From the NCBI GenBank assembly GCA_037783545.1, contig JBBELK010000972.1, forward strand, positions 186,001-250,000: a DNA stretch of 64,000 bases, read 5' to 3'. Positions within the stretch are counted from its first letter, which is position 1; each line of letters starts with the position of its first letter. Positions 1 to 64,000 of the stretch are shown piece after piece. The notes below the pieces were generated by a model that saw only the letters and a program-made list of their open reading frames with translations, searched no databases and was not told the DNA's origin. A program made the position numbers and the translations under genes. The stretch comes from Henricia sp. BOLD:AAB3569 (Eukaryota; Echinodermata; Asteroidea; Spinulosida; Echinasteridae).

Positions 1-539
1 AAATTTATTTCTGGGGTCCCCTATTTTGCTACCATGCTGCAAGTTAAATATGGCGGCCAATATGGCGGCCAATATGGCAAAATATGAAACAAAAATTATG
101 ATATGTAATGGACAAAATATAATGATAAACACATACATTAAAGGCAACCACCCAGAACTAACCCACACCAACTTATTGGGGAGCCCTTTGTGATCATATA
201 GCATATTTTGCATGTTAACAATACAATGAAATGCTCTGGAGATATCTAAAATGGCGGCCAATATGGCCACTAAAAATGGTCCAAAATGAAAAAGATCATA
301 CATGTATATTAGCCAAATAATGACAATCATTATTGCGTATCACCAATGAAGGTACTTCTCGTAAAATTCTACAGTATGCGCGATCTCAGACTTGAAATAA
401 GTACAAAATGGTACAATCTGCCCCCCGTACCTGATATCAAGAATTTTTTCGCAGTCCCATGTCCCAAACAAGGTTAATTGTCCACCTTGGAGATCGTCAA
501 CAGCAAACTGGATAGCTCGGTTGGGTTTGTGAGCACAGA
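1..539. other. Left flank of the large transposon, no gene seen
   Basis: I see no gene here. The unit ATGGCGGCCAATATGGC is repeated around 48-80 and once more near 251-267, a small local repeat. The stretch ends at the target-site duplication TAT (540-542) that borders the large transposon. Confidence 0.5.
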
Positions 540-542
540 TAT

Positions 543-1270
543 TAGTATGGGAGCCCAGACCGATTTGTTCATCATCACGAGTACAAAAGGTCTGAGGCGT
601 GGAATCAATAGGTATGGAGTATGGAAATAAAGTGACGATGATGATGATGAAAATAGGTGGGGCAAGTGTGACCTCCGAATGGCATTTCTTAAGTTGCAGA
701 TCCTGTACCTAAGGGAGGGGGGAGACCCCCTTTTGACCCCCAAATCACTTTTATTAATATTTTCGAGTACATCGATCAAACCTTCACCAAACTATCCTCT
801 GGTGAACCCTAATTAATGATCGGCATTTCTTAAGTTGCAAATCCTGTACTTAGTATGCTTAAGAAAGCCCTTAATTAGCAGTAATTAGCGGTTTAATTAT
901 CATATCGAGTACATCAACCAAACCAACGGTGATAAATTCTCTGGGGTTTCCTGAGTAATGAATGACCTTTCTTAAGTGTCAAATCCTGTACCAAATCCCC
1001 TTAAGAAAAGGTCAAAGGTCATTCATTAGCAGTATACACAACAGCCGTCGGCAAAAAGCCCATTTGTTTTGAACAGCTAGCGCTATGACCAAACGGCTGT
1101 TTTGTGTTTCATCCGCGGTTTAATCTCCGCTCTTTTTTTGCGGACTTAGGCGAAGTTATCTGGCACTGGGGTGGTTGAAATAATTCTGCAGAGTACACTG
1201 GCCAAAGAAAGACGTTCTTAGTTCAGCTTCTGTGGCGATTTCACTCGAGAGAATGTCAGTACCAGGTGAG
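543..1270 (+). repeat. Left outer inverted arm of the large transposon
   Basis: This arm matches 10910-11954 in reverse complement over almost its whole length, including the inner end GTCAGTACCAGGTGAG. It carries a roughly 40-bp extra segment near 612-655, bounded by AATAGGT, that the right arm lacks. It contains several copies of the motif TTCTTAAGTTGCA with RATCCTGTAC nearby, possibly transposase-binding sites. Confidence 0.85.
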
Positions 1271-3015
1271 ATTAGGCCCTATGTGTTTTTTAACGCAACC
1301 AGTCAAAGGAAAGATTCCGTCTGCGCTATGGGTTCCGTAGACACATCGCCTTCATGAATTTACCAGATTATGTTCAGTGCACGTGTAATCAATTTCAAAA
1401 TTGACAATTGCATTATTTGTCACCGTCAAAAGACGCGGATTACATTATGGAGTGCCGAAGTGTGAGGTGTTGCCACGGTAATTAGCTCCAAACATCATGG
1501 CTGTCAGATAAAACACCATTTAAAAGCACAGGGAAACGGTTCAGTGATATTTAGCGTATATACCATTGCCTAATAATAGAGTGACGTATTTACTTCGGTA
1601 GCCCAAATGCATCGCAAACTTCGCAAAGTCGACTTTATCACGGGTCAGCAAACAACGGCTAAAGCTGCAGGTTTCTTCCTTTTTTGCCAAATACGTTGTA
1701 TTAGAGCTAAGGTGATTCCCCTATGAAACGGTCTTAGATGCCCACCGTGCATCCTCAGTCGTTCCGATGTCCGCTTGTGCTTTTATGGTAACACTCCTCG
1801 TGCGAAATATGTATAGTGTTCTGCACAAGACGTGATGTGTATCACGACATGTGCTCACCGGAACATGTGCACACCAAGACATCCAAGACATTCATATGTT
1901 AGAGTTAGCAAGCACTCTTTTTCTGCATTCCACTATTTAAAATGGCACCCGTCAATTCGTGACAGTATGGATTTTTTTTTTAATCTCTGTGCGGGTTTAT
2001 GCATTTTCTGAAACTTTACATACGCACTTTGTTCACCATAATCCTGAAGTATAATGTACGTCACGTCTGCATGCATTAGAAACAAGTTTAGTTGCCAAAA
2101 AAATGCCCCATTGGCTGTCTCCGTGCACCGTGCAAGTCATAACATATTAAAATACATGCTGTACGTCCTTTATTAATGAATTAAAAATTTTATTATTTCA
2201 GAGAAATCCTACTATAGATGTTCAAAGCAATGGTAACAAACACGACATCATAAATAGTTATAACTGTAAGTACTTTTTGGTATCTGAAAAAAAGTGCGAT
2301 TATACATTTGCATAGATGGGATACTTTAAAAAGCCATACTGATTATGACCATAACATGTATTTAGTTACAATTAATGGCTCTTTATAATTCTATAATGAC
2401 CTCGGTCTGATTTATTCGATAGGTCATTCATCATTCAGGACACCATTTAACTCGTTTTGGTTTGATTGTCGACAGTAAGACAGTTGTCATTTTGATAATA
2501 ATTTCATTTGATTATGGAATTATTGGGGACTGGGGAGTCTCGGGGTATCAAACGACAGAGCTAGGGAGGAAAACACGTATGTAAACAAATGGTGATGTCA
2601 TTATGTTTCATGGTCCATTAATTTGGGATTAAAAAGCCTGTGTTCACGTCTGGAAAGCCAAAAGGAAGGGAAAACCGTACTTGCACCAACCCGACCGCTG
2701 CATGAAGAGTAATGACGTTCTGCTGTGTGATGGGTCATTTTTCAAAACTATGGAACCGGCCACCATTGTTACGTCAGTTGTCAGGGTAATTGGATGTAAA
2801 CAGTACTAAAGTAATATCGCGCGTCATTGTTTGTTGCCAAGGTTACTAGGTCAACACTAAAAAAAACCTGGACTTCTTCCCTGGGCTAACTTAATAGCTC
2901 GATTCACATGGACTTTTTTCCCCGTAGATTTTACGAGCGTCGCTTTCAGGGAAAAAGTCGGGGGAAAATATACCCAGCACGATGTGACAAAGGGATTGCC
3001 CCTCGTCCTCCTATA

Positions 3016-3160
3016 TAGACCGTATCGAATAGCCAAATATCGTGGGGCAGTTTCTTTGTTCCTTGATGACATGCATGGTTGTACATATTGTGCTTCCATT
3101 GTTGAACGGTTAAAGTAACGAAAGGTGCCCCACGAAATGGCGGCTATTCGATACGGTCTA
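3016..3160. mobile_element. Short palindromic MITE, 145 bp
   Basis: The ends are inverted copies: TAGACCGTATCGAATAGCC at the left and its near-perfect complement at the right, with the similarity running about 36 bp inward to GTGGGGCA. TA dinucleotides flank both ends. No coding capacity. It is nested in the arm of the large transposon. Confidence 0.7.
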
Positions 3161-3277
3161 TATCTCAACACACTCTTTCCTTTTGTTAACGCGCGCAACC
3201 CCACCCCCTAAAACCTGAAAGGAGTTCTTTAAATTCCTTGAATATTTGAGAGACAATATGGAAATTCACAATAATGG

Positions 3278-3336
3278 GCGGAGGGGGGTGGGGTGGGGGG
3301 TGGGGTGGGGAGCGGGGGGGGGCGGGGGGGGGGAGA
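3278..3336 (+). repeat. G-rich tract with G-quadruplex potential
   Basis: About 60 bp made almost only of G-runs separated by single T, A or C, such as GGGGTGGGG repeated. Four or more runs of at least four G are present. A similar G-rich block lies at the other side of the transposon (10741-10810), inside a MITE. Confidence 0.7.
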
Positions 3337-3525
3337 GTATACACTTTGCATACTGAAGGGTGGATTCATACTGTCGGGGGAAAAACGCCAACGCGAAGTG
3401 GCTTGAGCACTGCAGCTGATTTTACGAAACTTATGCAGTTGCGTAAGCCCACTTGCGCAACATTTTATTGCGTAAGTTGCGCAACATTCTTCCGAAGATA
3501 AGACACAATAGTATCCCTAAAGTAA

Positions 3526-3798
3526 GGTTCATCTGTGAAAATTTTTTAAAGAAGCTGATTTCAACTGATTTTGGTAGGTGTGGGTGTCAACATTTACCAA
3601 AAAAAAGTGAGCTGGGATAGGGGGTGGGGAAATTGCGTTTTCGGGGGTCAAAGGTCATTGACCCCAAAATTTGCTCAAAGTATATCGTGTATGGTCTCAA
3701 ATGAAAGGAAATTTAATTTTAAACACTGAAAGTGATATTCATTTCATCATTTAATACGTCTGTAGAAAGTTAAGCGTGATTGAAGATGTGGCGCTGGT
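3526..3798 (+). repeat. Inner inverted arm, left
   Basis: About 270 bp that match 9464-9727 in reverse complement, from CTGTGAAAA at one end to GATTGAAGATGTGG at the other. The pair brackets the transposase gene almost exactly, so the inner limits of the transposon arms lie just outside the coding block. Confidence 0.8.
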
Positions 3799-3999
3799 TA
3801 ACAGGGTATTTCCCGCTATTCACAATTTAGGAAAACTTTGAACTCTATCATGACACATGAATATGTATCTTTGAAGATATACCACATTATTCTGAGGCTG
3901 CTGTCGAACAGTTCAGTGCACGTAAAGTACAAATATGCACTAATAAATACAAATTACAGCTCAAAACTTACATTAACTATAATAGACAAAACAAATAAG

Positions 4000-6900
4000 T
4001 TAGTTGGCCTCTTCTTCATCACTTCCGAGTTCTTCCGCATCTGTTCCCAATGATCCATTGAAGCAGTGTCCACAGCACACTCCGCATGCAGAAACGCATG
4101 ACATGCCAGCCTTCATGCAGCTACATTTCATTGTTTGACACTGCCTCTCCCCTTCCTTGCAGTTGCAGCAAATTCCTTTCAGAAGATTGTCTGGGGCGAT
4201 ACCACCGGTCAGCATCTTCGGTCTCAGTTTTCTGTTGCTGTCTAACTCCCATCCTCTTCCTATGGGATCAAGGACAGAGGTGTCTAGATGCTTCCATACG
4301 ACAACCTGCAGATGAACACGAAGGGAATGTTGTACTGTTGAATTTTCAGTTGGTGGTAGGCGGTCAGGATCAATTTTACCTTTGGCTGCTTGTTTTTTGA
4401 ATTTCAAATAGCGAGCCCTTTCAAGGGGAGTGTCCCCGCAGCCATACGTGATCTGCATTGTCTTTATTCCAGCTGTTTGAATTTCAGATTCAGTTGAAGT
4501 TACACTTGTAAATGCAGTGATGACACTGGCAGGAAATATGGATTTGTATAGAGAACATTTGGTATGTCCGTGTATGCATGAAACGGTGTCATTTCCAGAC
4601 CAACCATACTTGAAAAGGAATTCTTCCCGGTCTCCAATTTCGATAGTAGAGATGTCATAAAGTCCATCAAAGTCTGATTGCAGGTACAAATTAGAACAGT
4701 TACTTGGAAGATGGTAGCAGAGCAAAACCAATATGTCAGTGTCTTGGGCGACAACAACAACTGGTGTATCCACACATTTGATCATGTCTATTGCAGTCTT
4801 AACAATAAGCGTGTCGCCATCATCTTTTGCTTGATGTACAACGATATTGTTTCTAGCCATCTCTGTAGATATCATCATGATAAGAGCTTCTTTATTCTTC
4901 TCATTTGCCAGAAAAACCTCTCTCTCACATGATATGGTCAATTCCGGTGTGACTCTTAAGTCCGGAGAAACCTTCTTCCCAGCCATCCGCCGCATATGTT
5001 CATGATCTTTTGTTGCTGGTTCTTCGCCATAGCCATCAAACACTACTGTAGAATCCTTGAATTTGGCTCGAACATACCTGACATAAGAATCAACTATGGT
5101 CTTGATGGTAGCACCACTAGTCCACTTCACCTGATGAAGTAGCCATCCTCCATCAACAACATGCATCTTGTTGTTCATGTCCAGGTCAAGTTTTGTTGAT
5201 GTTTCCTTGAGCATTCTGCCGAATTCATGCTTTTTGGGTTTCCTCATCATACGATCCATAGTGAAGAGTGATGTTGGTACTGGGGTCAACTCAAAGCTGA
5301 AGATCTCTTCGATCCCTTCGTTTCGCTCTGCCATGATAATCAATCTGTTGAAGAGTTGGGTCTTCTCGATATACACCTTCTTGTCCCCTATTTTTACTTT
5401 CTTCTGAAGGTCAGCTAGGTTTTTGCATTTCTTGGATGTCTTCATGCTTTTAACAGGTGACTCATCATCAAGTTCCTTCTGCATTTCTTGGCCTATCCTC
5501 ACTGCATCTTCACAGTTGACAACTGACCTGTCGCTGGTCATTATTCCACTAGACAGCGAAGCAATGATAAATGGGTCGTTTACCTGAAATGAAAAGAAAC
5601 ATCTTTTTCTTACATGATATTTAGCAAAATGTTTCAAAAAATTGTCAACTAAAATGTGGAATGATGTCAGCATGTAAAATACTTACCTTTGTGAAAGGGT
5701 CATGGGTCGAAAACCATTCAGAAATCAATTTCACACATTGGCTGTCTTTCTCCATACGCTGTGGCCCAAGGTCTGTGTGGGTCCTCTTACTCCGTTTTCC
5801 ACCGATCATTTCTTCCATCAGATCCCCTAGAAGCTTAAGATGTGAAAACGTGCCAGCCCATACTTTCACAGAGTTCTCGTTACGCATCCTTCCTCTCGTT
5901 AAGCCTCCATTTGATTTTGCTTTCCGCATGAGGGTTTCTTCGATTGTCTGATCAGAAAATTGTCCGGAAAATTGCTCATTGCTGTAACGGGTTGTGTGAT
6001 TTCCCGCCATGAATGCTTCATACACCTGAAATAGGAAAGAACATCCTTTATTATTCAACCTATCAATAGGGATTTGTATGGGGAATGAAATTGCCACCAA
6101 GGCTTTGCTATCATGACTATGTTTTCACTGTTGCCATCGATGCTCCAAGACACATGTTATCAGATAGTGACTGTACTCATAAGAAGATCAGATTTAGGGT
6201 TTTTAATACTAACCTGGGGATATTGTTCTGGTAGTCTTAGCATCTCTTGTAAGTACATGCGTCCAAATTTGGCGTACTGGCCATGTCCAGCTGTGGCAAA
6301 TATACCAATCATCTTAGAAACTGCATTCAGATGTCCATGCCAATCATGGAGTCTTTCTGCCAACAGGAACTCTTGTCCTCTTCTTACTAGTTGATGGTAA
6401 AAAACCCACAGCTTTGCCGTTCTTGATGTTTCCTGCAAGTCCTTCAGTGTCTCACCCAGACTGTTACAATCATTTCCACTCATCATGTGTTTGACCAGTG
6501 CGGCATCCGTCAAGAAGTGTGCTCTGAGGGCCTTCGAGTATGCTGCACCTTTGAGGATGTACTTGACTGTATTTGGTCCATAGATGACTCCCATGGCTTC
6601 TGCCAAACCACTGCCTTCCATGATGTAGCCAATGCAACCAAGGTAACTCTTTAGGAAGTGGAATCCGCCAAGTCGCACAACGACTTCTAGCTTCTGCTCC
6701 TTAACAATTTGAGATGTCTTAATGAACAGGGGCAGATCAAATGTTATTATTGCCGGTGACGTGTTTGTTCCCGTTATGGCTCTCATGATGGTGGTGTATA
6801 TTGTCTGCATGTCATTGGGATTTGCATTAATGATGCGCAGAAACTCAATGGAAGATTTCACTGTTAATCCGTTGTATTTCTGGTGCATAAACCCCATGAA

Positions 6901-8997
6901 GTTTGGATGTACAGTTTTTCCTTCTACCCATCTATTGTACCAGTCTTGGACAGTTGCTTCTACTGGAATGGATCTCTCTGGTACTTTGTCCAGAAGTTCT
7001 TCATACTTTATCAGCTTAGTGTCCAGTAGTGCATTTGCTCGTTGAGGCACATAATGTTGCAGACCTTCCATGTTTGACAGAATTTCACTCTTTACTGTTG
7101 GTTTTCGCTGCATCTTCCTATTCTCATCAACCTCAAGTTGATTGGCATTTTCTGGCGTGGTAACTTTGATCTGTCCCATGGCATGAAAGCCTGACTTTCC
7201 ATCTAAGGTTATCAAATCATGATCCATGTTGTCACCAACATGTTGTTCAATCTGCTTGTCAAGGACTGCCATTGATTCTGCATATGTGTTATTAGTTGAG
7301 TCAATGTAAGTGTACTTGTAGTCCACAGTCTCTTTTTGACTTTCACATATGCCCAATCTGTGCATGATGTCAATCAGCTGATCTGAACCAAACTTGTGAT
7401 CAAGGTACAAGCTCATGCCGAGCTGGAAAGGCATCTTGGATGATCTTGGACGAAGTGAAGATATAATATTTTGCCCAGCTACATTTCTTCTAACAGATGA
7501 ACGAGGCATTAAGCATGTTAACAACAGTTTAAGAGATTCTGGCAGCTCATAAGGTGATGTCATTTCTTTGAGTGAAGGAAATTCATCTTTTCTGAAATTA
7601 AGACACTTAATGTCATTTATTATGAGAGAAGCAGCTGTTTTGATGATGGCGTTTTTCTTCTCCTCTTCATCATCAGTTTGCATTTTATGGTAGTCTCGGA
7701 TGATGTTTGCTGTACAGCTCCTAAAGCAGACGACATCTTTTCTGCGCTCTTCGTTGGTTATAAATATACTTTCACCGTAGTATTGCTGGAGGTTGTCTTT
7801 CAGATATCGCTCCTGATAAACTGGATTTTCATCACCAACCATTTGCTTCATTTTATTGTGCAATTCGCTTACAGTATTAACACCGCTCTCAAGTTCCCTG
7901 TCCATCCATCCGCAGAGCTTGAAGAAGGCACTTTCTTTGCAGCTATCTACAGGCCTCCCAGGTTTCTGAAAATAAAACGTATTAGAATAAGACATGACCA
8001 ACTGTTGAATGGCTCGTTTGATGGTAATCATAGAGTGTTTAATTTAAGGAATTGGGGGAATTTTACATTGAGACATACTTTACTTTACCCTAGTACCTGT
8101 TGTGAATTGTAAATGCATGCATATTGTAGCAATTTTACTTACATTACGTCGCTCTGGTACATCATACAGGGTGGAGTAACATTTATTATGATAGACAGCT
8201 TCTTCTGCTACAAGATCTGCCATGCCTTCCAAGCGTCCTTTCACAGCCATTCCTAGACTATCTCTTCTCTCACTTGCTATTCTAAGAAGTGATTGCTTTA
8301 GCGTAACAGTTGATGCCTGATGTATGGTCTCCTGTCTGTCAGGATGTTTATCATCAAAATGGATGTCCTCATTGCATATGACACATCTTTCACTGTACGG
8401 AAACCGTGTAGAAACCTGCCCTGAAATTATAATTTGGATAAAGTTAGCCACTTTTGTAGGTAAATCAACAGTATGCTTTGTTGAAAACTTTAAGAAATAA
8501 AACATTTACTCCCCATTCCAGAAAAAATACAGCACAACATTTTTTGAATAACAAAAACATTATTCCATTATGTTTTTCGAAATCAGTTTCAATTATTAAA
8601 ACGGTCTTAACTGGGAATAAAAGTTAAATTTTAAAATTAGGTAAATTTTGTAGAATTGTAATTACATTTTTTTTTATTCAATTCAAGTGAATGAATTTCT
8701 CTTACCATTATCGTTGTCATCATTTAGAGGTTGTGCCACCTTTTGGCGTTTCTGTCGTGGTGCATCGTCCTGTTCCTCAACTGGCTCCTTTTGCATGTAA
8801 ATGGATCGGCAATTTCGGTGGACTGTTATAGGAATGTTACTTGCCCATTTTCTTTCCAAGCGCTCTAATAATGAAGAGTCGCTGATACATTTACACTGCT
8901 GTGTTAGATTATCATACCCCTTCTTGTATAGTCTCTGTAGCTTTCCTGCTTGGAGAGAGTCCTCGTTACATATTTCACATCTATCCATTGTGCTCAT
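4000..8997 (-). CDS. Transposon-encoded protein with XPG/FEN-like nuclease and Cys-rich tail (Academ-like transposase), 5 exons
   Basis: Five exons join in frame: 8997-8706, 8420-8143, 7965-6214, 6025-5687 and 5583-4000. All introns are GT-AG, total 4,245 nt, 1,414 codons plus stop. Residues 7-63 and about 110-180 each hold a CxxC...HxxC finger beginning C-x-I-C-N-E-D, so the N-terminus is a duplicated zinc module; RQKRQK at 81-86 may be a nuclear signal. Exon 3 (191-774) contains GGFHFLKSYLGCIGYIMEGS and no family I can name. Exon 5 shows nuclease-like signs in order: VFDGYG, KDDGDT, AQDTDILVLL and GWSGNDTVSCIHGHTK, resembling the VFDG, acidic-pair and G-x-D/helix-turn motifs of FEN1/XPG proteins. 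The tail has nine closely spaced cysteines (CNC...CSC...CC), like a CXC finger. There is no stop or frameshift. Start chosen at the first ATG of exon 1; the fourth codon is also Met. Likely role: cutting DNA during transposition, in the nucleus (inferred). Confidence 0.8.
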
Positions 8998-9463
8998 GAT
9001 TGTTCATCAAATCAACATGTTGAAAGTCAATATGGAAGTGAGCGAGCACATGGTTATATTGCTAAGTTAAGGCCGTGGTCAACTGTCAGGAAACATCTCT
9101 GGGTGGTAAGAGGTCTACATGCTGTATGGCAGGTGGAATGGTACAAAAACATAAATGAGGCCGACACAATAATGACCCCAAAAAAAATGTCACAAGAATT
9201 ACAGGGACTTAAAATGGGGACTTGCTCCCTTTTAAATTAAGTTTATAAGTAACGTTAATGTTATTGTTGAAATGTTATATGAATTGGTCAGCACGACTAT
9301 CTTTATAGTGTCAGTCTCTTATCTACTCTAAATGCTAAAAGTACCGGTAAACAATTTGATAAATTAAATTTTATACAATTTTATACATTACCAGTGCTTC
9401 TCAAATAGAGCTGAAGTCGCTTTTTTTCATGGTGCCATACGAGAATTGATCACCAACACTAGG
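8998..9463. other. Upstream region of the transposase gene
   Basis: This is the 5' side of the minus-strand gene and should contain its promoter. No clear TATA box or other recognised element was seen. It ends at the inner inverted arm. Confidence 0.35.
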
Positions 9464-9727
9464 CCCACATCTTCAATCACGCTTAACATTTTACAGAAGT
9501 ATTAGATGGTAAAATTAATATCACTTTCAGTGTTTGAAATTAAATTTCCTTTCATTTGAGACCATACACGATATACTTTGAGCAAAATTTGGGGTCAATG
9601 ACCTTTGACCCCCGAAAACGCAATTTCCCCACCCCCAATCCCAGCTCACTTTTTTTTGGTAAATGTTGACACCCACACCTACCAAAATCAGTTGAAATCA
9701 GCTTCTTTAAAAATTTTTCACAGATTG
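9464..9727 (-). repeat. Inner inverted arm, right
   Basis: Reverse-complement partner of 3526-3798. Similarity is high but with scattered base changes and short indels, so these arms are older or less conserved than the outermost ends. Confidence 0.8.
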
Positions 9728-10530
9728 GCTAAAAATATGTTTAATTTGGGGTTACTACAAGCTATGGAGCTTGCGCCATTTGTCAAAAGTTGCGCAAGCT
9801 GCGCAGTGTTTCGTGAAATCGACTGCAGGTCATTATCTTTAGGTGTCAGAACCATAAGGCTCGAAAGTTGGTCACGGCAAAGGAGTTATCTTGCCACGAA
9901 AGTCACATTTATGGATTTTTTGTTTTCGTCGGTTTTTGATGTCCTGAAAGTAACGACAGAGTGCTCGACAAAGCACTTCGCGTTCACGTTCGCAATTTAC
10001 GTGCATCTATAAGACCTCCATAATAGCGTTGTTGGGTGGGGCGATTTAGAGTGAAACGACGCGTTGAAAACCAATAGTTTTTTTTAGCCATGCAGAACAT
10101 GCGTCAATACCGCTAGCGAAAAAAAGATTCGGCTTTTCGTTAATCATGAATGAACATGGAAAATGACCATGCGTCGCCTGACATACTGCGCGTACCGTGC
10201 GGTTCCGTTCCATACCCAGTGTGGACTACCCAAAATACTATTTTCCCCAAAATACTCTATCCATATGGGAATACAAAAATTCCAATCTCCAATTTGGATG
10301 TGGTAGCAAACAAGTTTTTGGTGTAATCATGCATTGTTCATGAGACCAGATAATAATTTACAGAATATATGTCTTTTTGAACGACATACCTGTAGGCCTG
10401 TACGGATTGAGAGCGCCACCACCACCACACGTGGCTATAACTGGCTACGCTGCTGGGTGGAATACCTGGACGGTCACTTATGAATACACTCTATAACTTG
10501 ACAATAACTTTATAATTTAGGAACTAGTAA
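9728..10530. other. Right subterminal DNA of the transposon, no gene seen
   Basis: Weak similarity to the left arm around 9780-9830; otherwise no recognisable feature. It ends at a MITE. Confidence 0.35.
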
Positions 10531-10830
10531 TGCACCTATCAATTGTTTTCCCCACCCCTCCCCACCCCCCGGGCTACCCCACCTAAGAGGTGGGGATTGT
10601 CACTTGTTGCGTGACAAAATCCCCACCCCTGGGGCAACATTTAGGTGACAAAAATCCCCACCCTCGGGTGCAAAACATGCGCAAAAATGCACAAATATGC
10701 ACAGAAAATGGGCCAAATGCCCCACCCTGGGGCATGAAAAATGTGACCAAACCCCCACCTAGGGGGTGGGGCAGCGCGGGGGGCGGGGGGGAGGGGGGGG
10801 GGGGGGGGGTGAAAACAATCGATAGGTGCA
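10531..10830. mobile_element. 300-bp MITE, PIF/Harbinger-type target duplication
   Basis: The ends read TGCACCTATCAATTGTTTTC and, on the other strand, TGCACCTATCGATTGTTTTC. The trinucleotide TAA flanks both sides (10528-10530 and 10831-10833). The interior is a run of short inverted C-rich and G-rich blocks such as CCCCACC and GGGGTGGGG. The 3-bp TWA duplication is typical of PIF/Harbinger, but no transposase is present. A fragment of the same family lies at 29913-30030. Confidence 0.75.
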
Positions 10831-10909
10831 TAACGTCCCATGAAAGCAACGTGTCTATATACAGAATCCGTGGCGGAAATTTGCTTTGACTGCTTGCGTT
10901 GTACACAGT

Positions 10910-11954
10910 CTCACCTGGTACTGACATTTTCTCGATTGAATTCGCTACAGAAGTTGAACTAAGAACGTCTTACTTTGGCCAGTTTACTCTACATAATTAT
11001 TTCAACCACCCTAGTGTCAGAGAACTTCGCTTAAAGGAGCATGACCAGAGTTTCTGGAAAATAGTTTTCGATGTAACTTACCAATATTATCAAGTAACTC
11101 CCATACACACCTCCCATGTCCCAAAAACCCGAAAACATTCGCGATTTCCAGTAAAAAATTGAACAAAACTATCGAGTCGGCTTTCAGTGGATAAACGTTG
11201 ATACTGGAAAATTAGTTTACAAATAATGGGTGGATTTTCGACGATATCCTCGGAAATATGCGGCCTAGAAGCGCGGGAGTTTCAGTTTCGTAATCAGAAA
11301 AATATAACGGATGTTATGATATAAAAATCTCATGACCCATAAGGTAAGTCCCGGGGAGTTATGGGTAAAAAAAAGTGATCTGGTCACACTCCTTTAAGTC
11401 CGCATAAAACGAGAGGAGATTAAACCGCGGATGAAACACAAAACAGCCGTTTGCTAAAAGCGCTAGCCGTTCAAAACAAATGGGCCTTTTGCCGACGGCT
11501 GTTGTTTGTACTGCTAATGAATGATTTTGACCTTTTCTTAAGGGGATTTGGTACAGGATTTGACACTTAAGAAATGTCATTCATTACTCAGGAAACCCCA
11601 GAGAATTTATTACCGTTGGTTTGGTTGATGTACTCGATTTAATAATTAAACCGCTAATTACTGCTAATTAAGGGCTTTCTTAAGCATACTAAGTACAGGA
11701 TTTGCAAATTAAGAAATGCCGATCATTAATTAGGGTTCACCAGAGGATAGTTTGGTGAATGTTTGATCGATGTACTCGAAAATATTAATAAAAGTGTTTT
11801 TGGGGTCAAAAGGGGGCCTCCCCTCTCCCTTAGGTACAGGATCTGCAACTTAAGAAATGCCATTTGGAGGTCACACTTGCCCCACCTATTGATTCCACGC
11901 CTCAGACCTTTTGTACTCGTGATGATGAACAAATCGGTCTGGGCTCCCAGACTA
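10910..11954 (-). repeat. Right outer inverted arm of the large transposon
   Basis: Reverse-complement partner of 543-1270. It is longer only because a TTAA-flanked element (11035-11393) sits inside it; removing that insertion restores the alignment with the left arm at GCGGACTTA-GCGAAG. Confidence 0.85.
11035..11393. mobile_element. 359-bp MITE with TTAA target duplication
   Basis: TTAA flanks both sides (11031-11034 and 11394-11397). The terminal repeats are AGGAGCATGACCAGAG and, on the other strand, AGGAGTGTGACCAGATC. The left transposon arm lacks this segment and reads straight through, so it serves as an empty site. TTAA is the target of piggyBac and Kolobok transposases. Confidence 0.85.
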
Positions 11955-12060
11955 TATGTTTGACCAGGGTATCTTGACATTCACATTTTCCGAATTTGCT
12001 CAATGATGTGTTGCACTGCATTACTTATAATCCAATGTTGTGCCGTACTTATTTTCTTAC

Positions 12061-12333
12061 CGAGTAGATGTACTAAGTCCATTCGTCCAGTTTCTTGTAG
12101 AGCGTTGATGAGTCCTTGTCGTGCTTCTTCCTCGCCGCCTTGTTTCCTCCACCAGGCGACCAACATCGCGCGACACTGCTCCACCAAGTTGTTCCTGTTG
12201 TCAGCTTCGAATCCATCGATTTCAGCTTTGCTCAATCCCAAGTTAATAGCCAGATGCTTGCAGTCACGACCGACTTTTTTAGAAATGCGAAGGAGCAGCC
12301 GTAATTCAAAGACGTTCGGACTGTTGGATGCAC
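12061..12333 (-). CDS. Death-domain exon (internal exon of a host-type gene)
   Basis: The exon is 273 nt between an acceptor (CTAG at 12337-12334) and a donor (GTAAGA from 12060). It starts and ends in phase 1. The reading contains NVFELRLLLRISKKVGRD, then KHLAINLGLSKAEIDGFEAD, then AMLVAWWRKQGGEEEAR and ALQETGRMDLVHLL. The order of amphipathic helices, the WW pair in the fifth helix region and the closing L-x-x-x-G-R-x-D-L-V-x-x-L are typical of death domains, about 85-90 residues. Such domains make homotypic contacts in apoptosis and immune signalling. The first ATG in frame lies inside the domain and is not a start. No other exon is certain nearby; the next upstream one would lie beyond the element at 12378-13372. 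Confidence 0.8.
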
Positions 12334-12377
12334 CTAGTAAAACAAAACATGATGCCAGATCTTTTATACCAGCTTAA

Positions 12378-13372
12378 AGAGGAAGAATCTCCCCAGACGA
12401 AAATCCAGCATTTAGGCTTTTTTCGATAGTCCAAACATCCCTCTTGCCGACGTGGATTTTTATTATTTTTTAATTGTCGGTTTTAAGTGGATAAATTGCA
12501 AGCAAAAGTGCGCTTTTCGAAAATGAGATTTTCGCGATTTCTGAAACGCTCATTAGGTATTCATGATATGCGCGTGACCCCGTGACGCAATCCTGAGAAA
12601 GAAAAGTCAACACAATTGTTAGCTCCATACGTCTACACGCAAACAACTTGGAAAACCGTCTCTGTAATAGATGGTGTTTTTTGAAGAATTGTTTTGGTCC
12701 ACAAAGCCAGAGATATGCCCAGTAGTTGCGTGGTTGTATGTTTTACCAGACATCATGAAAAAAAAGAGCAGAAGCTAAGATTCTTTTTTATTACGAAGAG
12801 AGAGAAAAATGAGTCGCTCATTCTAACTTGTACCGGCCGATGTGCATATATCGTGTGCCAATTTCAAACACATGGGAACTACGGCGCGGCTCACAGGCGC
12901 CATTCCCACTGCTGTACACGGACCGCTGTTCGTTCCGTGACAAACACCGGTCGCAATACACCAGTGTTTCCTTCAAAAGACGACTTCATTGTGAGCCACA
13001 ATTTTACGATTGTTTTCACAAAAAAGGTAATAGTAGATTATTGTCGTTTTACATCAGGTGTTTTCACGTTTGTATTTTGAAATACAAGGACAGAACAGGC
13101 ATGATGAACATACACTTCGTATATTTTCCATTCAATACTGTACAGGCCGTTTTGTGTGTTTCTCAGGATGACGTATCGCCCCTGTTTGTAAACAAACCAA
13201 GTGACCTCGAGCGTTTCAGAATTCCGGGTGAGGAGGGTCGGAACTGAATTGCGTTTTAAACAAATACTGTCGATTTTTGGCGAAAAACACGTTGTAATCG
13301 CGTTGTAGAAACATAAACCTCCATGATAAACAGGAAAACTAAAAAAAATGTGGATGGGGGGATTCTAGCTGT
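12378..13372. mobile_element. 995-bp non-autonomous TTAA element
   Basis: TTAA flanks both sides (12374-12377 and 13373-13376). The ends read AGAGGAAGAATCTCCCC and, from the other strand, ACAGCTAGAATCCCCCC, an imperfect inverted repeat of about 17 bp. It encodes no recognisable transposase. Truncated relatives sit in both units of the tandem duplication (54441-54631 and 60200-60643). It lies in an intron only 41 bp from the acceptor of the death-domain exon. Confidence 0.75.
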
Positions 13373-13376
13373 TTAA

Positions 13377-13964
13377 AGGGCCCATGATTTGGGATTTTTA
13401 TCAATGAAATACGGTACATGTATATGCTATAAAACCACTCTACTTAGTTACAGTCATAAAAATCCTATTTGGAGCTTGTTTTGGGGGTTAAAACAAAGGT
13501 TTTTAGTTGTCATGCTAATGTAATATGCATATTCATGATGAAGGTCATGTCACAAGAGGCAAACACATGAAAATCACTCAACTGTGCACAAAAGATTCCA
13601 CTTTTTTTTCTCAAACTTCTTAGAACTTTTGTAATCCATGCCAGTTTGATTTTGTTTTTCATGTTTCCATGACAAAACTGGGGAAGAAAACTGCAGCAAT
13701 TTGCCACAAGTCCAACTTGAAGTCTTATGTTTTTTCTTAACTTTTCCCTTCTGTCTTCCTTACGTGATGCACTGAAAACAGTGGTCTCTAGCTATCTGTG
13801 GTTTATTGCAATGAAATCTTCAAAGTTGAAAAGGGCTACCTTTTTGATTTTACATCCAAACGAACAATAGCATGTCTTGCTGAACAAGTAATCCATCATT
13901 ATGAAGCAAAGATTAGACAAAAAGTTGTTTAGCATGTCATGGCCCTTTAATTATTTTATGCGCA
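13377..13964. other. Intergenic or intronic DNA, nothing recognised
   Basis: No gene, repeat pair or RNA gene was recognised. Confidence 0.4.
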
Positions 13965-14216
13965 TGGTACCGTATTTGCATAATAGTTTGACAAGTTCGA
14001 TGAAACGTAGGAATATTATTATAGTTTTTCTCGCTCGAATTCATCATAAATGCATTCGATTTCATTGGTGGAAGTACCGGTACTGATTTTGATCAGGACG
14101 CAATTTCTCTGGTTCTTATTCATTTGCACAATATTACATTTCATTTAATATGCATTCACGTTTTGTTCGCTGAGACATCCAGATACAATAGTCATTTTGT
14201 GGAGATCGTAAATCAT
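13965..14216 (+). repeat. Dispersed repeat family A, copy 1
   Basis: This segment (from GTATTTGCATAATAGTT to CATCCAGATACAAT at about 14190) is closely similar to 32740-32957 and 37838-38000. It is then interrupted or truncated; a Mutator-like element is inserted a few bases further on. Coding function not recognised. Confidence 0.75.
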
Positions 14217-15507
14217 CATGGAGCTATATATAAGAACTAGAGTGCGCACTTATCACGTGACCCCGTGCCTGTGCGCGGTACCCGGGCGTGCTGCCCTGGG
14301 ACCGCGTCCGCCATTTTGTTAGTGGTCAAAATAATTGATAAATACCCGGATGTATCCACTGCAGTCAACGGCGCGGCAGCTATAAATGGGTTTTTAAATG
14401 ATTTATTCGCTGTTTAACGCCAGTCATGAGTGACCTTTTTCTACTGTACCTAGGAAGGTATAAACGTACACCTCTGCCACTAATTATGGCATAATAATGT
14501 TACAAAAAGTGCGAATTTTGTTAGAAACGTGATTTTAGAAATGAAAAAAATACAGTTTTTCTCTTGAAAATGCTAGGTTATGCTATGTACTTAATGCATG
14601 GTGAACGGTAGAACGGTAGTTCTTCCCTCAGGCAGTCGGTTTCACCGGGAAATCCTGCACCTTACGGTCGCGCTGAACTAAATTATCCCAGAAATTTGAA
14701 TTAAGTTCGACGTATGAAACAATTTGGAGCGACTTGGTTCGCCAGAAGTCGAAAGATCGACTGTTCCAGTCAGTCAGAACGACTGAACAGCGACTTGGTT
14801 TCAGACGTCGATCTTAAGTGTGCGCGCGGCTCGCATACGCGCGCCTGTCTGAAACAAAATTTTAATCGGAACGATCGTGCGCCTGTATGAAACGGGTGTT
14901 ACTTTCCCCCAAGTTAATGGCTGAGGTACTAGTATACCCGAATGCTCTACCTACACACGCAAAAAGCAGTGGGGGACATAGCAGGAAAGAACTAGGAAGT
15001 TGATCGTGGCTTCAGACCTTGTGTGCAAAATAGATGAGGCATGCTGAAAAATAAAATCCGGTGTTTCCTCACAAAATCTTAAACTTTCCCACTCCAAATT
15101 TAGAGTTCTTCCATCAAATCTGCACATTCTAATGCTAGATAAGTCATTAAAAAAAATTCTGATCAACTCCCCAAATCTTGTACACTACCCGGGCGACGAT
15201 TTTGAATGTTGTTTGGCCCATGGAGAAAGAAAAGTGTTTGGCCTAACTAAAGTTTCAATCTTTTAAAGTAAAATATAAAATATAAACAATGATCCGACAG
15301 TCAGGATGATTGTAGTTAGCAACCACATCTTTCTGCACCCCTATCGCTGAAAGCATTAATCTTAAAATAAAATTGAAGCTGAAAATACGCATGTCGTCAA
15401 TACATTAGCACGTACTTTTTGCCCACTAACAAAATGGCGTCCACGCACCCTTGAGGGCACGGGGTCACGTGATAAGTGCTCACTCTAGTTCCTATATATA
15501 GCTCTGT
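14217..15507. mobile_element. Mutator-like element, 1.29 kb, non-autonomous
   Basis: A perfect 9-bp direct repeat GTAAATCAT lies on each side (14208-14216 and 15508-15516), the duplication size made by Mutator-like transposases. The ends are inverted repeats of about 100 bp: GAGCTATATATAAGAAC...TTATCACGTGACCCCGTGCC on the left and the matching complement on the right, both reaching the motif GCCATTTTGTTAGTGG. No transposase reading frame is seen, so it would need a partner element. Confidence 0.85.
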
Positions 15508-15516
15508 GTAAATCAT

Positions 15517-16879
15517 GCTTCCTTGGTCAACATTGGACAACAAAGCCACAGTGCCTAAAGATATACAGTCTGTGCGTTTTGGGTGTGGCACTTCGAAAAA
15601 TTGATATTTTTTGTAGAAGTAGAAAAGTTATTCGCTTTCAAATGAGACATCAACAAAAAAACATCGACCAAGGTTTAGTTATCGAACAATTACTGTCAAT
15701 ATTTCGAATTATTGGCGATCCAAAATAATTCAAGGCATATAGATTTTCCCAAGTCTGACAGTCTGTGTTTGGGTCTGCAGCGCCCTCCGTATACCGGTGG
15801 CCTGTATAATCTTGTTTCTTATGTCTCAGAAAGTCTTCCAATACAAAATAAAAGAGATTTGACAGGTCACTAGTCCAAGGTAGCAAGGTACGGGTGGATC
15901 GTTGCGAGTGCATGCGTTGCCCATTGGAAATCGTCCCTCCCCCACACCCCACCCCAATAATAGAATAACGCTATACACGATTTATGCACGGCGCGCGCTG
16001 TACTCACACAGTGCGTATACATGCTACATGTGTATTCTGAAGGATTTTGCGCATGCGCAAACCGAAACACAGCTCTTCAAGTCGTTCTTAAGCATGGAAA
16101 GCACGGGATATGTCATTCTTAAGTTACTGATTATTGATCAAATTACTCATCGAATACTATGCATTCCTGCTAGAATGGTGCTTGTGCGCTTAACTCCGAT
16201 TAAAAGTCACTTTTTGGTACTTTGAGCGGTCCGGCCTCCCAAACGCACGGGACGAGACACTTAAGAATGGCCGTTTGGAAGGTTAGACACCGCCACCTAC
16301 CCACCGACACCATCAAACCTTTTGTGCACAAAACTCCAACTAAATCGTCGTGGGCTGTCAAAATATGTGTAAAGCAGTGCATCAGTGATTACACCGACCT
16401 TTTTGCTTTTACATGTACATCCCAATTGGAGATTGCAAATTTCATTTTTTCTTCCCATGGATGGTATTTAGGAGAGGTATTTTATGTAATTGATAGGTTA
16501 AAACGAAATCCACTTAAGCTCAAAATCTGGATAAGCTCATTTAAAATGTTGATAACTTTAAGACATTCTATACACAGTGATATAGGTTCTTTTTTTACCC
16601 GATGTTTGTTTTCCAGCATCTTGGAGCGCTGCTCGATGTGATTCTCTCTGTGCACTCTCCAACATGCCTACAGTGGGGTGGCCCGAATGATGCGATATTT
16701 GGGTATAATCTTCAACAAAACAGAAAAGTATTGAACATTAACTGAATGAAAATAACAGCTGATATATGGCAAAAACCATCTACAATAAGACAACGTATGG
16801 TGCAGGAAAAAGCCTTAAAAAAAATCACACAGGTATTCTTTTTAGGTTTTTTGTTAAAAAACTACACTACATGTACCTT
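15517..16879. other. Non-coding DNA, nothing recognised
   Basis: Open frames at 16200-16640 do not resemble a known protein and overlap on both strands, so I do not call a gene. Confidence 0.4.
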
Positions 16880-17086
16880 TGAGCTGTTTAGGCCTAATCC
16901 AAAAATGGGTTCCAGTCAAAATCTTATGTGATGTGTATTACAATTGACTGGTGTTCTGCCATTCTTGCTAAAAACACAAGTTGACATACAATTTTGACTA
17001 TTAACCCATTTTTATAAAGCAAGAACATTTTGGATTAAGCAAATTTTTCTTCTAAACAGCTTTATGAAATTGGCCCCTTATTTTTT
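16880..17086 (-). repeat. Dispersed repeat starting GGGGCCAATTTCAT
   Basis: Read on the minus strand, it begins GGGGCCAATTTCATAAAGC and contains GGGTTAATAGTCAAAATTG and CAGTCAATTGTAATACAC. A related piece lies on the plus strand at 32231-32375. It looks like a short interspersed or MITE-type repeat; class uncertain. Confidence 0.65.
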
Positions 17087-17718
17087 GCTGGTCTTGGGGT
17101 CGATTTCACTAACGTATATACGATCCTTCGTAACTCAAGATGCAATGGGTTACCGCTCCGTAACTCGTAAACAATTTTAAGAAACTTGCGATGAGTGTAC
17201 CAATGCATATGCCATGGCAACGCACCGTAAGCTACGATGAGGCAATGGGTCATCGTAGCGTATTTTTTTACCAACGATGGTCGTGTCTTTTCCCCGTTTT
17301 TGGAAGACGAGAAACGAACTCTGGCTCCCCAAAAAACTGGTTGCCACTTTTGATAGGTTGTATGCTAAGCGATATACATGTACATGTAAACAAGAGAACA
17401 ATTTTATATTTTGTACACAGAATACGATTTTAGCAGGTGACAAAGTGTCGTTTCAAAACTGTTCAGTGTCGATGTTTTTGCTGCATGCAAAAATACGGAA
17501 GCTACTATACGCTGCAGTTGGCCATCCATTGTCTACGTAGGCCACAGCTTCCTGTACGTGTACCCGGCCGCGTACCCGGACCCGTGGAATAAAAATCTGA
17601 ATGATGCTACCGTGTTCTACGCGCAACTTAAAAACGCGACAAAAAAAACAAACCATGCGCTTGGTCACTGCACAAAAGCTACGCAAGCTGCGCGCCAAAT
17701 TTAACGCGTGAGCTTGCA
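17087..17718. other. Non-coding DNA, nothing recognised
   Basis: The motif GCAATGGGT occurs at 17143 and 17242 in similar context, hinting at an old local duplication. No gene seen. Confidence 0.35.
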
Positions 17719-18309
17719 CTATAGACGGGTAGATTTATGGTTAAAAGTACCCTAACGCCCAACAAATTATATCAAAAGGTTTTTCAACGATTTCTGGTCC
17801 TACTTAATGTGGATAATGACAGAAAAAAGGTATACCCAAATCAACCCACCGGAAATGGGTGAAATCTTGGTCAATTCCAAGATGGCCGCCGTTGACCTTG
17901 AAAATCGCTAAAATAGCTGTAACTTCATTAATATTTGGAGTAGAACAGTGATTTAAATGCCCACCCTAGGGTTTTGAGGGCTAGGGAATTCACTGGTATC
18001 CATACAATTTCAATCCAACCTTCGGCAAACAAGAAAAGCCACATAGTCAAAATGGCGGTCATAATTACAGGCTGTGGAAGGGGTATACGAGTCAATAACG
18101 TCTCTAACTGCTGGTCAATAATGTGCATAACATGATCCCCTCCTCTGGCAAGGCTGGCTGCATCAGCCACCGTGCGAGCTGCTCAGACAGGGTGCGCCAC
18201 TCTGCCAGAATTGCTTCCCTGATAACCGGCACTTCTAGGGCTGTTTTTGGGATGCGCGATTCAGGAGGTCATCTCATCCCATGCAGGTTTAATCAAGATA
18301 AAACCCAAC

Positions 18310-19200
18310 AATCTTGCCATCCCATTCCAGCCCGAAGCCCTCCCAGCCCAGCCCGAAGCCATCCCAGCCTGGCCAGCCCGAAGTCACCCAGGCCAGATAG
18401 AATGTCCGAAGCCAAGCCAAAAGCCATCCCATACCAGCTTATTCCAGCCCAGCCCAGCCCAGCCCAGTCCAGTCCGAGCCCTACCCCAGCCCCGCTCAGC
18501 CCAAAATCCCAGCCCAGCCCAGCCCGACCTAGGCCCCACAGCCCTATCCCGGCCCGACCTAGCCTATTCCAGTTCGAAGCCAGCAAGCCCAGCCCAGCCC
18601 CAGCCTAACCCCAGCCTAACCCCAGCTCAGCCCGGCCCAGCCCGGCCCGGCCCGGCCCAGCCCAGCCCAGCCCAACCCAGCCCAGCTTAGCCCGACCCAG
18701 ACCTAGCATGGCCCGGCCCGGCCTGGCCAATCCAGTTCGAAGCCAGCTAGCCCAGGCCAGCCCACCCCCAACCCCAGCCCCAGCCTAACCCCAGCCCTAG
18801 CATCAGCCTAATTCCAGCCCTAGCCTAATCCCAGCCCCAGCCTAACTCCAGCCCCAGCCTAAACCTAACTAACTCTAGCCCCAGCCTAAACCTAACTCCA
18901 GCCCCAGCCTAAACCTAACTCCAACCCCAATCTAAACATAACTCCAGCCCAGCCTAAACCTAACTCCAACCCCAATCTAAACCTAACTCCAGCCCCAGCC
19001 TAACTCCAGCCCCAACCTAACCCCAGCCTGGCCTGGCCCGGCCCAGCTCACCCCATCCCAGCTCACCCCATCCCAATCCCATCACATACCACCCACCCCT
19101 GCCCAATCCATCCCAGCTCAGCCCTAGCCAGCACTAGACCGGCCCCGGACCAGCCCAGCACGAGGCCAGCCCAGCCCCAACGCGGCCTAACCTGCTAACA
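18310..19200 (+). repeat. CCAGCCC-type simple satellite, about 0.9 kb
   Basis: The strand is made of short degenerate units: CCCAGCCCAGC at first, then CCTAACCCCAGC and CCTAAACCTAACTCCAGC variants. The plus strand is almost free of G in the second half. Long open frames on either strand here are by-products of the repeat and are not genes. Confidence 0.95.
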
Positions 19201-19293
19201 GGACAAGGCAATGATCGACAACCACTCTGTAAACGCTTTTAAAACAGTTCCACAGGTCCAGGTGTACTGTGATTCACACTAGCAGTGAACGTA

Positions 19294-19849
19294 CACTACC
19301 CATCAAAAGTTTGGAAACACCTTGAAAGTTTTAGGTTTTTGAGAAGAAGGTATTATTTTGTTCATTCATAATAAACCAAGCTATTAAAGCAAACGGAGGT
19401 GTAAGGGGTATCTGGAGAGAAAGCAGTCATCTTGAGTTCTGTCCATCATGGAATGGCCTGCCCAGTCACCTGATCTCAATGCCCAACAAGCCAAAAAAAC
19501 CTTTGGAGAGTCTTAAAAGAGGCGTACTTCCACTGAATGTTTGGAGAAACTGACAATCAGGATGCAGAGATTGTGTGTAGCTGTCATAGCTGCTGAGGGG
19601 GATTCTTTGATGAACATCAAGTTTAGCCGTTTCTTTTTGCATGCTCTCCTGTTTGTTGATAAAGCCCACTGCTGAGGCCGAAGATGGCACTAAAATTAAC
19701 ATGTATATATTGCTTTTTGTTAAAATACACCTACATTTGCTTTCACAAAAATTAACATTCACAAAAATTAACATTCACCAAATTATACGTTTTTTTTCTC
19801 AAAAACCTGAAACTTTCAAGGTTTTTACAAAGTTTTGATCGGTATTTTC
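19294..19849 (+). mobile_element. Degenerate Tc1/mariner element
   Basis: TA flanks both ends (19292-19293 and 19850-19851). The left end CACTACCCATCAAAAGTTTGG and inner TTGAAAGTTTTAGGTTTTTG are matched by inverted copies at 19797-19845. On the plus strand at 19448 the frame MEWPAQSPDLN is the well-known stretch before the last catalytic acid of Tc1 transposases. It is followed within a few codons by a stop, and the upstream catalytic region is missing, so the transposase is dead. Confidence 0.85.
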
Positions 19850-20429
19850 TACTTCCAGCAGAGGATAATCCTGTAGTTAAAGGCTAGGCTACAAAAAAGC
19901 AAGTTTGTTGGGTTTATATCCTGATTTAATATGTGTGGAATTAGCTGACCTGAATCGCGCATCTCCAAAACAGCTCTTAAAGTGCAGGTTTTCAGGGAGG
20001 ATATTCAGGCAGATTGGCGCACTCTGCCTTAGTGGCTCTTAAGGCTGCTGATGCAGCCAGCCTTGCCACAAGACGTGACAATACACGTTACTGACTGATA
20101 ACAGATTTCACCCATTTCCGCTGGGTTGATTTTGGTAGACTTTTTTCTGTCATTGATCACATTGACTAGGACCAGAAACCGTTGAAAAACCTTTTGTTAT
20201 AATTTGTTAGGGGTAGTGTGCTATATCTACCCGTCTACTACGCAGAACTGACACGTGACTTTTTGAACTCTTGTAGCCGACGACAGTTTTATTATAAATA
20301 TTATAAATTATAAATATAATTCAGCACAGCAAACAGCCTCAGAGTAAATATGCAAATATCACTAACCGATAATTGAATGATCACAGCACCCATCGTAGCC
20401 ACGATCCATCGCAAGCCTTATTATGGACC

Positions 20430-20455
20430 TTAAAGGCAGTATACATCATTGGTAA
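20430..20455 (+). repeat. TTAA-type terminal motif, left-facing copy
   Basis: TTAAAGGCAGTATACATCA followed by TTGGT. The inverted form of the same sequence occurs at about 31127-31155 and 32064-32089. The motif is of the type found at ends of TTAA-inserting elements. Confidence 0.6.
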
Positions 20456-20520
20456 TTCGAAAATCAGAAATGTTCACAGATTTACGCCTAACTTACACAA
20501 TATAAACACGATGACCGTAG

Positions 20521-20580
20521 AAAACTTCCCCTGAAATGATTTTGTCTAAAGTGCTATAGTCTTTGAGAAATGAGCAAAAG
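20521..20580 (+). repeat. Short dispersed repeat shared with 24020-24080
   Basis: The core TTCCCCTGAAATGRTTTTGTC followed by TAAAGTGCT occurs at both places in the same orientation, about 3.5 kb apart. The second copy lies just upstream of the LINE reading frame. Confidence 0.7.
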
Positions 20581-20586
20581 AAATAG

Positions 20587-20608
20587 TTTTCGTCTCATGA
20601 GACGAAAA
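20587..20608. repeat. Perfect 22-bp palindrome
   Basis: TTTTCGTCTCA followed by its exact complement TGAGACGAAAA, with no spacer. Confidence 0.9.
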
Positions 20609-20674
20609 TTCGTTTTTTTTAAACATTTCGTTCAATGCTGCCCTCACACGACCGATTAATAGCGATGAAATTAT

Positions 20675-20723
20675 AACCTCGTCCCCTGCATCACGAGGAC
20701 TTCTACCACCCGGGGACGAGGTT
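20675..20723. repeat. Hairpin with 12-bp perfect arms
   Basis: AACCTCGTCCCC (675-686 of this block) pairs with GGGGACGAGGTT (712-723), with a 25-base loop. It may be one end of a small element or a foldback motif. Confidence 0.8.
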
Positions 20724-21149
20724 GTCAGGTTGTAACTTTGCAAATGCCCTTCTCCAAATTTAAACTTGGGCTAAGGCTCCGGCTCTATGTGGCCATACAC
20801 CTTTTCGCAAATACTTCTGCAACAGTACTGCAATGCGGGAAGAATAGTTATTCAACAACCTTCGCCCAATGTTACTCTGTCTTTTGTCCAAGTTCACTCA
20901 AGCAGTATTTGTGAAAAAGTTACAGTTGAAGCCCGAGCCTCAACCACACGCAGCGGCACGCGACGTCAATTCAAATTCTCGAAACAATGGCGAAATGTAC
21001 CCGACGAGTAACGGTAACGTCCGGCCGGACGACCGGACGTGCATTCGGTTAACTTCGGGAACCTTCGGAAAAAGGAGGAATTCCTCCTGATTCAAAATGG
21101 CGAAATTGGCGGCTGCCGGACCTTAAATTCAGTCTGGTCAAAGAATTTT

Positions 21150-21293
21150 TGGTCCGGGTACCAGACTACGAAGACCTTACCAAGTGAAAAAGACAGAGGG
21201 CGTAATACAAAATAGAGTTTTATGTGATTAGCTTGTTTCCTGTCCACATATTCCACACAGCGATCCAATTAGTCTGGTACCCGGACCAAAATT
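21150..21293. repeat. Inverted pair GGTCCGGGTACCAGACTA
   Basis: TTTTGGTCCGGGTACCAGACTA-type sequence at about 21150-21171 is repeated in reverse complement at about 21269-21291. The spacer of about 98 bp is itself repeated in inverted form further on (21716-21795). TAGTCTGG resembles the end of the Academ-like element. Confidence 0.7.
21172..21268 (-). repeat. Inverted repeat arm, partner at 21716-21795
   Basis: The minus strand reads GATCGCTGTGTGGAATATG then GTGGACAGGAA and, after a 30-bp piece absent in the partner, TTACGCCCTCTGTCTTTTTC and ACTTGGTAAGGTCTTC. The plus strand at 21716-21795 gives the same order without the 30-bp piece. The core TGTGGAATATGTGGA recurs at 36828 and 58300. Confidence 0.8.
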
Positions 21294-21811
21294 TCCCGCG
21301 CGCGCTGGAGGCAGCTGTGCCGTGGCGTTCGATTAGCCGTACACATAAATACCTTTGTTGCCATGGTCTGCCGGACTGTTCACACTTTGAAGGAGCACCC
21401 TTATGACTCAATGATAGCTAACCGAACGCACCCATTGCTCTCGCAAACGGGCGAGTTTAACCGGGATGAAACTGGATGAAACTATAATAAACGTTTATGA
21501 AGCGTGAATTTCATGGTTTACAAACCCTTCAATTTTTCGTCAATGGTCGTATTTTTAGATGTACCGAGTACAAAACGATGTTTTAAAGGTTTGTAAACCA
21601 TGAACGGCCTTTGACACAAATGCATGATTTACACAAAATTAAGATAAACCATGGAAAAAACATGCTATAATTCACCTATATAATTAGTTGACAAACGGCG
21701 CCCCATATTCCCGATCCATTGGATCGCTGTGTGGAATATGTGGACGGGAATTACGCCCTCTGTCTTTTTCACTTGGTAAGGTCTTCACGGCCCCCGGAGT
21801 ACGTCTTTCCC

Positions 21812-22115
21812 GGCTTTGTCTGTACGCGCGCGCGGTATATCGTTTATGCGGGCGGTATCGACTATGCGGGCGGTATCGTCTACGCTTGCGGTAACGTCAA
21901 CGCGCGCGTGCGGTAATCGTCTACGCGTGTGGCATTGTCCACTACGCGGGCGGTATCGTCAACGCGTGCGGTAACGTCTATGCGGGCGGTATCGTCTACG
22001 CGGGCCGCAACGTACGTCTACGCGGGCCGCAACGTACGTCTACGCGGGCCGCAACGTCTTCGCGGGCCGCAACGTATACGCGTGCGGTATCGTCTACGCG
22101 TGCGGTAACGTCTTT
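21812..22115 (+). repeat. 18-bp minisatellite
   Basis: Degenerate units of the form GTCTACGCGGGCGGTATC repeated for about 300 bp; variants have GTCAACGCGTGCGGTAAC. The period is a multiple of three, so it generates open frames with repeats such as YAGGI, which I do not consider a gene. Confidence 0.9.
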
Positions 22116-22572
22116 TTTGCCCCGATGGCCGCCCATACTAGTTGTGTTGCTGAACAAATCGGGAGAAATGGAAAATGAGCGGCGAACAAAGGCAAAGCAA
22201 ACAGACAGCGCAAAAAAAAACGCTCAAAGTCTGCCTCAAACCGCCTCTGTCGAGAAAACAAGCGGCTTTTGACGGACAACATAGCACCCCCAGTTTCCAT
22301 GCTGCATCGCCAGATTGCTGGAGGAGGATAAAAGCTCTCGATCAACATGTCCAATGCGAATCTACGTAGGCCTAGCCAGAATGCTTCTGCCAGTTTTATG
22401 CATGATAAGTAAGTAAAGTACATGTATGTATGATGTAGCCTAGGCTAGTCCTATTTTATAATTTGGAAAGAATTCCGTTTACTGGTCTCCACTTATTCTC
22501 CATGCATATACTGACTTGATAACCTAACTAACTGGGTGTGGGTATTTTGCGGAACTTTGCAGAACTCTGCGG

Positions 22573-23797
22573 ACAGGTCAACTTGTACGCAAGCCAACTC
22601 GTACGCGTACCAACTCGTACGCAAGTTGGTCAACTCGTACACACACCAACTCCTACGCACACCAACTCGTACACGTACCAACTCGTACTCATCGCTATTT
22701 TAACAGGATAATACTACTTACTAGTTCATAGGTACGTACATTCACAAAGTACAAACAAAATCAAATTGTTTTCCCCTGCAGACTGCAATCATGAACCAAT
22801 TGAAGAAAATACTTCTTCCTGCCTTTTCTGACCAGCTCCACTCCTTTTACAAGTTTTAGAGTTGTTCATGGAATTCGCATTTAGTTTGTGGTTTAATATG
22901 CAAATAATAAAATTGCCGATTTATTTTATTTAATTTTTTAAGGAACGGAGATTTTATTTAATTTTAAACCAATTAATTAGGTGTGTTTACTGTAAAGAAA
23001 TTGCTTAAACCTTTTCAAATGTATTTCGGCAGTAAAGCCCAATTCTTGGGAAAAAGAAAAACTGCCCTCCAGGGCCACAATATCCAAAAAAGATTTCTGC
23101 AAAAAAACAATCGGTTCTTTCAAAACCAGGGCTGCCCAATGCCCCCAAACCACTCGGTTCTCAAAAACAATGACCCAGATTTCTGTAAATGCCCGGCAAC
23201 ATTTTTCTTGAAAAAGAGTTGTTAAAAACGGCAGTTTGTGAAAGTCGGACCCTCCGGATCTTTGTTAAAAATTGATATTTAACGAACAGAAAGTACCTAT
23301 TTTGACTTCTAAATACGCTTGTTACCACCATGTATTGCACAAATTTGTAATCATACACCACATCGACTATCCACAAAGTGAAATTTTCGAAGAAATATGC
23401 GTAGGAAGTGCAGGACACTAAGAAAAAAGAAATTGGTTTTTTTCCACGCCGGATCTTTAAAAATAAGGCTTGTACATGGCGGTAAAAGGTATGAAAGCGT
23501 ATTAAGAAGTCAAACTAGGCACTTTCTGTTCATTAAATAGCCATTTTTGAAAAAGATCCGGAAGATCTAGAAGGATCCGGAGGGTCCGTTTTTCACCCAC
23601 ACCCGTTAAAAACTGTTTACACATCTTGCTACAGTACAAACATGTTTGGGGCCACGATAAGGATTTCGATATTTGCACAACGGAGCTACATCATTGTACA
23701 TGTGCTTGCCGGTCTGGCGTATGAGTTGGTCGGCGTACGGGTTGGGCGACGCACGAGTTGGCCCACGTATGAGTTGGTTGCGTACGAGTTGACCTGT
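22573..23797. mobile_element. Element bounded by inverted minisatellite arms
   Basis: The left side (22573-22690) is a tandem array around CAACTCGTACGCA; the right side (about 23705-23797) is the same array in reverse complement (GCGTACGAGTTG). The outermost bases ACAGGTCAACTYGTACGCAA match at both ends. No target duplication is obvious. The inside contains another palindromic element (23221-23610). Confidence 0.65.
23221..23610. mobile_element. Palindromic MITE, about 390 bp
   Basis: About 100 bp at each side are inverted copies, including CGGACCCTCCGGATC, GAACAGAAAGTRCCTA and TTTGACTTCTWAATACGC. No coding capacity and no clear target duplication. Confidence 0.75.
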
Positions 23798-24117
23798 ATC
23801 CCTCAGAAATCAGAATAACATAAAACATTAGGCTAGAATTGCCACCTGGACAACTAGTCTGTCATTTTTAGACAAGTGATTCAGGCACATAGGCTGTTTA
23901 GGAAAAGCGAAATTAAAAGGTAAATTAACTGTTTGCTAATGCAGACCAAGGGCACTATGAGATATCATTGTGATCCATAGAAATACTGTATAGGTAAGGC
24001 AATCTAAACATGATGGTAGTAAAGTTCCCCTGAAATGGTTTTGTCTAAAGTGCTTTTGTTTTGAGGAATTAGTAACACAATTTGCCTTACACGAGCATTT
24101 TTGACTGAAATAAAACC

Positions 24118-27100
24118 ATGTGTAATTGTTCAAGAATGCGTTACAAGATTCCAACTGTTGTTAACGTCTTCGACCGACTGGAATCGTGGAAGTGTATTGG
24201 AAAGCGGAGTACGTTGAATTACCATAACTTGCATACAGTTCAGAGAGTGAGTAAATATGAACTTAATCGAAACATTAATTTTTCATTGTGGAACGCTCGA
24301 GCGTTGGAGAAAAAAGTGACGGCGGTCTGCGACTCAATTTTACACAATCGCACGGATGTTTTTGTAATCACAGAGAGTTGGATGACTGACACGAATCGTG
24401 ACTTTATCGAGGCAAGCCTTACGTCATCATTTGGTGGTTTCAATATTCAAAGTATCCTACGTAACCATCGCAGAGGAGGAGGTATTACTGTCTTGACAAA
24501 GTCTAATTTGAAGGTGAAAATGAAGAGATCCTCTGTGTATGGATCGTTTGAGTACATGGACATGAACTTCAACACAGGAAATGATTTAGTGCATCTTATT
24601 GCACTATATCGTCCTCCGTATTCAGAGCAGCATCGCTTTACATTTGCCGACTTCTTATCGGAATTTGCCACACTGTTAGAGGACATCATTTGCTCACCTG
24701 GTCATTTGATCATCACTGGTGATTTCAATGTCCATATGGACGACTTACAATGCAGAGATGCCTTGTTGTTTAATGACCTAATTACTTCACTCGGACTTGT
24801 GCAACATGTATGTGAACCTACGCATGAGAAGAACCATATTTTGGACTTGGTGATTACACGAGCGAGTGACATACGCCTATCAAACATTGTTCTAGATCAC
24901 AGTCTGCCATCTGATCATGCTGCCATTCACTTTTTGTTGGATGTGCATCGTCCACCAACAAGGAAAGTCATAAAACAACACCGCCGGATTAAAGCCATTG
25001 TCACGACGGATTTCAGAGAGTTACTCACATCATCTTTATCTGACATAGTGCATGTTCCTGATGTTGACCAACTTGTCAATTTCTACAACACGGCTCTGAA
25101 TAGTGCACTGGATGAGGTTGCCCCGCTTCAGACCAAGATCTTATTAGATAAGCCAAGGGCCAAGTGGTACACAAAAGAACTGATGGAAGAGAGGACTGCT
25201 TTACGACGTCTGGAGAGGCGATGGCTTGCTAATCGAGATGAGGAAGACAGGCGTATCTTTGTTTCTACTCGGTCGGTGTATAATCAACATTGTAGGGACA
25301 CTAGGGCATCGTATTATCGACACCAGATTGAACAGTCTGATCAGAAGACTTTGTTTTCTGTCATAGATGAAATTTCTGGGAAAAAGAAATCATCATCACA
25401 GATCCTGCCTGATCTTAGTCCTGATGTTATGCCACAGCATTTTATGGATTTCTTTGTTCGTAAGATCGATGGTATTAGGAGAGATTTAAATGCTCGTGGT
25501 GACTTAAACGATTGTGGTGATTCTAGTGGATCTGTCGTCATTGGAGATACATTGTTTAATTCATTTACTGTGGTTACATTGAAGGATGTTACCTCAGTGA
25601 TAGGCAGGTTGTCTTCGAAATCTTGTTCTCTCGATCCGATCCCAACCGAACTTGTGAAAGAGTCCTTAGACTTGATTGCACCAGTACTTTGTCAGATTGT
25701 AAACTGTTCGCTTGAATCGGGCGTTTTTCCGGCTGCGTGTAAATCTGCTCTAGTGCGCCCTTTAGTCAAAAAGCCCGGTTTGGAACGGAACGAGTTGAGG
25801 AATTACAGGCCAATTTCGAATATTCCATTTTTATCGAAGGTACTTGAGAAAGGAGTTTTATCACAATTGAATATGTTTTTGGCCACACATTCTTTGTTTT
25901 CTAAATGTCAATCAGCCTATCGGGAAGGGCATAGTACCGAAACCGCTCTCCTAAGAGTGCAGAATGACGTAGCACTTGCTCTTGACCAACACCGTGACGT
26001 CTTTTTAGTTTTGTTGGACCTATCAGCCGCGTTTGACACCATCGATCACGATATTCTGATTGCACGGCTTCGATCACGGTTTGGTATTAGTGGCACAGTT
26101 TTGGATTGGTTTACATCATACCTGAAAGGTCGAACGCAGCAGGTTTGTATCGGATCGTTGGTGTCTGACAAAGCTAAGGTAAAATTTGGAGTTCCTCAAG
26201 GTTCTGTTTTAGGGCCTATTCTTTTTTCTCTATACATGACACCTCTGGAGGACATAATTAATCTTTATGGTCTCAGTTGTGTCATGTATGCAGATGACAC
26301 TCAGCTTTATATTGCCTGCGAAACACCGACGGATACGTCAGTTATTGGCATAGTTGAGGCATGCATTGACAGGATTCGTCAATGGATGAGTTCAAACTGG
26401 CTTGCTCTTAATGAAAGCAAGACAGAGGTTCTTAGGTTCTCATCAAAATTTAAGACGACTGTGTCCGCTGGTGTTCCAGATGAGGTAGTTGTGCGGGTGG
26501 GTGACAGTCTTGTTCATCCCTCCTCTACAGCACGTGATCTTGGAGTAACATTTGACTCCACTGTCAGTATGAACGCTCATGTAACTAATGTTTGTCGATC
26601 GGCATCACATGCCCTTTGGAAAATTAGGAAAGTCCGCAATATTTTGGATAAGGCTGCTACAGAAAAATTAGTTCACGCTTTTATTAGCTCCCGCTTAGAC
26701 TATTGTAATAGTCTTTTGTTTGGCCTTCAGTCAACTGAAATTAGAAAGTTGCAACTCATTCAGAATTCCGCTGCTCGACTGGTTGCCAGGACTGGTATTC
26801 ACGAGAGCATTACCCCTATTCTTAGGGACCTTCACTGGCTGCCGGTCGAGCAGAGGATTCGTTTCAAAATTCTTGCCATTTCTTATAAAGTAATCAGAAA
26901 TATGAACGCGCCAATTTATCTTACTGAATTGTTAAACCTTCGTGTGCCAAAGAGAGTAACAAGGCAAAGCAGTGCAATTTGTCTTGAACCTCCATCAGTT
27001 AAGTCAACTAGAACAAAATATTATGCAAATCGTGCATTTTCAGTTGTGGCTCCAAGATTATGGAATGGGCTTCCTGTGAATATTCGAGATGCCTCCACTT

Positions 27101-27159
27101 ATGAGTCATTTAAGTCATTGCTTAAAACTTATCTTTTCAGGGATTATTTTTTTTGTTAG
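24118..27159 (+). CDS. Non-LTR retrotransposon protein: endonuclease plus reverse transcriptase (L2/CR1 group)
   Basis: One uninterrupted frame of 1,013 codons. Residues about 52-275 form an apurinic-type endonuclease: N59, TES at 85-87, LYRPP near 163, GDFN at 201-204 and SDH at 265-267 are all present. The reverse transcriptase follows, with NYRPISNIPFLSKVLEK, SAYREGHSTETAL, LLDLSAAFDTIDHDIL, PQGSVLGPILFSLY and the catalytic YADD at 724-727. The C-terminus has SRLDYCNSLLFGLQ, LHWLPVEQRI and the closing APRLWNGLPVNIRD, typical of the L2/CR1 branch. The protein copies its RNA into DNA at a nicked target. The first Met is used because no better start is visible; the N-terminal 50 residues are not conserved in what I recall of the family and the true start may be later. 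The complete frame suggests recent activity. Confidence 0.92.
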   Translation: MCNCSRMRYKIPTVVNVFDRLESWKCIGKRSTLNYHNLHTVQRVSKYELNRNINFSLWNARALEKKVTAVCDSILHNRTDVFVITESWMTDTNRDFIEASLTSSFGGFNIQSILRNHRRGGGITVLTKSNLKVKMKRSSVYGSFEYMDMNFNTGNDLVHLIALYRPPYSEQHRFTFADFLSEFATLLEDIICSPGHLIITGDFNVHMDDLQCRDALLFNDLITSLGLVQHVCEPTHEKNHILDLVITRASDIRLSNIVLDHSLPSDHAAIHFLLDVHRPPTRKVIKQHRRIKAIVTTDFRELLTSSLSDIVHVPDVDQLVNFYNTALNSALDEVAPLQTKILLDKPRAKWYTKELMEERTALRRLERRWLANRDEEDRRIFVSTRSVYNQHCRDTRASYYRHQIEQSDQKTLFSVIDEISGKKKSSSQILPDLSPDVMPQHFMDFFVRKIDGIRRDLNARGDLNDCGDSSGSVVIGDTLFNSFTVVTLKDVTSVIGRLSSKSCSLDPIPTELVKESLDLIAPVLCQIVNCSLESGVFPAACKSALVRPLVKKPGLERNELRNYRPISNIPFLSKVLEKGVLSQLNMFLATHSLFSKCQSAYREGHSTETALLRVQNDVALALDQHRDVFLVLLDLSAAFDTIDHDILIARLRSRFGISGTVLDWFTSYLKGRTQQVCIGSLVSDKAKVKFGVPQGSVLGPILFSLYMTPLEDIINLYGLSCVMYADDTQLYIACETPTDTSVIGIVEACIDRIRQWMSSNWLALNESKTEVLRFSSKFKTTVSAGVPDEVVVRVGDSLVHPSSTARDLGVTFDSTVSMNAHVTNVCRSASHALWKIRKVRNILDKAATEKLVHAFISSRLDYCNSLLFGLQSTEIRKLQLIQNSAARLVARTGIHESITPILRDLHWLPVEQRIRFKILAISYKVIRNMNAPIYLTELLNLRVPKRVTRQSSAICLEPPSVKSTRTKYYANRAFSVVAPRLWNGLPVNIRDASTYESFKSLLKTYLFRDYFFC

Positions 27160-27265
27160 TGAGTTTCGTTGTGTTATTGTATTTATAATGACTTTTTTTG
27201 TAAAGTGTGCAGAGATATTTATGTTGTGCACTTTAAACAATAAATGATTAGATTAGATTATATTA
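27160..27265 (+). repeat. 3' end of the LINE with GATTA tail
   Basis: After the stop there is a short 3' region with AATAAA at 27238-27244 and a tail of GATTA repeats (ATGATTAGATTAGATTATA). L2 and CR1 elements end in short tandem repeats instead of a long poly(A), consistent with the protein. Confidence 0.75.
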
Positions 27266-27291
27266 CAAAATTAATATGTTGGTATGTAATA

Positions 27292-27548
27292 TGGGTCATT
27301 CTATAAATTTGGGGTCCAACGTGTGACTTTTTCTGTCCCCGTTACACCTGACATACTGCTATTTGCCATACAAGTATCATTAAAAATGCCTTCAAAACAT
27401 GTTTTTGTGAATTATACTTTAAGTAATCGCTCTTTGAAATAGAGAGCATTTAAAGAATATGTCCTGAATTTACAAACTACAACATTTTACAAGATGTCAG
27501 ATGTAACGGGGACAGAAAAATTGGACCCCAAATTCATAGAATGACCCA
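27292..27548. mobile_element. 257-bp MITE with TA duplication
   Basis: The ends are TGGGTCATTCTATAAATTTG and the complement of TGGGTCATTCTATGAATTTG; the match continues through GGGTCCAA, about 30 bp. TA lies at 290-291 and 549-550 of this kilobase. Inner parts (TCTGTCCCCGTTAC) are also inverted. It sits immediately 3' of the LINE. Confidence 0.85.
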
Positions 27549-27655
27549 TATGTTAAAAGAATATAATTTTTAGGTGACGATGGAGGTTTCAATGATGTTT
27601 AGGATGGTGTATATGGTGTATGGTCCGCAACATAAAAATATGTTCTCTTTATCAG

Positions 27656-29912
27656 AAAAAAACTGATGGCCTGGAGTTTATCGCAGGGGATGAGGAGATT
27701 CATGGGAGAGTGCAAGAAGACTTCAAGGAAGCAGAAGAAGAGGACGTGCCATCCTTCACACGGAGCGGGCTTCATAAAGTTGCACCTTCAGTCAAGGAAG
27801 CTGAATCAACACAGCTTTACATCATAACTGAGCAGACAAGGCTGAGAGATTTGGCACTGGAGGCAAGGTTCCACTGTCAGTCTTGCCAACAGCCAAATGA
27901 CATCAACATAGCCAAGTCAGGAACGTCTGCACACATAACATGGGTTGGTAATTGCTCCATTTGACTTGTTTTGTACTTTGTATTAAAACGGTTTCTGCTT
28001 TTATTACATATGGCTGATACTCAGTGGGTCTTTCACACTGTCAATTCGGGTCCATTTACAAAAAAGCAATATTTTGTATATTCTCAAGAAAATAGCAATT
28101 CAACTTTTTCTCTGCAAACGGTGTTTAAATAATATCGGCTTCCTAAAGAGACTTCAACCTCGGGTATTTGTTTTCAAATCAGATCTGATGTGTGTGTGCA
28201 GTAAATGAACACACCAATGTCGACCGATCTGTCACTAAAATGCCCTCTCGTACAGAAATGCTTGGTGGTGCTCTTAAACGCCCGAATTGTGTATTTTTAG
28301 TGTACATTTCTGTTAGTTAAAAAGCTCATCAAATGACCCAAAGTTTTACATGATTGAACATAACATGTGGGTGAGAAAAGCCAATCTGTTCATAAGTCAT
28401 TTCAATGCATTATCACTTTCTGTGGCTGGGCCTTGTCTTTAGAACAAATAGCCATGACACATCACCCTCGATACTTAATTTTAAACATGCACTTAAAAAC
28501 TTATCTCATGTCTAAAACATGTTCCTGAATGTCAACTGCCATGCATCAGTACCTTGATCACTTTCTAGTGGATATCATACGTGAGCTATGTAAACTAAAT
28601 ATCATTGCATCAGGATGCTTTCTGCAAATTGCTTTAATCAAAGCATTTTCTTTTTCAGAAATGTTCCGAGGGACACACAACATCTTTTTGCTGCCAAGAG
28701 ACCATTCAAAGAAGTCATGTAGCAGATCTAAAGCTGGGAGCAGCACTAGTGCTGTCTGGCAACAATTACAGGAAGGTGGCCCTCATGTTTACGTTCATGG
28801 ACTTGAACATGTTCCATCCAAACACTTTCCAAAGCTACCAATTGAAATTTGTCTTTCCCGTGATTGATGACATGGCATCCGGCGTCTTTCAGCAATCAAG
28901 GGACAAATGCCTGGGCAAGAAAGTTGTGGTTCTTGGTAAGTTATGTTGTAAGTGCCATATTAACTATTCATAATCAATGCATTCAATGTACACTAAAACT
29001 ATAGTGGCTACCCAAGGGACGAACAAAATCTGGCCAGAATAAACAGGTGGTCCTACACAGAGGTTAAGAGGGCACATGCATGGAGAAACAATAATTTTAT
29101 AACATACAGCTATGCTGTAGAAGTAATACATTATGAAGTTGATATCTTTCAAGTTTTTATCAACTTTTTAGGCTTCTCATAAAATTTCCCACAGAACCTG
29201 GGTTAATTTTTAAACAAATTTCTATGCAAGTTGCCCATTACAAGGCCCGATGGCCACTCGAGGTAAGGGCTACCGAAGACAATTACGGAGAAACCAGCTC
29301 TTCACACCGAAACAAGATCAGAGTCTCTTTACCATACAAGTGGGGCTGGGAGGGGTAACTAGTCCGAAGCCAGACAACCAAGTTGCCTCTGCCCCTATTA
29401 TGAGCAAGCATGGTAAAGTGCGTTGCTCAAGGGCTCAAGTGCCACAACCTGTCACGGCCAGGATTCGAACCCATATTCTAGTAGTGGCACATGAGGCAAT
29501 TTACTGTATGTGGCCAGATTATCCAGGTTCAACTGCTATAGAATTGTATACAAAGAAAATCTATTGCCCTGGCCCATTGACCATGTTAGAGAGGGTCCTA
29601 ATATCAAGGTTCCACCTTCAGATGTTTGTGTACACTTTGGAAAGGTGGCCTTTAATAACAGGTTTCACTCTTGCCAATTATTTACATTATTGATTGTTGT
29701 CTTTTTTTATCCACATCTGTGCAGGTGATGGGCGAAATGATAGCCCAGGGCATTCTGCTCAGTACTTGACATATACATTCATGGACAATGCCACAAAGGA
29801 GATACTTCACATGGAGTTCATGGACAAGACGGAGACTAAGCTTGTCAGCACCAACATGGAGCCAAAAGCACTGCAAAAAGGGTTGGAATTTCTCCAAAAC
29901 ATGCGCCTCTCG
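27656..29912 (+). pseudogene. Broken spliced DDE-type transposase gene, possibly Kolobok
   Basis: Three exon-like pieces with splice signals are visible: 27656-27947, 28669-28935 and 29725 to about 29912. The second reads CSEGHTTSFCCQ...VLSGNNYRKVALMF...FQSYQLKFVFPVIDDM and joins in frame (G split over the junction) to the third, which reads GDGRNDSPGHSAQYLTYTFM and MDNATKEILHMEFMDKTE. I recognise this D-G-R-x-D-S-P-G block from transposon-derived proteins of fish and invertebrates, which I associate with Kolobok; that family name is from memory and uncertain. Exon three runs into a fragment of a G-rich MITE at about 29912 and the remaining catalytic part is not seen, so the gene is truncated. 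Exon one encodes a CQSCQ motif. The two introns seen are about 0.7-0.8 kb. Confidence 0.6.
29395..29505 (-). repeat. SINE-like fragment with B box
   Basis: On the minus strand GGGTTCGAATCCTGGC resembles the polymerase III B box, followed by GTGGCACTTGAGC and CTTGAGCAACGCACTTTACC, a pattern common in invertebrate SINEs. It lies in the second intron of the broken transposase. The A box is not clear. Confidence 0.4.
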
Positions 29913-30030
29913 TATACAAATGCACAGAAAAAGGGTCAAATGCCCCAGCCTGGGGCATGAAAAAAGTGACTAAGCCCCCACTTAGGGGGTGGGGCAGCAC
30001 GGGGGTTGGGGGGGGGGGGGGGGGGACAAT
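29913..30030 (+). mobile_element. Fragment of the 10531-10830 MITE family
   Basis: Shares AAATGCACAGAAAA, AAATGCCCCA, TGGGGCATGAAAA, TAGGGGGTGGGGCAGC and a terminal G-run with the copy at 10690-10810. The left end of the family is missing. It interrupts the transposase exon. Confidence 0.8.
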
Positions 30031-30454
30031 GGATCAGAATGAATAGGGTTTTGGTTTTTTCGAACTTTTTGTTTATAAATTATATAGCCTACTATTCATA
30101 GAAAATGTCATCACATTTTTGTCAAGCTTTCATCAACAGGTGCAAGCAATAAGTTGCCGAAAAAAATGTCTGTTACAAAAGAATTCTTTTGCCGCCCTAT
30201 CTACGTTTTCAAAGCTGAAGTGACTGAAAAAAAATATGTACATCTCACTGCAAACAGCATTTCCAATTTTATGCAATCGATTTGTCAACCATATCATCTG
30301 CAAGTAGAGAATATGACAATTTCTTTAGAAAAATATAGGAATTTCTGTGGTCTGTATCTCCTTTTGTCAGCGGTGCACAGAGTGTTTTGTACTGTAGGCC
30401 TACTACCCACGTACTAGCCTCCTACATACAGTACATGTACTGTATATTATGTGC
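30031..30454. other. Non-coding DNA, nothing recognised
   Basis: AT-rich with no gene or repeat pair recognised. Confidence 0.35.
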
Positions 30455-31060
30455 AACTAAAAAATGGAAAAATTGGGTGGTTGTATCACAATTTTGCGTG
30501 TTTATTAAAGAAATGAGCGCATGTGTAAATGAGCATATTGATGTGAAATTCTCATTGCTTATGTTGTTTCAGATTAATAACCACGCAAGATGGTGATATT
30601 ACCACCCAGTTTTTCCGAGCCGCATACGTTTCCCATACGCGTATCATCACAAGGGACCATGATACGCGTACGGGAAACGTAGGTGGCTTGAAAAATACGG
30701 GGTGGTTGCCTCACAATTTACGTGTTTATGAAAGAAATGAGCGCATGTGTGCATGAGCAAATTGATGTGAAATTCTCATTATCTATGTTTCAGACATGGA
30801 GGAAGTTGTTTTAGATGAAAAATGTGATACAACCACCTGATTTTTTGTCCGAGTCGCACACGTTTCCCGTACGCATCATATTAGAGACTATATTGGGGAC
30901 CATTATAAATAGGTATGGGAAACGTATGCGGTTCGAAAAATCGGGTGGTTGTATCACAATTTTGCGTGTTTATTTAAGAAATGAGCAAATGTGTACATGT
31001 ACAGAGGCCTATTGATGTGAATTTCTCAGATTAATAACCACGCAATATTTCAGGACAATA
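30455..31060 (+). repeat. Three tandem units of about 235 bp, each with a palindrome
   Basis: The sequence GGGTGGTTGTATCACAATTT and GAAATGAGCGCATGTG recur at about 30475, 30705 and 30945. Between copies lie inverted pairs such as ACGTTTCCCATACGCG and CGCGTACGGGAAACGT. The units look like a local amplification of a palindromic element. Confidence 0.85.
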
Positions 31061-31155
31061 ACTAACGGCCCGGTTTTTGACTGTTTTCTCAAAAGTCACT
31101 GTCGGAGAGATTACACTATTTGAAACGGTTGACCAATCATGTATACTGCCTTTAA
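31061..31155 (+). repeat. TTAA-type terminal motif, right-facing copy 1
   Basis: Ends ACCAATCATGTATACTGCC followed by TTTAA (TTAA at 31152-31155). Upstream part (TTTTTGACTGTTTTCTC) is shared with 31940-32089. It is the inverted counterpart of 20430-20455. Confidence 0.65.
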
Positions 31156-31929
31156 TTCAAATAAACACAATTTAAGAAAAATAAAGAATGTCTTTGGTCT
31201 GTGTCTCCTTTTGTCAGCGGTACAGTAGTGTTATGTGAAATTAATTAACCACTTTTGTGAAAATGTCACAAAAATTGCCAATATTCTACAAAACCCGGCC
31301 GAGAGTTTGAATTTCACAAAAAGATGCGTTTTTCAACTCGTCACCTTGTTTTCACAAAAGTTGTAAACAATTCACAAAACTTTTCAGTTGATCAGCTGAT
31401 TTCCTCTTGTTTCCTCATATCCCATTGAAAATTTGGAAAAACTACCATACACCACCTCCAGTTGAGACTTCATGCACTAAATCTATGGAACATGGCATAA
31501 AGATTCAAAGGAAAACTTTACATTTTCACCCCTAAATTCATGTTTCTTCACCATATTTACTCTTTCTCAGTGGGGTGTTGTGTCATCTTATTCTTATGAA
31601 GGATTAGTGGCGAGGGTGTATGGTATTTATACGGGAAAAAAAAAAAAACTGTCCTGCATTTTCCTCTTTTTTTTGTAATGGAGCTATAACGTATATATAC
31701 GGTTACCCATATACATACATCGCCTAAGAAACACGTACATTATGTACAACGGTTTACTGTGCATATTGACCTCGACTAGCCAGCGCGCGCGTACAGCTCA
31801 CGGTGTCATATTACAACTACATGTAGTTGATTTGGTTACATATCAAACGGCTGTTGTATTAGTAAACTACGTAAACATGAAACAGTGCCTGCTTTATCCA
31901 TGCAGCGATTTCACACAATTTCGGAAGAA
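31156..31929. other. Non-coding DNA, nothing recognised
   Basis: No gene seen. There is an A-run near 31640 and several ATATAC repeats near 31690-31720. Confidence 0.35.
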
Positions 31930-32089
31930 AAACGACACGTTTTTTTACTGTTTTCTCGAAAGTTGGACGAGGTATGGAGCTAGATTTTACTGAGGTTGGT
32001 TTTAGTCATGCATATCTTCATTCACACAGGGAGATGACACTATATGACACTATTTGTAACGGCTAACCAATGATGTATACTGCCTTTAA
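31930..32089 (+). repeat. TTAA-type terminal motif, right-facing copy 2
   Basis: A relative of 31061-31155 in the same orientation, ending AACCAATGATGTATACTGCC then TTTAA (TTAA at 32086-32089). Confidence 0.65.
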
Positions 32090-32230
32090 CGTACGCATAG
32101 TTTGGTGAAATCGACCCATGGTCTGATTTAGACCCTTACAGAGTCCAAGCATGTTGTCTGGTCTCGGGTGTCTGATCACCTTACATCCCGAGGTGGTTCC
32201 TTTTCTGGTTGTCTGAACTCTTTATGACCA

Positions 32231-32375
32231 GGGGCCAATTTCATGGCGCTGCCAAGCACAACAATTTGCTTAGCACAGGATTTTGCCAAAATCGTAAGTG
32301 ATGTGTATTGAAAGGTATTCTCCTACTCTTGCGAAGAACACAAGTTAGTGAGCTTGCTTTTTGTCCAATCCTGGT
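32231..32375 (+). repeat. Dispersed repeat starting GGGGCCAATTTCAT, plus copy
   Basis: Begins GGGGCCAATTTCATGG and includes TTTGCTTAGCACAGGATTTT and GTGATGTGTATTGAA. Related to the minus-strand copy at 16880-17086. It interrupts a degenerate stretch of the 51-bp repeat found in the exon at 32492-32707. Confidence 0.65.
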
Positions 32376-32491
32376 TGTCTGATCTCTACAGCTCCTTACG
32401 GCCAGCGCTTGTTCATTACCTATTGTTTGTTTTTGGTTGACTGATCTCACTACAACCACAGTGTAATGCCGTTAATGATTCCTTTCATCAC

Positions 32492-32707
32492 CTGTTTGTT
32501 CCTGGTTGTCTGGTCTCCTTATGGTCGAAGCTTGTTCCTCGCTCGTCTCATCCTGGTTGTCTGGTCTCCTTACACCCAAAGTTTGTCCCTCGCTTGTCTC
32601 ATCCTGGCTGTCTGGTCTCCTTATGGCCAAAGCTTGTCCCTCGCTTGTCTCATCCTGGTTGTCTTTCAATAAAAAAGGTTTTTCCTCGCACATCTCATCC
32701 TGACTTT
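32492..32707 (-). CDS. Candidate exon with 17-residue acidic repeats
   Basis: On the minus strand an acceptor (TTTACTGTATCAG) is followed by 216 nt without a stop and a donor (ACAG|GTGATG). The exon starts and ends in phase 1. It encodes about three and a half copies of a 17-residue unit of the form RRPDNQDETSEGQALAI, equal to a 51-bp tandem repeat in the DNA. The segment is rich in Q, D, E, S and T and probably unstructured; a linker role is likely. More degenerate units continue to about 32115. Because minisatellites can give open frames by chance, the exon call rests on the splice sites, the lack of stops and the phase match with the death-domain exons. Transcription is not shown. Confidence 0.45.
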
Positions 32708-32739
32708 CTGATACAGTAAAATACAGCCAGAGGTTCGTT

Positions 32740-33975
32740 TTCTGTATTTGCATAATAGTTCGACAGGTTCGATGAAACGTAGGAATATTATTATAGTTTT
32801 TCTCGCTCGAATTCATCAGAAATGTATTCGATTTCATTGATGGAAGTATACTGATTTTGATCAGGACGCAATTTTTCTGGTTTTTATTTATTTGCACGTT
32901 ATTACATTTCATTTAATATGCATTCACATTTTGTTCGCTCAGACATCCAGATACAATTTGCGTCAATCAAATACAGATACAAAGCATTGAATCTTCATTC
33001 AATCTAGCAGAAGCTCGGGGCTTGGGTGAATGATTTTCGCTGGTATTTCAAAATTGAAAGCGCGTATTTTTAAATTTGAGGTCGAAATTTTCCTTACTGC
33101 GTGCGCGAAAAACCTAATTGAATGCTCTCTTTGAATAATAGAAGGATGATCCCAAACTGCATTGAAATTTGCGCTAAACCAAATGCACCTGAAACGAACT
33201 TGGAAGGTACTTTTAAAATTAAACACTGCAAAAAATGCTGTGTTAAAATCTACACCACTGGTGTAAAATTTTGATTCTTCGTTGGTATCTATTTTTGGGC
33301 AAGGATTTGGGTGTTAAGTAAACACCAATTTGGGAAAAATTTACTACAAGGCCTTTTTCAAATCTCAGGCTTCGACTCCGTCTTGCAGTGAACGAGAAAA
33401 CCTATAGGGCCTAACAATGAAAAAAATTCACATCCTGTCCTTGAACCTAGGCCACCTGCTATACTAACTATCCCTTTGATTTTCCATCAGTTTGTATCAT
33501 AAATACTAATTGTTCAGTATTTAAAACACAGTATTTTCCACCCTTTGGTACATTTAACGCCAATTATTGCGCACATGCCTGTTTTCGGACGGTTCGTCTT
33601 ACCTCCCGCACTTGTACGCCTGGGCCGAGAAAAGATACGTCCAAGCATCGTTGTCACTAAACAAGGGAAAAATCACGGGTACATTAACGGACGGTTGGAC
33701 ATACTTTATGTCCTCTCAGTCCAATTAAGATTTGGCGAATGACGCATATCCCGATTTCATTTTCGCAATAACTATCGTTTGATTTTATTTTGCGTCATTC
33801 AAATAAATGAGGATTACAAATACGTTATTAGGCTTTCTGTTTCAGAAAGAAACGTTATACGTTGCCAATTATTACGAATGTGCAAACCAATTCGCAGAAA
33901 AATAGGTTTTTATTGCGACACGGGCGGAATTGAATATTCATTTGAATTAAATTCGCATATTATGCATTAAATTTA
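32740..33975 (+). repeat. Dispersed repeat family A, copy 2 (longest uninterrupted copy)
   Basis: Closely similar to 37838-38857 plus 39820-39970, and at its left to 13965-14190. It includes a nested short element at 33224-33388 that starts CACTGCAAAAAATGC and ends TTGCAGTGAAC. It provides the empty-site sequence (CATGCCTGTTTTCGGACGG) for the insertion at 38858-39819. Confidence 0.8.
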
Positions 33976-34762
33976 AATAAAGTATACAGGCCTGTGATGA
34001 AGGGTTACTGTATATATCATGTGTATATATCATGATACATGCACAACTTTGATTTATTGATTAATTTATTGATTAATGCGTTTGTTCTTATGTTCATAAG
34101 ATGAATCAAAATTATCTTGTCAAGGAAAAAAGATTACGCACAAGATCACAATTCGTTGGGTAAACGGATTTCCTCATTTTTTAGTCTTTATTTTTCTAGT
34201 CAACTAGTTTGATAGTGAGTAAATCCAAAGTGTTACTCATGTTAAATTTGTAGCCACAAAACTTGAGCACATATTTCACCAAGCATTGGGTGGATATTGT
34301 TCTGGGTAAATTTTACCATGCCTTGGGGAATAATTATAGGGTGAGTTGCCGAACATTGGATATATTGGCTTTTGATTTTGTTAAGGCGCACTAAGTTTAC
34401 CAACAAAGTAAATGTATAGCAGAATTCACGTGTTAAAACGTGTTGTGTTTTTCAATAAAAGGCCGCAAACGTGATGTGTTAAAAGGCCGCATTTTTTGAT
34501 GGATTTCAAGCCCCAATTTTGATTTTCAAGACATGTCAGGGATAGCAGTGATAACGTTTTGAAGAGTAAGTTTGGGGATTTGTAAAGTGCATCACTGTTC
34601 TGCAGCCGGCAACCGGTTGCACTTATCTGCGAAGGTGATGTACTGTATTATGTGCAAATGTAGTACACATTCGTACATGCATAATTCTTTATATAAATTA
34701 CAACATAGTTTGAGGTCAAGTGCATGGTGATGACTACTGGTCAAAGGATTTTGGAATAATCC
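33976..34762. other. Non-coding DNA, nothing recognised
   Basis: A short repeat TATATCATG occurs twice near 34012-34032. No gene seen. Confidence 0.35.
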
Positions 34763-34770
34763 TTAGGTAA

Positions 34771-35322
34771 AGCTACAGTCACATAGGGCTCCCGGCGAGT
34801 CACGGCGAGCCATGGCGTGAGAACCGTGACGAACCGTGGTCGATCGGGGCCACGCCGTCTTGACGCCGTCTTGACACCTTGGCACTCCGTGATAAGCCGT
34901 GATGAAACGTGGCGCGCCGTGGGCCAAAAAATAATTTTTAAACATGCTTTAAACTACCGTGACTCGCCGTGAAGCGCCGTGAGGCGCCGTGACACCGTGT
35001 CGCACCGTGACGCACCGGCCCGACGCCGGGAGCTCGCCGTGGCAGACCGGGAGCTCGCCGTATTCCACCGTGGGGCACCGTGCCCTACCGGGGCGACGCC
35101 GGGAGCTCACCGGGAGCACGCCGGGAATAAACCGTATTGTCGCCGTGGGTCGCCGGGTCCACGCCGGCTCCACCCTGTGGTTCACCTTGCTGGACGGTCT
35201 CGAGTCGAGCATCGACGATTTATTTGCAATTTTCGTCACGGTGAGCCACGGCGCGGCCATTTTCAGCACCGTGGCTCTCCGTGGGTCACCGGGAACACGC
35301 CGGCTTCGATGTGACTGAAGCT
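34771..35322. mobile_element. hAT-like MITE filled with a CGCCGTGA satellite
   Basis: TTAGGTAA (34763-34770) and TTAGGTAG (35323-35330) flank the element, an 8-bp duplication with one mismatch. The ends are AGCTACAGTCACAT and, from the other strand, AGCTTCAGTCACAT. The interior is a degenerate short tandem repeat around CGCCGTGA and CACCGTGA, which is very CpG-rich compared with its surroundings. The overlapping open frames here are products of the repeat. Confidence 0.75.
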
Positions 35323-35330
35323 TTAGGTAG

Positions 35331-35715
35331 TCCCAAACATCCAACATCGAGGAAGCTGTAGTTTTTACTTTCCCGAAATAACCCTGATTTTCCTATATTT
35401 TGCTACCTCTAACTGGAACATTCTTTAAATGTTTACAATAAAATTCGAAATTAAGTTTTTGCAAGTTTAACATCGAGATAAACCTTTTTAATTGCTGTAC
35501 GTATTACAAGCACTGCTGTATTTAAGATGCTTATATACGTAACGTGTGTGTAAATTGATGTTTTCCGACAATATAACATTGGCATCTCAATAGATCATTT
35601 TGACATAGCATTTTAGTTACCACGGCAACAAAAAATGTTGTCCATAGTGTGCGAAATATTTTGTCCAGTTGCCTCAATACCAAGGCATACATGTACATGT
35701 ATGTATGAGAATGGT
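35331..35715. other. Non-coding DNA, nothing recognised
   Basis: Contains ACATGTACATGTATGTATG at 35690-35708, a simple repeat. The last eight bases are the target duplication of the next element. Confidence 0.35.
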
Positions 35716-37491
35716 GGAGTAACTATAGAATACAGGGCCACTATGAGCTACACCTTTTTGAAAGCAGCGGAGGCGAGGTGTGACGACATGACGGTTCAAG
35801 CAAAGTCACGCGAGAATTGTTGAGGATTTGCCTTTGAACAAATATCCCTCTGACATAACAGCTACTCGTACGTCCCGTTTGAAAATGACGCGAGATTAAT
35901 TCGGTCTCGCGAGAATTTAGCCCGGGTGAATGCGAGAAATTAGCCCGGGTGAGATTCGGGCGGGAGTTTCCTTTTTTAAAAACATCCTCCGAGATGACAG
36001 GTACCCACCTCGGTGCATAGTCTCTAGTCCACGCAAAGTCACGCGAGAATTCTCGAGGATTCCACCGCGCCTACCAGACACTCTATCCTCGCCTCAGATC
36101 TGTGATGCGAGGTCATGCGACGAGGTCATGTTCACTGAAGCATGCATGCGTGTACGCACGCAAAGTCACGCGAGAATTGTCGAGGATTTGCCTTTGAAAA
36201 ATTATTCCACTGACATCACAGCTACCCGTACGTCCCGTTTGAAAGTAACGCGAGATTAATTCGGTCCCGCGAGAAATTATCCCGGGTGAGATTCGGGCGG
36301 GAGTTTCCTTTTAAAAAAACATCTTCCGAGATGACAGGTACCCACCTCGGTGCATAGTCTCTAGTCCACGCAAAGTCACGCGAGAATTCTCGAGGATTCT
36401 ACCGCGCCAACCAGACACTCTATCCTCGCCTCAGATCTGTGAGGCGAGGTCATGCGACGAGGTCATGTTCACTGAAGCATGCATGCGTGTACGCACGCAA
36501 AGTCACGCGAGAATTGTCGAGGATTTGCCTTTGAAAAATTATTCCACTGACATCACAGCTACCCGTACGTCCCGTTTGAAAGTAACGCGAGATTAATTCG
36601 GTCTCGCGAGAATTTAGCCCGGGTGAGATTCGGGCGGGAGTTTCCTTTTTTAAAAACATCCTCCGAGATGACAGGTATACCCACCTCGCGGTGCATAGTC
36701 TCTAGTCCACGCAAAGTCACGCGAGAATTCTCGAGGATTCACCGCGCCAAAAAAACACAATGCGCACGCGCAAATACGACCAATATGAAGATGAAGCGCC
36801 CTTTACCTGTCCTTATATTCTCCTGTGTGGAATATGTGGACGGGAACCAGTCTAAATGTAGGTATGACCATTGGGGTAGGATAGGGAACCAATCTAGGTA
36901 TAGTGCACACGTACGTACACACACGTTCAGCGCAGTGAGCATGGTTCAGTGAGCATGACCTCGACGCATGACCTCGCCTCACAGCTCTGAGGCGAGGATG
37001 GTCTAGTGGGCGCGTTGGAATTCTCGGCAATTCTCGCGTGACTATGCGTGAACTCTAGTGGGCAGGCGAGGATGGAGTGTCTTGTGGACGCGTTGGAGTT
37101 CTCGGTAATTCTCGCGTGACTATGGGTGAACTCTAGTGGGCCGGCGAGGATGGAGTGTCTTGTGGGCGCGTTGGAGTTCTCGGCAATTCTCGCGTGACTA
37201 TGCGTGAACTCCAGTGGGCCGGCGAGGATGGAGTGTCTTGTGGGCGCGTTGGAGTTCTCGGCAATTCTCGCGTGACTATGCGTGAACTCTAGTGGGCAGG
37301 CGCGCCTTGCAGAGGGATATTTTTTGCAGAGGGATTGATTTTTTGTAAGGCAAACCATCGAGAATTCTCGCGTGACTTTGCGTGCGTTCGGTCAGCATGG
37401 TTCAGTGAGCATGACCTCGGCGCATGACCTCGCCTCACAGCTCTGAGGCGAGGATGGAGTGTCCAGTGGCCCTGTATTCTATAGTTGTACC
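35716..37491. mobile_element. 1.78-kb foldback element with 8-bp duplication
   Basis: AGAATGGT lies directly outside both ends (35708-35715 and 37492-37499). The ends share AACTATAGAATACAGGGCCACT in inverted form. The left arm is built from three units of about 340 bp (starting near 35800, 36157 and 36497), each with AAAGTCACGCGAGAATT and GAGATGACAGGTA. The right arm contains four units of 78 bp (about 36990-37305) with CAATTCTCGCGTGACTATG. Both arms share GAATTCTCG and CTGAGGCGAGG blocks in inverted orientation. The 8-bp duplication suggests a hAT-type transposase acts on it; none is encoded. Confidence 0.8.
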
Positions 37492-37499
37492 AGAATGGT

Positions 37500-37834
37500 T
37501 GTGCAAGGCATACGTTAAATAACACTGCGCGCGAACCGAAATCGGCTGCTCATATTAGCGAAATAGATTGATGATAAATTAAAAGGAATACATCTGCAGG
37601 AATACGGACGTGCCTTCGATTTCGAGCTAAAATGAAATGCAATTAGGCTAAATTCACGCACATTCGGGAAATCGTGTGCTGATTTTTTTACGACTGAATG
37701 TACCTTTATGGAAATAGAATCATCATTTGTTAAATAAAAACAGGGATTTTAAACGTTTATTCTATTTCGCACGAAAACGAATGCTTCTTTTACTAATAAA
37801 TGTACACTTTTTCCAAAATTGTCCGGGAAAACCT
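37500..37834. other. Non-coding DNA, nothing recognised
   Basis: AT-rich, no gene seen. Confidence 0.35.
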
Positions 37835-38857
37835 ATATTATAGTTTTTCTTGCTGTAATTCATCAGAAATGCATTCGATTTCATTGGTGGAAGTACTGAT
37901 TTTGATCAGGACGCAATTTCTCTGGTTCTTATTAATTTGCACGTTATTAAATTTCATTTAATATGCATTCACATTTTGTTCGCTGAGACATCCAGATATA
38001 ATTTGCGTCAATCAAATACAAATCATTGAATCTTCATTCAATCTAGCAGAAGCTCGGGGCTTGGGCGAATTTGAATGATTTTCATTGGTATTTCAAAATT
38101 GAATGCGCGTAGTTCTAAATTTTAGTGCGAAATTTTCCAGACTGCGTGCGCGAAAAACCTAATTGAATGCTCTCTTTGAATAAAAAAAGTTTGATCCCAA
38201 ACTGCATTTAAATTTGCGCTAAACCGAATGCACCTGAAATGAACTTGGAAGGTACGTTGTTAAAACCGAACACTGCAAAAAATGCGATGTTAAAATCTAC
38301 ACCACCGGTGTAAAATTTGATTCTTCGTTGGTATACCTATAGTGGGCAAGGATTTGGGTGTTAAGTGACACCAATTTGGGAATACTTGCACCAAGAAGAG
38401 TGTTAAACCACAGACCGTCTGTCATGTCTCTCAAGCGACTGTTCAAGCGGGAGCGCGAACATGTGACCGACATCCCATAATTTATCGAGATCAGCCAATG
38501 GGATTGGAAACCTAAGCATCACGGATTGATCATGCGCAGTTTATCAAGTTTAACACCAGGCAAAGTCTACACCACTTGTATGCACCGGTGTTCGTTTGAC
38601 ACAAATGTAACACCCAAAGAATTAAAAAACCTTAGTGTCGGAAATTGAACACCGCGTTTTTGCAGTGAACGAGGAAACCTATAACAATGAAAAAACTTTA
38701 CATCCTGTCATTGAACCTAGGCCAACTGCTACACTAACTATCCCTTTGATTTTCCATCAGTTTGTATCATAAATAGGTCAAATTGTTCAGTATTTACAAC
38801 CAAGTATTTTCCACCCTTTGGTACATTTAACGCCAATTATTGTGTACATGCCTGTTA
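37835..38857 (+). repeat. Dispersed repeat family A, copy 3, left part
   Basis: Similar to 32790-33573 over its length. It is split from its right part (39820-39970) by the insertion at 38858-39819 and carries a fuller form of the nested CACTGC element. Confidence 0.8.
38271..38667. mobile_element. 397-bp MITE with CACTGCAAAAA ends
   Basis: Starts CACTGCAAAAAATGCGATGT and ends, read from the other strand, CACTGCAAAAACGCGGTGTT. Inside are several ACACC/GGTGT pairs. The same element is present in a deleted form at 33224-33388. The ends resemble those of hAT-type elements; the target duplication is unclear. Confidence 0.75.
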
Positions 38858-39819
38858 GGCCAAAAAAAGAAAGTCTCCGGTTTCTGGTATGCGCGCGCGT
38901 CGCCCTAGCCATGCGCGTCGGCAAAATGAAAAAGTTTTTTTTTTAATGTAAGACGATGACTCAAAACTGCCAAACTCACTGGTTCGTCTAGAATTCTGCT
39001 GCTGCACAATTTGAACGTGTATTTATATGGGGTTACCATCGAGTATAGGCTTTATGTGGCCTGTATGGGCTTCCATATATTTTGCACAGAATAGTCGGGC
39101 ACCATTTGCAGACGGCGTTGTATTTTCGTGATTTTGTGTATAGAAGCCAGACGTGAGTGGAAGCGAAGGTCGTGTATCTGGAACTTGTAACCGCTTTTAA
39201 TAACTGCAATATGTAAGGGAGCAGACTAATACCAGCATTGCCGCACACATGTGCACGATGTCGAAGTCGCGGTACAGTCTGACGTTGTTTTCTTGATTAA
39301 GTTGCCCATCATTGCCAGGATTATTTATTTTAAGTTTGTTTTATGTGGAGTGCAATAGAATAAATATTACTATGAGGTGAACAAATTGTTGGAAATGGAA
39401 AATATTTTATTCTTCACCCCATAGGAATATTCCTTCTATTGCATGACATTCGGTTTGCAGTTTCAACTCAACAAGTTTCCCATTTTGACTTGTGAAATAA
39501 AGAGTATACAAGAGACAGATCATACTTTGGCATTTTTATTTATTCTTAACAAACATTAGATGCCACAACATGTCCATGTATATTTTCACTATTAATCCAA
39601 CATTCTTGCTCTTTTTATATGCCCCCAGTTGTCCATTCATTACACATGTATTACAAAGTGGCTTAATCGTGCATCTCATAGCAGGGTCACATGTTATGTA
39701 GCCCAAACACACCTGTTTGAAAGGGGAAAAAAGTAGGGAAAAAAAAAAAAAAGCCGCATCGCCGCACCACTTTTGGGGCAAGCTCCATACCAGAAACCGG
39801 AGACTTTTTTTTTTTGGCC
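38858..39819. mobile_element. 962-bp PIF/Harbinger-like element
   Basis: TTA flanks both ends (38855-38857 and 39820-39822). The ends read GGCCAAAAAAAGAAAGTCTC and, from the other strand, GGCCAAAAAAAAAAAGTCTC, both continuing CGGTTTCTGGTATG or similar. The related repeat at 33560-33590 lacks the insertion and serves as an empty site. An internal hairpin pairs TGCAATAGAATAAATATT (39351) with AATATTCCTTCTATTGCA (39426). No transposase is seen. Confidence 0.88.
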
Positions 39820-39970
39820 TTATCGGACGGTTCGCCTTACCTCTCGCACTTGTACGCCTGAGCCAAGAAAAGATACCTCCAAGCATCGTTGTCACTAAAC
39901 AAGGGACAAATCACGGGTACATTAACGGACGGTTGGACATACTTTATGTCCTCTCAGTCCAACTAAAATT
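39820..39970 (+). repeat. Dispersed repeat family A, copy 3, right part
   Basis: Continues the match to 33575-33730 (CGGACGGTTCG, CTTGTACGCCTG, TTAACGGACGGTTGGACATAC) beyond the inserted element. Confidence 0.85.
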
Positions 39971-40341
39971 TTATTTTAATGTTAAAAAATACATTCATAA
40001 ATGCCTTAGACAGTTTACGCATCCTCATTGGCTGAGAACACATCACGTGGAACTCGCACACATACGCAGAAACTGCACGCTCCCGACAGCAAAATGTGCA
40101 CGTGACATCTACATCTACAACGCATTATACACGTAACGCGCGCGATCAAACAAACAACTCAACGCACATCTAGCAGTTTGAAGTACAAACAACAAGATTA
40201 TTGCAATGACAAGCTAATTTTGGTGAGTTTTACCGATTTACACAAAAATGTATTTATGAATGAGAATAAAAGTGGGTTTGGCCGGTCTTAAACAATCCAC
40301 TTAAAACTGGATAAGGGTCTAGACGCTGATAATGGCCCGCG
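39971..40341. other. Non-coding DNA, nothing recognised
   Basis: No gene seen; this is the left flank of the split-repeat element. Confidence 0.35.
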
Positions 40342-40403
40342 CTATTTGCACCACTCCTAAACGTTAGAGGGCGACGGCAACTATCAGTCAGAGATTTTAA
40401 CTG
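40342..40403 (+). repeat. A1 terminal direct repeat
   Basis: 62 bp beginning CTATTTGCACCACTCC and ending GATTTTAACTG, identical to 49269-49330. Flanking sequences on either side differ between the copies. Confidence 0.9.
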
Positions 40404-43400
40404 GAACGCGGAGGACGTCTCTCTGTAGGTCTCCGGGAATTTGGAACAGCAGCCACTGGGAAATCCAAAGGGCGTAACCGATAAGTTTTAGTATAGTAAT
40501 GGTGGTGGTGTTTTTAAAAAAAAAGACAATTTCTGGATAATATTAGTGAGATATTTTGGAAATTGTGTGAGGTTTTATTGAATTTTCGGTGCCGATATCG
40601 GTTTTGTACAACGTTGGTGAGGGTTGATTTTACCGTAGCACCAAACTACGGTCTCTGCCCTTTCGTTTTATTTCCCGGTCTTGATTACGCTACGGGAAAA
40701 TGTCGGTTAATCGTGTGGTTTTTCATGCGGCTTTGGGTATTATTATGCACGATATTGGTTTGAAAATTGCATGCAATTCGTGCAGGGCTGTTGGGAATGC
40801 ACCCCCATTTGTTCTTCGCGTTGTTTTCCTGCATTCCGCTCTACAAAATGTGCATACCAATGGGGTGCACAATTGCGGTGCATTCGAAATCGTGGCACGC
40901 AGCGCATGGCTTTGACGAACTCGGCACTACACGGCAAGTGAAAGAATCGTCAATGGTGGTGAGTAAGGCAAAAATGAGGAGTTTGCCCTGTCAAGACTAT
41001 TTTTGTAAAGGTGTCCCTTTCAGTGCTGAAACCCCTGTTCCGCACAAATTTTGCCTTGTTATGGGGTTTTCTCTTTTCTGCCTAATGGGAAAATTAGTGT
41101 TGGCATTACTTACCATGTTGCAGTTATATTTGCAGTTGTTTTTTAGTTTGTTTGTATCTCGGGAAGAATTTTTCATTTGACCGCGGCATGTTTTAACATG
41201 CGGTCATAACAAGGCAGACTCGAGGCGGTCACGTGTAAAATTATTCCCCTGTTTCATCCGCCGATTTTATTTCTGGACACCAACTAATGATACAAGTAAT
41301 TGGGGAAAGAATTGAGAAGTTGACCATGGCCTCGGGCCCTGTGAACAGACATTTGGGACAGGCTGAAATGTCTAGGTGTTTTATCCAAAATCAAATGTTC
41401 CCTCTCGAACATTGACCTTTCTTTCAATCCTTCGCTTGCAAAAAAAAAAAAAAAAATAATGCTTGATGAATCATTTTAAAGAAATGTCTGAGCAACTTCT
41501 CAAACTCTTACTGTGAGTTTGCTCAATTAAATGCTCGTCCATACTCGGCTCGTCGCATGGTTACATTTGACTGAGACTTCCCTTGCCTCTCAAAGGTTTG
41601 GTTTTCGCCATATTAACTGGAGGCGGTCATTCGTTACGCATCAAATGTTCCTCTTCTCAAAATTCAGTTTTAAAAGGGATTTGCGAAATGGCCAAAGGCC
41701 TCGTTAAATGTTTCAAACTGAAAAATCACGGTATTTGCCCTAACTAGGTATGGACATTTCACGGAAAGTGCCGTTAATATATATACTCTGCATCAGAGTC
41801 TGTCAGAACATTTTTCATCGCGTTGTGAGAATACATGTAGTTGGAAGGATTTCCTTTGAAAAAAAAAGGCCTATATAAGTCGATTTTCCTAAGTTTTCGG
41901 TTGTTTTACCTTTCGCAGATGTATTGGGCCCGTTATTTGAGTACAAGTGAGTTTAAGGAGGTGACTAATGGGTGGCCAATAGTTAATTCAATTTTAGTAG
42001 ACGTGTGCAATCGTGAGTGGTCCTATGCGATGTAGGTTAAAACAGAGCATACATGAAATGAGTAGCCCTATTTTAGTTGAAGTATAGTATCAGGCCGTAG
42101 ACCGTACATACGTAACCCCGACAACATACCGTAAGGGGTAATTAGTGAGTACGATGGGGACAGTTTGTGAAATGACCGTCAACACTGGAATGGTGTAGAC
42201 ATTTTGCGGTTTTCCTGTAAATGCATTTACACGCAACCGTTAATTGCGGCAGAAGCGTGGCAACTTTCGGGCATTTATTTACATAGCAGGATTAGTGTCG
42301 TATTTTGGGCGAAATAGGCCTAAATAGTTTGAGCCGATTATGTAAGTAGTTTCAGCCGAAGCAGTAATTTGAGGCAATTTGATGTTGTATGATTTCATGC
42401 AAGTTTTCTACTTTACCGATACAGATTCCCATATTCGGAGTCTCGCCCTACCCATGACACTGGATTCTACGTCCATCACCCAGAATGAAAAGACAAGATA
42501 GAGGGCTTCTTCTCGAGCTGTGACACAGGGTGACAATTAGGCGTCAAAGTGTGGCAGGTCCAGAACATACTGGGTTCTTTATACTCGGCCTTAGTGTCGA
42601 AAAGGAAATACAAAGTGTTTTGTGTGGGTGTGTTGAGTTATTCCACGGTGGTTTTTTGCGCAACGTACCTTAGCGCAGGTTCCTTAGCAGGAGTATGTCC
42701 CAAGTCCCCGTGGTCATGCCTTTTGGTTTAGTTTGGGTATTTGGTACCAAGAAAAGGCCCCGAAATACGGTTAATTCATATAAATGTGTTTTATACAATG
42801 TATTGAGCCCCTATGATTTTAAATGCCAAGTAAAATTGACCTACCTGGTTATCGAATTATTGTGTTTTGATTTTCAACGAAGAATACCTTGGGATTTGTA
42901 TAAAAAAAAAAAAATAAAAAAAAAAAAACACATTTAAACTTACAGGATAATTACGGTGTGGTACATTTGATATGCATTTTGATATCATCGCAAATGTTCA
43001 GCCCGCAAGGAAGCATGTTTCAGATAAGTCTGGAAGTACTGTCGAGGACGGGGGTCTCGGTTTTCTTTTTAGGGGTGAAATTTGCAAAGTGGCGCATGAC
43101 AGTTGGGGTCAGCCGCCAGGGAGAGGGATCTGCTACACTAACAGTGTAGTGGTGTTTTAAGGTTGAATATCAGGCTGTGTTCGTATTCGCGCGTCAATCG
43201 TGGAGGACGGCGATAAGTTAGCGTTTCAGCTCGTCAACCGCCCCTATGGCCATGCATTACCAGAGCGTGTTTTCACATTCTAAGGTGTCTATAGTAGCCA
43301 TGTAACATGTTAGCGCGGCAATATTCACAATTCGTTTGCATCATGGCTAGGAACGTTGAGCTGGTCACGGTGATCGGCGCACCGCGCTCGTTTAGTGGTA

Positions 43401-43920
43401 ACATACATTTTGTTTTAACCAGGGATCTGTTTTGAAAAACAGTCGCAGCATTTTCATATTGAATATCCTTAGTCGGATGAGCTGCGGTTGATTTTAGCGA
43501 AATGTAGTGGTCTTCTTCAGTCGCGAACACTTGTACTGTGTATATAAGTGTTCTCCCATAGGAATTGTGGGAGTTTTCAGCTGCGATTTTAAATAAATCT
43601 TTTGATAAATTTCGGACCAACGGAGAGGTTAGTTGTATTGTATGTGTGTCCCATTTATAGATTGAGTTATACTGGTAGGTTTACTGCTTGAGGCAATCTA
43701 TTCGCAGTGGCAATTTCATGAAAATGTGACGAGGGTTGGTGAGACCCCGTATCTCAGATATCCGCGTCTGGTTCTGGTGTCGGGCTGCGTAGCCAGTGGT
43801 GTACATGTAAGTAACCAACAGGACGTCGGCGAGGCTAATTGTTTCCGGTCCGTTCCCGGCTGCCTCTGCCTGTCACCGTTTGTGAACCGACCAGTCTGGT
43901 TACCGACGTGATATAAAGTC
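40404..43920. other. Interior of the split-repeat element, left part
   Basis: No coding region recognised. A-runs lie near 41443 and 42902-42930. The plus strand is rich in G and T. Scattered open frames (for example 40767-41180 and 43273-43620 on the minus strand) show no family motif. Confidence 0.4.
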
Positions 43921-43929
43921 ACTGACTCG

Positions 43930-44115
43930 CAATACTCGGGTGAAAACTTGAGGTTGCAGGTTCGAGAACCGTCTGGGGGCCTGTGCCTTAGAACAGGGCG
44001 CTTTAGCGCGTGTGCTCCATCCTTCGGATGGGATGCGCAGCTGTTGGTCTTGTGTGTTAAGAAACGCACTTTGGTGATCCCAGAGCATTATTTGGCGAAT
44101 TCAAGTGGCGGACGC
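43930..44115 (+). repeat. SINE copy
   Basis: GGTTCGAGAACC resembles a polymerase III B box. It is followed by AGGGCGCTTTAGCG, GCTCCATCCTTCGGATGGGA and AGCTGTTGGTCTTGTGTGTT, then a CACTTTGGTGATCCCAGAGC block. This order is common in SINEs of marine invertebrates. The A box is not clear, so the head is degraded. Confidence 0.65.
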
Positions 44116-45660
44116 TTGTATGGCACATGTCTGCACTGGGATGCTCCTGGTGCTGTTGCCATTAGCGTTGTCGATGCCATCAGAAGATCACCGGTACCAT
44201 TTCGCTTCAGCCAGGGCCCAGTTTCATTGAGCCGTTTGAGCGCTGGCTGAGGGCGTGTGCTTGCTGTGGCAGAAAGTTTAGGCCTTTTTGCAACCGCGGC
44301 GTGCTTGAGTGTGCGCGCGCTTGGGAACCGGCATTGTTGCGTCACTAGCTTGGTTAAGGCACGTTTCCAGTTTCTTACCATTAACGATGTCTATGAGATG
44401 TCCTGATGCTCGGTTAACGGAACGTGGGCGGTTGAACGGCTCTATAAATTTGGCCCCAAGTGGCCGCCTCGCTTGGGTGCCGATCCTGTCGGCGGTTGGA
44501 TTGTGGCATTTCCCCCTGGCAGCTCCCCCTATGTCGCCGGGGTTAGCGAGGTAGTTGGGATTGGGCGTCTTGCCCACGGACGAAAGTGGGGCTTTGACCC
44601 ACATAGCCCTTCGATCACGAGCATGGTTGTGTGGCTGCGGGACCCCTCGTGCTCCCAACGTCTCTCGTGAAGAGCTGGATAGGTAAGACTTGAGGCTGTG
44701 CATGGTGGTATCAACGCGTGTATGGGTTTACGGTAGCACCATGTGAACCTCTTTTGACTCGTGATGATGCAGGGCTATAAGTACTGGTTGAGGTCATTCA
44801 GTGTACAATGTGTGCACTGAAGCGGAATGGCTTGGATTGGTGAGGCGTGGTTGTGCTAGGATCCTAATCTTGTGGTTGGCTGTGGTGTGCTTATTGCCTT
44901 TTCCTCGTAGGTTTGCTAAGGCTTGCGAGCGAATGCAATGGGCACTTTGGATAAATCCTTTGTTTCAGTGCCAAAGTTTTATATGACTGGTCTCTATTTG
45001 AGGTCCGCAAATGCGCGGAATCTACGCTTTGTGAGAGAATGTCCATTTACCGGACGGGTTTACCTCTGTTTTGATACCAAAGGTCTTTATTCAAGGGAAT
45101 TTTACCTTTTCGCCTGGTGTTAGCGGACATGGTGCATGCGCCAATCTCAAGTCTTTTGTTGCGTTGATAGTTTTGGCGCGGATTTCAAATAGGGGAAGAA
45201 ACCTTAAGATTCCCAAATTTGAAAAGCACCAGATGGTTTCACATGTCGTATACACATGGCGCACCACGGTGGCATCTCATGGCCTAGGTCTAAGGCCTTA
45301 AGAATTTGTCCCTTTTGGCATTGTGCGGTACACCTATTCCCGCCCTTTTGTAATAATTCGGGCTGGTTACCGGAGATTTCGCAAGGGGATATCTCGTTAC
45401 CAGGGCCAGTGAGTAAGAGCCGCAGGTTTGGCCGTGTCGATGATAGAGACCCAGCTTTTGCCATGTGAGGGGAAGAGCCCAAGGTTTTGCCGTGTGTCTG
45501 AGGGGAAAAACCCCAGGTGTATAGACAGATAGATGGATTGATTAAACATTATTTTCCCACCCGGGAAAATCCAGTCGGCCTGTACCACAGATTTGAAATA
45601 TTACACTATGTATTTGTAAAACACACTATCATAAAGGAAAATTACTCAAATTGCTTATTA
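44116..45660. other. Interior of the split-repeat element, no gene recognised
   Basis: Degenerate forerunners of the minisatellite appear near 45420-45520 (GCCGTGTCGATG, GCCATGTGAGGGGAAGAGCC). Open frames at 44278-44703 have no recognisable domain. Confidence 0.35.
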
Positions 45661-46345
45661 GCCGTGAGAGAAAAATCCCTAGGCTACGGTTGGCCGTGTG
45701 AGGGGGAAAAAGCCCCATTGTTGGCCGTGTGATGGGAAAAAGCCCCATGTTTGGCTGTGTGAGGGGAAAAAGCCCCATGTTTGGCCGTGTGATGGGAAAA
45801 AGCCCCATGTTTGGCCGTGTGATGGGAAAAAGCCCCATGTTTGGCCGTGTGAGGGGAAAAAGCCCCATGTTTGGCCGTGTGAGGGGAAAAGCCCAAGGCT
45901 ATGGTTGGCCGTGTGAGGGAAAAAGACCCATGTTTGGCCGTGTGAGGGGGAAAAAGCCCCATTTTGGCCGTGTGAGGGAAAAGCCCAAGGCTATGGTGGG
46001 CCGTGTGAGGGGGGAAAAAGCCCCATTTTGGCCGTGTGAGGGGAAAAGCCCAAGGCTATGGTTGGCCGTGTGAGGGGAAAAGCCCCATGTTTGGCCGTGT
46101 GAGGGGGAAAAAGCCCCATTTTGGCCGTGTGAGGGAAAAAGCCCAAGGCTATGGTTGGCCGTGTGAGGGGAAAAGCCCCATGTTTGGCCGTGTGAGGGGA
46201 AAAGCCCAAGGCTATGGTTGGCCGTGTGAGGGGAAAAGCCCCATGTTTGGCCGTGTGAGGGGAAAAGCCCAAGGCTATGGTTTGGCCGTGTGAGGGGAAA
46301 AGCCCCATGTTTGGCCGTGTGAGGGAAAAAACCACATTTTGGCCA
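45661..46345 (+). repeat. 30-bp minisatellite, about 23 units
   Basis: Units of GGCCGTGTGAGGGGAAAA followed by GCCCCATGTTT or GCCCAAGGCTATGGTT. Two unit types alternate in the second half, giving a higher-order pattern of about 60 bp. More divergent units extend into 46346-46760. Confidence 0.95.
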
Positions 46346-49195
46346 GTGAGAGTAAGACCTCCATGTTTAACTCGTGTTTGACGCGAGAGGAAGATCCCCG
46401 AATGCGACAAGCTTACCGGTTCATACGACCGGAGTAAATCCCCGAGTGTCCATATATAGGGTCAAGTAGTTGCTGCCCTTCCTGGAGTACAGGTCGGCCC
46501 ATCCCAGGTCTTTCCTTCAACGGTGTTTACAGTCGCCCCAAATATTCACCGGTGCACTTTTTACACCTTGGTGAGGTGAATTATTTTCCAGGGACACGAT
46601 GCGACGGGATGACAGTGACCAGATCGATGGGAAGAGCCCCGTATGTCGTAACATGACAAATGCAGTCACCAGGGGGTGATATTAGAGAAGTTGAAGAGCC
46701 TCAAAGCTGAAGTATAAGGTACAGGCTCCAGATTGTCGCAAAGAGGGAAAAGCCCAAAGTGCACTTTAAGTGGTACATCGGTTCAGCATAACAAACATAG
46801 GGATATACACCCAGTAATTTTGAGAACACTTAGCTAAACTTAGCTAACTCCGTCACTAAGTGATAGCGGGTATAATATAAAAGTGTGAGCTAAATTTGCA
46901 TTGCGAATAACCTGCGTTTTGTAGAATCCCAGCGCAATGCGTGCAATTACCCTGGGGTTTTGACTAACGGTCTCGCAGGCGAAACCGATCGGTGGTGTTG
47001 ATGTCGGCAATGAAGGGCTCCGCATTGGAATTAAATATACAAATACCCCCAGATTGCATACAAAGCGGGAACCCCAATATAGGGGGTAGGCGCAAGAGGA
47101 AAGGCGCTGCCACTAAGCAGTGCCCAGGCGAAATACCAAGTAGCCGCGAGGGTTCGATGTGGAAGTAGATCCCTGAATTAAGGGTTCAGAGAATTGGCAC
47201 GGCATGAAAGGGAAAACCCTGCAACATGTTTATGTGGCTTGACCATGCAGTTATCGAGTGGTAACATTAGTTGGGTTGGGACTTGCAAGTACAAGCACCG
47301 CAGTCAAGCAGAATCGAGCCTCGTTCCCTCTCGCGTCGCTCATTATGTTCGTGGCGATTGGAGATATAATGGTAAAAGATGGGTGAAGTATGATTTTAAA
47401 AAAAAAAAACAAAAAAAAAAAAAAACCATTCGCTAGCAAGAACATAACGGAGTTGCTTTGCATGTCATTTGCGGCATTTGTAGCAAATTTTGTTTGAGTC
47501 AAGAGCTAGCGTCACTGTTTAACATGTAATGTTCTCTTTTGTTTTAAACTATAGGTTCCCTCTACGCCTGAACAGCGCCCTCTTGTGTTAGCAGAATGTT
47601 CAAACAGAAGAGTCATTTTCTTTCTCAAGAAAATATTGAGCCTGCCCTTTGCGACAATTTAATCTTTTAGTTCATACTCAGAGCCAAGTGGGTTTTAGTT
47701 TCCTTGGTCCAAAACCTTGGTCCAAGAAATGGTGGATTCACGAGGCATAAGCCTTCGGTTACGGTTCTCTCGGGGGTATATAAAACTATCGTAGTGAATT
47801 CGTCGCTCCTGTCTTTGTTGCCCAGACTATAATTCTGCTCCATCTTGTAACGACCCTCGACAACTCGCGGTTCGCATAGCAATTTCAATGTCCTGGGGGA
47901 TTGGGGTAGTACTGGCGTTGCAGATGCAGGTCAACCTGACCTATACCAGGTCAACTGAGAGCATCTTGTGCGTTTTGATCCACCTCGTATGTTTATATTC
48001 AATGTCTGTGGAAGATTCGAGTTCTTTGATTACACGAGTAGTGGTGTTTGTAGCTCGAAATAAACCATTCATTGATAATAACATGTTTTGTATTGAAATT
48101 CCAATAAGTTCAAAGTGTCATCTCAGTAAAGCATGGTCGAAAATAACATGTGCTTTTGTACATGTATAACGTAGCGGATTTGTAAGCAGAACTGCTGGCA
48201 TACGGCATGATGCGTATCGTCTCATCATTCCCAGACAATCACGGTTAATCCGTTCGTTTAGCGGCAAATCCCTCGAAGGACTATTCATAGAACAGGTTTT
48301 ATTTGTCACACACCCCCTTTCCGCATCACCCTATTGCGCCCTGTTTTGCTTTTAGCGTATACATGTAGGCTAATTAACGTGATCGGGCTTTTAGGCTTGG
48401 CCAATGGATGCGAAATATTTAGTCGCGGGTATAACAGGCGGGAGCATCCTTTTTTACAGGGCTCGAAGCTGCAAACTTTATTCGAGATTAGTTTTAAATG
48501 CCCTTTATCGCTTTGTTTTGTTGTGCAAGTTTTGAGATCGTCTTCACGTTTCAAATTTCATATTTTAGTTTTCTAAGTACATGATTTCGGCCACTGCCTT
48601 TGGTTCGGCTGCCGCTGATCAATCTACAAGCTGTGTTGACTGCCAGCCCTCTTCCGCCCTGCCTTTCCATCAATTTACCACATACACGCATCACAGTTTT
48701 GGGGAAGATACATAAAGTATGTAAGTTTGATGGTGATAGCAGAAAAGCAAGCTTTACTTATTTTTTGTTACTCCCATTGGGGTGTGATACCCCGCATCGG
48801 CTGGAAGGAAGGCGGTAGAAAGGTGCACATGCATACCCTATGGGAGTCAACGTTGTCATCATCTTCGCAAACCCGATAAGCATTGGGGTCAAGTATGTGT
48901 TTCGAGTTGATCGAGTATGGGTTTCGAGTTCATCGAGATGCGGGTGGAGGCGATATAAATGCTATGTCATCCATGTTCTGATGTGGCAGCATGCTTCGGC
49001 AGGTGCATGTGGTTAAGCTGGCGTCGAAATTTTTCGGGGGAAAAATTCTCGCATTTTAGTAAACAGTTTCTGACTTCGCCATCTATTAATTTAAGGATCG
49101 GGGTAAGGTATGGGATGAGATATGGGGTGAGTTTTAGGGTGGGGTTTAGTTCCGTGGTCCGTGGTCTACGACTCTGGGTAGGGTAGCGGGAGCAG
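46346..49195. other. Interior of the split-repeat element, right part
   Basis: No gene recognised. An A-rich run lies at 47397-47427. Nothing resembling a reverse transcriptase, RNase H or recombinase was found in any frame. Confidence 0.4.
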
Positions 49196-49269
49196 AAGCT
49201 TTTCTTACCCAGTCCTAAATCATAGGGACTGGAGCCCGAGACGTGAATGGAGTTATGCAGATAGTATAC
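49196..49269 (+). repeat. B1 direct repeat
   Basis: 74 bp beginning AAGCTTTTCTTACCCAG and ending GCAGATAGTATAC, identical to 49481-49554. Its last base is the first base of A2. Confidence 0.9.
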
Positions 49270-49330
49270 TATTTGCACCACTCCTAAACGTTAGAGGGCG
49301 ACGGCAACTATCAGTCAGAGATTTTAACTG
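49269..49330 (+). repeat. A2 direct repeat
   Basis: 62 bp identical to A1 at 40342-40403. Confidence 0.9.
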
Positions 49331-49480
49331 AGAAGAAGGTGTAAGGAGCGTAAGTATGGTGCAGGTACGTGTAAGAAAGATAAGGGAGGTAAGTTGGACT
49401 CCCTTTTTTTTGTTTCTCCCCGCCCGCCCGCCCCTTCATTTTGCACTCATTACGTACTCGAGCTCCAGTCTCTACTCGCA

Positions 49481-49554
49481 AAGCTTTTCTTACCCAGTCC
49501 TAAATCATAGGGACTGGAGCCCGAGACGTGAATGGAGTTATGCAGATAGTATAC
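49481..49554 (+). repeat. B2 terminal direct repeat
   Basis: 74 bp identical to B1. The spacer between A2 and B2 (49331-49480) is unique and includes a T- and C-rich stretch. Confidence 0.9.
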
Positions 49555-50239
49555 CATTTACTTTCAAAAATGTATGTGATGTCATATACAGGTTTTTTCA
49601 CCAAACGTAATATAGATCCTTTACAGGGGCGACCATGACGGGGTTGGGCAGTCACATTGTCACCGTGTCTCATGCACAAGTAGGCACTTTGTGGATCTAT
49701 TGTCACGTCATTCAAATATGAAACCTGTCCCCTGTCATGGCCGCCGGTGCAAAGAGTCTATAGCTGTACCTAAAAGCTGGATATATTTCCAAAACTGCTT
49801 GGGTTGTTACTGAAGCACGACGCTTTGCACCCGGGCGTTATTTTCAATTGATAACACAGGTCTTCAAAAGTTTACCTTCAAAAATGTTGCACTTTGGTAA
49901 ATTATTTGCGCTTTATGCGCACGGGGTCTCGCGACTAGTGGTAAACACGGGAAATCACGACGAATGGACAGCCGAAGTATGACGTCGTTGCCATGGTAAT
50001 TGGCTCTATAAACATCATGGCCGTCGGAAAAGGTACCATTGCAAAAGCACAGTGAGAGTTCAGTGATTTGCAGTGTAGAGCCATTGCTAAGACAACGAAA
50101 CATGACGTATTCACCGGCAGACTATATGGGCACTCTCCCTAAATTTCCCCCCGTTACTGAAAACTAATATGTACCAACTCAGAGTACACTATCATTTTAG
50201 AGCATTTTATCACTTTTTCAGTCTGATGCATGTTATTAA
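49555..50239. other. Non-coding DNA with a dispersed repeat
   Basis: 49970-50125 resembles 1450-1600 (shared GTTGCCAYGGTAATT, AACATCATGGC, AAAAGCACAG, TGACGTATT). A weak inverted pair CCATGACGGGG / CCCCTGTCATGG lies at 49625-49745. Confidence 0.55.
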
Positions 50240-50394
50240 AGGCAGAGTATCGTCAGCAATGCGCGCACGCCAAATTCGTGCCACGAAATACACAGCTCCA
50301 TGTCTTTGCTACGGAGCTGCGTATTTCGCGGCACGAATTTAGCGGCACGCAAAATTCGCGAAATTCGCGGCACGCATTGCTGACGAGCTGCGCC
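50240..50394. mobile_element. 155-bp palindromic MITE with TTAA duplication
   Basis: TTAA flanks both ends (50236-50239 and 50395-50398). The arms share TCGTCAGCAATGCG, AAATTCGTGCC and GAAATACRCAGCTCC in inverted form. The short size and strong pairing suggest a stable hairpin. Confidence 0.8.
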
Positions 50395-50906
50395 TTAATT
50401 CATCGCAACCATAAAATCGAGCTTTTTGATTGAAAAACGGGTGCATTAGTGCTATTTTTCCCTGTGGGGTGCATGAGCACAAATTGTGAGTCAGTGGGGC
50501 TCTGCGCATTAAATCAAATGGTAACACCACACTGTTTATCGTATACTCTCAGATTGCATGTTAAAAGCTGGAGATGGTTGCTTTTTACTTTTATCAGAAT
50601 AAACTTGGTTGGTACAGAGGAAAATATGTTTTGTTGTTTTCGATTGAATTTTGGGTTGCTTTCATCTTCTTTTTTTTAGCAAAGCCACTAACCTCTAGGA
50701 GATTATAACATTTATTAGTTAAGAAATTTTGAATCTTCATCCAGTGTTTACCAGTTTTGGATCACGCTCTGCATGAAGCACAAAATGCGTTGCTATTGTA
50801 AATAAAAGTGTATTGATCTTGCTGTTAGTTATTTGGAGAATTGGTGAGTTTCGAATGATTCTGTTGCGCAACTGATGTTTACATGTCGCCACGTAGCCTT
50901 TGTTAA
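50395..50906. other. Non-coding DNA, nothing recognised
   Basis: No gene or repeat recognised. Confidence 0.35.
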
Positions 50907-51427
50907 GGCTTCACAGCTGGGTGAGTCGCGCGCCAGAACGAGAGCGCCACCATGCGACGAGGACAGGGCGAGCAGCGCTAGCTGTGAGGCCTTTGCTGAG
51001 CCGGAAAAAAATTATTTATTAATGTATACAGCCCCTGTTACATTATTCATCCATGCGTTGTTGTGCTGCGAATGTATGTTTGTGTTGGCGCGCGCGCGTT
51101 GTATGTGGAGCGCGTGCGCGTGGTTACAAACCGGTGCGCGCGAACCTGATTGGCTCGCATTGTTAGCTATTCAACGCAACACGCACACTGTGTCAGACGA
51201 TCATTAGCATTTTGCTACCTCTCAGGTAGCAAAATTCCGGGTCAGCAAAGGCCTCACAGCTACATGTAGCGCTGCTCGTCCCGTCCTCGTCGCATGGTGG
51301 TGGCTCTCGTTCTCAGTCTGGCGCGCGACTCAGCAAGCTGTGAGGCCGAGCACTGCTCGTCCCGTCCTCGTCGCATGGTGGCGCTCTCGTTCTCAGTCTG
51401 GCGCGCGACTCACCAAGCTGTGAGGTC
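50907..51427. mobile_element. 521-bp MITE with TTAA duplication and one duplicated arm
   Basis: TTAA flanks both ends (50903-50906 and 51428-51431). The left arm runs about 90 bp from GGCTTCACAGCTGGGTGAG to AGCTGTGAGGCCTTTGCTGA. The right side holds two tandem inverted copies of that arm (about 51244-51345 and 51350-51427), sharing GTCGCATGGTGG and CTGGCGCGCGACTCA. The arm itself begins and ends with CACAGCT/AGCTGTG, so it can also fold alone. Confidence 0.8.
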
Positions 51428-51760
51428 TTAAAGGCTAGTCGCCACACGACAACTACCACATCGTGAACATTATAAACGTTCCTTGCAAAATTTCCAAGAC
51501 TTGTTATATATAGTACTGTCCTCACTGGCTTTATTCAGCCATTCCGGTAAGGTCTCTGGTACAAACTCCAGAATCTTTCTTTCCTCAGGGATTTCGAGGA
51601 AGAAAAGCCTCAATCCAACAAACAAAATGCAACAATTATCAAACCTGGCATCAATTCTTCGGACACCAAAACATCAGCAAGTGTCTTGAAACATTTTTAC
51701 CTATATCTAACAGACTATGAAGTTAAATGGTTTATACCGCCATTCTGGCCTCACAGCGAG
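51428..51760. other. Non-coding DNA, nothing recognised
   Basis: No gene or repeat pair recognised. Confidence 0.35.
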
Positions 51761-53043
51761 CACTGAAAAAATGTTCTAGTCAATCACAGTGGAAAATTAG
51801 TCAAACAAGGGCAAAATGATTAGTCATGTATACAATTTGTCAGTTGACAACTTTTTGTTGGTGCATGACAAATCTTTGTTGGTGCATGACAAATTAAAAC
51901 TGTTGCAGGACAAATTAATATTAGCGGAAGACTAATCTGAACGACTGACAAATGTGATGATCGTCTTTTGACTAATTTGTATTGTCACGTAAAACAAGAA
52001 CTGACGATTTATTTTCCCATGACTAATTGCATGACTAACTTTTGATCGCATTACTAATGGAAAGAATAATGCAGCCGAAACTCATGACTAATTTAATTAG
52101 TCATGAGTTTTGGCGGGATTATTTTTTACATTGATAATGTAATAAAAGGTTAGTCATGAAATCAGTCGTGGGAAAATAAATCTTCAGTTCTTGTTTTCGT
52201 GCAGCGCCATTACATGCGAACCGCACCGTAAAATGAGGTCGTGTTTGACTGGACTAAACATTCTGTGACGTTACTCTGGAAATGTAAGCTTGTCACGGGT
52301 TTTGTGTGACACCAAAAAATTGTGCGGGACTCTGAGATTTCTAAGGCGATAATTGGTTTGCATGTTTCAAACTATGTCGTGTGTCGGAGTAAAGACATGG
52401 TTGAGGCCGTGCTTCGGGTCTCAACATCCGTGTATTGACACAAATAGTCATGATCTATAAGGACAACTCAGTACGCATTCGTAATGTTAGGTCAGCCCAG
52501 GTTAGACTCCTTTTCTCGCTGCAGTTAGAAGTAAGTTTATAAAATGAGCTACGAATAGTAACTGGATGTTTTCCTGGGTACATCGTTGCCTCTTCCATTT
52601 TTGTTGTCCACATTATCGTCATCAAACTGCGGATGTCTTTGTTGCATTAACACAACACACCGTGCAGTCATTGCACGTATTCTGCGTAGGCAGTACGTTA
52701 TACGAAACACACCGTATATTGCACGTGACAAAGTAAGTTTGTCAGGCTGACTAACTGACATTACTAATGAATTTTACTGCAGGACTAATTAATTTTCCTG
52801 CAAGACTAATAATTTTTCTGCAGGACTAATAATTTTGTGTGCAAGACTAATTAATTTTCCCGCATGACAAATTAATTTTCCCGCATGACTAATCATTTTT
52901 TAAATTAGGCAAATAAGACCCTTTTTCATGACTAATTAAAATTAGTCAATTCAAACCACGTATGACTAATTGGAAATTAGTCAAATAAGACCCAGAGTAT
53001 GACTATTTTTTTTGTGTCAATTGACAAAATAAAGTTTTCAGTG
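51761..53043. mobile_element. 1.28-kb element dense in TGACTAATT motifs
   Basis: The ends are CACTGAAAA and the complement at 53035-53043. Both outer thirds are crowded with ACTAAT or ATTAGT words, for example GCATGACTAATT and units of AATTTTCCYGCAKGACTAAT. A near-perfect 33-bp palindrome (AAACTCATGACTAATT and its complement) lies at about 52077-52109. No target duplication is clear and no coding region is seen. The CACTG ends hint at hAT. Confidence 0.65.
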
Positions 53044-53284
53044 AGGGAGCTCTGCACACGCTGCAGGGGTGTCATGTGTTTTCGATGAGCAGGAAATGGC
53101 CAGTTAGAAGACGGCTTCGGCATAATTTGGTTTCTTATAACTGATTTATCTCTTATTCTAAAGTATGAGTAAGTAATTATTTTTAGGGATTATGACCCAG
53201 GGACCGCCGGGGTGAATACATTTGATACAAATGTGGACAAATGTCCATGAGTTTGGGAAATCTGGATGCAGTGAAAAGCAACTT
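53044..53284. other. Body of a possible tRNA-derived SINE
   Basis: On the minus strand this follows the tRNA-like head at 53285-53357. It has no other recognised feature. Confidence 0.35.
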
Positions 53285-53357
53285 GGCTCCACCAAGATTC
53301 GAACCGCGGACCTTCTGCTTAACGTACAGACGGCCCTACCAATTGAGCTATAAAGCC
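53285..53357 (-). tRNA. tRNA-like sequence, degraded or SINE head
   Basis: 73 nt that fold partly as a tRNA. The acceptor arms GGCTTTA and TGGAGCC pair fully with two G-T pairs, the A box TAGCTCAATTGGTAGG and B box GGTTCGAATCT are good. The anticodon stem pairs only over four bases with a nine-base loop, and the T stem has a mismatch. It is therefore probably a tRNA pseudogene or the head of a SINE and not a working tRNA. I do not assign an amino acid. Confidence 0.55.
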
Positions 53358-53643
53358 AACTGGTGGTCTCGAATCACGGTAGTGCACCCCACCCTTTGGG
53401 AGGGATGGATATCTCACTGAAGGGTTTGTATAAGACTTGCTATACTCGCATGATAGCCAACCCCAATCAGTGAGGAACAACTGCACCACTAATTTAATTT
53501 GTACATTGAAAAACTGCTTTAATATTTGATAAGCCCTATCGGTTTTAGTTGATATTTAGATGCCGATATGATCTATATCGGCAAAATGCTGATATTAACG
53601 GAGCTTATTGTCTACTCAGTGTTAGACTCTGATGTGTACTCAC

Positions 53644-53991
53644 CAGTATGTTCCTGCTCTGATGTGCTTGTATCCTTTATAGATCCTGACTGGTGGCTAG
53701 ATTCTCCATCATACGAGTTTTGGTAGTCGTTCTTCTCCAAGGTTTCCATAAGGACTTGCCATGTAGCTTCATCTCCCATCTTCCTTTGCCAAGTACAGAG
53801 CGCCTGATACCTCTGCTCCACTGGCTGCTGTGGATAACTCTCCTCAATGTCCCCAATTAGAACGCTGACTGGCTGCTGCCCAGAGTAGTTGGACAAAAGG
53901 TCTCTTAAGACACACCTCCATTTCTTTGCATGCATGCAGTCGGCGAACCTCTTCAAGACAGCTGGGCTCAAACGCTGGTCTTCTGTTTCAC
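53644..53991 (-). CDS. Death-domain-like exon, unit 1
   Basis: A 348-nt exon bounded by an acceptor (TACCAG, 53997-53992) and a donor (GTGAGT from 53643). It starts and ends in phase 1. It reads LSPAVLKRFADCMHAKKW, RCVLRDLLSNYSGQQPVS, VLIGDIEESYPQQPVEQRYQ and ALCTWQRKMGDEATWQVLME, then a linker rich in S, T, E and Q (HQSGSIKDTSTSEQEHTG). The pattern of a helix ending in ALCTWQ, then A-T-W-x-x-L-x-x-x-L-E-K, is that of the second half of death domains. The first in-frame ATG is inside the exon and is not a start. The second unit encodes the same exon with serine replaced by proline in YQNSYDG. The products would probably act in death-domain signalling (inferred). Confidence 0.75.
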
Positions 53992-54440
53992 CTGGTACGG
54001 GATAATATGTATACGGAAAGCACCATCAGAAAGACAACTGATTTTGAAGGGTACTTTTAAAAATAACTAATATTCTAGACTATATTTGCCAGTAGGCTTT
54101 TTTTCCCCAACCCACAGCCGTATCAGGATAAAATTAGTGCTTAAGGGGTGCCCTGTCATACATGTACATTCCGGTTGGACCAAGTGTGTCCTGGAGTAGT
54201 CCTGTTAGGGTCGACCACAGTTTTGGGCTTTTAATTGGCTCCAAACCGGGATGAATTTCTTATCTCACAATCCCACCAAAGAAAGCTGGGAAGAGAGCAG
54301 CTGGAAAGACTAAGGGCAAGTCCAATGCCCCAAGAAACGGCAGTGTCCTGGCTTCGATAGGATTATGCAAGGATGCACTATTATAATAGGGGCCCCCAAT
54401 AAGCCACTATGGTCTCAGATCGTGCACCAAATGACTTTAA

Positions 54441-54631
54441 AGAGGAAGAATCCCCTTAAAGAAAATCCAGCATTTAGGCTTTTTTTCGATAGTCCAAACA
54501 TCCCTCTTGCCGACGTGGATTTTTATTATGTTTTTATTGTCGGTGTTAAGTGGATAAATTGCAAGCAAAAGTGCGCTTTTCGAAAATGAGGTTTTCGCGA
54601 TTTCTGAAACGCTCATTAGGTATTCATGATA
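54441..54631 (+). mobile_element. Truncated copy of the 12378-13372 TTAA element, unit 1
   Basis: Begins at a TTAA (54437-54440) with AGAGGAAGAATCCCC and matches the family for about 190 bp, ending at a deletion junction. Confidence 0.85.
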
Positions 54632-54825
54632 CAATTTATTGTTAGTTTATGCATAATGCACAAATACAATGGAACTAATTAGCATACCAATGTAACCTAG
54701 TAGATATTCATATATAATTACCATGTGAATGGTAGGTCATGAGGTCACGATGAATATGTATGCGTTAATGAATATGTACGATATTGGATGTGGGTAATGA
54801 ATATGGATGAGGAGTGATGGTATGG

Positions 54826-55015
54826 GCCAATGAGAAGCTTGGGATTGATGAGACAGATTATGCAAGCGTGGGTTTAGGGGGCCAATGAGAAGCTTTGGCT
54901 TGATGAGACAGATTATGCAAGCGTGGGTTTAGGGCTAATGAGAAGCTAGGGTTTGATGAGACAGATTATGCAAGCGTGGGTTTAGGGCCAATGGGAAGCT
55001 TGGGATTGATGGGAT
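54826..55015 (+). repeat. Tandem repeat of about 55 bp, four units, unit 1
   Basis: Units of CCAATGAGAAGCTTGGGATT then GATGAGACAGATTATGCAAG and CGTGGGTTTAGGG. A relative occurs at 58832-58925. The second duplication unit has the same array at about 60878-61070. Confidence 0.9.
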
Positions 55016-55079
55016 GATTTTGCACAATAATTTTAAAGCAGGTGGATTTGGAATAGGTCAATGGGATGCGATGCGTCAT

Positions 55080-56110
55080 TAAAAATCTACCAATCAAATT
55101 AAATTGCCAACATTAAATTTAGCCAATCAGCTTCAATGCATCATTTAAAATTAACCAATCGTTGACATGTTTGAATTTGGACCAATGATATTCAATGCAA
55201 CATCTAAAATTAACCAATCGTTGGCAACTTTCATTTCAACCAATCCTATTTACTGCATCATTTGAAATTAACCAATCGTTTACATGTTTGAATTTCAATC
55301 AGTCATATTCAGTGCATCATTTGGAATTAAGCATTCGTTTGCACGTTTGAATTTTAACCAATCATATTCAGCGCATCATTTAAAATTAACTAATCGTTTA
55401 CATGTTTGAATTTCAACCAATCCTATTCAATGCATCATTTGAAATTAACCAATCGTTTACATGTTTGAATTTCAACCAAAGTTATTCAGTGCATCATTTG
55501 AAATCATCCAATCAATTTTAAAATTTTTTAGTTCAGTCAATCTGATTTTGACGCGTCATTTAAATATTGCAAAACATTATTTTTAAAAATAAACACAAAA
55601 ATAAATAAATAAGTAAACAAATTATTTAAACCAATCAGATTCAGTGATCGTTTAAAAATAGCAAAACCGTTTTAAAAGTCAAATTAAAACAAGTGGATTA
55701 TATGCGTCTATTAAAATTATAGCCAATAGTTGGTAACTTTAAATTCACGTGTATCGTTTAAAATTAGCCAATCGTTGTTAACATTGAATTGAGCCAAACA
55801 GATTCATGCATCATTTAAAATTACGCAAAAATTAACCAATCGTCGGAAACTTTCGTTTCCACCAATCATATGCTATTCAGTGCCTCGTTGTAAAATAGCC
55901 AATCGTTGTCAATATTGAATAGAGCCAGATGGATTCATGCATCATTTAAAATTACGCAAAAATTAACCAATCGTCGTAAGCTTTCATTTCCACTAATCAT
56001 ATGGTATTCAGTGCCTCATTTGAAATTACTCAATCGTTACATGTTTAAATTTCAACCAAACATATCCAGTACATCAATTTAAATTAACCAATCATCTAAA
56101 AAATTGAATT
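55080..56110 (+). repeat. CCAAT-bearing satellite of about 60 bp, unit 1
   Basis: Degenerate units around AATTAACCAATCGTTTACAT, GTTTGAATTTCAACCAATC and ATTCAGTGCATCATTTGA. Nearly every unit contains one or two CCAAT pentamers. No coding capacity. Confidence 0.9.
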
Positions 56111-58619
56111 GTACCAGACGGCTGTAGTGCATCCACATTGTAAATATATTCGATAGTTTTCGGGTTTAAATGTCAGCTACTCCTAAAGTCATTAAATACA
56201 AAGGCGTCTTTGCACATGGCTTCCTAATGTATTTCCACTCACCATACAAGCTCCAAGAGCAATTTTCCTTGACGCATGTGAAACGTTGATGAACCGGAAC
56301 ATGGTAAAAATCCTCCCCATCGAAAATGTACCATGACTCCGCTACCCGCTAACACACCGAAACAGACGGGAAAAATATATCTCCCATATACACATTGTCT
56401 TGTGTGTGCTTGAACAGGAGAATTTGAACTGCTACAAGAACTGAATCGGCGAACGGGGTTGGTAGCATCTTCCATTTGGTGGGGACATTTTTCACACGTA
56501 TTATCCGCCCCTGTTTTTCACACCATTTTCAGTACACATAGTTAAGAGATTACGTGACTGCCCGCTTCATTGTCCGATAGAGGATTCAGGGTATGACCAC
56601 CGACAATGGACACGATCGATATTGAATGGACCGTGTTATACCATTAACGATAATTACCCTTCATTGGTCTCAATGGGGATTAACCTATTGACACGTATTT
56701 TGTCTCATCAATATTTCAGGTTTCAATTGAGTATTATACACGAGTGTCTCATAAAGTTATCTAGCTCGCTCTACAAACAATAGACAGGGACTCCGCTGGT
56801 ACCAGTGCAAGTCCTAGCGACCCCCAAACAAACGTTTATTTTCCTAGCAACACATCGGAGTTGTTGACATTGCGTACGCATGAGGAGTGACAAAAAATTG
56901 CGTCATCAATATGTTTTTCAAACTTAATATGTCGGCGCTTTTCCCACGGATGATTGTATCTTTTTCTCGATGTTTTTGTTCTCTTGTCCGATGGTGAAAC
57001 GTTCAGAGTGGTGAACTGTCAGTGGTAGGAGACGTCACATCATTAATATAATTAAATCGACACTAGTTCCGCTGTACTTATACCAAAGTCAATGTGTTTT
57101 TAAGAGACATTGTTACGGTGGCTGTTTTTCTGTAAAGGACGACAACACAACTAAATTATTAAAGTGTGATGGTCACAATAGCACTTAAGATAGAGAAGTA
57201 TTTTAAACAAGCACTTCCCTAAATAACGGAGAATGAGTTTTAGGATAGAGCGGCACCTAAAAGCATGAGACATTGCACGGATTTTGTCGAAATACCCATT
57301 GACCAACATGTCAACATACCCGGGAAAAACCCTGTTAATATGCCCTATTCCAAAAGTTAATCACAAGCTCTGTTTTGTTTTGTCGTAACCTGATCATCAC
57401 TCGTTAAAAATAAAATTCTGTTCAGTACTTTTTTTCCGGTTGTACACATATTTACATTTGTTTGTTGTTGTTTTTAAAGTTTGTTCATCAATTTTGTTTA
57501 CACTCATTTACTCAAGCCATTTTTCTGGTATGTTAAATTTTTCGTAAGTTAGGTGTGTATATTAAACTTCTTTTTCTTTCTTTCTTTTTTAGATATGTAC
57601 ATTGATTAAAAATAATAATAATAATACAAATTGTAAAGTATACGTTATAGACTTTGTATTTTGTTAGTTTGTGTAAAAACATGTTGCGTGTTGGTTTGAT
57701 AAAAAACTTTAAATTTGTTTGAGGAGGAAAAAATAGATATAGCTAAAAGAAGAAAAAACTTATAACAGTGTACCACTGGAACAAATTGCTTAAAATCAAT
57801 GCGTTTGTGAACAAATGCCGTTTTTTTTTTCTTTAGAGTATTGATAAGTTTCGACCACGGAGAATTACTTAAAAACCACGTACAATTACCTGAGTCGCGA
57901 TCGAAAGCGGACTGGATAGTGTTGACAAATTGTACCGCGTTGCAAAACAAGATGGAAAGTACCGTATAGCGCGCCGAAAAAAATAAAATAAGTTTTCAGA
58001 AGACAAGGTACGTACACGGTACAACAAACCCGCGTGAAAAAAAAATAACTGGAAATTGTAGCTTTAACAGTCGGTTGAGATAAAACAAATCTCATAAGAC
58101 TAATTAACGTTATTTTGACTAATTCATGTTTGCAGTGTATGGAATAACTCTTTTCAACCCGTTATGCACTATACATGTATGCAGTGTAGCGCGCTTCGAA
58201 AATTAACGGATATGTGGTCCTAAAAATAAATGCATGACGGAATGCTTAGTGATATTTCAAACAACGGTATAGCCGGTCATCGTATTTAATTTTTGTATGT
58301 GGAATATGTGGAGCGTGAACCAGGCCACCACCGAGACGGTTAGGAAAAATATTACATCATAATTGTCACGCATATAATCTAAAAAACACTTGCCGACAAA
58401 AACAAAACAAAATATGTACGTACGCGTACTATCTTACTCCCCTAATTACAGAGTTTTGTTTTACACTTTCAATACATATATGTAATGAAGAGATTGTACG
58501 ACCGTTCCCTATTTACTATCCCATGAAGGATGCGGGGGCTATCACCCCGCAATGGCCGTAATGTTAGTGATGAGATCCTGTAACCAGTACATTTCACAAA
58601 AGAAAAGCAATGCTAAACC
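56111..58619. other. Non-coding part of duplication unit 1
   Basis: No gene recognised. (AAT)5 lies at about 57610-57626. The motif TGTGGAATATGTGGA, shared with 21240, 21730 and 36828, occurs near 58300. The duplicate of 56111-57948 is at about 62166-64000. Confidence 0.45.
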
Positions 58620-58800
58620 TCCCACTATCGATCTCATATTAGAAGGATTATCTGCTCCCCCCACCCTGCAGATGGATAAAAGAGCGGTATACCCTGCAGT
58701 TTTCCCCCACCGATAGTCTCAATAGAAGGATTAACTGCACGCCATGCCGTCAGATAAAAGAGCAGTAAGACAACAGTTTTAAACGGACCAACAGCCTTAT
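58620..58800 (+). repeat. Two-unit repeat of about 95 bp
   Basis: Both units contain CGATMGTCTC-like or CGATCTCATATTAGAAGG, then AGAAGGATTA, CTGC and GATAAAAGAGC. Degenerate direct repeat. Confidence 0.6.
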
Positions 58801-59403
58801 GGCTTGATAGACATATGCGTTGATGTGACATAGAGCCAATGAGAAGCGTGGGTTTGATTGTACAGAATATGCATCAATTAACGTGAGCCACCGAGAACCG
58901 CGGGCTTCATGAGACAAACTTATGCCAAGACGAAGAAATGAAACTTGGAGCAATCATATCATTACATTCTTTGAATAAACCATTGATTTTTAAGGATGCT
59001 ATCGGAGAAAGTGCGTAAAGCGTATTTAAGAGCTAGGTTAGAGCGCTGAAAATCATCAAATATTGGAGTCGACATTGTCGTAGTTATCATCATCATCAGC
59101 AGTAATATCAGCACCAAGACCAAGACCAAGATCAAGCCAGCATGGCCCACTCATCTACACCATACTGGATATCTCACTGAAGGGTTTGTATAAGACTTGC
59201 TATACTCGCATGATAGCCAACCCCAATCAGTGAGGAACAACTGCACCACTAATTTAATTTGTACATTGAAAAACTGCTTTAATATTTGATAAGCCCTATC
59301 GGTTTTAGTTGATATTTAGATGCCGATATGATCTATATCGGGAAAATGCTGATATTAACGGAGCTTATTGTCTACTCAGTGTTAGACTATGATGTGTACT
59401 CAC

Positions 59404-59751
59404 CAGTATGTTCCTGCTCTGATGTGCTTGTATCCTTTATAGATCCTGACTGGTGGCTAGATTCTCCATCATACGGGTTTTGGTAGTCGTTCTTCTCCAA
59501 GGTTTCCATAAGGACTTGCCATGTAGCTTCATCTCCCATCTTCCTTTGCCAAGTACAGAGCGCCTGATACCTCTGCTCCACTGGCTGCTGTGGATAACTC
59601 TCCTCAATGTCCCCAATTAGAACGCTGACTGGCTGCTGCCCAGAGTAGTTGGACAAAAGGTCTCTTAAGACACACCTCCATTTCTTTGCATGCATGCAGT
59701 CGGCGAACCTCTTCAAGACAGCTGGGCTCAAACGCTGGTCTTCTGTTTCAC
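59404..59751 (-). CDS. Death-domain-like exon, unit 2
   Basis: Second copy of the exon at 53644-53991, with the same acceptor and donor, the same 348 nt and phase 1 at both ends. Only a few base changes separate them inside the exon, one of which changes Ser to Pro in the YQNxYDG stretch; neither copy has a stop or frameshift. If both are spliced into one transcript, the domain would be present twice in tandem without loss of frame. Alternatively the two units could be separate genes. The rest of the gene would lie beyond the window on the right. Confidence 0.75.
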
Positions 59752-60199
59752 CTGGTACGGGATAATATGTATACGGAAAGCACCATCAGAAAGACAACTG
59801 ATTTTGAAGGGTACTTTTAAAAATAACTAATATTCTAGACTATATTTGCCAGTAGGATTTTTTCCCCAGCCCACAGCCGTATCAGGATAAAATTAGTGCT
59901 TAAGGGGTGCCCTGTCATACATGTACATTCCGGTTGGACCAAGTGTGTCCTGGAGTAGTCCTGTTAGGGTCGACCACAGTTTTGGGCTTTTAATTGGCTC
60001 CAAACCGGGATGAATTTCTTATATCACAATCCCACCAAAGAAAGCTGGGAAGAGAGCAGCTGGAAAGCCTAAGGGCAAGTCCAATGCCCCAAGAAACGGC
60101 AGTGTCCTGGCTTCGATAGGATTATGCAAGGATGCACTATTATAATAGGAGCCCCCAATAAGCCACTATGGTCTCAGATCGTGCACCAAATGACTTTAA

Positions 60200-60643
60200 A
60201 GAGGAAGAATCCCCTTGACGAAAATCCAGCATTTAGGCTTTTTTTCGATAGTCCAAACATCCCTCTTGCCGACGTGGATTTTTATTATTTTTTTATTGTC
60301 GGTGTTAAGTGGATAAATTGCAAGCAAAAGTGCGCTTTTCAAAAATGAGGTTTTCGCGATTTCTGAAACGCTCATTAGGTATTCATGATATGCGCGTGAC
60401 CCCGTGACGCAATCCTGAGAAAGAGAAGTCAACACGATTGTTAGCTCCGTACGTTTACACACAAAAAACTTGGAAAACCGTCTCTGCAGCCCAGTAGCTG
60501 CGTGGTTGTATGTTTTACCAGACACTATGAAAAAAAAGAGCAGAAAGATTTTCTTTTCTATTACATGTACCAAGAGAGAGAGAAAAAATTTGTCGTGCAT
60601 TATATAACTTGTACGGCCGATGTTCAAACACGTGGGAACTACG
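60200..60643 (+). mobile_element. Truncated copy of the 12378-13372 TTAA element, unit 2
   Basis: Begins at TTAA (60196-60199) and matches the family over about 440 bp, to near GTGGGAACTACG. The last third of the element is missing. This longer copy shows that unit 1 lost sequence after the duplication. Confidence 0.85.
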
Positions 60644-60877
60644 CCCGCAGGGGACCGTAAGTAGTGTGTAGGGTCTTGATGAGACAATTTATTGTTAGTT
60701 TATGCATAATGCACAAATACGATGGAACTAATTAGCATACCAATGTAACCTAGTAGATATTCATATATAATTACCATGTGAATGGTAGGTCATGAGGTCA
60801 CGATGAATATGTATGCGTTAATGAATATGTACGATATTGGATGTGGGTAATGAATATGGATGAGGAGTGATGGTATG

Positions 60878-61070
60878 GGCCAATGAGAAGCTTGGGATTG
60901 ATGAGACAGATTATGCAAGCGTGGGTTTAGGGGGCCAATGAGAAGCTTTGGCTTGATGAGACAGATTATGCAAGCGTGGGTTTAGGGCTAATGAGAAGCT
61001 AGGGTTTGATGAGACAGATTATGCAAGCGTGGGTTTAGGGCCAATGGGAAGCTTGGGATTGATGGGATGA
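60878..61070 (+). repeat. Tandem repeat of about 55 bp, unit 2
   Basis: Same array as 54826-55015. Confidence 0.9.
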
Positions 61071-61136
61071 TTTTGCACAATAATTTTAAAGCAGGTGGAT
61101 TTGGAATAGGTCAATGGGATGCGATGCGTCATTAAA

Positions 61137-62165
61137 AATCTACCAATCAAATTAAATTGCCAACATTAAATTTAGCCAATCAGCTTCAATGCATCATTTA
61201 AAATTAACCAATCGTTGACATGTTTGAATTTGGACCAATGATATTCAATGCAACATCTAAAATTAACCAATCGTTGGCAACTTTCATTTCAACCAATCCT
61301 ATTTACTGCATCATTTGAAATTAACCAATCGTTTACATACAATCAGTCATATTCAGTGCATCATTTGGAATTAAGCATTCGTTCGCACGTTTGAATTTTA
61401 ACCAATCATATTCAGCGCATCATTTAAAATTAACTAATCGTTTACATGTTTGAATTTCAACCAATCCTATTCAATGCATCATTTGAAATTAACCAATCGT
61501 TTACATGTTTGAATTTCAACCAAAGTTATTCAGTGCATCATTTGAAATCATCCAATCAATTTTAAAATTTGTTAGTTCAGTCAATCTGATTTTGACGCGT
61601 CATTTAAATATTGCAAAACATTATTTTTAAAAATAAACACAAAAAAAAAAAATAAGTAAAAAAAATTAATTAAACCAATCATATTCAGTGATCGTTTAAA
61701 AATAGCAAAACCGTTTTAAAAGTCAAATTAAAACAAGTGGATTATATGCGTCTATTAAAATTATAGCCAATAGTTGGTAACTTTAAATTCACGTGTATCG
61801 TTTAAAATTAGCCAATCGCTGTTAACATTGAATTGAGCCAAACAGATTCATGCATCATTTAAAATTACGCAAAAATTAACCAATCGTCGGAAACTTTCGT
61901 TTCCACCAATCATATGCTATTCAGTGCCTCGTTGTAAAATAGCCAATCGTTGTCAATATTGAATAGAGCCAGATGGATTCATGCATCATTTAAAATTACG
62001 CAAAAATTAACCAATCGTCGTAAGCTTTCATTTCCACTAATCATATGGTATTCAGTGCCTCATTTGAAATTACTCAATCGTTACATGTTTAAATTTCAAC
62101 CAAACATATCCAGTACATCAATTTAAATTAACCAATCATCTAAAAAATTGAATTGTACCAGACGG
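61137..62165 (+). repeat. CCAAT-bearing satellite, unit 2
   Basis: Same array as 55080-56110, with a 9- to 10-bp deletion near 61338 and a few base changes. Confidence 0.9.
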
Positions 62166-64000
62166 CTGTAGTGCATCCACATTGTAAATATATTCGATAG
62201 TTTTCGGGTTTAAATGTCAGCTACTCCTAAAGTCATTAAATACAAAGGCGTCTTTGCACATGGCTTCCTAATGTATTTCCACTCACCATACAAGCCCCAA
62301 GAGCAATTTTCCTTGACGCATGTGAAACGTTGATGAACCGGAACATGGTAAAAATCCTCCCCATCGAAAATGTACCATGACTCCGCTACCCGCTAACACA
62401 CCGAAACAGACGGGAAAAATATATCTCCCATATACACATTGTCTTGTGTGTGAGTTGTGAGAGCTTGAACAGGAGAATTTGAACTGCTACAAGAACTGAA
62501 TCGGCGAACGGGGTTGGTAGCATCTTCCATTTGGTGGGGACATTTTTCACACGTATTATCCGCCCCTGTTTTTCACACCATTTTCAGTACACATAGTTAA
62601 GAGATTACGTGACTGCCCGCTTCATTGTCCGATAGAGGATTCAGGGTATGACCACCGACAATGGACACGATCGATATTGAATGGACCGTGTTATACCATT
62701 AACGATAATTACCCTTCATTGGTCTCAATGGGGATTAACCTATTGACACGTATTTTGTCTCATCAATATTTCAGGTTTCAATTGAGTATTATACACGAGT
62801 GTCTCATAAAGTTATCTAGCTCGCTCTACAAACAATAGACAGGGACTCCGCTGGTACCAGTGCAAGTCCTAGCGACCCCCAAACAAACGTTTATTTTCCT
62901 AGCAACACATCGGAGTTGTTGACATTGCGTACGCATGAGGAGTGACAAAAAATTGCGTCATCAATATGTTTTTCAAACTTAATATGTCGGCGCTTTTCCC
63001 ATGGATGATTGTATCTTTTTCTCGATGTTTTTGTTCTCTTGTCCGATGGTGAAACGTTCAGAGTGGTGAACTGTCAGTGGTAGGAGACGTCACATCATTA
63101 ATATAATTAAATCGACACTAGTTCCGCTGTACTTATACCAAAGTCAATGTGTTTTTAAGAGACATTGTTACGGTGGCTGTTTTTCTGTAAAGGAAGACAA
63201 CACAACTAAATTATTAAAGTGTGATGGTCACAATAGCATTTAAGATAGAGAAGTATTTTAAACAAGCACTTCCCTAAATAACGGAGAATGAGTTTTAGGA
63301 TAGAGCGGCACCTAAAAGCATGAGACATTGCACGGATTTTGTCGAAATACCCATTGACCAACATGTCAACATACTCGGGAAAAACCCTGTTAATATGCTC
63401 TATTCCAAAAGTTAATCACAAGCTCTGTTTTGTTTTGTCGTAACCTGATCATCACTCGTTAAAAGTAAAATTATGTTCAGTACTTTTTTTCCGGTTGTAC
63501 ACATATTTACATTTGTTTGTTGTTGTTTTTAAAGTTTGTTCATCAATTTTGTTTACACTCATTTACTCAAGCCATTTTTCTGGTATGTTAAATTTTTCGT
63601 AAGTTAGGTGTGTATATTAAACTTCTTTTTCTTTCTTTCTTTTTTAGATATGTACATTGATTAAAAATAATAATAATAATACAAATTGTAAAGTATACGT
63701 TATAGACTTTGTATTTTGTTAGTTTGTGTAAAAACATGTTGCGTGTTGGTTTGATAAAAAACTTTAAATTTGTTTGAGGAGGAAAAAAAGATATAGCTAA
63801 AAGAAGAAAAAACTTATAACAGTGTACCACTGGAACAAATTGCTTAAAATCAATGCGTTTGCGAACAAATGCCTTTTTTTTTCTTTAGAGTATTGATAAG
63901 TTTCGACCACGGAGAATTACTTAAAAACCACGTACAATTACCTGAGTCGCGATCGAAAGCGGACTGGATAGTGTTGACAAATTGTACCGCGTTGCAAAAC
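62166..64000. other. Non-coding part of duplication unit 2
   Basis: No gene recognised; near-identical to 56111-57948. Confidence 0.45.

Follow-up and report, generated by a model that had tools for sequence, protein, structure and literature searches.

A 9.2-kb element in the genome of the sea star Henricia sp. is, in all likelihood, a non-autonomous tyrosine-recombinase retrotransposon of the DIRS order, with split direct repeats in a PAT/Ngaro-type layout, mobilised in trans. It belongs to a real, recently active, dispersed family. Its movement probably depends on a tyrosine recombinase that related retrotransposons, which do carry genes, supply from elsewhere in the genome. An unusually large non-autonomous tyrosine-recombinase element with split repeats had been proposed in an earlier note made from the sequence alone, and this proposal is supported by the layout, the copies, the empty sites and the relatives of the internal junction.

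Layout and coding content of the element

The element was analysed within a 64-kb stretch of a Henricia sp. contig, hereafter the window. Exact matching confirmed what had been claimed of its repeats: A1 and A2 are identical over 62 bp and B1 and B2 over 74 bp, the order is A1…B1-A2…B2, and a single base, the C at 49269, is common to B1 and A2. The features are as follows.

40335..40341, no strand: left host flank ending at the insertion point, GCCCGCG (from the empty-site comparison)
40342..40403, forward strand: A1, left terminal repeat, 62 bp, identical to A2; begins with the right arm of the recombination site
40404..49195, no strand: body, ~8.8 kb, apparently non-coding (no Pfam domain), conserved between copies according to copy alignments
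45690..46352, no strand: minisatellite within the body, ~30-bp unit, ~21 copies
49196..49269, forward strand: B1, internal copy of the right terminal repeat, 74 bp, identical to B2 and co-varying with it between copies
49249..49284, no strand: putative recombination core spanning the B1-A2 junction, imperfectly palindromic, GGAGTtaTGCAgATAG-TATA-CTATtTGCAccACTCC (from palindrome score, fold and nine other families)
49269..49330, forward strand: A2, internal copy of the left terminal repeat, 62 bp, identical to A1
49331..49480, no strand: A2-B2 spacer, 150 bp, present in 7 of the 20 fetched loci (L009-L028) at 90-95% identity
49481..49554, forward strand: B2, right terminal repeat, 74 bp, identical to B1
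49555..49561, no strand: right host flank starting at the insertion point, CATTTAC (from the empty-site comparison)

The element starts with CTATTTG and ends with GTATAC. If one mismatch is allowed, the B1/B2 match stretches to 79 bp. The lengths of both exact matches are far above the chance expectation for random sequence. Matches of such length are not unique in the window, which holds 53 exact repeats of at least 40 bp with copies more than 200 bp apart; among the 25 longest are the B pair and 20 repeats that belong to a single large duplication unrelated to the element.

The minisatellite noticed earlier is indeed part of the element, and the interior, which had looked non-coding, appears so in domain searches as well. 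Pfam gave no match at E<=10 for the three forward frames, with stops read as X, and nothing below E 0.26 for the three reverse frames. Single short frames produced only sub-threshold matches, namely to EELM2 (frame 49332-49607, E 0.0036, 17.7 bits against a cut-off of 27) and to NOA36 (E 0.12). The frame matching EELM2 extends beyond the end of the element. As for the SINE that the earlier note had placed in the interior, Rfam found no tRNA match within the element, so that its presence is no more than a suggestion. Since reverse transcriptase, RNase H and tyrosine recombinase are not encoded by it, as judged from Pfam in six frames and from comparison with partner pieces, it could belong to the DIRS order only in a non-autonomous form.

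Copies elsewhere in the genome

Other copies sharing the ends, which the earlier note had suggested looking for, are abundant. The first 109 bp of the element occur in at least 40 places including the window (best 40 of 93 candidates), 20 of them at 100% over the whole query, and a 1.1-kb piece of the body has at least 40 matches at 89-100% (best 40 of 321 candidates). From the 39 other A1 places listed, the 20 next in rank (L009-L028) were fetched, and six of these have the complete A1…B1-A2…B2 layout, as does the window copy. The bodies of these seven full copies show ungapped pairwise identities of 97.3-99.0%, and 400-bp bins covering the minisatellite align at 92-99% in the six other full copies. 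Because the ends recur together in other copies, we rejected the idea that A and B are independent short repeats.

The copies also differ in structure. Plain A...B without A2...B2, followed by non-element sequence, was found in 4 of the 20 fetched copies (L009, L016, L019 and L028), two of which stop 4 bp early. In four structures A2...B2 is joined directly to the body, at CTATT, CTATT, CTAAT or TAGT, and in three loci it is inverted relative to the body. Among 12 A2...B2 units in 11 fetched loci, none lies in plain host DNA with its two ends complete. The alleles of B1 and B2 at position 59 agree (T/T, A/A or G/G) in all nine copies compared, and the B1/B2 mismatch is 0.33 within a copy versus 1.06 between copies (permutation p 0.00085, with copies treated as independent).

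Insertion sites and target

An empty site joining 40341 to 49555, another thing that the earlier note had proposed to search for, is present elsewhere in the assembly, on contig C921. It reads GCCCGCG-C-CATTTAC, with a single C at the join and no target duplication. Since a 1-kb query from the neighbouring sequence had no match on C921 among the best 40 of 2518 candidates, C921 may carry either an allele or a duplicate of the locus. The left flank of the window copy sits in a dispersed repeat. A second copy (L024) lies within a dispersed repeat, and elsewhere this repeat runs through the insertion point without a break: for its joined flanks, the best 40 of 546 candidates all span the join, 39 over query positions 1-243 and one over 1-242, eight of them at 100%. 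Insertion without target-site duplication, with a short overlap at the circular junction, is therefore seen in two copies, the overlap being one C in the window copy. We also identified a target bias: of 18 distinct left flanks, 12 have an A in front of the C (p 9e-4), and TA follows the C in 6 of 9 cases (p 5e-6), both patterns having been chosen after looking. This preference mirrors the junction's own ACTAT.

The B1-A2 junction and its gene-carrying relatives

The B1-A2 junction is an inverted-arm site, to which a recombinase would bind. Its core pairs at 15 of 18 positions, the top score for any 36-bp palindrome in the window (at 28 bp another scores higher), and its fold has a z of -4.7. 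With up to 3 mismatches it occurs at 193/191 places versus 0/1 for a reversed control, where a near-palindrome may count on both strands. Inverted-arm junction sites are also found in nine further families, and the arms co-vary between families: over the outer 11 nt of the arms in ten families, 68 of 110 positions match between an arm and its true partner, versus 47.4 when partners are swapped, and none of 50000 shuffles reaches 68.

In seven of the nine further families (III, IV and subfamilies b, c, d, f and i), open frames with an ALOG domain adjoin the junction sites. These relatives resemble the window family in having split direct repeats and a junction with TGCAAATAG-NNNN-CTATTTGCA-type inverted arms, but they carry open frames and their A and B sequences have diverged. 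The 424-aa frame beside the family IV site has an ALOG domain at E 2.9e-18 and matches an ALOG protein in PDB at E 1.2e-5. Of its 109 matches in the genome, 24 cover at least 400 of the 424 residues without a stop, and 40 share the same tally of six stops, counted irrespective of position. Judging from its sequence, we take the ALOG-domain protein to be a putative tyrosine recombinase; it contains an HGGR...HCRW...HYT motif, which we assume to be the catalytic part, and Pfam, NCBIfam and PDB searches reported no recombinase catalytic domain in it. Families III and IV have RNase H-like, SGNH-hydrolase-like and ALOG frames, the RNase H and hydrolase matches being below the curated cut-offs (E 1.2e-5 for the SGNH-like domain). 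A methyltransferase-like domain lies downstream of RT/RNase H in PAT but not in Ngaro; Pfam reported none in the partner pieces, and one stretch may resemble such a domain.

The PF00589 profile, used to search the genome for a partner, gave 141 matches among 474 candidates. Among the matches listed, none lies within ~1.5 kb of a listed junction site by eye, and the model does not recognise the ALOG frame; the partner was therefore sought through matches to the ALOG frame. Ten PF00589 loci of 3.5 kb each (L040-L049) contain no palindrome above 13 of 18 pairs, and no resemblance was found between the ALOG frame and PF00589-type frames at two loci. The earlier note had envisaged a full-length, recombinase-encoding partner with the same A and B. 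What emerged were relatives with the same kind of junction beside ALOG frames, none of which shares A and B exactly. Subfamily d is the closest of them in sequence (77% over 106 columns at the B1-A2 junction and tail). Because the body of the element has no significant homology to the sampled partner pieces, its descent from an autonomous element is unproven.

Comparison with known elements

TOC1 of the green alga Chlamydomonas is non-coding, has split 76-bp repeats and an internal tandem array, and is ~5.7 kb long. The element is like it in layout, with non-coding sequence, split repeats and a tandem array. In an excerpt of PMC7722844, TOC1 is called a retrotransposon-like element. According to excerpts of PMC9210276, PMC4157794, PMC6681497 and PMC8547959, Ngaro, PAT and VIPER have the A1-[body]-B1A2B2 layout and encode gag, RT/RH and YR; the window element has the same layout but no recognisable genes, and its A1/A2 repeats measure 62 bp versus the 236 bp given for a Xenopus Ngaro in part of PMC9210276. 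SIRE, described in part of PMC6681497 as a non-autonomous derivative of VIPER, is likewise a non-autonomous split-repeat derivative and corresponds to A2-B2, but it measures a few hundred bp and has no large body. In an open-licence library, no paper contained any of the terms 'non-autonomous DIRS', 'nonautonomous DIRS', 'non-autonomous Ngaro' or 'TOC1 transposon'. The gene-free 9.2-kb element is new and unusually large among split-repeat non-autonomous kinds such as SIRE and TOC1.

Alternative explanations

The element might instead be a Crypton-like, DNA-only mobile circle, with A...B (8.9 kb) as the unit, A2...B2 (286 bp) as a second short unit in tandem at the junction, and no reverse transcription. 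Precise, duplication-free insertion, the four plain A...B copies, the four direct joins of A2...B2 to the body and its three inversions are all in line with this. However, plain A...B copies are also explicable by recombination between B1 and B2, no intact-ended A2...B2 unit in plain host DNA was seen among the 12 units of 11 fetched loci, B1 and B2 alleles agree within copies, and the four-part layout recurs in seven copies and in related families, some of them with RNase H-like (below cut-off) and ALOG frames. Cryptons are DNA transposons that encode a tyrosine recombinase and lack RT; with no recombinase in the element and RNase H-like sequence (below cut-off) in a related family, membership among them was rejected. 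We consider a DNA-only circle unlikely.

It is far less probable still that a single autonomous element decayed in place and lost its genes by mutation. Broken copies do exist in related families, as the 40 of 109 recombinase-frame matches with the six-stop tally illustrate, but the body is common to the family copies and lacks significant homology to the partner pieces, which argues that the family spread in gene-free form. A head-to-tail Helitron, another transposon class or chance short repeats deserve almost no credence. Tandem A...B A...B does look like a head-to-tail insertion, and B alone may form a small hairpin, albeit one not clearly better than shuffles (z -1.0). However, Helitrons insert between A and T (or T and T) and have 5'-TC and CTRR-3' ends, from which both the ends and the empty sites of this element differ; Helitron, LTR and DDE classes all fit poorly with the ends, the duplication-free empty sites with C and the palindromic junction. 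Chance repeats are contradicted by A and B not being independent of each other. We rejected the decayed single copy, the Helitron and chance repeats alike.

Proposed cycle and implications

For the preferred reading, a non-autonomous retrotransposon mobilised in trans, the following cycle can be suggested. Transcription would run from within A1 into B2, and an autonomous relative would supply the reverse transcriptase and RNase H that copy the RNA, as in the published DIRS-type model, with the internal B1-A2 junction serving as the template that completes both ends of a DNA circle. The matched B1/B2 alleles fit such an RNA step, and they could also stem from gene conversion or common ancestry. 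The inverted arms, brought together in the circle, would then be bound by the relative's ALOG-type recombinase, and recombination of the circle junction across the common C, with a short genomic site resembling ACTA, would insert the element without duplication or loss. This outcome is observed at base level in two copies, and the recombinase would be its presumed agent. The plain A...B copies and the two ends lying 4 bp early are not predicted by a simple retrotransposition model. It is tempting to speculate, though we find it rather doubtful, that a 9.2-kb circle with two cores (B1-A2 and B2-A1) is resolved by the recombinase into 8.9-kb and 286-bp A...B circles, or undergoes inversion of A2...B2 or deletion to CTAT-like sites, and that the conserved non-coding body is retained because its RNA has a function, for example in packaging.

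In the excerpts of the literature at hand, target choice and cutting by tyrosine-recombinase retrotransposons have so far mostly been argued from layout. Here, one genome supplies base-exact empty sites for two copies, an inverted-arm core co-varying over ten families and an ACTA target bias. Deletions and inversions break at the same core, and cores of this type have open ALOG frames next to them. Taken together, these features allow integration to be tested directly on a short DNA site. The element also documents that the DIRS order has a 9-kb passenger devoid of genes. If the resolution of two-core circles were true, a retrotransposon family would spread and reshape itself also through DNA-only site-specific recombination.

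Structure and coding content of the element

The element lies at 40342-49554 of the window in the order A1-body-B1-A2-spacer-B2, and the repeats on which the earlier note had built its reading are exact: the left repeat A1 (40342-40403) is identical to A2 (49269-49330) and the right repeat B1 (49196-49269) to B2 (49481-49554), with B1 and A2 having base 49269 (C) in common. The minisatellite noted in the interior was located at 45690-46352, and the proposed absence of visible genes was borne out in that Pfam recognised no protein domain there. With stops read as X, the plus frames gave no match at E<=10 and the minus frames none under E 0.26, while matches of short single frames were all sub-threshold. 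We then compared eleven frames of at least 90 aa outside the minisatellite with six other full copies; none resembles a transposon protein. Three are listed below, and the remaining eight show more kinds of breakage among the full copies. Such frames may have weak coding potential.

Frames of the element compared with the six other full copies
43719-44087, minus strand: frame kept in 6/6; stop in one copy
48262-48573, plus strand: frame kept in 6/6; stop in one copy
44281-44727, minus strand, 149 aa: stop-free in 6/6; out-of-frame length change in one

Other features of the window were also recorded.

Features outside the element
4000-8043, minus strand: two long open frames, of 560 and 627 aa, separated by one of 159 aa; neither long frame has a Pfam match over the cut-off, and the 560-aa frame has, by eye, a Cys-rich CXC-like stretch close to its end
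24109-27159, plus strand: LINE-like open frame of 1016 aa that carries endonuclease and reverse transcriptase domains
49611-49762: 33-nt inverted repeat, 79% complementary, immediately right of the insertion
53284-53357, minus strand: tRNA-like match (RF00005, 36.4 bits); ARAGORN with bacterial settings reports no tRNA here
53406-57948 and 59166-64000: the two copies of a large direct duplication, offset by about 5.8-6.05 kb and sharing identical blocks as long as 617 bp

Copies and insertion sites

The element is a family and not a singleton. In the 740.7-Mb assembly (2104 contigs; window at 186001-250000 of contig C972), its first 109 bp gave 40 scored matches of 93 candidates, window included, 20 of them at 100% along the entire query. 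The B1-A2 junction is present in its full length at 13 places and partially at one (42 matches; 40 of 161 candidates scored). We examined 21 copies, namely the window and the next 20 by rank (loci L009-L028), among which L018 duplicates L014 and L025 duplicates L012, as judged by the left flank. Seven are complete, four are plain A...B copies, one has an inverted right part, and nine lack B within the 10 kb fetched. The complete copies are 97.3-99.0% identical with gaps excluded; with gaps counted, BLAST gives lower values, some stretches falling to about 84-88%. According to match coordinates, A1-to-B2 spans range from about 4.1 kb (contig C258) to about 17.5 kb (C154), and in the copies read, length varies through indels, duplications and insertions. 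A PF00589 recombinase frame (G000:C860:13157-13654) lies about 1.7 kb past the end of the copy on C860, probably by coincidence. The 5S-like and LINE sequences met in the assembly point tentatively to an animal source.

Insertion was resolved at the nucleotide level for two copies. The joined window flanks match contig C921 continuously at 96%, and the empty site read directly there, GCCCGCG-C-CATTTAC, differs from the filled site, GCCCGCG|CTATTTG...GTATAC|CATTTAC, by leaving one C at the join, with zero duplication and zero loss; this site may be allelic to the window or lie in a duplicated locus. Independently, the copy at L024 interrupts a dispersed repeat (LINE-like by eye), and its joined flanks were continuous over the join in 40/40 scored places (546 candidates), 39 spanning query 1-243 and one 1-242, eight at 100%. 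With two duplicates and the C-less L028 set aside, 12 of the 18 distinct left flanks have an A ahead of the C; TA comes after it in 6 of 9 right flanks. Both biases were picked post hoc from flanks already inspected; the target therefore resembles the junction's own ACTAT. In the window, the left flank (40200-40346) is formed by one end of a roughly 145-bp dispersed repeat that matches more than 30 other places at about 90%, the match extending about 4-5 bases beyond the insertion point.

Recombination core

The B1-A2 junction is the centre of the window's best 36-bp palindrome (15 of 18 pairs); among 28-bp palindromes three other places outscore it. Its 22-bp core, a near-palindrome countable on both strands, occurs with <=3 mismatches at 193 forward and 191 reverse places; the reversed pattern gives 0 and 1. 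All twelve core loci fetched, drawn from the first places listed, contain an internal pair of direct repeats, each about 75-85 bp long and about 250-345 bp apart, as expected for B1/B2; one of the twelve, L060, was identified through alignment to family III, not the core pattern. We compared ten families, taken from core-pattern loci and from junctions behind recombinase-type frames (L065, L069 and L071, three of eight fetched tails, had no clean core and were left out). The inner 9 nt of the arms are biased because families II-V were found by the palindromic core pattern, whereas the outer 11 nt lie outside it. In these, the left arm matches its own family's right arm at 68/110 positions versus 47.4 with arms exchanged among families, and 50000 shuffles gave no value as high, the ten families being mutually related and not independent samples.

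Rearrangements and mode of transposition

We surveyed A2...B2 scars in eleven fetched loci comprising 12 units. B1 precedes two units (L038, L039), three are cut within or ahead of A (L033, L035, L036), and in five units at four loci the body is joined directly to A2 at the core.

Body-A2 joins
L030: CTATT
L031: CTATT
L032, twice: CTAAT
L034: TAGT

The remaining two units (L029, L037) have A2...B2 in inverted orientation to the body and a shortened B, as does L013 (8386-8720). Deletions and inversions at the palindromic core fit recombinase action, although the deletions may instead reflect microhomology-mediated deletion.

B position 59 is T, A or G across copies, yet B1 equals B2 within each copy (9/9), and for all differences together within-copy matching has a permutation p of 0.00085. 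Matched alleles are predicted by a DIRS-type model, where completion of the element ends would use the internal junction; gene conversion could also produce them. A simple DIRS-type model does not predict the plain A...B copies (4 of the 20 fetched), nor the ends of two of these, L009 (9217) and L028 (7868), which stop at GATAGT, 4 bp short; L028 is in addition missing the first C of A1. Both kinds may have arisen by recombination between B1 and B2 or by integration of sub-circles, and the short ends may reflect crossover on the opposite side of the core.

Gene-carrying relatives

In families III and IV, the 2.8 kb upstream of B1 holds long open frames: an RNase H-like frame (PF17917, E 0.0017) and an SGNH/GDSL-hydrolase-like frame (PF13472, E 1.2e-5), both below cut-off, and an ALOG-domain frame of 424 aa (PF04852, E 2.9e-18; with an ALOG protein as PDB match, E 1.2e-5). 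Its HGGR...HCRW...HYT would correspond to the catalytic motif of the family; Pfam, NCBIfam and PDB searches reported no catalytic domain. According to PMC3537659, ALOG domains are relatives of the DNA-binding domains of tyrosine recombinases, themselves bind DNA, and occur in DIRS1-type retroposons.

The ALOG protein has 109 matches in the genome (685 candidates, 99 scored), 24 of them stop-free over at least 400 residues and falling by eye into about ten subfamilies. Forty each total six stops, compared by number only, and three of these (C43, C56, C62) lie, by coordinates, about 340 bp from junctions of family II, a multiplied split-repeat family (e.g. L062, L053). It therefore seems that family II multiplied in an already broken state, which speaks for trans mobilisation in this group. 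Among the families compared, subfamily d (L068) comes nearest to the window family, matching it at 77% along 106 columns of B1-A2 and at 70% along 132 columns of the A2-B2 part. Separately, loci L044-L047 carry four PF00589 matches of equal score in 397-aa frames; the tandem array adjoining the L047 copy looks like 5S rDNA, and these loci are possibly a second, 5S-targeted recombinase element group.

Relation to known elements

To our knowledge, the window element is unusually large among non-autonomous members. TOC1 of Chlamydomonas is a non-autonomous relative with split repeats and an internal tandem array. In the literature, TOC1 is termed retrotransposon-like (PMC7722844), SIRE is a non-autonomous relative (PMC6681497), an amphioxus Ngaro-like element has unusually arranged split direct repeats (PMC2632668), and DIRS1-like elements integrate through a circle junction with zero target duplication (PMC3266345). 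As described in PMC4157794, PMC8547959, PMC6681497 and PMC9210276, the layout of the window element is shared with Ngaro, PAT and VIPER. The window element is best read as a non-autonomous member of this kind.
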